DNA of 33,389 nucleotides from Peptococcaceae bacterium (GCA_012839895.1 DUML01000011.1:1-33389), one strand, 5' to 3'. Counted from the first letter of the stretch, positions 1 to 33,389 are shown. Translations and numbers: made by a program. Notes: generated from the letters alone by a model not told the origin.

Positions 1-235
1 ATGCCTGCATGGAGTCATTCCATGCCATCTTGAAGAAGGAAGAAGTGCACCAAGTGAAGTATCTTGACTACGAATCTGCAAAGCTTGCCCTATTCCAATA
101 TATCGAGGGCTGGTACAATCGCAAACGTATTCATGGTCAAATAGGTTATCGAACACCTCAAGAAGTGGAAGACCTAATACGCATGTCAGCTTAACGAGTT
201 AACTTTTTTCTGTCCAAAATATTGACTCAGGTCCA
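1..235 (+). mobile_element. 3' end of an IS3-family insertion sequence (cut by window edge)
   Basis: The window opens inside a transposase reading frame of IS3 type. Beyond its stop codon there is a short non-coding tail that ends near a GGTCCA at 230-235, where an IS3 terminal inverted repeat ending in CA would be expected. The left end is outside the window, so neither the inverted repeat nor a target duplication can be checked and the right boundary is approximate. Confidence 0.6.
3..194 (+). CDS. IS3-family transposase OrfB, C-terminal end (partial)
   Basis: The frame is open from the first bases of the window, so this is the C-terminal piece (about 64 residues) of a longer protein. It matches the end of the DDE integrase-like core of IS3/IS150 OrfB proteins: a MESFHAILKKE segment, in which the E before SF-H would be the last catalytic acidic residue, then a YIEGWYNRKRIHGQIGYRTP block, where the YN-R-R-H pattern is characteristic of the family. 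The ATG at 9 is an internal methionine and not the start. Whether the full element is intact cannot be judged from here. It is the only plus-strand gene in the left 12 kb. Confidence 0.85.
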   Translation, partial: ACMESFHAILKKEEVHQVKYLDYESAKLALFQYIEGWYNRKRIHGQIGYRTPQEVEDLIRMSA

Positions 236-241
236 AACTTC

Positions 242-276
242 CTGTAGGGAAAACTAATTTTCCCTACAGCTTTTTT
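242..276 (+). terminator. Strong intrinsic terminator after the IS element
   Basis: A perfect 12-bp stem (242-253 with 258-269) with a 4-base loop is followed by six T residues at 271-276. The T-run lies only on the plus-strand side, so it stops rightward transcription coming from the IS. It may have belonged to a host gene lost or displaced when the IS inserted. Confidence 0.85.
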
Positions 277-320
277 AGGGTACATTTATCTTATCTAATA
301 TCCTACTAAATTTAACCCGG

Positions 321-401
321 ATAGGCAAAAAATAATTTTGGTAATAAAAATAAAGCCATTCTGTTTTTATGTCGATTTAACAGAATGACTTTTTTGCCTA
401 T
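321..401. terminator. Nested inverted repeats, probable bidirectional terminator
   Basis: Two inverted repeats lie inside each other: an outer perfect 12-bp arm (ATAGGCAAAAAA at 321-332 with its complement at 390-401) and an inner 9-bp arm (CATTCTGTT at 357-365 with its complement at 379-387). Reading leftward, the inner hairpin is followed by a T-rich stretch, which suits termination of the NYN gene that ends at 439. Reading rightward, it is followed by TTTTTT at 390-395. Confidence 0.55.
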
Positions 402-438
402 AGCCGCGCTCATAATAAAATCATTTTCTAAAATCATT

Positions 439-1275
439 TTAATCAAATAAGTTTTCTCCTCTGCTTAAATTTTGATAGCGATATTGGAGCTGTTCTATTT
501 TGTCTTCGAGTACTTCTTGAACAAGAGGATGATCGAGATTAAGCAAATAGATCTTAGTTTTTTTGATTAGTAAATTAGAATCATCCTGTTCTTTTTCTAT
601 CAAGACTTTCTGTGATAACATATACCGGATGAGTTCCTTTATTTCAGATGGGGATCTTTCCAATTCTTTGCTCAGAGTCAAGCGCGCTCTGGTTGAAGCC
701 ACATAAGGAAGTCTTAATTGCATTCTGGCAATTACCTCAATGCCTTTTCGCAAATCGTTTGACGGGATATAAACTGGGGAATCCTTCGTTTGTAAATAAC
801 TGAAAATATCAAAATTATCGCAAAAAGGAAGAAGGTCATGATGAATTTTATCTTTGACTCCTACAATTCTTACTTCTTTTCCCCAGGCAAGTATTCTTTT
901 GACCAGAGGGAAAAAATCTCCATCGCAAGTAAATAAGATGACAATATCCACAGCTGAAGGCCTGGTCAAGAGTATTTCCTGTGCATCCAGGATCAGTTCT
1001 AAATCTGCGGCATTAGGTCTTAGTTCAGTATTGGCCAAAGAGTTCTTACTATATATATGCCGAGTGAAAACACCCTTCTTTTGGAAATAAGACTGAGTTT
1101 TCCAAAATTCTTCCTTATCAAAATTTGCATATAAATACACTGCTTGTAAGTCAGCCCCAATATAATCGGAATAGTTTTTGACTAGCTCAACAAGGTCCTC
1201 AGGTTGTATCCTGTAGCCCAAATTGGCAATGTTGGCATAGATATTTTCATAATCTATAAATGCTATGCTTTTCAT
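439..1275 (-). CDS. NYN (PIN-like) domain protein, LabA/DUF88-type putative ribonuclease
   Basis: A 278-residue soluble protein. The N-terminal ~160 residues form a NYN domain, a PIN-like metal-dependent RNase fold. The acidic positions are visible: IAFIDYENIY near residue 8 (Asp, Asn), an AADLELILDAQE block near 90, and TCDGDFFPLV near 110 with the DGDF pair. The C-terminal ~100 residues look like a winged-helix module (ELERSPSEIKELIRYMLSQKVL). The start is placed at the ATG at 1273-1275, because a GGAGGA at 1282-1287 lies 6 bases upstream; an earlier in-frame ATG at 1296 has no such site. The family is associated with RNA turnover, but no substrate can be named. The gene is flanked by terminators and looks monocistronic. 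Confidence 0.85.
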   Translation of the reverse strand: MKSIAFIDYENIYANIANLGYRIQPEDLVELVKNYSDYIGADLQAVYLYANFDKEEFWKTQSYFQKKGVFTRHIYSKNSLANTELRPNAADLELILDAQEILLTRPSAVDIVILFTCDGDFFPLVKRILAWGKEVRIVGVKDKIHHDLLPFCDNFDIFSYLQTKDSPVYIPSNDLRKGIEVIARMQLRLPYVASTRARLTLSKELERSPSEIKELIRYMLSQKVLIEKEQDDSNLLIKKTKIYLLNLDHPLVQEVLEDKIEQLQYRYQNLSRGENLFD

Positions 1276-1367
1276 CAGTTTTCCTCCATTTTCCATGGTT
1301 GTGCTAACATTATATGAATGGATTGGACAAGGAGTGACAAACCGATGAGGTTCCAGGGAGTAAACAA

Positions 1368-1401
1368 AAGCGGCTTCAAGTTACATAGCTTGAAACCGCT
1401 T
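1368..1401 (-). terminator. Terminator after the 5-FCL gene
   Basis: A 13-bp stem with one mismatch (1368-1380 with 1389-1401) and an 8-base loop begins 2 bases after the stop codon of the cyclo-ligase gene. On the minus strand it is followed by a T-rich tract (TTTGTTTAC). Confidence 0.65.
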
Positions 1402-1402
1402 A

Positions 1403-1990
1403 TTAATTAAAGTGCTTCTTACAGGAAATTATCCCCTTTTCCGTAACAAGCCAAGATACAGGGTAATCATGCTCCTCCGCTTCGATCTTATCCACTACTT
1501 GGCAGGCAAAAGCCAAGCCTATCACCACCGCATCTTTTCTTAACCTGGGCAAAAAACGGTCATAATACCCTTTCCCATAACCAATGCGGTGGCCTTCGCA
1601 ATCAAAAGCTATTCCCGGTACCAGGACCAAATCTATTTCCTCCGGCGCTACCGGCCTCAGGCGTTCGGAGCTGGGTTCAGGGATTCCCAGTAAACCGGGG
1701 CGCACATCTTGCGAAAGGTCCCGGATTTCACAGGCGATGAGTTCAGTTTTTTCCGGTAAACAAAGGGGGACAAGTAGACGTTTTCCCTGCCGCAAAATTT
1801 CCCGGGCTATCCCGGTTGTTTCTACTTCCTCCCGGTAATTAAGATAAGTCATAATTGTGCGGGAGGTTTGAAACTGGGGCCAGGCAATGATATTTTTTAA
1901 TATTTCAGTGCTCTTTTCTTGCCTTATTTCAGCTCCTAAAGCCTGGCGGCGTTTTAAAGCCTCAGTTCTAATTGTCGCTTTTCCCGGCAT
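1403..1990 (-). CDS. 5-formyltetrahydrofolate cyclo-ligase
   Basis: This enzyme (MTHFS/YgfA family) converts 5-formyl-THF to 5,10-methenyl-THF using ATP and is cytoplasmic. At 195 residues it is full length for the family. The N-terminal KATIRTEALKRRQAL segment carries the usual Lys/Arg residues. The signature GYGKGYYDRFL, which binds phosphate and substrate, lies around residue 135, followed by the conserved EEHD segment. Two ATG codons are adjacent (1993 and 1990). The second gives the better 5-base spacing from GGAGG and is used here. The neighbours (NYN protein and LysO exporter) do not suggest a dedicated pathway. Confidence 0.93.
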   Translation of the reverse strand: MPGKATIRTEALKRRQALGAEIRQEKSTEILKNIIAWPQFQTSRTIMTYLNYREEVETTGIAREILRQGKRLLVPLCLPEKTELIACEIRDLSQDVRPGLLGIPEPSSERLRPVAPEEIDLVLVPGIAFDCEGHRIGYGKGYYDRFLPRLRKDAVVIGLAFACQVVDKIEAEEHDYPVSWLVTEKGIISCKKHFN

Positions 1991-2031
1991 CATTACCTCC
2001 GTGCTATGGTCCTAGACTTATTAGTTATTGG

Positions 2032-2961
2032 TCAAATGCTAAGTAAAAATGGAACTAAAATAGGTACAAAGGTAGAAAGGACAAAACCATTAATAAAAGC
2101 CAGAATGGCAATTCCAGGGGGTCCAACTGCCGCTATGACAGGCAAAGTAGTATCCATGGTCGTAGCTCCTCCCGGAGCAAGCAAAGTGAGCTTTCCCAAA
2201 CGATCGGCCAAAAAAGGAACAATGATGATAGCCAGGATTTCTCTCAGAATATTGCTTAAAAAGGCAATTGTCCCTAAGCCTACCGAATGGAGTTCCGAAA
2301 TCAGCACTCCGGAAAGACTGTACCAGCCAAAACCGGCACCGACCGCTCCGCCTTCACCCCAGGTCCAGCCTAAAATTTTACCCATAAGCATTCCGGCTAG
2401 AATACTGCCGACGGCAACTCCCAGCGGCGCCAGGAATACGAAGTGCCCAACACTTAATATTTGTTTCCAAATATCTTTATTTTGACCCAATTCAAGCCCG
2501 ACTGCAAAAACCGTCAAACATAAGGCCCAATTAGTAAGACTAGGAAGGACACCGGTAACTCCGGCCGGAAGGGGGATTAAACCGATTATTATACCCAAGA
2601 AAAATGCTGCCAAGACGATTGCGGTCAGGCGGTAAGGATGGGGCTGTTCCTCCTTAGGAATGTTTAAAGCTTCCTCTCCAAAGCTCAATTTAAACTCGGG
2701 TACAAATACTTTTTCCAGAAGTGATACCATTGCCAAACTCAAAACGATGGTAGCCACAGCAAAGAGTAAAGCCTGCAGGCCGTATTCTCCAAAATTGCGC
2801 AAAGTCGCTTTGTCCAACCCAATCTTTAGGCCCATGGTACATAACAAAAAAACCAAGGAGAGCGTCATAATTTTCCCGCTATTCGTTAAAATCTTGGCCG
2901 GTAAAAGTTTTTTCCAAGCCAATACAACACCAAGAAACATGCTAATTAATAATGCAGCCAA
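2032..2961 (-). CDS. lysO: LysO-family (DUF340) lysine exporter
   Basis: An integral membrane protein of ~309 residues with about eight hydrophobic segments, close in length to E. coli LysO/YbjE (about 300). The C-terminal half carries the family signature GFGWYSLSGVLISELHSVGLGTIAFLSN split around conserved Gly and acidic residues, followed by REILAIIIVPFLA. Family members export L-lysine and confer resistance to thialysine; the substrate here is inferred by homology. The start is a TTG at 2959-2961, preceded by AAGGAG at 2971-2976 with 9-base spacing. A longer version from a TTG at 3009 would add 16 charged residues but has a poorly spaced ribosome binding site. No lysine riboswitch is visible upstream. 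Confidence 0.85.
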   Translation of the reverse strand: MAALLISMFLGVVLAWKKLLPAKILTNSGKIMTLSLVFLLCTMGLKIGLDKATLRNFGEYGLQALLFAVATIVLSLAMVSLLEKVFVPEFKLSFGEEALNIPKEEQPHPYRLTAIVLAAFFLGIIIGLIPLPAGVTGVLPSLTNWALCLTVFAVGLELGQNKDIWKQILSVGHFVFLAPLGVAVGSILAGMLMGKILGWTWGEGGAVGAGFGWYSLSGVLISELHSVGLGTIAFLSNILREILAIIIVPFLADRLGKLTLLAPGGATTMDTTLPVIAAVGPPGIAILAFINGFVLSTFVPILVPFLLSI

Positions 2962-3311
2962 TTTTCTTTTCTCCTTAACATAAAAAAAGTATTTATAATC
3001 TAACTTCAACCTCGAAAGACAAATATCTTTCTTACTTTTTGCCGATCTTATTTGACATATTGAGACAATACTTCGCTAAATAATCAACAATTTCTTTAAA
3101 AATCTCTAATATGTCATTATTTTATTGTTTTTTCACCAACTAATTATCCCCAACCATTGGTTTAAAAAAAGCAGGTTTATTCCTAGCGTTATCCACATTA
3201 TCCACATAAGATTGTGGATAAGTTTACAAAGTTATCAACTTTATTTTTAAATTTAGTTTTTTTAATTCTGCTTGTTTTTTGTCGAGAAGTTCTGGAATTA
3301 TTCGAGCCGCA
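2962..3311. other. 350-bp AT-rich intergenic region between tsaD and lysO
   Basis: I find no gene with a start codon and ribosome binding site in this stretch. It holds a DnaA-box cluster (separate entry) and a 9-bp inverted repeat, TGACATATT at 3053-3061 with its complement at 3108-3116, 46 bp apart, upstream of lysO. The remainder is T-rich and unstructured by eye. Confidence 0.6.
3144..3240. promoter_or_regulatory. Cluster of DnaA boxes outside any replication-gene context
   Basis: Three perfect TTATCCACA boxes lie within 33 bp: 3189-3197 and 3198-3206 in direct tandem with no gap, and an inverted copy at 3213-3221. Weaker copies occur at 3144-3152 (TTATCCCCA, 8 of 9) and 3232-3240 (TTATCAACT, 7 of 9). 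The region is AT-rich. No dnaA, dnaN or other replication gene is adjacent, so this resembles the non-oriC DnaA-box clusters known from Bacillus subtilis more than an origin. Confidence 0.75.
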
Positions 3312-4337
3312 TTATAGACTTAAGCCTGGAACAGCATTTAACTTCCAGGATGCATAATTTCCTGCCAGGAATCGATAATGCCCGGCCATGGCAATCATGG
3401 CGCCGTTATCCGTACAGAAAACCGGTGAAGGGTAGACAAAACGGATCCGACGTAAAGAAAGTTCCCTTGCCAAGGACTCCCTTAAAAGGGTGTTGGCGGC
3501 AACTCCCCCGGCTAAAGCGAAAGTTTTGACAGGGTAATGCTCCAAAGCCAAGAGGGCTTTTTTGACCAGGACATCTATTACCGCCTCTTGGAAAGAAGCG
3601 GCTAAATCATTGGTATTTAATTCTTGCCCTTTCATTTTTGCCGTGTTTAAAGTATTAAGGACAGCTGACTTTAAGCCGCTAAAACTAAAGTCCAGGCTCC
3701 CTGCCTCAAGCATGGCTCTGGGAAACTCAAAAGCTTTAGGGTTACCGGTTGCAGCCGCCTTTTGAATATAAGGCCCTCCGGGATAGCCCAATCCTAAAGC
3801 TCTGGCCACTTTGTCAAATGCTTCTCCCGCCGCATCATCTCTGGTCCGTCCTAGAACCCGGTAGTCAAGGTGATCCTGAAAGAGGAGCAAATTAGTATGC
3901 CCTCCGGAAGCCAGAAGGGCCAGCAAAGGAAATTCCAAATCCTCATGTTCCAGGAAATTGGCGTAAACATGACCTTCCAGATGGTTGACGGCAATTAAAG
4001 GAATGCCGGCAGCATAAGCCAAAGCCTTGGCAAAGGCAACCCCTACCAAAAGGGAGCCCACCAGCCCAGGGCCGTAAGTAACCGCAACGGCTGTCAGATC
4101 CTTAAAACTCACTTCTGCTTCAGCCAAAGCCTGTTCTACCACTTCCCCAATATGTAGAATGTGTTCCCTGGAAGCCACTTCCGGAACTACCCCGCCATAC
4201 TTCTGGTGAGTCGCAACTTGGGAAGAAATTATATGGCTTCTAAGCTCCCTGCCGCCCACTAAAACAGCAGCCGAGGTTTCGTCACAGCTTGTCTCAATCC
4301 CTAAAATCACTGTGTCTTGTTCTTGCATTTGCTTCAA
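3312..4337 (-). CDS. tsaD: tRNA t6A37 threonylcarbamoyltransferase TsaD
   Basis: TsaD transfers the threonylcarbamoyl group to A37 of ANN-decoding tRNAs, working with TsaB and TsaE, both encoded just upstream. The protein is 341 residues, normal for the family. ILGIETSCDETSAAVL lies at the N-terminus, then the metal-binding HLEGHVYA motif near residue 110, an ASGGHT motif near 135, and a C-terminal ALAGGVAANTLLR and CTDNGAMIA, all part of the ASKHA fold and active site. The start is a TTG at 4335-4337, preceded 8 bases upstream by GGAGG (4346-4350); an ATG three codons in (4328) is an alternative. Last gene of the tsaE-tsaB-rimI-tsaD cluster. Confidence 0.97.
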   Translation of the reverse strand: MKQMQEQDTVILGIETSCDETSAAVLVGGRELRSHIISSQVATHQKYGGVVPEVASREHILHIGEVVEQALAEAEVSFKDLTAVAVTYGPGLVGSLLVGVAFAKALAYAAGIPLIAVNHLEGHVYANFLEHEDLEFPLLALLASGGHTNLLLFQDHLDYRVLGRTRDDAAGEAFDKVARALGLGYPGGPYIQKAAATGNPKAFEFPRAMLEAGSLDFSFSGLKSAVLNTLNTAKMKGQELNTNDLAASFQEAVIDVLVKKALLALEHYPVKTFALAGGVAANTLLRESLARELSLRRIRFVYPSPVFCTDNGAMIAMAGHYRFLAGNYASWKLNAVPGLSL

Positions 4338-4355
4338 AATCTTTACCTCCAGCGA

Positions 4356-4376
4356 GGCCAGCCCTATAGGCTGGCC
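4356..4376 (-). promoter_or_regulatory. GC-rich hairpin at the rimI stop / tsaD ribosome binding site junction
   Basis: A perfect 8-bp stem (GGCCAGCC at 4356-4363 with its complement at 4369-4376) has a 5-base loop that contains the rimI stop codon. The tsaD GGAGG starts 5 bases after it in the mRNA. No T-run follows, so it is not a terminator. A role in mRNA stability or translational coupling is inferred. Confidence 0.5.
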
Positions 4377-4906
4377 CACATGATTATGGCATCCTCTTGA
4401 TTATCCGTATAGTACCTTTTCCGGATTCCTGCCGGTTTAAATCCTAACTTACGATAGAGATTCTGGGCCGGAGTGTTTGATACCCTTACTTCCAATGTTA
4501 TCCTTAAAACACCGACCGAAGACATTTGCTGCATAACATTTTTGAGAAGATATTCGCCCCAGCCCTGCCCCCGGTAGCCAGGCCAGATAGCAATATTGGT
4601 TATATGAGCTTCGCCCATAATAATCCAGAGACCCATATAACCAATTATTTTACCTTCTACCTCCAAGCAATAATAGCGTGCCAGGTAATTATCCCGGAGT
4701 TCCGAAACAAAAGAGGCTTGCGACCAAGGATTAGGGAATGAAGCCTCTTCGATAGCCACAATGGTTGGGATGTCATCCAGAGTCATAGGACGAATTTGGC
4801 AATTTTTTTTGTCGGGACTGCTATTGGTATCTGTTTTTGTTTGAGACCGACCAAACAATTTGTTGAGCATTTTTTGACCACCCGGATTTTGGTATTTCTT
4901 CTCCAT
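4364..4906 (-). CDS. rimI: Ribosomal protein S18 alanine N-acetyltransferase RimI
   Basis: A GNAT-fold acetyltransferase that in the family acetylates the N-terminal alanine of ribosomal protein S18. The acetyl-CoA-binding loop is visible as GYRGQGWGEYLL (R-x-x-G-x-G/A), with LRITLEVRVSNTPAQNLYRKLGF downstream, the standard RimI motif. The core begins at about residue 37 (IRPMTLDDIP). The first ~36 residues are a polar, low-similarity extension, so a shorter version from the ATG at 4870, which has a GGTGG 7 bases upstream, is equally plausible. It sits between tsaB and tsaD, as in many Firmicutes. Confidence 0.92.
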   Translation of the reverse strand: MEKKYQNPGGQKMLNKLFGRSQTKTDTNSSPDKKNCQIRPMTLDDIPTIVAIEEASFPNPWSQASFVSELRDNYLARYYCLEVEGKIIGYMGLWIIMGEAHITNIAIWPGYRGQGWGEYLLKNVMQQMSSVGVLRITLEVRVSNTPAQNLYRKLGFKPAGIRKRYYTDNQEDAIIMWASL

Positions 4907-4919
4907 CTTATGCTTATTT

Positions 4920-5651
4920 CTAAATCCTTTGTTCTAATTTTGCCAAATTTTTCTTCCGGTAATTAACTTCAGCTTCCGAAAGCCTTATATAGAAGGGTTC
5001 AAGGAGGTGAGTAGAAGGCGAAACCTCTCCTTCCAACCACTTCTCCCATGTTTCACAGGTGGCATAAGCCCCTCGGGGTAAATACTCATACTCGGCAGGA
5101 ATAATTGCCTGGTCGCCAAGTTCCCGCATTAAAAATTCCTGAGCGCCGGGAACAGCATCGCCGACGAAGAAATATCGCTGCTTGGCGACGCGAAGTTCTT
5201 GCAGCAAATTGGCCGGAGTTATAGCCTGAGGGCCGGCAATTAATATTTTTTTCTCCTGCCAACGGTAACGGGCATAATAGTATTCATTCTTGCGGGCATC
5301 GAGAATTACTACGGTCTCTTCCGGGCGGTTTTTGCCTGCCCAGGCTAAAGTGTCCAAAGAAGTTATTCCCACCAGAGGAATGTTTAATACTTGGGCTAAG
5401 CCTAAAGCAGTCGCCATCCCAATCCTAATACCGGTAAAAGAACCAGGCCCCCGTACTACCCCAATAAAATCCAGCTCCTCCAGTTTCCAGTCGGCAGCAT
5501 TCAGAAGCTGGTCCAACATGGGAATCAACCGTTCGGAATGGGTTTTCCCGGTATGCAAGAAGCCTTCGCTGACAAGCTTCCCGTTTTCAGCCAAAGACAA
5601 GGCCGTTATTTTAGTTGTGGTGTCAATAGTTAAATATTTCATAGCCTTCAT
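4920..5651 (-). CDS. tsaB: tRNA t6A biosynthesis protein TsaB
   Basis: TsaB is the inactive ASKHA-fold partner of TsaD in the threonylcarbamoyl-transfer complex. The sequence begins KYLTIDTTTKITALSL and contains GPGSFTGIRIGMATALGLA near residue 70, the family signature, then GITSLDTLAW. The length of 243 is typical. Two in-frame starts exist: ATG at 5651 and ATG at 5642 (MKYLTID). Most TsaB proteins begin at the second, but neither has a good ribosome binding site, perhaps because of a 19-bp tandem duplication at this junction. Confidence 0.95.
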   Translation of the reverse strand: MKAMKYLTIDTTTKITALSLAENGKLVSEGFLHTGKTHSERLIPMLDQLLNAADWKLEELDFIGVVRGPGSFTGIRIGMATALGLAQVLNIPLVGITSLDTLAWAGKNRPEETVVILDARKNEYYYARYRWQEKKILIAGPQAITPANLLQELRVAKQRYFFVGDAVPGAQEFLMRELGDQAIIPAEYEYLPRGAYATCETWEKWLEGEVSPSTHLLEPFYIRLSEAEVNYRKKNLAKLEQRI

Positions 5652-5683
5652 TCTACCAGATTGTCTTCATTCTACCAAATTTT
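5646..5683. repeat. 19-bp tandem duplication at the tsaE/tsaB junction
   Basis: The 13-base core CTTCATTCTACCA occurs at 5646-5658 and again at 5665-5677, a period of 19 bases with a similar tail (AGATTGT and AATTTT). The repeat spans the tsaE stop codon and the tsaB start, and introduces an extra out-of-frame ATG between them. Confidence 0.7.
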
Positions 5684-6110
5684 TTATTGCAGTAAACACA
5701 ATTTCCCGCGGCAGCTCGCCGCTTCCTTCAATGCTAATCTCGATTCTTTCCTCCGGCAAAAGATCCTGTATTATTTCCGGCCACTCTATAAGGCAAATAT
5801 TTTCCTCTTTAAAATAGTCGGTAACCCCTATAACTTCAGCTTCCTCGGGCCGCTGCAGCCGGTATAAGTCCATATGGACAAATTTAAGCTCTTGACCTTC
5901 AAGTTCATACTCCTGGATTAAAGTAAAAGTTGGACTGGTGATTTCCTCCTTAAGGCCCAATCCTTTACCTAATCCTTTAGCGAAAACAGTTTTACCTGCT
6001 CCCAGTTCCCCGTACAAACAAATTACTTCGCCACCCTTAAGGTTTTGGGCTAGTTTTTCTCCCAGCTCAAAAGTCTCTTGGGGGCTGTTGGTTTTATATA
6101 AGGTTTGCAC
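5667..6110 (-). CDS. tsaE: tRNA t6A biosynthesis ATPase TsaE
   Basis: TsaE is a small P-loop ATPase that supports turnover of the TsaB-TsaD complex. The 147-residue protein has the Walker A motif GELGAGKT near residue 34-41, TSPTFTLIQEY downstream, and the Walker B-like region HMDLYRL, followed by LIEWPE, all typical. The start is a GTG at 6108-6110, with a GGAG 9 bases upstream inside the last codons of the amidohydrolase gene; the two genes are separated by 6 bases, suggesting translational coupling. Confidence 0.96.
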   Translation of the reverse strand: MQTLYKTNSPQETFELGEKLAQNLKGGEVICLYGELGAGKTVFAKGLGKGLGLKEEITSPTFTLIQEYELEGQELKFVHMDLYRLQRPEEAEVIGVTDYFKEENICLIEWPEIIQDLLPEERIEISIEGSGELPREIVFTAIKNLVE

Positions 6111-6116
6111 CTTTCA

Positions 6117-7337
6117 TCACTCCGGTTTTACTATTTGGCCATTAATGATAACAACCTCGGCTGAAGCAGAAAAGCTTAAAGGTTTTCCGTCCCAGACAAC
6201 GATATCGGCATCTTTGCCTTCAGCCAGGGAACCAATTCTCTCTGCCACTCCCAGGATCTCAGCCGGCCAAATAGTGATGGCTTTAAGAGCATCCTCCTCT
6301 TTCATCCCGTTACGAACAGCCAAAGCCGCGCAAAGGGGGAGGTATTCTATAGGAGTAACGGAGTGATCAGTCATAATAGCTACCTTTACTCCGGCCCGCG
6401 CCAATACTCCTGGAGTTTCAAAGGTTTTATCCTTAAGCTCTACTTTCGAACGATTAATTAACGATGGTCCGACAACTGCCGGATACCCGTAGCCCGAAAG
6501 AATATCGGCAATTTTATGTCCTTCCGTGCAATGGGTCAGCACTAAGTCTACACCAAACTCCCGGGCTATCCTTATAGCAGTCATAATATCATCCGCCCGA
6601 TGGGCATGAGCATGTAAAGGTATCTTCTTTTCCAAGACAAGTTTAATAATATCCAGCCCCAGATCCCTTTCCGGCAGTTTATCCTGGTCTTTTTTCCCCA
6701 TCTCCAGCTTTTCCTGATAGTTCTGCCCGTCAACTAAGGCTTGGCGGAGTAAAGCCGCGGTACCCATCCTGGTCATAGGCATTTTTTTCTGTTCCCCGTA
6801 AACTGTTTTGGGGTTTTCTCCCAAAGCAACTTTTAAACCGGCCGGTTCGCGGACAATCATTTCCTCCAAAACCCTGCCGCTGGTTTTAACTACGACGCCT
6901 GTCCCTCCTACCACATTGGCGCTGCCCGGACAAGTAAAAACCGCTGTCACTCCTCCTAAACGGGCATCCCGAAAGCCCTCATCTTCAGGGTTGATACCGT
7001 CTATAGCTCTCAACTCCGGTGTTAAGGGATCAGTCATTTCATTCAAATCGTCCCCCTCGTATTGATAAATCTCTTCCCCCAGACCAACATGACAATGGGC
7101 ATCGATAAAGCCTGGCAAAACCCATTTGCCGGTGGCATTAATTATTTTGACCTCGGCGGCTAAGCTTAATCCCATAAGTTCAAGAAGGGAAGCAGTATCC
7201 AGGTCTTCCCCCAGCAAATCGTGTTTTACTATTTTTGCTATTTTACTGTCCTTAATAAGAATACTCCCGGTAAAATCCCCTTCTGCAGTCAGAGTTTTTA
7301 TCTTGCCGTTTGCAACAATAATCGGTTCCTTTGGCAT
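6117..7337 (-). CDS. Metal-dependent amidohydrolase (imidazolonepropionase-like)
   Basis: A 406-residue cytoplasmic member of the amidohydrolase superfamily (TIM barrel with composite beta-sandwich). Metal-binding residues are visible: PGFIDAHCHVG (His81, His83), HAHAHRADD near residue 243, THCTEGHK near 268, and MTDHS near 325, consistent with a binuclear or mononuclear hydrolase site. The C-terminus has the usual ITIWPAEILGVAERIGSLAEGKDADIVVWDG block split across several conserved glycines. The substrate is unknown; the imidazolonepropionase/adenosine-deaminase-like annotation is generic. GAGGAGG lies 9 bases upstream of the ATG. It lies between tex and tsaE in the same direction and is probably co-transcribed with the t6A genes. 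Confidence 0.85.
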   Translation of the reverse strand: MPKEPIIVANGKIKTLTAEGDFTGSILIKDSKIAKIVKHDLLGEDLDTASLLELMGLSLAAEVKIINATGKWVLPGFIDAHCHVGLGEEIYQYEGDDLNEMTDPLTPELRAIDGINPEDEGFRDARLGGVTAVFTCPGSANVVGGTGVVVKTSGRVLEEMIVREPAGLKVALGENPKTVYGEQKKMPMTRMGTAALLRQALVDGQNYQEKLEMGKKDQDKLPERDLGLDIIKLVLEKKIPLHAHAHRADDIMTAIRIAREFGVDLVLTHCTEGHKIADILSGYGYPAVVGPSLINRSKVELKDKTFETPGVLARAGVKVAIMTDHSVTPIEYLPLCAALAVRNGMKEEDALKAITIWPAEILGVAERIGSLAEGKDADIVVWDGKPLSFSASAEVVIINGQIVKPE

Positions 7338-7418
7338 ATCCTAAGTCCTCCTCATTTTTTCCCTGGTAAATTATTAGATCAGTGCTTATTCAATTTGTTT
7401 TCATATTTATACTTCTAT

Positions 7419-9557
7419 TTATACTTCCTTCATGGAAAGGCCTACCCGGCCTCTTTCCAAATCAATGCTTAAAACTTTAACTTTAACAATATCCCCGACT
7501 GAAGCTACTTCCAACGGATGGCGGACATAACTGTCCCTAAGCTGTGAAATGTGAACTAAGCCGTCGTTTTTTAAGCCAATATCAACAAACAGCCCAAAAT
7601 CTACAATATTACGAACCGTACCCTCTAAGACCATACCTTCCCGCAAATCTTCCAGCTTAGTGACATCTTTGCGTAAGAGGGGACGGGGCAGGTCCTCCCT
7701 TGGATCCCGGCCAGGCCTTTGCAAGGCTTCAATAATATCTTTGATAGTCGGTACTCCGGCTTGAAATTCCGCCGCCAATTCTTCGGGGGCAAATCGGCTT
7801 AATGCCTCACGGATCTGGGCAGTTTTCATCTTAAGATCCTGAACGGTAAAACCTGCTTTGGCCAAAATCTTCGCAGCCAAGTCATAGGATTCAGGATGAA
7901 CAGGAGTGTTTTCAAGGTAATTATCTCCATCCGGCAGACGAATAAAACCGGCACACTGAATAAAAGTCTGTTCTCCCAACCGCGGTACATTTTTTAGCTC
8001 TTCTCTTTTGCGAAATTTACCGTTTTTCTCCCGGTAAGCAACAATATTTTTGGCAACTGTGCTATTAAGTCCGGACACATATTTTAAAATAGCGGGGGAA
8101 GCGGTATTTATATCTACCCCCACGCTATTGACACAGGATTCCACTACTCCTCCCAGCGTCCTTTCCAGGACTTTGGGCTGGACATCATGCTGGTATTGGC
8201 CAACACCGATGGACTTTGGATCGATCTTAACCAGCTCGGCCAAGGGGTCCAGCAAGCGGCGGGCAATAGAGACCGCGCTGCGCAAAGAAAGGTCAAAATC
8301 CGGAAATTCCTCTTTAGCCAAAGGGGAAGCAGAATAGACCGAAGCCCCGGCTTCACTGACAATGATATATTCCACCGGAAGATTATTCTCTTGAATAACC
8401 TCCGCCACCAATTCTTCAGTCTCCCGGGAAGCCGTGCCATTGCCTACGGCGATAATCTCCACGGCATTTTCCCTCGTCGCCCGGAGAAGCTCTTTTTTGG
8501 CCTCTTCCCTTTTGTTTTGCGGTGGATGAGGGTAAATTACCCCCACCTGGAGAAGCTTGCCGGTATCATCTATAATCGCCCATTTGCAGCCGGTTCGATA
8601 ACCGGGGTCAACACCTAAGATGGCCTTGGCTTTGACCGGGGGCTGCAAAAGAAGCTGACGCAGGTTGTCGGCAAAGACTTTGACTGCTTGCTCTCCGGCC
8701 CGTTCTGTTAATTGTGCTCGAATCTCCCTGGCAATGGAGGAAGCAATAAGGCGTTTATAGGAATCCTGCACTGCTTTTTGGACTAATTCCGCACAAGGCC
8801 CTCCTTTAAGATAGTATTGTTCCAATAAAGGCAAGATTTGCTCCGGATCTACCTCCAAGCTTACCGTAAGATATTCTTCCCTTTCCCCTCTATTCAAGGC
8901 TAAAATCCTGTGGGGGGGAATCCTTTTTACAGGTTCCCGGTAATCATAGTACATTTCATAAACGGAACGTTCTTCTTTCTTGGCTTTGGATACAATATCG
9001 GCAAGTTCATAAGTTTTAGTGCGGATGAGCTTCCTTATTTCAGCATTATCGGAAATCTCTTCCGCTATTATATCCAAAGCCCCGTTTATGGCCTCTTCAG
9101 TGCTTAAAACCCCTAGCTCTTCATTCAAATATTGAAGGGCTTCCTCACTGGCATCTCCTTTGGGTGGCTGGCTCAAGATCCATTGGGCCAGAGGTTCCAG
9201 CCCTTTTTCTTTAGCAATAGAAGCCCTGGTTCTTTTCTTTTGTCTATAGGGGCGGTAAAGATCTTCTACTTCCTGCAATTTGGTCGCTGCCAAAATTTTA
9301 GCTTGGAGCTCTTCCGTTAGCTTGCCTTGTTCCTCAATCAAACGAAGAACCTCTTCTTTTCTTTTTTCCAGCCCCCGTAAATATTCCAGTCTTTCGTCGA
9401 TGGTCCGCAAAACGGTCTCGTCCAGTTCCCCCGTTACCTCTTTGCGATATCGGGCAATAAAAGGAATTGTATTCCCTTGGTCCAGCAATTTAACAGCTTC
9501 GGCTACCTGCCAGTTTTTTAGGCCCAGTTCCTCAGCGATTACCGCAATTAAATCCAA
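7419..9557 (-). CDS. tex: Tex-family RNA-binding transcription accessory protein
   Basis: A 712-residue protein with the full Tex architecture: an N-terminal helical region (KNWQVAEAVKLLDQGNTIPFIARYRKE signature broken by conserved Arg/Lys), a YqgF/RNase H-like domain from about residue 320 (AILGVDPGYRTGCK), helix-hairpin-helix segments around 480-560 (VGVDINTASPAILKYVSGL, VPRLGEQTFIQCAGF) and a C-terminal S1 RNA-binding domain from about 640 (EGMVLEGTVRNIVDFGLFVDIG). Tex is related to eukaryotic Spt6 and binds nucleic acid, but its exact role is unresolved. The start is a TTG at 9555-9557, with GGAGG 8 bases upstream. An 81-bp gap separates it from the amidohydrolase. Confidence 0.96.
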   Translation of the reverse strand: MDLIAVIAEELGLKNWQVAEAVKLLDQGNTIPFIARYRKEVTGELDETVLRTIDERLEYLRGLEKRKEEVLRLIEEQGKLTEELQAKILAATKLQEVEDLYRPYRQKKRTRASIAKEKGLEPLAQWILSQPPKGDASEEALQYLNEELGVLSTEEAINGALDIIAEEISDNAEIRKLIRTKTYELADIVSKAKKEERSVYEMYYDYREPVKRIPPHRILALNRGEREEYLTVSLEVDPEQILPLLEQYYLKGGPCAELVQKAVQDSYKRLIASSIAREIRAQLTERAGEQAVKVFADNLRQLLLQPPVKAKAILGVDPGYRTGCKWAIIDDTGKLLQVGVIYPHPPQNKREEAKKELLRATRENAVEIIAVGNGTASRETEELVAEVIQENNLPVEYIIVSEAGASVYSASPLAKEEFPDFDLSLRSAVSIARRLLDPLAELVKIDPKSIGVGQYQHDVQPKVLERTLGGVVESCVNSVGVDINTASPAILKYVSGLNSTVAKNIVAYREKNGKFRKREELKNVPRLGEQTFIQCAGFIRLPDGDNYLENTPVHPESYDLAAKILAKAGFTVQDLKMKTAQIREALSRFAPEELAAEFQAGVPTIKDIIEALQRPGRDPREDLPRPLLRKDVTKLEDLREGMVLEGTVRNIVDFGLFVDIGLKNDGLVHISQLRDSYVRHPLEVASVGDIVKVKVLSIDLERGRVGLSMKEV

Positions 9558-9619
9558 TTATGCTACCTCCGTCTATTTATTTTAATAATGACTTTGCCAC
9601 GGTAGGTTGGTAAAACCTT

Positions 9620-9660
9620 AAAAAAACCCAGCGTTAGGTTTACAGCCCAGTACGCTGAGT
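9620..9660 (-). terminator. Intrinsic terminator after the toxin gene
   Basis: On the minus strand a 9-bp stem (9652-9660 with 9626-9634, one G-T pair) with a 17-base loop is followed directly by seven T residues (A residues at 9620-9626 on the plus strand). It lies 42 bases after the mazF-like stop codon and before the tex gene. Confidence 0.75.
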
Positions 9661-9701
9661 TCTCTGTTATTATGTAATTTGGCCTCAGGTAATCTGGAAG
9701 C

Positions 9702-10052
9702 CTAAATTTCAGTCAAGCCAAGGCTAATTTCGATTGCTTCATTAACCTTACTCATGAGTTCCTCATCAAGAACGGCAACCTTTTCCTTCAGCCGGCTTTT
9801 ATCAATGGTCCTTATCTGTTCAGTTAAAATAACCGAATCTCTTTCCAAGCCGCTTCTTCTCGCTCTGACTTCTACATGGGTTGGAAGCTTCGCTTTAGAA
9901 ATCTGAGACGTGATTGCTGCGATAATAGTTGTAGGACTATACTGGTTGCCAATATCGTTTTGGATCACTAAGACCGGCCTAGTGCCACCTTGCTCCGAAC
10001 CAACAACGGGGTTTAATTCCGCATAAAATATTTCCCCGCGTTTAATAATCAT
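9702..10052 (-). CDS. ndoA: MazF/EndoA-type mRNA interferase toxin
   Basis: A 116-residue PemK/MazF-fold endoribonuclease, very close in pattern to Bacillus subtilis EndoA (NdoA). Visible are [13 protein letters not shown] at the start, the catalytic region [18 protein letters not shown] (with the key Arg), and [16 protein letters not shown] followed by [15 protein letters not shown]. EndoA cleaves mRNA at short sequence motifs; the motif for this protein is not known. The start is set at the ATG at 10050-10052, which overlaps the antitoxin stop by 11 bases; the longer frame upstream overlaps the antitoxin gene and is not family-like. Confidence 0.95.
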
Positions 10053-10329
10053 ATCCGACACCCCACGCCATTTTCCTTTCATAACATAGTGTAGCTTCTT
10101 CTTCAGCCTGGCATAAATCCCTGGCCAAAGAAAGGTTGATTTGAGCCATTTCTACATAACCTTGGCGCATTTGCTCTCGTATCCCTGCTTTGCGACGTTC
10201 CATTAGTACGGTGTAAATTGCTTCTTTAATAAAATCACTGCGGTCCTTTTTCTCCATGGAAACGATGTCGTCCACTTCCTCGATAATACTTTCAGGTAAA
10301 CACACCACAATACGTCTAGTTTCTGCCAA
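10042..10329 (-). CDS. Ribbon-helix-helix antitoxin (EndoAI/MazE-like)
   Basis: A 95-residue antitoxin expected to neutralise the toxin encoded just downstream and to repress the operon. The N-terminal ~45 residues form a CopG-like ribbon-helix-helix ([20 protein letters not shown], then [13 protein letters not shown]). The C-terminal part contains [19 protein letters not shown], nearly the same block as in Bacillus EndoAI, which contacts the toxin. The start is a TTG at 10327-10329, with a GGGGGG at 10338-10343 8 bases upstream; this gives a length matching EndoAI (about 93), whereas the longer ATG frame adds a Cys/His-rich segment inside the leader. Confidence 0.9.
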
Positions 10330-10347
10330 GCAAGGTACCCCCCTAAT

Positions 10348-10361
10348 GGTTATGGATAACC
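10348..10361. promoter_or_regulatory. Palindrome in the antitoxin leader, possible operator
   Basis: GGTTATGGATAACC is a 6-bp inverted repeat with a 2-base spacer, located 18 bases upstream of the antitoxin start codon and about 60 bases downstream of the -10 box. Ribbon-helix-helix antitoxins bind such short palindromes; the operator role is inferred. Confidence 0.4.
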
Positions 10362-10420
10362 TTTGGCCACAATGCCAGAGATGGCAACAAGCGGCAACCA
10401 ATGTAAAGTAATTATATTTT

Positions 10421-10450
10421 ATTATAGCTAGAATGCCCGCAAAGTGTCAA
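10421..10450 (-). promoter_or_regulatory. Consensus sigma-A promoter for the toxin-antitoxin operon
   Basis: On the minus strand a perfect TTGACA (10445-10450) and a perfect TATAAT (10421-10426) are separated by 18 bases. It lies about 90 bases upstream of the antitoxin start and downstream of gatD, so the pair has its own strong promoter. Confidence 0.85.
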
Positions 10451-10508
10451 CGAACGGGCCATGTCGGTCAAGCTGTTTTAGCCAATTTTTCCTTGCAATT
10501 TATTCCAT

Positions 10509-11303
10509 TCATCCCTTTTCCTTGGAAAATCTGGCTAAAATCGCCTGGTGCGCAGCTATCTCTATATTATCTTCAAGAGGCGCCAACCTAAAGTTCTCCC
10601 CTTTTCTCTTTAAAGCCAGGCTAAGGAGCAAATCAGCTAAATGGGGATTTTTCGGGAGAAGAGGGCCGTGAAGATAAGTGCCGAAAACATTTTTATACCT
10701 TACCCCTTCTAGGAAGTCTTCCCCGTTATTTCCATATCCTCTGATAATTTTGGCTAAAGGCCTTAAACCGGAACCAAGATAGGTCCTCCCGGAGTGATTC
10801 TCAAATCCTACCAAAGTTTTTAAAACTTCCGGGCCGGTAGCTGTTTGTTCCCGGGGAGCATATACTGCTTCCATCTCTTCTTTAAACTCTGAATCCAATT
10901 CGGCAATGACATTGCCGATTAATCTTTTTTTGCCGGCAACAGTATAAAAATCCAGCAAGCCCAGGCCGGGAATTTTTTGGCCGTCAGCCTTTAGAAAATA
11001 CCCGCCTAAAATTTGAAACCCACCGCAAATCGCTAAAACTACCAAGCCTTCTTCGATTGCTTGGTTTAAACCCTTTGCTCTTAAGTCAAGGTCTGCAATT
11101 AAAAGGGTCTGTTCCCGATCCGAACCTCCACCCAAAAAGACAAGATCTGCTTGGGAAAAGTCCAGTTCTTCCCCCAGGGATACCTGGCGAACCTCAACAT
11201 CTATTCCCCGCCACTTGCATCTTGCGGCAAGAGCTATGATATTTCCCCTGTCACCATAGAGATCCAATAAATCGGGATAAAGATGATAAATTGTTAGCTT
11301 CAT
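10509..11303 (-). CDS. gatD: Lipid II isoglutaminyl synthase, glutaminase subunit GatD
   Basis: GatD supplies ammonia from glutamine to MurT, which amidates the D-Glu of the lipid II stem peptide. The 264-residue protein is a CobB/CobQ-type class I glutamine amidotransferase. The nucleophile is Cys93 in VLAICGGFQILGG, and the catalytic His is His212 in GTYLHGPLLPKNP. The N-terminus (TIYHLYPDLLDLYGDRGN) is the family signature. The ATG overlaps the murT stop by 4 bases, a classic coupled arrangement, and the two subunits form a heterodimer on the cytoplasmic face. Confidence 0.96.
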   Translation of the reverse strand: MKLTIYHLYPDLLDLYGDRGNIIALAARCKWRGIDVEVRQVSLGEELDFSQADLVFLGGGSDREQTLLIADLDLRAKGLNQAIEEGLVVLAICGGFQILGGYFLKADGQKIPGLGLLDFYTVAGKKRLIGNVIAELDSEFKEEMEAVYAPREQTATGPEVLKTLVGFENHSGRTYLGSGLRPLAKIIRGYGNNGEDFLEGVRYKNVFGTYLHGPLLPKNPHLADLLLSLALKRKGENFRLAPLEDNIEIAAHQAILARFSKEKG

Positions 11304-12664
11304 GCCCTTGCCGCCTCCTTTACTCTCTTGGCGAGCAAAATATCCCTGATAGGAAAGAGCGGTGTATAATTAGGCAAAACATAGACAGCCTCATTCCCGT
11401 CCGGTTTAAAGTTTTCCAACAACTCCACCGCTTTGGGCAGGGATTTCTCGATTATTATCTTTTCGGGTTTAAGCCCGGCATATTTTAGCCTTAAAGCCAT
11501 GTCTTCCGCCCTTAAGCCTGAGCACACTACTCCTTTGATTTTATCTTCCGGTTGGCACAGAATTTCCAATTCCGTGTCCCACAGCCAGGAAACATCCCGG
11601 CCGTCCGCCGCTAAATCATTAATGACCAAAAGGAGATACAAAGGCTTATTCAGTCCGGCTAAGGTGGTGATTACTTGATTAAAGCCCGTAGGATTTTTAA
11701 TTAGGTTTAAAGTAAGCTGAAATCCCGGTAAAGTAAACTGCTCCATCCTACCGGCAGCGGAAACATAATTTATAAGCCCCAAGTGGATATTTTCCCTAGA
11801 AATTCCCAAACGTTCTGCGGCACAAAAAGCTGCCAAGGCATTATACAAATTGTAATAACCCTGTAAAGGCACCTTATACTCCCTGTCTAACCAAAAAGTT
11901 ATTCCGCTCTCATCTTGAAAAACTTCCTGGGCTTCAAGGTAAGGGGCTGGGCGTTTAAACCCGCACTCCGTGCATTCATATATTCCCAACTGGCCATAGT
12001 GAAAGAGGGTATACCGGAGCTCCTGGCCGCAATGTGCGCAATAGCGCCCTTCCCGGGCTTCCCGGCTTTCCTTTTGACTGATAGGCAAGCTTTTACTGCC
12101 GTAGTAATAAACCTTCGGCCTCCCGCTGCCAATCTGGGCAACAAGGGGGTCATCGGCATTCAGGATTAACTCCGTATCACTTGGCAGGGACTCTTTCACT
12201 AATTTTACCGTAGTATCCAGTTCACCATACCTATCCAGTTGATCCCGAAAAAAATTGGTTAGAATCATAACCCGAGGGGTTATCTGCTTTAAAAGAGCCG
12301 GTACCGTGCCTTCATCTACCTCTAAGAGCAGAAGATCAGCCCGGTTTTTGCCCAGAAAGGAAGTGTTTTGCAGGAGAACCCCTGTTATACCCTGCAGCAT
12401 ATTGGAGCCTTCTTTATTAAAAGCTACTTTTTTCCCTTGAGCCCTGCAAATCGAAGCCAGGAGGTTATTTGTTGTGGTTTTGCCGTTGGTCCCGGTAATA
12501 AGGACTGCTCCTTCAGGAAAAGAAGACGCTAAAAGGCTAATAATTGAAGGACAAATCCTATAAGCCAAATAGCCGGGAAAGCTGGTGCCTTTCTTTCCCA
12601 GTGCTTTTAAGACAATGTTTACTATTTTCCCGAGCCACAGAGCCAGCCAAAAACGCAATATCAT
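11300..12664 (-). CDS. murT: Lipid II isoglutaminyl synthase, Mur-ligase subunit MurT
   Basis: MurT is the ATP-dependent Mur-ligase-like subunit that amidates the alpha-carboxylate of D-Glu in lipid II. The 454-residue protein has a hydrophobic N-terminus, the P-loop LITGTNGKTTT near residue 56-65, a Cys4 zinc ribbon at about 205-235 (CAHCG...CTECG) that is specific to the MurT group, and the C-terminal DUF1727 domain. AAGGAG lies 10 bases upstream of the ATG. Presence of murT-gatD is a strong Gram-positive marker. It is divergently oriented from the carbonic-anhydrase-like gene. Confidence 0.96.
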   Translation of the reverse strand: MILRFWLALWLGKIVNIVLKALGKKGTSFPGYLAYRICPSIISLLASSFPEGAVLITGTNGKTTTNNLLASICRAQGKKVAFNKEGSNMLQGITGVLLQNTSFLGKNRADLLLLEVDEGTVPALLKQITPRVMILTNFFRDQLDRYGELDTTVKLVKESLPSDTELILNADDPLVAQIGSGRPKVYYYGSKSLPISQKESREAREGRYCAHCGQELRYTLFHYGQLGIYECTECGFKRPAPYLEAQEVFQDESGITFWLDREYKVPLQGYYNLYNALAAFCAAERLGISRENIHLGLINYVSAAGRMEQFTLPGFQLTLNLIKNPTGFNQVITTLAGLNKPLYLLLVINDLAADGRDVSWLWDTELEILCQPEDKIKGVVCSGLRAEDMALRLKYAGLKPEKIIIEKSLPKAVELLENFKPDGNEAVYVLPNYTPLFPIRDILLAKRVKEAARA

Positions 12665-12772
12665 TCCCGAAAGTCTCCTTCACAAATTAAGGGCTAACAG
12701 ACAATACACTAACATTAAATATAACCTAAATAAAGCCCTAAATAAACATTTCAGGAAATATTTTTAAATAAA

Positions 12773-12802
12773 TAGACAAACCTGCCTTTTAACTTTTATA
12801 AT
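12773..12802 (+). promoter_or_regulatory. Sigma-A promoter for the gamma-carbonic anhydrase gene
   Basis: TAGACA (12773-12778, 5 of 6 to consensus) and a perfect TATAAT (12797-12802) are separated by 18 bases, about 55 bases upstream of the plus-strand start codon in the murT divergent intergenic region. Confidence 0.7.
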
Positions 12803-12855
12803 ATCTGGTGGAAACTGTCGAAAAATTAATTCATATCAAGAAAGGAATAATTATT

Positions 12856-13395
12856 ATGCTCATACCCTATCAAGGTCACACTCCTCTCATTGGAGAAAAT
12901 GTCTACATAGCCGAGGGCGCCCAATTAATCGGTAAAGTCCAAGTGGGTGACCTCTCCAGCATTTGGTTTAATTGTGTCCTAAGAGGAGATCTTAGCTCTA
13001 TCACCATCGGGAAAAGGACCAATATCCAAGACTTAACCCTTATCCATGTTAACAGCGGCCAGCCTGTAATCATTGAAGATGACGTCTCCGTCGGCCATTC
13101 CTGTGTTTTGCACGGCTGTAAAATCGGCAAAGGCAGTTTAATCGGCATGGGGGCAATTATTCTAAATGATTCCGTAATCGGGGAAAATTGCTTGGTGGCC
13201 GCCGGTTCCCTAATCCCTGAACGGAAAGTCTTTCCTCCCAACACCCTTATCATGGGTTCTCCGGCCAAAGTAGTCCGGGAACTTACACCGGAAGAGATCG
13301 CCAATATCCACCAGACTTCCCAGCGCTATATGGAAAGAGCCCAGGAATACCTGCGCAACTCTAAAAAGGTCAAGGAAAAGTTTAAGGTTTTATAA
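12856..13395 (+). CDS. Gamma-carbonic anhydrase family protein (left-handed beta-helix)
   Basis: A 179-residue protein of the gamma-CA/YrdA/PaaY family built from hexapeptide repeats (for example IGENVYIAEGAQLIGKVQVG). Zinc-ligand histidines are in place at about residues 64 (LIHVN), 81 (VGHSC) and 86 (LHGC), so it may be a true zinc enzyme; many homologues bind zinc without proven carbonic anhydrase activity. The C-terminal helix is charged. The start is the ATG at 12856, with AAAGGA 9 bases upstream; an earlier in-frame ATG at 12808 lies within 6 bases of the predicted -10 box and is unlikely. It is the only full plus-strand gene here and converges on the molybdoenzyme operon. Confidence 0.9.
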   Translation: MLIPYQGHTPLIGENVYIAEGAQLIGKVQVGDLSSIWFNCVLRGDLSSITIGKRTNIQDLTLIHVNSGQPVIIEDDVSVGHSCVLHGCKIGKGSLIGMGAIILNDSVIGENCLVAAGSLIPERKVFPPNTLIMGSPAKVVRELTPEEIANIHQTSQRYMERAQEYLRNSKKVKEKFKVL

Positions 13396-13547
13396 CCTTA
13401 ACAAGCTGATATTAATCATACTCACCTCAATTTCCTCCCGCATCATTCTTCCGAGCTAAATTATTTCTTTCGATCTAGGTCAGGTGACTTAACGAAAACT
13501 AAACGATTCTATAACTAAACTTTTTTTCGACAAACAAAAATTAAAGG

Positions 13548-13582
13548 CCCTACCAGTAAGACAACTCAGCTTACCGGTAGGG
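13548..13582. terminator. Hairpin terminator between convergent genes
   Basis: A 13-bp stem with one mismatch (13548-13560 with 13570-13582) and a 9-base loop lies between the carbonic-anhydrase-like gene and the end of the molybdoenzyme operon. On the minus strand it is followed by CCTTTAATTTTTG, suiting the operon end; on the plus strand by TTATTT. Confidence 0.7.
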
Positions 13583-13624
13583 TTATTTAAATGGAAAGGA
13601 TATCCTTAATTAGTATTTTAACTA

Positions 13625-15868
13625 TTATACTTTTACTATTCGGCAAGGAATACCATTATAAGTCCAAGTGCCTACTAAGGGATCGGCTGTCTCAAAATCG
13701 GCATTGGTTAAAATATTGGCGTTAGAGAGCCAAAGGCCGCCAAGATCAGGTTCGGCAGCGGTCATTTCCGGATACCACCAGCCATACTCGACACTGACAA
13801 CATCATCCCGCATCTGCGTCAGCTTAACCTGGAACCGGGCTCTACCCCGTTCAGTCTCAACCCATACCCAAGTGCCTTCTTCCAGCCCTAGACTTTCGGC
13901 TGTTGCCGGGCTAATCTCCACTCTAGGCTCAGGATGGGAAGCCCGGAACTTTTCTATCTGGTGATAATTGGAAGCATAATAAGGTTGGATACGGGCGCCG
14001 CTGATTAATTGGAAGGGATACGCCTCTTTTGTTTCTGCCGGCTGGCTTTGGCCGGCCGGTTTAAGCCCCTCTTGAGGCAGAATATCCGGCTGGGGCAACC
14101 CTTGGGGCTCAGGCAAAGGAGGATAGCCTAATTCAGCCAAGAACTCATTATACAATTCCACTTTACCGCTCTTAGTGCTAAACCCTCGCGGTAAACCTGA
14201 GGTTAAATCAACTTCTTCATGCTTGTAATAGCCGCTGGGCATGTCGTAAATGCCGAACCGGCAGAATTCCTCCCAGCTTACACCCGTCGGTGCCAAACTG
14301 GCTTGCAAACTTTCCAGGTAAGTTTCCCAAGGCCAATATTTTTCCTGGCCGAGCCGCAATCCCAAACCTCGCCAGAAATCATAATCAGGGCGTCGTTCAT
14401 AATAAGGCTGGACTGCTGCCTGGCCGCCGTAAGCGATATTGGCTGTTCCCGCCTTGGTCTCCAGTAAGGGCCTCTCCAAAACCCCGGCACTGGGCAAAAC
14501 ATAATCGGCCAGCATGGCAGTCGGGGTTGGGAATTGTTCCAATACAACCAAAAGGTCAAGGCTTTTAAGAGCTTTGTATATTAAACGGCTATCCGCCTGG
14601 GTTAATAAAGGATTGGATGCCATTACAATCATGGCTCTGATGGGGTAAGGCTTGCCAGTTAGCATAGCCCGCCAAACCAAATTAGGATGAGCGGAGGTCA
14701 AATAACGCATTGGCAGACGTTTACCATGCTTTATTGTCAACTCTCGCAGCCGCTCATAACCTTTATAGGATTGAAGCAACAATCTGTCTTTACCCAGTTG
14801 CTTTTCCCGGTAAACATGTACAAACTGTTCACTAAGTTCCAAATCCAGCTCCGGTATAAAATCCGGCATTTCGCAAATATGCGAAGCTCCCAGTTTATCC
14901 ACGTTGCCTGTGATAGCTCGTAAAATAGCCAAGGCGTGGTGAGTAGGAAAAGTATTGGGTCCTAACTGGTCAATCCCTCTCCCGCTTAATAAGGTAGCAG
15001 GCGAATTTTGCGCAAACAGACGGGCGGCTTTAACGATTTTTTCAGCATTGACACCGGTTAGAGCTTCCACTTTATCCGGCTCATAGGGCCGGACATGTTC
15101 GGACAATTTTGCAAACCCATGGCACCAAGTTTCCACAAACTCTTGGTCATACCACTTATTAGTAATGATTACATGGAGAAGTCCTAAGGCTAAATAGGCA
15201 TCTGTACCCGGCTTAACAGGCAACCACAGAGTTGCCCGCCTAGCGGTACGGGTTCTCCGAGGGTCAACAACAATTAATGGATTACCTTCTCTGGTAAAAT
15301 TCCGGATAGTCTGCCATAACAACGAATTATCCGACTCAGCCGGGTTTACACCCCAAAGTAAAGCACAGGAAGTGAGACCCGGAACCAATTCCATTTCCAA
15401 CGGCCAGCCAAAGGTTAAAGTATTGGCAAAGATCCCGGGATTCCAACAGTTTTGCCCAATCCCCATATTATTAGGGCTGCCAAACAAAGCCAGAAAACGA
15501 TGTAACGGCCAATAGGTAGTATGGGGCGCCCCAATGCTCGTCGCCAAGGTTTCCGGCCCGTATCGGTCTTTGAGATCGGACAACTTGGCGGCAATTTCAT
15601 CCAGCGCCTCGTCCCAGGAGATTTTCTCCCACTTGCCGCTGCCCCGCTCGCCTACTCTTTTGAGAGGATAATTAATCCTTAAGGGATGATCCAGCACTTC
15701 TACAGCCTGTCGCCAGCGCCGGCATCCATTCATAACTTTTTTATCTCCGGGATAACGGTTGGGATCAGGTTTAACCGAGAGAACCCGGCCGCCTTGAACA
15801 GTAGCTATTAAGCCGCATTGATAACCACAAAAACGGCAATTGCTGGGAATATATTTTAATTCTTTCAT
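13625..15868 (-). CDS. Molybdopterin oxidoreductase catalytic subunit (second paralogue of the operon)
   Basis: A 747-residue DMSO-reductase-superfamily subunit expected to bind bis-MGD and one [4Fe-4S] cluster. Cluster ligands are Cys11, Cys14, Cys18 and Cys49. The Mo/W ligand is probably Cys141 (GQNCWNP), placing it with Cys-ligated enzymes (PsrA/PhsA/Nap-like). The N-terminus runs straight into the cluster motif with no Tat signal, so it is probably cytoplasmic. The C-terminal molydop-binding domain starts around residue 620. It shares blocks with the first catalytic subunit of this operon (NYPLKR, KISWDEAL, FGSPN, CW, NILTNADFETADPLVGTW) but is clearly diverged. A Pro/Gln-rich linker lies near residues 575-615. 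AAGGGG lies 8 bases upstream of the ATG. Substrate unknown. Confidence 0.9.
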   Translation of the reverse strand: MKELKYIPSNCRFCGYQCGLIATVQGGRVLSVKPDPNRYPGDKKVMNGCRRWRQAVEVLDHPLRINYPLKRVGERGSGKWEKISWDEALDEIAAKLSDLKDRYGPETLATSIGAPHTTYWPLHRFLALFGSPNNMGIGQNCWNPGIFANTLTFGWPLEMELVPGLTSCALLWGVNPAESDNSLLWQTIRNFTREGNPLIVVDPRRTRTARRATLWLPVKPGTDAYLALGLLHVIITNKWYDQEFVETWCHGFAKLSEHVRPYEPDKVEALTGVNAEKIVKAARLFAQNSPATLLSGRGIDQLGPNTFPTHHALAILRAITGNVDKLGASHICEMPDFIPELDLELSEQFVHVYREKQLGKDRLLLQSYKGYERLRELTIKHGKRLPMRYLTSAHPNLVWRAMLTGKPYPIRAMIVMASNPLLTQADSRLIYKALKSLDLLVVLEQFPTPTAMLADYVLPSAGVLERPLLETKAGTANIAYGGQAAVQPYYERRPDYDFWRGLGLRLGQEKYWPWETYLESLQASLAPTGVSWEEFCRFGIYDMPSGYYKHEEVDLTSGLPRGFSTKSGKVELYNEFLAELGYPPLPEPQGLPQPDILPQEGLKPAGQSQPAETKEAYPFQLISGARIQPYYASNYHQIEKFRASHPEPRVEISPATAESLGLEEGTWVWVETERGRARFQVKLTQMRDDVVSVEYGWWYPEMTAAEPDLGGLWLSNANILTNADFETADPLVGTWTYNGIPCRIVKV

Positions 15869-15890
15869 GGCAATTACCCCTTAAACATAC

Positions 15891-17237
15891 TTAGACTTCG
15901 GAAAGTTTTTGGCCGTGGATATTGGTTAACTGATAGGAACAAAAAGGATACAAGCGGCCATGTTGGTCCGCGACCAGCATGCTGCATTCTCTTAACCTTC
16001 GCAAATCAATAGTCATAGCATCCATATAATTCATTATTACAATAGATATTCCGGGCTCAAGTTCCGGATATCTGCGAACGGCAATATCAGCCAAAACTGA
16101 ACCTTGAGGGCTTTGGTAGTCATAATAATCCCGGTATTCCTGAGGTGTTAGAAAACGAGTAAAAGGTACGATTTGGCCATCTTTTTCAATAAGATAAGTG
16201 GAAGAAGAGCATAAGGGATGGGAGCAGCCTAAAGGCCACAATTCATAAGGGCTTAATAATCCCTTCGTTTGTTCTGTTAAAAGGAACATAACATCCCCCA
16301 TAGTCAGCCGCCGCTCTTGAACTACATCAAAGCGCCCTGAGGTGAAAGCCGGCTGGTAGGCAATCCCGGCAATAACATCCCGGTTCTTTAAAGCAAATTC
16401 TAACACTGCTCCCAGTTGGTCATGATTGACTCCCGAGATTACGGTCATAGCCAGCACCACTTGCAATCCTACCTGGCGGCAGTTCTCAATGGCTTGAAGT
16501 TTACAATTTAATAAATCGGCGCCACGAGTCTTTTGATAGATTTCGCCCCTTAAACCGTCAAATTGTAAAAAGATCCCACTGGCGCCGGCCTCAGCCAGGC
16601 TTTGCACATAAGCCAAATCTTTTCCGGCTCTGAGGCCGTTGGTATTAATCTCAATAGCCGAAAAGCCCAGCTCTCTTCCCAAACGAATAACCCCAGGCAA
16701 ATCATGGTGGGTGGTTGGTTCCCCGCCGGTGATTTGAATGCTGGTCTCAGGCCCGCTTTTCGTAAGAATATCTTTATAAATTTGTTCAATAACATTGAAA
16801 CTAAGGTCCGAAAATTTTTTCGGATCTGCTTGATCGGCTTCCATAAAACAAACCGGGCAACGCATATTACAGCGCTGGGTAACTTCGATTTCAACCAAGG
16901 TTGGCCCCCGGCGGTGGGAGGAACATAAACCGCAATCCAGGGGGCAACCTCGGGAGGGCGAATGAGAAAAGGAGGGGGGTTTTTCAGGAATGCGAAAATT
17001 CTTAGTCCACAAATAATGTTCTACGTCCGGCCAAAGATAAACAGTATATTGACCATGTTCAGGACATACCTTGCGCATGTAAACAGCTTTATCCTGACCT
17101 TGAACAATATCTGCAGGAAGAACCTTTAAACAAACCGGGCAAAGGCTTTCCGTATGGTCCAGTACCAGAAATGGTTCCAAATGAGACGTATCTTGAGACG
17201 GTATTACATTGTTTGATTGCGCGTTTAATTGTGCCAT
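15891..17237 (-). CDS. Radical SAM protein with extra Cys motifs (Tes/TrsS-like)
   Basis: A 448-residue radical SAM enzyme. The SAM cluster motif is CNMRCPVC (about residues 123-130), followed by TGGEP (170-174). Unusually Cys-rich flanks surround it: a rubredoxin-like pair CPVC (33-36) and CPEHG (58-62), a second CxxxCxxC motif CPLDCGLC (98-105), and C-terminal cysteines in GCSHPLCSSS and RECSMLV/PFCSY. This layout matches the group containing archaeal tetraether synthase (Tes) and TrsS, which hold several clusters and a rubredoxin-like iron. It sits between the NrfD gene and the second catalytic subunit, 15 bases after the former. The start is the ATG at 17235-17237 (GGAG 8 bases upstream); a TTG two codons earlier is poorly spaced. 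Role unknown. Confidence 0.82.
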   Translation of the reverse strand: MAQLNAQSNNVIPSQDTSHLEPFLVLDHTESLCPVCLKVLPADIVQGQDKAVYMRKVCPEHGQYTVYLWPDVEHYLWTKNFRIPEKPPSFSHSPSRGCPLDCGLCSSHRRGPTLVEIEVTQRCNMRCPVCFMEADQADPKKFSDLSFNVIEQIYKDILTKSGPETSIQITGGEPTTHHDLPGVIRLGRELGFSAIEINTNGLRAGKDLAYVQSLAEAGASGIFLQFDGLRGEIYQKTRGADLLNCKLQAIENCRQVGLQVVLAMTVISGVNHDQLGAVLEFALKNRDVIAGIAYQPAFTSGRFDVVQERRLTMGDVMFLLTEQTKGLLSPYELWPLGCSHPLCSSSTYLIEKDGQIVPFTRFLTPQEYRDYYDYQSPQGSVLADIAVRRYPELEPGISIVIMNYMDAMTIDLRRLRECSMLVADQHGRLYPFCSYQLTNIHGQKLSEV

Positions 17238-17252
17238 TGCCAAATCTCCCGT

Positions 17253-18179
17253 TTATTTATTGTTCCAGGCCCGTAAGAATTCTTCATCCCCTAAAGGAAG
17301 TCTGGAGCGGTAGTCCAGCTCTCCGGGAAGCCAAGTTCGATCTATATTACCACTTGAAACTACAAGGTTGCGCATTATGAAGCCTCCGATTAAAACCAGA
17401 CAAGCTGCAACCATAGTTAATCCTCTTTGCTCAAAGAATAACAAAATAAACGGCACAAGTGTTCCGGCTAAAAGGAAGCCGTATTTAAAAGGCGCCGCAA
17501 ACTCGCCATTTAACCAACGGCGAGCGGCTACTGCTTCTCTTGTAGTTGTACCGCTGATTTTAACCCAAAGATAGACAAGCCAGACCAAAAATTGGAATGC
17601 TAAGAGCAAAGCTACTGTCAAATTCAGACCGGCAATATTTCCTGCCAAGGAAGAAGTAAAAAGATATGCGCTCAAGAGGTGAGCCGCTCCACCTGTAACC
17701 AAGGAGGAAAGTAAAAAGAGAACCATCATCCCGGGCCCGTTCCAAAACGGCCGCGACTTATGCCTGCCCAATAAAATACCTGGATAGGTAGCGACAATCA
17801 ACCCGGTGATAATACAGATCACAGCACAGAGCTTTCTTAAACCAACCATTTTGCTCCAAGGAAACACATCCAGGCCAAAAGAGGCATAAATGAATCCGAA
17901 ACCAATGGCAAGAGTCATTGTCCAAGCGCCAATTGTTAAAATTGCTTTGGGATTCATAAACACTCGCCAGGCCTGAAAAGGACGGCCAAGCTCCAGGATA
18001 AGAAAACAAGCGCCCAAGCTGATAAAGAGCGGCCCGCAAATATTACCTAAGAGGGAAGTTCCCGCTTCCCCTGGAAGTAAATCGAGAACACCGGCAATAA
18101 GGAGCATCGCTCCGCCCATTCCGGCAAAGAAGAAATCAACAGCCAGCATCCAGCCCCAACCTTCTTCATGATGTTTCAT
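17253..18179 (-). CDS. NrfD/PsrC-type membrane subunit
   Basis: A 308-residue polytopic membrane protein of the NrfD/PsrC family with about eight hydrophobic segments (beginning near residues 11-32, 44-63, 81-102, 115-135, 150-168, 180-205, 230-250 and 255-275). These subunits anchor CISM complexes and exchange electrons with the quinone pool. The early GWGWMLAVDFFFAGMGGAMLL segment is split around the conserved Gly residues of the family. The ribosome binding site GGAGG lies 8 bases upstream of the ATG, in the last codons of the ferredoxin gene, so the two are coupled. Confidence 0.9.
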   Translation of the reverse strand: MKHHEEGWGWMLAVDFFFAGMGGAMLLIAGVLDLLPGEAGTSLLGNICGPLFISLGACFLILELGRPFQAWRVFMNPKAILTIGAWTMTLAIGFGFIYASFGLDVFPWSKMVGLRKLCAVICIITGLIVATYPGILLGRHKSRPFWNGPGMMVLFLLSSLVTGGAAHLLSAYLFTSSLAGNIAGLNLTVALLLAFQFLVWLVYLWVKISGTTTREAVAARRWLNGEFAAPFKYGFLLAGTLVPFILLFFEQRGLTMVAACLVLIGGFIMRNLVVSSGNIDRTWLPGELDYRSRLPLGDEEFLRAWNNK

Positions 18180-18182
18180 GTC

Positions 18183-18737
18183 TTACACCTCCCAACTGTA
18201 AATATAATAGACTTGCGGTTCTGTTCCGAGTTCTGCCAAGAGCCTAATCGAAGGTTCTTTGTTGACAAGCTTAAACACGTCGCTGTCCTTATCATCCAAA
18301 TCCCCAAAAATTCTGGCTTTCTGGTGACAGGTCTTTACACAGAAAGGCAAAAGGCCATCCTCAACTCTCTCCATGCAAAAATCGCATTTTTGGACCGTTC
18401 CCGTCTCTTTGTTGGAAACACGGGCTCCATAAGGACAAGCCATAACACAAGCTTTACAGCCTACACATTTATTTTGGTCTACCCAGACAATTCCGTCCGG
18501 CCTTTGTTGGGAGGCGCCGGTCGGGCAAGCATCAACACAGGGAGGGTTGTCACAGTGCATGCAAAGCAAAGGAATATGCATCATACGCACATGGGGGAAA
18601 ACTCCCTTAGGGCCAACTGTAGTCACCGGATTATAAATCATATCAATCGGCAATTCGTTATGCACACGGCAGGCTACCGTACAGGAATGACAGCCGATAC
18701 AACGTCTGGAATCTATTACTAACGCATAGCGGGCCAT
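18183..18737 (-). CDS. Four-cluster [4Fe-4S] ferredoxin subunit (PsrB/NrfC-like)
   Basis: A 184-residue electron-transfer subunit with sixteen motif cysteines in four groups: CIGCHSCTVAC near residue 13, CMHCDNPPCVDACP near 59, CVGCKACVMACP near 91, and CDFC...CVKTC near 115-135. This is the beta-subunit pattern of CISM enzymes and would wire a catalytic subunit to the NrfD membrane subunit. The start ATG overlaps the stop of the upstream catalytic subunit by one base. Only one such subunit is encoded for the two catalytic subunits in the operon. Confidence 0.95.
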   Translation of the reverse strand: MARYALVIDSRRCIGCHSCTVACRVHNELPIDMIYNPVTTVGPKGVFPHVRMMHIPLLCMHCDNPPCVDACPTGASQQRPDGIVWVDQNKCVGCKACVMACPYGARVSNKETGTVQKCDFCMERVEDGLLPFCVKTCHQKARIFGDLDDKDSDVFKLVNKEPSIRLLAELGTEPQVYYIYSWEV

Positions 18738-20977
18738 TATTTATTCCCCTCCTTTGCCCCATCTTGGACTTTATAAACTTTACACAAAAGACCCCTATTA
18801 GCCCAAGTTCCGCTTAAAGGATCGCAGTCTTCCAGGACTGTACTGGTTAACACATTGGTGTTGGATTCCAAACAGCCTCCTAATTCCGGATCCCGCATAT
18901 CCCTTTCAGGATACCACCAGCCCCGTTGCGTAAATACGACACCCGGGCTGATACCTTCGGTCAAGTGAGCTTTTTGTTTAATGCGTCCCCGTCTGGTTTC
19001 GATCCAGACCCAATCCCCTTCTTCAATACCGTACTCTTTGGCTGTCCTGGGGTTTATCTCCATTTGGGGTTCATGCCTTAAGAAACGAAGTTCTTTAATC
19101 TGAAAATGTTCGGAATGGTGGAAAGGCATTACCCCCGCGCCGGTGGTTAAGACCAACGGATATTCTTTAGCTACCTCCGGATGGTCAATTTCGTTTTCCA
19201 CCGGCGGGATATATGGGGGCAAAGGAGGATATCCCAATTCTTCCAAGACACTGGAATAAAGCTCAATTTTGCCGGATGGGGTTGCGAAACCGCCTTTTTC
19301 TTTATATTTGTAGTATTGTCTCTCCGGGAAGTGGAAGCGGTAATATTCCACAAACTCATCATAGCTTTCCACACCATAGCCTAGGGGCTCAAGGCGGTAA
19401 AGGTAAGCATCTTCCAAAGTTGCCCACGGCCAATGTTCCGCTTGGCCAAGCTTAATCCCTAAATCCCGCCAGAATTCAAAGTCAGTCCGCCGTTCATAGA
19501 GAGGTTGAATAGCCCGCTGGGAAGCCAGTAAAAAGTCTGAACAGCCGTAGGTGGAAGTAATAGTGGGCCGTTCAAAAGAACCGGCAATAGGCAAAACGTA
19601 ATCGGAAAGCATAGCGCATGGCGTCAGCCAATAATCGCAGGTTACCAGGAAATCAACAGCTCGAAGGGCTGCTAAAGTTTTCTGGCTTTCTCCGTAAGAA
19701 TTGACAGGGTTAGTGGCAGAAACAAGTAAAGCTTTAACCGGATAGGGCTTACCGGTGAGAATAGCATTATAAACTGTAGGCGGGTGAGCTTCACACATCC
19801 ACTCAGCGGTGGGAGCTTTACCCCAATATTTTTTCGTCAGTTCGGCAATTCGCCCGTAACCCGGCCAGGTAACCAGTTTAAAACGGTCGGAACCAAGTTG
19901 TTTTGCTTTCTGCTCTTCCGGAAGGTATTCATTTAATTCCATTTCTTCGTCCGTAATAAATTCCTGGCTGGGGCCGGTCAAAAGGTCCGCGCCGGGACAA
20001 TCCAGGTTACCCGTTATAGCACGAAGTATAGCTCTGGCATGCATGGCTGCGCCCGCAGGTTTGCCTTGCTGGTCGATAGCTACACCCCACTGGATATTGC
20101 CAGGCCTATTCATGGCATACATCCTTGCGCCTTCGCGGATTTGCTCGGCACTTAACCAGGTAATCGGTTCCGCCCATTCCGGAGTAAACTGTTCAACATG
20201 AGCCGTCAGTTCATCAAAACCAACACAATTTTCTTGAATAAAGTCGTAATCGCATAATCCTTCATAAATAATGACATGGATCCAAGCCAGGGCTAAAGCC
20301 AGATCCGATCCCGGTCGCAAAGGAAGCCAGAGATCAGCTTTAGCTGCTGTTTCCGTATAACGAGGGTCAATAACAATAACCTTTAGTCCTTTTTCTTTCA
20401 GGGCGCTAATACCGCTCATTTCCGGTAAAGTAGATGCGCCTGGGTTTTGCCCCCATAAGACTATACAACGGCTTAACCCCAAATCGATCTCAAAGGGGCT
20501 CCAACCATAAATAGCTGTTTCCACCATAAAAGTAGGTATCCAACACAAATGAGAATTATGGAAACAATTCGGGCTGCCAAAAAGATTCATAAACCGGCGG
20601 CGAGCCCAGTCATCTGTCCGGGAAGTCCCCCCGGCGGTAGCTACCGCTTCCGCTCCGAACTCGGCCTTTATTGCAGCCAAGCGGTCAGCAATTTCCGTCA
20701 AAGCTTGGTCCCAGGAAATCCTTTCCCATTCCCCGGCACCCCGCTTACCCTTGCGTTTTAAGGGATAATTGACTCTTGCCGGGTGATCGAGATGGATTAA
20801 ATTGACATTACCCCGGCAGCATAACCCTCCCGTATTGGTAGGATAATCCGGATCGCCCTCAAAATGCAGGATCTTGCCATCTTTGACATAAACCAATACT
20901 CCACAGTTTTGATGGCAAAAGTAACAACAGGCTTTTTTAATTTCCAGGCCTTCTTGTTGTAAATCAATTTTTTTCAT
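18737..20977 (-). CDS. Molybdopterin oxidoreductase catalytic subunit (first gene of the operon)
   Basis: A 746-residue DMSO-reductase-superfamily protein. The [4Fe-4S] ligands are Cys18, Cys21, Cys25 and Cys53 or Cys54 (GLCCRG). The likely Mo/W ligand is Cys145 in NSHLCW, as in polysulfide/thiosulfate-reductase-type enzymes. No twin-arginine signal precedes the cluster motif, so the protein should stay in the cytoplasm. The domain order is complete: Fe4S4, molybdopterin core, and a molydop-binding domain from about residue 620. GGAGG lies 6 bases upstream of the ATG. The nearest functional class by motif is PsrA/PhsA-like; acetylene-hydratase-like proteins are related, but the residues I recall as diagnostic for them are not present. 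Substrate unknown. Confidence 0.9.
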   Translation of the reverse strand: MKKIDLQQEGLEIKKACCYFCHQNCGVLVYVKDGKILHFEGDPDYPTNTGGLCCRGNVNLIHLDHPARVNYPLKRKGKRGAGEWERISWDQALTEIADRLAAIKAEFGAEAVATAGGTSRTDDWARRRFMNLFGSPNCFHNSHLCWIPTFMVETAIYGWSPFEIDLGLSRCIVLWGQNPGASTLPEMSGISALKEKGLKVIVIDPRYTETAAKADLWLPLRPGSDLALALAWIHVIIYEGLCDYDFIQENCVGFDELTAHVEQFTPEWAEPITWLSAEQIREGARMYAMNRPGNIQWGVAIDQQGKPAGAAMHARAILRAITGNLDCPGADLLTGPSQEFITDEEMELNEYLPEEQKAKQLGSDRFKLVTWPGYGRIAELTKKYWGKAPTAEWMCEAHPPTVYNAILTGKPYPVKALLVSATNPVNSYGESQKTLAALRAVDFLVTCDYWLTPCAMLSDYVLPIAGSFERPTITSTYGCSDFLLASQRAIQPLYERRTDFEFWRDLGIKLGQAEHWPWATLEDAYLYRLEPLGYGVESYDEFVEYYRFHFPERQYYKYKEKGGFATPSGKIELYSSVLEELGYPPLPPYIPPVENEIDHPEVAKEYPLVLTTGAGVMPFHHSEHFQIKELRFLRHEPQMEINPRTAKEYGIEEGDWVWIETRRGRIKQKAHLTEGISPGVVFTQRGWWYPERDMRDPELGGCLESNTNVLTSTVLEDCDPLSGTWANRGLLCKVYKVQDGAKEGNK

Positions 20978-21042
20978 CTTTCGCCTCCAAATATAAAATT
21001 ATTTGAATTTAATAAAGCCAATTCTCCCATATTCATTCTTAT

Positions 21043-21059
21043 TGCAAGAACTATGCCTA
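21043..21059 (-). promoter_or_regulatory. Sigma-54 (-24/-12) promoter for the molybdoenzyme operon
   Basis: Minus-strand TAGGCATAGTTCTTGCA has the invariant GG and GC of a -24/-12 promoter at the correct distance (second G to G of GC is 11 bases). The -12 TTGCA is perfect and the -24 AGGCATA matches TGGCACG at four of seven positions. It shares TTCTTGCAATA with the promoter upstream of the rpoN operon at 33366. Predicted transcription start is near 21032, about 55 bases before the first operon gene. Confidence 0.7.
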
Positions 21060-21100
21060 AAAAATAACAAAGGCTTTTAACCCTAAATGCAGGTGTTTAC

Positions 21101-21183
21101 TGACTTTTTCCGTGTTAGTCAAGACGGTGTCTCCCTTTTACTTTTTCATTTTAAAAAAATAGTTACATTTTAAGACAGCTGTC
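21101..21183. promoter_or_regulatory. Inverted repeats upstream of the sigma-54 promoter, candidate enhancer sites
   Basis: Three dyads lie 45-125 bases upstream of the -24 element: TGACT/AGTCA (21101-21105 and 21117-21121), AGACGGTGTCT (21122-21132) and the perfect palindrome GACAGCTGTC (21174-21183). The last two share an AAGAC...TGTC pattern followed by a C/T-rich tract. This is the distance at which bacterial enhancer-binding proteins bind. No activator gene is in the window. Confidence 0.45.
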
Positions 21184-21195
21184 CTCTTTTGAATA

Positions 21196-22242
21196 TTAAT
21201 AAAAGCAATGTTTAATAAAGTTTGGTTCCAGGTATAACTTGATTTTTTCCCATGTATCCTTATTTTTTATTAGTCTTCCTTCTTGGCTGTATTCCGTCCA
21301 AGCCATGGCGCACCAAGAAATTGCTCGGAGATAATTAAAAAACTTAAAACTGTTGATTCTCTCTTCCAAGCTATCCAGAGGGATTGCTGTGTTAACCTGG
21401 TCGTTCCCGCCGGCAGTATTAATGCGCCATATAAATTCATCCCGGTAGCGAGCAATGAATTCTCTCTCCTCAGAAGGGCTAAGGATTTTATTGCTTTTCC
21501 ACAGCGTAGTAGTAATGATTAAAAACATGCTTAAATCCTGGGCTGGTTCTCCCCAGATAGGTTTTTCCCAATCAATTAAGTGGCAACTGCCTTTTTCCCT
21601 GTTAACAATAAAGTTGTGAGAGTTGACTTCGGTATTAATTACCGCGTACCAAGGTTCCAGCTTTAAATACTTCTCTTCCTTTTTCTTTTCTTCAGCCTTG
21701 TGCAAAATTTTTTCCAAGAGAGTTCGCACTTCGGGATCAGCCTGAGGAAAATCAAAGTATTGAGGTAAAAGCCGACAAGCTTCCCAATAGACAGTGGAAA
21801 ATGGGCCCTCTCCCTTGATAAGAAAATCTGTTTCTCCAGGAGCAAATTTAAGGCTATGGATACGGGCGAAGGTCTCTGCCGCCTTGGTTAAATCCCGGTC
21901 ATAGTTTAAAGGTTCTCCGGGAAGGTATTCCATTACTAAAAGGCCATAGGGAACTTTATCCAAGCTGTCATCTAGTAAATAAGGTTCAGGGGTTACACCC
22001 GAAACGCTTAATAGCTTTAGGGCTTCATACTCATAAGCTATCTGATTTTTCAAATTCATCTGGGAGCCTGTATTAATTCTAAGAACATATAAACCCCGCC
22101 CGGTCTTAAGCAGATAATTGAGGTTATATTCTCCCTGGGCTAAAAATCCCAAATCAACCTGGTCATCAATTTTAAGCTTCTCTTTAAAGTCTTGGCTATT
22201 TACATAAAACTCAAGTTGCGGAAGCAGTTCTTGCCACAGCAT
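21196..22242 (-). CDS. APH/choline-kinase-fold phosphotransferase
   Basis: A 348-residue protein with the aminoglycoside-phosphotransferase-type kinase fold: LRINTGSQ and EYEAL (Lys/Glu region) in the N-lobe, LLVMEYLPGEPL hinge near residue 101-112, catalytic-loop equivalent NTEVNSHNF at 203-211 and the metal-binding HLIDWEKP at 221-228 (Asp224). The usual catalytic HxD...N loop reads N-x-E...N, with Glu205 where Asp is expected. The start is the ATG at 22240-22242, preceded by AGGTGAG; the longer frame overlaps the ABC ATPase gene by 52 bases. It is last in a transporter cluster, so it may phosphorylate the imported small molecule; this is inference. Confidence 0.8.
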   Translation of the reverse strand: MLWQELLPQLEFYVNSQDFKEKLKIDDQVDLGFLAQGEYNLNYLLKTGRGLYVLRINTGSQMNLKNQIAYEYEALKLLSVSGVTPEPYLLDDSLDKVPYGLLVMEYLPGEPLNYDRDLTKAAETFARIHSLKFAPGETDFLIKGEGPFSTVYWEACRLLPQYFDFPQADPEVRTLLEKILHKAEEKKKEEKYLKLEPWYAVINTEVNSHNFIVNREKGSCHLIDWEKPIWGEPAQDLSMFLIITTTLWKSNKILSPSEEREFIARYRDEFIWRINTAGGNDQVNTAIPLDSLEERINSFKFFNYLRAISWCAMAWTEYSQEGRLIKNKDTWEKIKLYLEPNFIKHCFY

Positions 22243-22265
22243 ACCCTCACCTGCCTGGAAAAAGA

Positions 22266-23432
22266 TTAAGCCCTGCCGCTTTCCAGTTGTTCCGGGTTGA
22301 AATAAACCCTGGACCAATCAATTTCTAAACCTACTTCATTGCCGGGGGCGTAAGCAAAATAATCTTGCCCGTTGGCCAAAAGAGTAAAATTGCCAAAAGC
22401 AACCTTAAAAATACTTTGTCCTGCCAAGAATTTCTTTTCGGTGATTACACCGGTCGGCTTATCCTGACTAGGTCTGGTTACCTTAATATGTTCTGAACGA
22501 ATACAGGCTACCATCCGCCCTCCCTTTTTTAAAGCCGGGACCGTGAAACGGAAGTTTTCAGTCCAAAACTCGCCATCCAGCAAATAGCCGGGCAAAAAAT
22601 TGCAAGGGCCAAAGAGAGAGGCAACCTCTCTGGTCCGGGGCTGATTGTAAATATTAATAGGCGTATCAACTTGTAAGAGCTTGCCATAAGACATAACAGC
22701 AATCCGATCGGCCATCAGCATGGCTTCATCCCGGTCATGGGTAACCAAAACCGTTGTCATTTGCAGCTCCTTATGAAGCCGGAGAATCAGGTCTCTCAAT
22801 TCCTCTCTCAATTTGGGGTCAAGGTTGGACAAAGGCTCATCCAGTAAAACAGTTTTCGGTTCCAAAGCCAAAGCCCTGGCTAAAGATACCCGCTGCTTCT
22901 GTCCTCCGGATAATTGTGATGGGTATTTGTTTTCAATACCTGGAAGTTGAATTAGCTCCAGGAGCTGCCTTGTCTTTTGGATGCGTACTTTTTGGGGACA
23001 ACCGGTCATTTTTAAACCGAAGGCAATATTTTCACCGACAGTTAGATGGGGGAACAGGAGGTTTTCCTGGAAGACCATGACAATATCCCTTTGGCCGGCA
23101 GGCAAAGCAGTAACATCCTGTCCGTCAAGCCAAATACTGCCCGCATCCGGTGGAGTCAATCCTGAAATGAGGCGAAGCAAAGTAGTTTTTCCACAACCGG
23201 AGTGGCCTACTAAAGCCAGCAGTTCACCTTCCTGGATTGTCAAGGAAAGATTTTCAACAGCTATCTCCTGGCCAAATCTCTTGGTAAGATTTTGAAGCCT
23301 TAACTTTGGTTTCCCTTGACCCCCGGCCGTATTTAGACCCTTACCACTGCTTCCCATATTTTCACTCACGTTTCCTAGATCTTTACATATGTTTCCAATA
23401 TCTTTACTTATGTCTCTCATTTTTTTACACAT
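22266..23432 (-). CDS. ABC transporter ATP-binding protein (PotA/YnjD-like)
   Basis: An importer ATPase of ~388 residues. From about residue 43 it has a standard domain: Walker A GHSGCGKTT, Q-loop VFQENLLFPHL, signature LSGGQKQRVSLARAL, Walker B TVLLDEPLSNLD and the switch His in VTHDRDEA, followed by a C-terminal TOBE-like regulatory domain. The first ~38 residues are an unusual heptad repeat encoded by 21-bp DNA repeats (separate entry). The chosen ATG at 23430-23432 has AAAGG 9 bases upstream; a GTG at 23450 and internal Met/Val codons are alternatives. Pairs with the permeases and binding protein upstream. Confidence 0.9.
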   Translation of the reverse strand: MCKKMRDISKDIGNICKDLGNVSENMGSSGKGLNTAGGQGKPKLRLQNLTKRFGQEIAVENLSLTIQEGELLALVGHSGCGKTTLLRLISGLTPPDAGSIWLDGQDVTALPAGQRDIVMVFQENLLFPHLTVGENIAFGLKMTGCPQKVRIQKTRQLLELIQLPGIENKYPSQLSGGQKQRVSLARALALEPKTVLLDEPLSNLDPKLREELRDLILRLHKELQMTTVLVTHDRDEAMLMADRIAVMSYGKLLQVDTPINIYNQPRTREVASLFGPCNFLPGYLLDGEFWTENFRFTVPALKKGGRMVACIRSEHIKVTRPSQDKPTGVITEKKFLAGQSIFKVAFGNFTLLANGQDYFAYAPGNEVGLEIDWSRVYFNPEQLESGRA

Positions 23433-23455
23433 GTCTCTCAACCTTTGCACAGATA
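23351..23455. repeat. Five degenerate 21-bp tandem repeats at the 5' end of the ABC ATPase gene
   Basis: Units start at 23351, 23372, 23393, 23414 and 23435, with the approximate consensus TTCC-A-AT-TTTA--TATGT on the plus strand; the second and third units agree at 18 of 21 bases. Because 21 is a multiple of three, the repeat encodes seven-residue units on the minus strand (MRDISKD, IGNICKD, LGNVSEN, MGSSGKG) ahead of the ATPase domain. Confidence 0.8.
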
Positions 23456-23623
23456 TCTCATGCCTTTATTCCTGTTCCTTCTTCCCTGGACAAGGTACTT
23501 TCTCCCCCCGAATAGATCTCCTTACTCCATCCCTCCTACCCATCTGGCCAAAAATTTTAAATCCTACCTTTTGTATTAAATTGAAGTTAAGTCTTTTGGG
23601 CTGGTTTTAAAAATATAGGTCAG

Positions 23624-24443
23624 TTAAAAATAATAGAATTCCTTTTCCAAATTGCGGCTAATGCCTTTTTCCACAAGGAACATGAAAATTAAGGCAGTAA
23701 GAATAAACACAAAGCTCAGCCCTGCGGCAACAACCCGATCTCCGGAATTTACAAAAGGAAAAAGCAGTAAAGGAAGAGTTACAACATTGCCGCCACCAAT
23801 TAAATAAGTTAAAAAGTATTGGCTAAAGGACACATTAAACATTAAAATTGCCGCTGAAGCCAGTCCCGGGCTTAAAAAAGGCAGCATTACATAGCGAAAG
23901 GTTTGCAGGCGGTTGGCTTTTAACACCCGGGCTTGCTCTGCCCATTTTAAGCCTAAGGCTTGGTAGGTGCTGGCAAAAACACGGACACCATAGGGCAAGG
24001 ACCAGCGGAAGCTGAACAAGAATAACCCCTAATAGCCGGTCGGTGAGATTAAAGCGGATAAATGCCATATGAACGCCCATACCTACAGTAAGCGCAGGAA
24101 TAATAATCGGTACTAAGAGTAAAATTTCAACGAACTTTTTGCCGGGAAATTCATATAAACCGAGAGCCTTTCCGGCAGGAATGCTTAGAATTAAACCCAA
24201 AACCGTAACAGTTAGGGAGATAAAAACGCTTAACCCCAGACTAGTTAGCATTTTACCGGAGGGTGAGAAAAGATACTTCCAACCTCTTAAGCCCAATTCA
24301 GCGGGCAAGAGACTGTCTGCCGGCCAGTTTTGGCTGAAAGACCAGAGGAGCAATACTGCGAAAGGCAAAAGCAAAAACACCAAAAACATTATTAAGATTG
24401 TTTTTTCTATTGTGCATTTTTTCCGGTTTATATTTTTAGACAT
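23624..24443 (-). pseudogene. ABC transporter permease (second), interrupted by a frameshift
   Basis: Two overlapping frames together make one binding-protein-dependent permease of about 270 residues. The 5' part (from 24443) reads to ...LLGVILVQLPLVL, and the 3' part continues in another frame with PYGVRVFASTYQALGLKWAEQA, the EAA-loop region, then four more hydrophobic segments to 23624. The join needs a +1 shift at CTTGCCC, around 23990-24003; one surplus base there (or two missing) explains it. If real, the protein is truncated after about 150 residues and loses the EAA loop that contacts the ATPase. A sequencing error is the main alternative. The start overlaps nothing: the first permease ends 3 bases upstream and GGAG lies 7 bases before the ATG. 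Confidence 0.8.
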
Positions 24444-24446
24444 ACC

Positions 24447-25340
24447 TTAACTCCAGTTGCGAAAATACTTTTTCGTGGACCAGAAATATATAAATACCAA
24501 AAAGGCACACCCCACTGAGATCAAGGTGTTAATCGCCATGGCCAGGGGGCGGTCCAGAAGCTCAGGGGAAATATAATTAAGGTAAGCCCAGACCGATAAA
24601 GTCTTAGGATAAGTTGCCCCTAAAAGGTAAGGCAACTCAAAAGCGCCAAAGGAATAAGCAAAGATAATCACTGAAGCGGAAATTATACTGGGCATGCTTA
24701 AAGGCAAAAGTATATGGAAAAATGTTTGCCGGGAAGAGGCTCCTAAAATTTGCGCCGCTTCCCCTAATTTAGTATCAATTTTTTGGAGAACGGTATAAAC
24801 CATTAAAGTCACAAAAGGGATCTCTTTCCAACAATAGATAAGAATAATACCTACCGCATTCTTGGAATAAAAAAAAGCAGGAAATTCCCCTGTGCCGGAT
24901 AGAAGTCCCAGTTTTAGCATAGCCCTGGCAATTAAGCCTCCTTGGGAGAGGAGAAAAAGAATCATAACGGCTGCAACCAAATGAGGAACGGCCAAGGGGA
25001 ATTTATATAAAAAGGAGGTAAACCTCTGATTGAGCTTGATTTTCAACAGCTGATAGGCTAAAAAAACTCCCAAAACGGTTGAAATAAGAGTGGAAATGAA
25101 AGCAATGTAAAAAGTAAAGCTTAAGGAATGCCAAAACTCCGCCTGGGTAAGTACTTCCTGGTAGTATTTGAAGGAAATTTCCTTGAGACCAACAACCGGG
25201 AAATAACCCAAGCTCATAGTTAAAGCCAGCACAAACCCACCCAGGAAAAAGATTATAATAACCAGCAGAGCCGGAGCTAAATAGAGGTAAGGGAGAATCC
25301 GTTCCCTTCTCAATGTATTGAATAAAGCATACCTCTTCAT
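24447..25340 (-). CDS. ABC transporter permease (first, intact)
   Basis: A 297-residue inner-membrane permease of the PotB/YnjC type with six or more hydrophobic segments (residues ~17-40, 72-95, 110-135, 155-180, 205-230, 265-285). The EAA loop is visible as LGEAAQILGASSRQTFFHILLP around residue 190-210, which couples to the ATPase. A GGTGG lies 9 bases upstream of the ATG. It precedes the frameshifted permease by 3 bases, so the two were co-translated. Confidence 0.92.
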   Translation of the reverse strand: MKRYALFNTLRRERILPYLYLAPALLVIIIFFLGGFVLALTMSLGYFPVVGLKEISFKYYQEVLTQAEFWHSLSFTFYIAFISTLISTVLGVFLAYQLLKIKLNQRFTSFLYKFPLAVPHLVAAVMILFLLSQGGLIARAMLKLGLLSGTGEFPAFFYSKNAVGIILIYCWKEIPFVTLMVYTVLQKIDTKLGEAAQILGASSRQTFFHILLPLSMPSIISASVIIFAYSFGAFELPYLLGATYPKTLSVWAYLNYISPELLDRPLAMAINTLISVGCAFLVFIYFWSTKKYFRNWS

Positions 25341-25424
25341 TGTCGGCTACCACCTTTGCCTCAAATGCTGTCCTTATCCTTACTCTCCCCAGTACCAGCA
25401 GTCGAATAGGCATCCTGCCGGGAG

Positions 25425-25742
25425 CTATTTGACACTAAACCAGGAGCTATAAACCTCATTGCTAAATTCCTTTAAATTCCTAATCAAAGGCATATTTATT
25501 GTCACAGGCCTTTTTCCCATCGGTTCTTCCGTAGGACTATCCGTCAACAAACCCTTTATTAAGTTTTCGGGATTAAGGATTACCGCAACGTAATTATCTT
25601 GAAACAGGCAAGGCTCAACCAAATATACCGCTGCCACAACATCCCAATTGTAAAAACCGTCAATATTAAAATCTTGCATCATTTCGTCAAACCAGTATTG
25701 ACATTTGCCAATGCTTGTCAGAGTGCCCCCATTGTAAGTTTT
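25425..25742 (-). pseudogene. C-terminal remnant of a nucleoside hydrolase-like gene
   Basis: An open frame of about 100 codons without a proper start (first ATG at 25682, no ribosome binding site) lies between the binding-protein and permease genes. Its sequence resembles the C-terminal third of inosine-uridine nucleoside hydrolases: IDGFYNWDVVAAVYLVEP corresponds to the family pattern with an aromatic-x-D-hydrophobic-A-A stretch, followed by YVAVILNPENL and a final EF...Y helix. The N-terminal DxDxxxDD metal-binding part is absent. I read it as a decayed gene; the similarity is by eye only. Confidence 0.5.
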
Positions 25743-27012
25743 ACTTTCCAGCTGGTTTTGCCAAAACTACCTTCTCTTTCCACAATTCCTCTATAACCGG
25801 AATATAACTTGCGGCGATTTCCGGTACTCGATGAGACTGCAGCTCTTCATTGGTTAAGGTAGCTACACCGGGGTCAATAGCTGCCAGTTCCTCCCGGTAT
25901 TCGCTCTCTAATTTGCCAATATCAAGGGCCAATAAATCTCCCCAGTTGGCAGGTTTATATTTACTTATCTGGGCTTCCGGGCTTAAAAGGAAATTGGCTA
26001 AGACCATAGCCCCGAGCTTATTAGGCGCATTAAAGGGTATAGCCAAAAAATGTGTATTGCCTATTGTTCCGGCTTCCCACACAAAGGTTCTAACCGTATC
26101 CGGTAAAAGTCCCTGTTCAATCATCCCGGAAAAAGAAGCCGGGTTGTAGGACATAGTCAAATCTACTTCTCCATCCATAAAAAGCTGGTGCAGCGAAGCA
26201 ATGGCTGACGGATAAGTCTCTCCTTGACGCCAGAGATATGGTTTTAACTCTTGAAAATACTGCCAGAGGGGTTCCAGTTTGCGGTCTAACTCCTCTTTAT
26301 TTACATTTTCGGTATACGGGAAGGATTCATATCCTCCACAAAGCTCATACATTAAATGGCGAACAAAAACACTTCCGGTGAAATCCGGCAATTCAGGGTA
26401 AGTAAATCTTCCCGGGTTTTCTTTCACCCACTGAAGCAATTCCTGGCTGGAGCGAGGAGGATTTTGGACTTTGGCGGTATCATAAGCAAAGACAAATTGA
26501 GCTTTGCCATAAGGGACTTCATAACCTTCGACGGGAAAGCCAAAGTCATAAGCGACATCCGGCTCCAAGGGATCTACATATTTTAAATAATTGGGTATTT
26601 TTTCGGCAAAAGGACCCCAGAGCAAATCCGCTTGACGGGCAGTCCGGAAGTTTTCTCCATTAATCCAGACCAGATCAATACTGCCTTGCTCTTTTCCAGC
26701 CTGTTTTTCCCCAAGAAGTTTATTCAAATACTCATCAGGACCCATCGGCACCCGCTGGACTTTGACCTTAAGCTTTTCTTGCATAGCATTAGCAACATAG
26801 GTATCAACCCAGGTGTTGGTCCTTTCGTCTCCTCCCCACATATAGAAATTAACTGTTGTTCCCGCACTTATTTCCAAGATAGAATCCCAATCCATTTCCA
26901 AAGGGTTATCCTGGTTATTAGCCGGGGCATTTGCCGAGCAGCCTGCTAAAAATAAACTCCCTAATAGCGAAACTGCAAGTAATATTACCAGTATATGTTT
27001 AGCCGCTTTCAT
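25741..27012 (-). CDS. YnjB-like ABC transporter substrate-binding lipoprotein
   Basis: A 423-residue extracytoplasmic solute-binding protein. Residues 1-25 are a lipoprotein signal peptide with lipobox LAGC (Cys25). The mature part follows the E. coli YnjB pattern: NFYMWGGDERTNTWVD, GSIDLVWINGENF, PNYLKYVDP, VPYGKAQFVFAYD, PGRFTYPELPDFTGSVF, and NTHFLAIPFNAPNK near the end. The natural ligand of YnjB-type proteins is not established. AAGGAG lies 8 bases upstream of the ATG. It is first in the transporter operon (binding protein, nucleoside hydrolase remnant, permease, broken permease, ATPase, kinase). Confidence 0.9.
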   Translation of the reverse strand: MKAAKHILVILLAVSLLGSLFLAGCSANAPANNQDNPLEMDWDSILEISAGTTVNFYMWGGDERTNTWVDTYVANAMQEKLKVKVQRVPMGPDEYLNKLLGEKQAGKEQGSIDLVWINGENFRTARQADLLWGPFAEKIPNYLKYVDPLEPDVAYDFGFPVEGYEVPYGKAQFVFAYDTAKVQNPPRSSQELLQWVKENPGRFTYPELPDFTGSVFVRHLMYELCGGYESFPYTENVNKEELDRKLEPLWQYFQELKPYLWRQGETYPSAIASLHQLFMDGEVDLTMSYNPASFSGMIEQGLLPDTVRTFVWEAGTIGNTHFLAIPFNAPNKLGAMVLANFLLSPEAQISKYKPANWGDLLALDIGKLESEYREELAAIDPGVATLTNEELQSHRVPEIAASYIPVIEELWKEKVVLAKPAGK

Positions 27013-27162
27013 ATTATCGACTCCTTCATTTAATCCTAGTACGACAAAAGCATTATTCTAAAAAGCTTATTATTACAAAAAGCATCTTATTTTGAATAAA
27101 AAGAGCGTAGCGAAGAATCTGAATAATTTACCCCTGTCTCTAAGCCTGAGCAGTATCCTAAA

Positions 27163-27957
27163 CTATAGATTTATTGTCATCCCATCATAAGCCAAAGAAA
27201 CTTGGGGGTAATCAAGCAGCTTTTCTTGTAGCTCGCGGACGGTAACCGGAGTACTGTAGTGCATAGCCAGATGAGTAAGAATTGTCTTGCGAGCTTGAAC
27301 TTCTTCACCCAATCTAATGGCTTCCTCAAATGTCATATGGCTGTGAGGGTACCAGTTAGCACCATGGAAAGTGGCATCACAGATAAAATAATCTGCCTGC
27401 CTTACTTTCTCCTGAGTTATTTCCGGTAAGCCGGCAGTATCGGGAAAATAGGCTAAAGTTTTTCCGGACTGTTCAGCTTTCAGGAATAGGCCGGCTGTCG
27501 GGACACTGTGCCGGGCAGGATAAAGGGTAAGCAAAAAATCATTGAAACGGTATTCTTGGCCAAACTGCCAGGCAGTTACCTCCAAAACATCGCTTAAAAA
27601 GGGATATGCCGCTTCAAATTCCACCAAGGCTTCAGAAGGTAGGAATAATTTAAGTGGTTCCATACGTTTAAGCCGAACAAAAAACTCCAGGTCACCCAAT
27701 CCCCCAAAGTGGTCGTAATGCCAATGGGTAAGGAAAACACAAGCTAAAGAACTTATATTTTCTCGCACAAGCTGAGTTCGCAAATCCGGTGAAGCGTCTA
27801 TCAAGATGTTTTCTCCCCCGGTTCGAATAACCGCCCCGCTACGGGTTCGAACTAAAGCTGAGTTTGCCCGCGCTTCCAGGCAAGCAGGACAATCACAAAA
27901 ATATGAAGGTACTCCCGGGCCTGCTCCTGTTCCCAATATTGTAAATGTAACAGTCAT
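27163..27957 (-). CDS. MBL-fold metallo-hydrolase, PhnP-like
   Basis: A 264-residue metallo-beta-lactamase-fold protein. The metal motif THWHYDHFGG (His78, His80, Asp82, His83) is intact, with further ligands in ARHSVPTAG, FPDTAG and THLAMHYS. An N-terminal structural zinc motif CDCPACLEA (Cys21, Cys23, Cys26) is typical of the PhnP group, whose known member hydrolyses cyclic phosphodiesters such as phosphoribosyl 1,2-cyclic phosphate. No other phosphonate genes are nearby, so the actual substrate is open. The start has GGAGG about 7 bases upstream. Confidence 0.85.
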   Translation of the reverse strand: MTVTFTILGTGAGPGVPSYFCDCPACLEARANSALVRTRSGAVIRTGGENILIDASPDLRTQLVRENISSLACVFLTHWHYDHFGGLGDLEFFVRLKRMEPLKLFLPSEALVEFEAAYPFLSDVLEVTAWQFGQEYRFNDFLLTLYPARHSVPTAGLFLKAEQSGKTLAYFPDTAGLPEITQEKVRQADYFICDATFHGANWYPHSHMTFEEAIRLGEEVQARKTILTHLAMHYSTPVTVRELQEKLLDYPQVSLAYDGMTINL

Positions 27958-28125
27958 CTTTACCTCCCCAGCTCTAAAGCTTTTTTCTTATCTTCCTTCC
28001 CTGCTTGACTAAAGCTCATTCCCTAAAATTTCCCGTTCAAGCCCGGCAAGAGAATTCTTATTATCCACCAAAGCAATATTAAGAACAAATCAAAGGACAG
28101 CTTGAAGATATTCTTGGAAAGATTC

Positions 28126-28154
28126 AAATTCTCTTAAGAAAATTCTCTTAAGAA
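28126..28154. repeat. 14-bp direct tandem repeat
   Basis: AATTCTCTTAAGAA occurs at 28127-28140 and immediately again at 28141-28154, in the intergenic stretch downstream of the DUF169 gene. Each copy contains the palindrome CTTAAG. Function unknown. Confidence 0.65.
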
Positions 28155-28188
28155 ACTTTCCTACATTAGAGCCCTTACCCGGTAAGTA

Positions 28189-29151
28189 TCAGTAAGAAAT
28201 CTGGATGGCTTTTTCCGGGCATTGTCCCACACAGGTATAGCATAGACTGCATAACTGCGGCTGAATGGCTCTGGCTACCTGCCGGCCGCCTTCCTCTCTA
28301 AGCTCTAAAACTGAAGAGGGACAAAAAGCTACGCACAACCCATCCCCTAAACAGAGCTCTTCGTCAATATAGATTTGAACGGTTTTACTTTCCCTTGAAT
28401 CCTTCGTTTCACTTCGCTTGGAACCAACTTTGTCCAAGACAGGGGGAAGGTACACTTTTCTTCTTTCTTCCGGAATGCTTTTCTGGCTGAGCTTTACTAA
28501 AGATCGGCAAACAGGTTCTAATAATGAAATAGGTATAGAAAAATAAAGTTCAAAATCATTAATCTCACTGGAAGCCCGGACACCGTAACAACCGAAAGAA
28601 ATGTTCATTTCCCCTGTTTTCATCGGTTGGATGACCAGGTCGGCACAAGTGGAATTAAAACCGGAAGTCTTAAATACTTGTCTCTCTCCGCAGGCATAAG
28701 TCTGCGCACAACAAAGCCACATAGCTTGCTCCGGCCACAAAGTTAAAATGACCACATCCGGTTCCCATAAAGCTTCACCTAGGGGGGCGAGCATGGTAGC
28801 TTCGAAACTGCCGGGGGGAAATTCCGGCCGGGTACTGATCATTTTTCGGGCAATTTCCAAGTTCGGTAATTTCTTAAATAATAGATAGAGCTCACCTGAC
28901 CTCAGCTTCTCTGACATAGGCGTAAGACCTAATATGCCTGCCCCATCAGGACAAGCATGGCTCCTTGGCGGCAGAAAGAGACAGTGCCCGCGGCGGGCCA
29001 AACTAATTGATTGGCAGTGCCTAAGAGGAAGCGGAGGCTCCGTCAAACCGGCGGGGCGTTCTTCTCCCGGCCTTAATAAGCGGACGGCAACCGGCTCCCA
29101 GCGTAGGGAAAGGGTATCTTGTAAAATCTTAGTCATTTCTTGATAATTCAT
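28189..29151 (-). CDS. DUF169 domain protein with C-terminal ferredoxin domain
   Basis: A fusion of about 320 residues. The first ~225 residues belong to the DUF169 family of unknown function (WEPVAVRLL start, Cys-rich HCQSISLARRG, CADLVIQPMKTGEMNISFGCYG). After a charged linker (about 230-265), the last ~60 residues are a two-cluster ferredoxin: the second motif CSLCYTCVGQCP is canonical, while the first (CLGDGLCVAFCP) has an Asp where the second cysteine is usual, as in some ferredoxins with Asp-ligated or three-iron clusters. The start is the ATG at 29149-29151, 12 bases after AGGAGG. The gene follows the CCG protein by 8 bases, so they likely act together in electron transfer. Confidence 0.82.
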   Translation of the reverse strand: MNYQEMTKILQDTLSLRWEPVAVRLLRPGEERPAGLTEPPLPLRHCQSISLARRGHCLFLPPRSHACPDGAGILGLTPMSEKLRSGELYLLFKKLPNLEIARKMISTRPEFPPGSFEATMLAPLGEALWEPDVVILTLWPEQAMWLCCAQTYACGERQVFKTSGFNSTCADLVIQPMKTGEMNISFGCYGVRASSEINDFELYFSIPISLLEPVCRSLVKLSQKSIPEERRKVYLPPVLDKVGSKRSETKDSRESKTVQIYIDEELCLGDGLCVAFCPSSVLELREEGGRQVARAIQPQLCSLCYTCVGQCPEKAIQISY

Positions 29152-29159
29152 CTGCTTTT

Positions 29160-30296
29160 CTAACCTCCTGCCACAACTTTTTGCCAAAGTTCCTCTCCTT
29201 GCGGTCCGTCAAATATTTTTCTAGCTTGGATTTTGACTTGGCTATAGTCTTCATCCAAGCCGGATAAGAGATTAAGGACATGCCGGATTTTCAGCTGAGC
29301 ATCATTAGGTATCCGAGCAAGATTTAAGACACAGGCCAGGCAATAGCCTGCTAGAATAGTAGCTCCACAATCCTTGGCTTCTTTCAGGCGGCTTTTTATA
29401 AGCTCTTCGGCGAGATCCGGACGGGTATGGCTTATCTGTCCGCCACTTCCACAGCAGATGGAATACTCCCGGTTGTGTTCCATCTCGGCAATTTTATAGC
29501 CTTTTCGCTTTAAGGCTTCTCTGGCTTGCCGGGCAAAAATACCCTGCCAGCGGTCGGGACAAGAATCATGAATAGTAATCAGTTCTTCCTTTTCGGGCAT
29601 TAAAGGCAACCTCCAAAGCTTGCTAGCAGCTAAGGCTTGGTAAACCGTGAGCACCTTAATCTGGGTAGGAGCAAGCAGCGGTTGCAATTGATAAAAACAA
29701 TTAGGGCAAGCGACAACCAAATAACGTACTTGCAGGCGGTCAAACTTTTCTGCCAACTTTTTAAGATAGTTGTCGCCCCTTTGCTGCAACCCCAGTTGAT
29801 AAAGAGGCAAGCCACAGCAATCGGAAACAAGAGTAATTTCCGGGTATACTGTCTCAAGTTGATAGTAAAGCCCTTTGGTTAAGAGGGGTGAATAAGTGAG
29901 CATCGTGCAACCCGGGAAGAAAGCTGCCACGCCTTGAGTGTTAAGCCTTAAGTTCTCATAGCCAATGCCATAGGCCTCCCGGTAAGCAGAATTGACATTG
30001 TAGGGACGGTCTGGAAGCAAATAACTAAAATCATCTATCTCAAGCAAACCCTGGTCGACCGCTTGTTTTCTGGTTAATCTGAACAACTCCTGGGGACTTA
30101 GATTTAGCGGACAAACCCTTGCACACAAACCACAAAGGCTGCAGGAATAGGCCTCTTCTACCCGCGGCCCTCTTAAGGCAATACTGGCAATATCCTCGCC
30201 TATTTCCTGAAGGAAAGGACACTCCTTTATACACAACCCGCAACTGCTGCATTTCTCACTAAGATCCTTCTTAAGCTTTTGCAGTTCTCTTTCCAT
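29160..30296 (-). CDS. HdrD/GlpC-like iron-sulfur protein with two CCG domains
   Basis: A protein of about 378 residues. The N-terminus has two [4Fe-4S] motifs (CSSCGLCIKECP and CSLCGLCARVCP). Two CCG (DUF3400/HdrD-type) domains follow, both complete: GCTMLTYSP, SDCCGLP, CPNC, then HDSCPDRWQG, ICCGSGGQ, CLAC. Such proteins form the heterodisulfide-reductase-like active site or an electron relay; without other Hdr subunits nearby, the acceptor is unknown. GTG at 30308 and ATG codons at 30302 and 30296 are possible starts; the last has GGGG 6 bases upstream. Confidence 0.87.
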   Translation of the reverse strand: MERELQKLKKDLSEKCSSCGLCIKECPFLQEIGEDIASIALRGPRVEEAYSCSLCGLCARVCPLNLSPQELFRLTRKQAVDQGLLEIDDFSYLLPDRPYNVNSAYREAYGIGYENLRLNTQGVAAFFPGCTMLTYSPLLTKGLYYQLETVYPEITLVSDCCGLPLYQLGLQQRGDNYLKKLAEKFDRLQVRYLVVACPNCFYQLQPLLAPTQIKVLTVYQALAASKLWRLPLMPEKEELITIHDSCPDRWQGIFARQAREALKRKGYKIAEMEHNREYSICCGSGGQISHTRPDLAEELIKSRLKEAKDCGATILAGYCLACVLNLARIPNDAQLKIRHVLNLLSGLDEDYSQVKIQARKIFDGPQGEELWQKVVAGG

Positions 30297-30419
30297 TTCC
30301 ATCCCCACTTTATTTGCCGTCGTTTAAGCCGCCAACAGCACTATCAGTTGCTAAACTTAAGACTAGTGCTTAGTACCCCTTTATGACCGTCCAGGTACAG
30401 TTGCTTAGCCTGTAAATTA

Positions 30420-31808
30420 TTAATACCTGCGGCGCAATAAATGGGAAGGTATACCTAGACTTTGCCGATACTTATTAACGGTCCGGCGGGAAATATTAAT
30501 ACCTTTTTGTTTAAGAATTTCAACCAGATCTTGATCCCTTAATGGATTGCTCGGATCTTCTTGTTTAATAATCTCAGCAATTAAGTATTTAATACTTTTT
30601 GAACAGACTTTGTCCCTGTTTAAAGAATCCACTCCGGAATTGAAAAAATATTTAACCGCGAACAACCCCCGGGGAGTCTGCATATATTTATTGGCGACAA
30701 CCCTACTGACAGTGGATTCATGAATATTAACAAGTTCTGCGACCTGATTCATGGTTAGGGGTTTGAGATAGGCTATCCCTTTATCCAAAAAATCACTTTG
30801 AACATCCACAATACACTGGAATACCTTATAAATATTAAGCCTTCTTTGTTCAATCCCTCGGATTAGCCCCAAAGCCGACTGTAGTTTATCTTCCAAAAAC
30901 CGCTTTAGATCCTCGGACTCTCCGGCAGCCTTGCGCATCTCATTAACATAGTTGTAATTAATTCGCAAACGAGCACACTCATAATCGTTAACAATTACTA
31001 TATATTTCCCCTGGTCCTTGACTACTGTTGCGTCAGGCCATATAAAATTGTTACTGTCTTTGCCAAATTGTTGGCCAGGCTTGGGGTTTAAAGATCTAAT
31101 CAGATCATAGACTTCTTGAACTTCCCGGATCGGTACGGAGAGTGCCAAAGCGATCCTGCTGAATTTTTTCGCAGCCAGCTCCGGAAAAAAATTGTGCAGG
31201 ATGATTTTAGCCAAAGGATTATTCCTTGCTGTTTGATCAAGTTGCAAAGAGAGGCATTCTTGCAAAGTTCTAGCTCCCACGCCCGGCGGATGGAAAGTTT
31301 GAATTAATTTAAGGGTTCTTTCCACTTGAGCATAAGGGACATTTAACTGCCGGGCTACTTCATGCAAAGTCACTCTTAGATAACCATTGGTATCCAAGTT
31401 GCCAATGAGATATTTCCCTATTAATAAATCCGTAGTATTCTTGGCTTCCAGGTGTAATTGACATTCCAAATGTTCATACAGACTGGGTCTCTCTGTTAGA
31501 TAATGTTCATAATTTCGTTGTTCCTTATTTTCTTCTTTTTCTTCTTTCCAGTCGGAAAAATAGTCCTCTTGAAAATGTTCTACTAAGTCAAGTAAATTTG
31601 GCGTTGTCCATTGTTCATTGTAGTTTTCCGCCGTAGTTTTGGATTTAAGTTCTTCTTCCAAAAACGGATTTTCAGCAATCTTATTGAGAATATATTCGTT
31701 CAACTCCAGCCCCGTAAGCTGCAACAGCGAAATCGCTTGGCGCAATTCCGTAGTTAAAAAGAGCTTTTGTTGTTGTTCAATATTTATCTCTTGGCGAATT
31801 TGCCTCAT
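30420..31808 (-). CDS. rpoN: RNA polymerase sigma-54 factor RpoN
   Basis: A 462-residue sigma-54, slightly shorter than the E. coli protein as usual in Firmicutes. Region I is present (QQQKLFLTTELRQAISLLQL, activator-response region), then an acidic Region II around 60-90, the core-binding domain (about 95-300), a helix-turn-helix (MNQVAELVNIHESTVSRVV, near 340) and the RpoN box near the C-terminus as SRRTVNKYR, which reads the -24 element. GGAG lies 7 bases upstream of the ATG. It follows the glycosyltransferase gene by 19 bases in the same direction and shares its upstream sigma-54-type promoter. Confidence 0.97.
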   Translation of the reverse strand: MRQIRQEINIEQQQKLFLTTELRQAISLLQLTGLELNEYILNKIAENPFLEEELKSKTTAENYNEQWTTPNLLDLVEHFQEDYFSDWKEEKEENKEQRNYEHYLTERPSLYEHLECQLHLEAKNTTDLLIGKYLIGNLDTNGYLRVTLHEVARQLNVPYAQVERTLKLIQTFHPPGVGARTLQECLSLQLDQTARNNPLAKIILHNFFPELAAKKFSRIALALSVPIREVQEVYDLIRSLNPKPGQQFGKDSNNFIWPDATVVKDQGKYIVIVNDYECARLRINYNYVNEMRKAAGESEDLKRFLEDKLQSALGLIRGIEQRRLNIYKVFQCIVDVQSDFLDKGIAYLKPLTMNQVAELVNIHESTVSRVVANKYMQTPRGLFAVKYFFNSGVDSLNRDKVCSKSIKYLIAEIIKQEDPSNPLRDQDLVEILKQKGINISRRTVNKYRQSLGIPSHLLRRRY

Positions 31809-31827
31809 GATTGCTCTCCCGTTCAGT

Positions 31828-32670
31828 TTAAATAGCTTCTTTGACCGGTGGTAACGCCAGTGATTGCAAGCCTATCTCCCGGAGAAAAGCTATAGTTCTT
31901 TGGGGCACAAAAATGGATTTATCATGCTTTGCTGAGATTTCTAAAGCGCGCAAAACCGGCATCAAACTGGCCAGATCCACCGGAATGTCTACATCAGGAA
32001 TCATTTCCACTCTGCCGAAAGGAATGTTTTCAGCTTCCGCCTTATCCACCAGCATATCTAAGGCTGTTATTCCATCCATGTTGTAAAAAACTTTCTGGAA
32101 ATTGAAAGGGGTTGTACAGGTTAAGCCAATTAGGGAAAACCCTCCTTCTTGACAAGCCCCCTCCACTATACAAGCTCCAATTGGAGAGCCCTCTCTGCTC
32201 GTATTAAAGAGAGCTGCTTTTTGCCCTGCTTCAGTAGAGCTAAGGGTTTCCAGTTTTTCTAAAGCGTCAAGGAGAATAACAGGCTGTAAAGTAGGAATAT
32301 CCCCCCCGATGATTACAACCGCATCAGCCAGCCTGTTTTCCTTACCAGGCCGAAGCAGGAAATCAGATGCATACTGCATGCAGTCATCAAAGCTTCCCCC
32401 TTGATCGGAGAAAATTCCGGCAATTCCCTGAGGTTTATTTATTTCGGCTAATAAGGACTGCAAATAAGTGCGATCGCCGTCATGGTTATAGCAAATCCAA
32501 ACATCGACCTTGCCCACCGAAAGGCAAACATCAATAACATCCAATAAGGAGGCTTCATAAAAAGCATTAGCTTCTTCCGGTGTAAGGATGCCTCCTCTGG
32601 CTTCTGTTAATCTGGTTTTGACTTCACCTACTTTAGGGACTTTAGTAAATACCACTACTGCTTTTTTCAT
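31828..32670 (-). CDS. DUF2064 / TIGR04282-type glycosyltransferase
   Basis: A 280-residue protein. The N-terminus KKAVVVFTKVPKVGEVKTRL is the signature of the nucleotide-diphospho-sugar-transferase-like DUF2064 family, with IIGGDIPTL near residue 120 as the metal/nucleotide-binding region. Family members in some bacteria are annotated in arsenosugar biosynthesis, but nothing nearby (no arsM) supports that role. About 60 residues at the C-terminus extend beyond the core domain. The start is the ATG at 32668-32670, with GGAGG 8 bases upstream inside the last codons of the GNAT gene; the two genes are translationally coupled (TGA-A-ATG). Confidence 0.82.
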   Translation of the reverse strand: MKKAVVVFTKVPKVGEVKTRLTEARGGILTPEEANAFYEASLLDVIDVCLSVGKVDVWICYNHDGDRTYLQSLLAEINKPQGIAGIFSDQGGSFDDCMQYASDFLLRPGKENRLADAVVIIGGDIPTLQPVILLDALEKLETLSSTEAGQKAALFNTSREGSPIGACIVEGACQEGGFSLIGLTCTTPFNFQKVFYNMDGITALDMLVDKAEAENIPFGRVEMIPDVDIPVDLASLMPVLRALEISAKHDKSIFVPQRTIAFLREIGLQSLALPPVKEAI

Positions 32671-32671
32671 T

Positions 32672-33151
32672 TCATTGACCTCCAAAATAAATCATAGGAA
32701 CAGGTTGGCAACTTTCCTTTTCAGGGCAATAATTACATTGTTCTCGATAAATTTCCGGGATTTCCTCAAACTCGCAGGGCTGAAAACCATATTTACGGTA
32801 AAAAGCTACCGCCTCACCTCTGGCAATTGTCGCCACTGTATAAGCTGTTTGAGAAACTTCACGAATTTCGCCCGTCGCGCAGCATTCCCACGGTTTTTGA
32901 ACAATTTTTTCAAGGAGCAGCCCGCCCAGCCCCTGCTTATGCCTTTCTTTTTTGATACCGATTACCTCTAAAAAATAATAGCCCTCGCCACAGCAGACGA
33001 CTTTGCATCCACCAAGAACGGTATGATCCTCTTCAAGTAACAAATGCTCTTCTATCTCCCCGGGTAAACCCATCCCATAGCTATACATAATTTCCATTAA
33101 TTCATCTTCGTCATCCGGCGTCCCAAATCGGATTATTGGATTCCTAGCCAT
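32672..33151 (-). CDS. GNAT-family N-acetyltransferase
   Basis: A 159-residue GNAT-fold protein. The acetyl-CoA loop KERHKQGLGGLLLEKIV lies near residue 68-84, and VAFYRKYGFQP at the C-terminal strand is the usual GNAT motif B. Several cysteines occur (KVVCCGEG, WECCATGE) and the C-terminus carries a compact Cys cluster (CNYCPEKESC) that could bind metal. Substrate unknown. AGGTG lies 7-8 bases upstream of the ATG. First gene of the apparent GNAT-glycosyltransferase-rpoN operon. Confidence 0.8.
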   Translation of the reverse strand: MARNPIIRFGTPDDEDELMEIMYSYGMGLPGEIEEHLLLEEDHTVLGGCKVVCCGEGYYFLEVIGIKKERHKQGLGGLLLEKIVQKPWECCATGEIREVSQTAYTVATIARGEAVAFYRKYGFQPCEFEEIPEIYREQCNYCPEKESCQPVPMIYFGGQ

Positions 33152-33365
33152 TACAGCTTCACCTACGGTTTTTCTTAGATTCCTCGCTACAACGCTTTTC
33201 TAAATTAACCTGGACCTTGTTAAATAATTCACTCATTCTAACAGACTTAAGCACAGAAACTTTGAGTTGGTTTAAATAATCTTTTTATCCCCCCTTGTCC
33301 CAAAAGCACAAATTCTTTGATTTTTTCTGCAACTTTTTGAAAATTTTTAGTCAATTATTTTATAT

Positions 33366-33382
33366 TGCAAGAAACGTGCCAG
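33366..33382 (-). promoter_or_regulatory. Near-perfect sigma-54 (-24/-12) promoter upstream of the rpoN operon
   Basis: On the minus strand CTGGCACGTTTCTTGCA matches the consensus TGGCACG-N4-TTGCW at every fixed position: TGGCACG at 33375-33381 and TTGCA at 33366-33370, with exactly four bases between. It points into the GNAT, glycosyltransferase and rpoN genes. The predicted start of transcription is near 33355, leaving a leader of about 200 bases. Confidence 0.82.
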
Positions 33383-33389
33383 CTATTTA

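Follow-up and report, generated by a model that had tools for sequence, protein, structure and literature searches.

Two acetylene-hydratase-family Mo/W enzymes (CAT1 and CAT2) are encoded together with a ferredoxin subunit (FD), an NrfD-type membrane subunit and a radical SAM protein (rSAM) in a five-gene module that recurs in at least five phyla (Bacillota, Desulfobacterota, Chloroflexota, Acidobacteriota and Coriobacteriia), and CAT1 and CAT2 form an ancient two-enzyme system that is almost always inherited as a pair. We analysed the module in a 33,389-nucleotide stretch of DNA from a Peptococcaceae bacterium (GCA_012839895.1 DUML01000011.1), here called the window. The evidence, which comes from sequence, favours CAT1 as the partner of FD and NrfD and CAT2 as the partner of the radical SAM protein. 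The complete model, to which we give an even chance, is of a conserved cross-phylum Mo/W module made of two co-inherited sub-assemblies that serve one pathway and act on a hydroxylated, probably aromatic, acid.

The five genes lie on the minus strand in the order CAT1-FD-NrfD-rSAM-CAT2, and all five open reading frames proposed in an earlier, sequence-only reading of the window were borne out. CAT1 (18737..20977) is an acetylene-hydratase-family Mo/W bis-MGD catalytic subunit of 746 residues with a C-x2-C-H motif. It is followed by FD (18183..18737; 184 residues), the NrfD-type membrane quinone subunit (17253..18179; 308 residues; PF03916, 85 bits), rSAM (15891..17243; 450 residues, TTG start) and CAT2 (13625..15868), a second catalytic subunit of the same family with 747 residues and a C-x2-C-G motif. 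The junctions consist of a 1-base overlap and then of 3, 9 and 22 bases between genes, and such tiny junctions fit one operon; promoter and terminator sites predicted in the operon were no more numerous than in shuffles. Pfam searches identified PF00384, PF01568 and PF04879 in both CAT1 and CAT2, Fer4_11 in FD, NrfD in the membrane subunit, and Radical_SAM together with an HMPTM zinc ribbon in rSAM. The 16 cysteines of FD fall into four groups, matching four [4Fe-4S] sites. CAT1 would thereby belong to a complex iron-sulfur molybdoenzyme (CISM), as a bis-MGD subunit with an N-terminal [4Fe-4S] motif, a four-cluster ferredoxin and a membrane quinone subunit are encoded together.

CAT1 and CAT2 are 44% identical, which upholds their description as diverged paralogues, and the cysteine metal ligand is followed by tryptophan in both (C145-W146 in CAT1 and C141-W142 in CAT2). 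Neither large subunit has a Tat signal and none can be restored by correcting the start. The first cluster cysteine is residue 18 in CAT1 and residue 11 in CAT2, and the upstream in-frame stop is only 7 and 4 codons before the start, respectively, so that neither protein can carry one. Our analysis supports the earlier view of two cytoplasmic, functionally linked enzymes with an unrecognised substrate. The accompanying statement that CISM operons carry one catalytic subunit holds with a known exception, ynfEFGH-dmsD, which encodes both YnfE and YnfF (PMC5203670).

Among 101 related genomes, CAT1 orthologues (70-88% identity) were found in 15, and 13 of these also encode CAT2; in the remaining two (G008 and G052) the contig stops inside the radical SAM gene, just short of CAT2. 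Neither enzyme was found in the other 86 genomes. An rSAM query of the same 101 genomes recovered orthologues in 13 others (about 55-63% identity), and their neighbourhoods contain the same module genes as far as the contigs extend. A wider scan across phyla, with one genome per species, located the module in Desulfosporosinus, Selenomonadales, Desulfuromonadaceae, Malonomonas, Desulfuromusa, Anaerolineales, Acidobacteriota and many Coriobacteriia, the last including Gordonibacter pamelaeae, Adlercreutzia and Raoultibacter. Judging from contigs present in both genome collections, the window belongs to the same taxonomic order as Desulfosporosinus. The occurrences in 149 Coriobacteriia genomes are nested (CAT1 in 5, CAT2 in 6, rSAM in 6), and genomes chosen for the rSAM gene have CAT1 in 18 of 20 cases, 17 as full-length orthologues and one as a partial one. 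In the Coriobacteriia genome G256 and the rumen genome G116, CAT2 and rSAM are present and CAT1 was not found. The gene-neighbourhood check suggested earlier therefore returned the same five genes in many genomes from several phyla, and CAT2 is not confined to a place beside the operon in one genome. A genome-specific juxtaposition of the five genes is ruled out by this co-occurrence in relatives and in other phyla. Co-inheritance in at least five phyla, human-gut Gordonibacter included, points to an uncharacterised anaerobic pathway and not to a quirk of a single genome. The constituent families are already known and the module is a variant of CISM systems; a description of the conserved five-gene combination was not found in the papers searched, which were open-licence PMC texts and give weak evidence of absence.

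To define how the module is organised we surveyed gene order in 85 loci, with a gap criterion of 300 bp for each pair. CAT1 and FD are separated by less than 300 bp in 47 of 48 pairs and FD and NrfD in 55/55, while CAT2 comes that close to NrfD in only 4 of 50 cases and to rSAM in 21 of 63. Coriobacteriia have the genes arranged as CAT1-FD-NrfD-(CCG)-CAT2-DUF2064-rSAM-DUF169, and in Acidobacteriota G102 and Malonomonas G103 about 20 kb lie between CAT1 and CAT2. For 29 non-redundant loci we also compared evolutionary distances by partial correlation, with 500 subsamples. FD distances correlate with those of CAT1 at 0.35 versus 0.12 with CAT2, and rSAM distances with those of CAT2 at 0.44 versus 0.12 with CAT1; the contrasts hold in about 97% and 96% of subsamples, respectively, and both persist outside Coriobacteriia. 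NrfD does not discriminate (0.17 with CAT1, 0.20 with CAT2). Because the distances depend on one another and physical complexes cannot be proved from them, these correlations are support and not proof. Gene order and distance correlations together split the module into CAT1-FD-NrfD and CAT2-rSAM.

The sequence-only reading had instead proposed that both catalytic subunits share one ferredoxin and one NrfD subunit. We judge it unlikely that CAT1 and CAT2 dock, as alternatives or jointly, on the same FD-NrfD pair. Such sharing would accord with the order CAT1-FD-NrfD-rSAM-CAT2 on one strand with tiny gaps, seen in the window and nine other loci, and with the placement of CAT1 and CAT2 on one strand in 43/43 loci. 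There is also a precedent in ynfEFGH-dmsD, where YnfE and YnfF are believed to work with a single YnfG-YnfH (PMC5203670). This Escherichia coli / Salmonella system likewise has two catalytic paralogues, one ferredoxin and one membrane subunit in one operon, but it is of the Tat-exported DMSO-reductase type, has a dedicated chaperone and lacks a radical SAM protein, and YnfE and YnfF are 71% identical compared with 44% for CAT1 and CAT2. Sharing is left unsupported by our data, as CAT2 lies apart from FD-NrfD in Acidobacteriota and Malonomonas, accompanies rSAM where no CAT1 was found (G256 and G116), and FD distances follow CAT1 rather than CAT2.

The locus is larger than five genes: a conserved accessory block occupies positions 27163-33151 of the window. 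The core drawn in the sequence-only reading stands; this block and a third acetylene-hydratase-family enzyme had been missed. The genes of the block, all on the minus strand, encode a GNAT acetyltransferase (32672..33151), a DUF2064 / TIGR04282-like protein with a CofC-like nucleotidyltransferase or glycosyltransferase fold (31828..32685), an RpoN (sigma-54)-like protein recognised by eye (30420..31808; also in G005, G008, G021 and G023), a CCG-domain Fe-S protein of the GlpC/TfrB-like dicluster kind (29160..30308), a DUF169 and ferredoxin domain protein (28189..29187) and an MBL-fold, PhnP/PqqB-like hydrolase (27163..27957), the last two being conserved at module loci. DUF2064 and GNAT co-occur with CAT1/CAT2, each being present in 14/15 genomes with CAT1 and in 0/86 others, and the CAT1 genome without orthologues of either is 67% complete. 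The CCG protein is found in 14/15 CAT1 genomes versus 1/86 others and adjoins rSAM/CAT2 in Desulfuromusa, Anaerolineales, Coriobacteriia and Acidobacteriota. A single run, MBL-CAT1-FD-NrfD-CCG-rSAM-CAT2-DUF2064-DUF169-flavin reductase-GNAT, is present in Desulfuromusa and Anaerolineales. Upstream of CAT1, also on the minus strand, are an APH/choline-kinase-family kinase (21196..22317), near the module also in G008, G019, G027, G049 and G057, and an ABC transporter (22266..27012; ATPase at 22266-23450, permeases at 23624-25340, YnjB-type binding protein at 25741-27012) that lies near the module in two Desulfosporosinus genomes as well.

Several smaller features of these neighbourhoods were observed. 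Among the ABC transporter genes, that for the second permease (window 23624-24443) is split over two overlapping frames of 202 and 131 residues, and the intact permease of a relative matches both with a break near 24000-24030, indicating a frameshift or an assembly error. An inosine-uridine-type nucleoside hydrolase is encoded near the module at L174:4340-5239, where it adjoins an ABC transporter and an APH-family kinase, and also at L053, L061 and L172; its substrate could be a nucleoside that radical SAM chemistry sets free. A flavin oxidoreductase of the old-yellow-enzyme family (NamA/BaiCD-like) is encoded repeatedly in the accessory block (L171:3408-4409, L170, L182, L185, L188 and L063).

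The radical SAM protein is sister to TrsS (about 37% identity) and related to the tetraether lipid synthase Tes. It keeps the motifs C-x2-C-x21-C-x2-H, C-x3-C-x2-C-x2-H and CX3CX2C, and the rubredoxin-like, N-cluster and RS cluster motifs are invariant in 12/12 orthologues. The C-terminal cysteine is conserved and the labile methionine ligand position is Met in 10 of 12 and Glu in two. Scores for the TrsS family (NF045646, cut-off 490 bits) are 387 bits for the window protein and 377 bits for that of Desulfuromusa, compared with 646-696 bits for true TrsS proteins of relatives; for Tes (NF045702, cut-off 450 bits) the score is 314 bits. The rSAM protein therefore falls below both cut-offs. Tes ranked first in a fold search with an AlphaFold model of rSAM (pLDDT 73), and Tes/GDGT-MAS (7tol) is also the best PDB sequence match. 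Three motifs of Tes, for the rubredoxin-like site, the N-terminal cluster and the RS cluster, are kept by rSAM, but rSAM is bacterial and encoded in Mo-enzyme loci. The TrsS loci of relatives (L164-L169) bring together genes for a xanthine-oxidase-type Mo hydroxylase and for CCG dicluster, C-GCAxxG, methyltransferase, CoA-ligase-like, XdhC-like and NTP-transferase-like proteins, several of which, the XdhC-like and NTP-transferase-like ones among them, were recognised by eye from sequence. TrsS systems thus resemble the module in that CCG dicluster and NTP-transferase-like proteins and a Mo enzyme accompany a sister radical SAM protein; they differ in that the Mo enzyme is of the xanthine oxidase family and that methyltransferase and CoA-ligase-like genes replace DUF2064, GNAT and the CISM. 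By analogy, this parallel suggests a general link of the rSAM clade with Mo enzymes.

Two tentative proposals follow for this arm of the module. The first, which we regard as rather improbable, is that rSAM, DUF2064 and GNAT form a maturation or cofactor arm that modifies the Mo/W cofactor or the active site and not the pathway substrate. The recurrence of the trio of radical SAM, nucleotidyltransferase-like and CCG proteins beside a Mo enzyme of another family in the TrsS loci speaks for it, as do the moeA, moaC, mobA/B and MOSC genes seen by eye to flank many module copies; but molybdopterin genes adjoin many Mo enzymes, and a modified cofactor would be a candidate read from gene context. 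The old assignment of MJ0619, which is of the same fold family as rSAM, as a pterin methylase could moreover not be reproduced, the protein being a lipid C-C coupling enzyme instead (PMC9433317), and pterin methylation by rSAM, suggested by its HMPTM domain name, is weakened for that reason. The second proposal, which we hold with similarly low confidence, is that the same three proteins build a small molecule or modified cofactor needed by CAT1, CAT2 and the third family member CAT3, paralleled by TrsS for xanthine-oxidase-type Mo enzymes. If true, it would mean an unrecognised anaerobic pathway in at least five phyla in which radical SAM chemistry is paired with acetylene-hydratase-family Mo/W catalysis.

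For both CAT1 and CAT2 the best PDB match is acetylene hydratase (Syntrophotalea acetylenica, 2e7z; E 1e-134 and 2e-114, respectively), at about 35-37% identity. In a maximum-likelihood tree, run as had been suggested, the CAT1 clade (18 rows) and the CAT2 clade (20 rows) are each monophyletic with SH-aLRT of 100, acetylene hydratase is the closest characterised relative of both, and a third group stands apart; a larger FastTree likewise recovered the CAT1 clade. The remaining members of the acetylene hydratase subfamily are without biochemical characterisation according to a 2025 review (PMC12096430). The four cluster cysteines and the metal-ligand cysteine followed by tryptophan are invariant in 44 CAT1 and 55 CAT2 sequences. 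The position of acetylene hydratase Asp13 is occupied by His in all 44 CAT1 and by Gly in all 55 CAT2 sequences, and that of Ile142 by Trp in every one of them. Position 295 is Arg in CAT2, and Arg606 is kept in CAT2 and nearly always Gly in CAT1. Positions 612 and 614 are His and Glu in CAT1, like most relatives, whereas CAT2 has Ala in 54/55 sequences at the former and mostly Met or Ser at the latter. An AlphaFold model of CAT2 had a pLDDT of 51, too low for pocket inspection, and was left unused.

Given the best PDB match and the tree, one or both large subunits could be read as acetylene hydratase, with which they share domains, the cluster motif and the cysteine metal ligand. We consider this exceedingly unlikely. 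The Asp13-to-Ala variant of acetylene hydratase is inactive (PMC12096430). Since the required aspartate is replaced by His or Gly, CAT1 and CAT2 are not acetylene hydratases; the function is ruled out by the Asp13 and Ile142 replacements. The known enzyme is also monomeric and has no FD-NrfD partners, and it lies in a separate clade. One other protein, in the relative G005 (L149; C76:8912-11059), groups with 2e7z at full support, has Asp after the second cluster cysteine and is a candidate true acetylene hydratase. That CAT2 and rSAM come from another pathway and adjoin CAT1-FD-NrfD by accident is just as improbable: the two blocks are physically apart in a few genomes, but co-occurrence is near-perfect in two independent genome sets, and chance is excluded because the same genes are found together in five phyla.

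The catechol dehydroxylases, which we take to be relatives of the acetylene hydratase subfamily, comprise membrane (Dadh, Hcdh and Cadh) and soluble (Dodh and Cldh) types. Compared with the module by their published description, they are acetylene-hydratase-related, and no radical SAM protein or second catalytic subunit is described for them (PMC7028382). The membrane type pairs a 4Fe-4S subunit with a membrane anchor, as in CAT1-FD-NrfD, but its enzymes carry Tat signals and are exported (PMC7028382), a layout from which CAT1 departs in having no such signal. The soluble type, with no Tat signal, a small 4Fe-4S protein and MFS transporters (PMC7028382), has its counterpart in CAT3 and not in CAT1 or CAT2. 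CAT3 is a more distant acetylene-hydratase-family enzyme encoded on contig C61 of the window's genome (G000; L186:4339-6579) next to a 111-residue ferredoxin, two MFS transporters and a sigma-54 regulator, and CAT3, small ferredoxin and MFS transporters together match the gene layout of Gordonibacter Dodh and Cldh (PMC7028382). Orthologues of CAT3 (72-85% identity) are present in nine other CAT1-bearing relatives, with two copies in G005, and one is found in Acidobacteriota G102; they often lie 5-20 kb from the module. The search threshold leaves the presence of CAT3 in genomes without CAT1 in some doubt. MFS transporters adjoin CAT3 more than CAT1/CAT2, and in the window's genome, G031, Acidobacteriota and Malonomonas the best model for the MFS protein near CAT3 is aromatic acid/H+ symport, at 283-349 bits and thus below the curated cut-off of 418.6 bits for that family.

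In the model that we favour, the first sub-assembly, CAT1-FD-NrfD, would be a cytoplasm-facing CISM in which NrfD and the four FD clusters carry electrons between the quinone pool and the CAT1 Mo/W site. The second would comprise CAT2 with the radical SAM enzyme, DUF2064 and GNAT, and the CCG and DUF169-ferredoxin proteins are its likely electron carriers. CAT1 and CAT2 are ancient paralogues within the acetylene hydratase family, and their different fixed active sites most likely mean that each has its own step or its own substrate in a single pathway. By analogy with the catechol dehydroxylases, the chemistry may be the reductive removal or shuffling of hydroxyls on a hydroxylated, probably aromatic, acid, a proposal made mainly because the CAT3 layout resembles the soluble Gordonibacter enzymes; the radical SAM enzyme would make or alter a pathway intermediate. 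Against this model, several neighbours (DUF2064, GNAT, the MBL hydrolase, the kinase and the nucleoside hydrolase) seem to fit biosynthesis better than catabolism.

With this module, the acetylene hydratase subfamily gains two invariant members that almost always occur as a pair, with active sites unlike that of acetylene hydratase and with fixed partners. The same gene set occurs in Gordonibacter and Adlercreutzia of the gut as well as in other anaerobes, and the question of its substrate is testable in hosts that can be cultured, such as Desulfosporosinus fructosivorans, Desulfuromusa kysingii and Gordonibacter pamelaeae. A second question is raised by the recurrent linkage of the rSAM clade to two different Mo-enzyme families. 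Two further observations concern single regions. CAT1 of Coriobacteriia (for example L113:1149-4043) is extended at its C-terminus by ~200 residues, with residues 912-945 giving an OCRE-like match, and window positions 9702-10401 contain two overlapping open reading frames that by eye resemble a MazF/NdoA-type toxin and its antitoxin.
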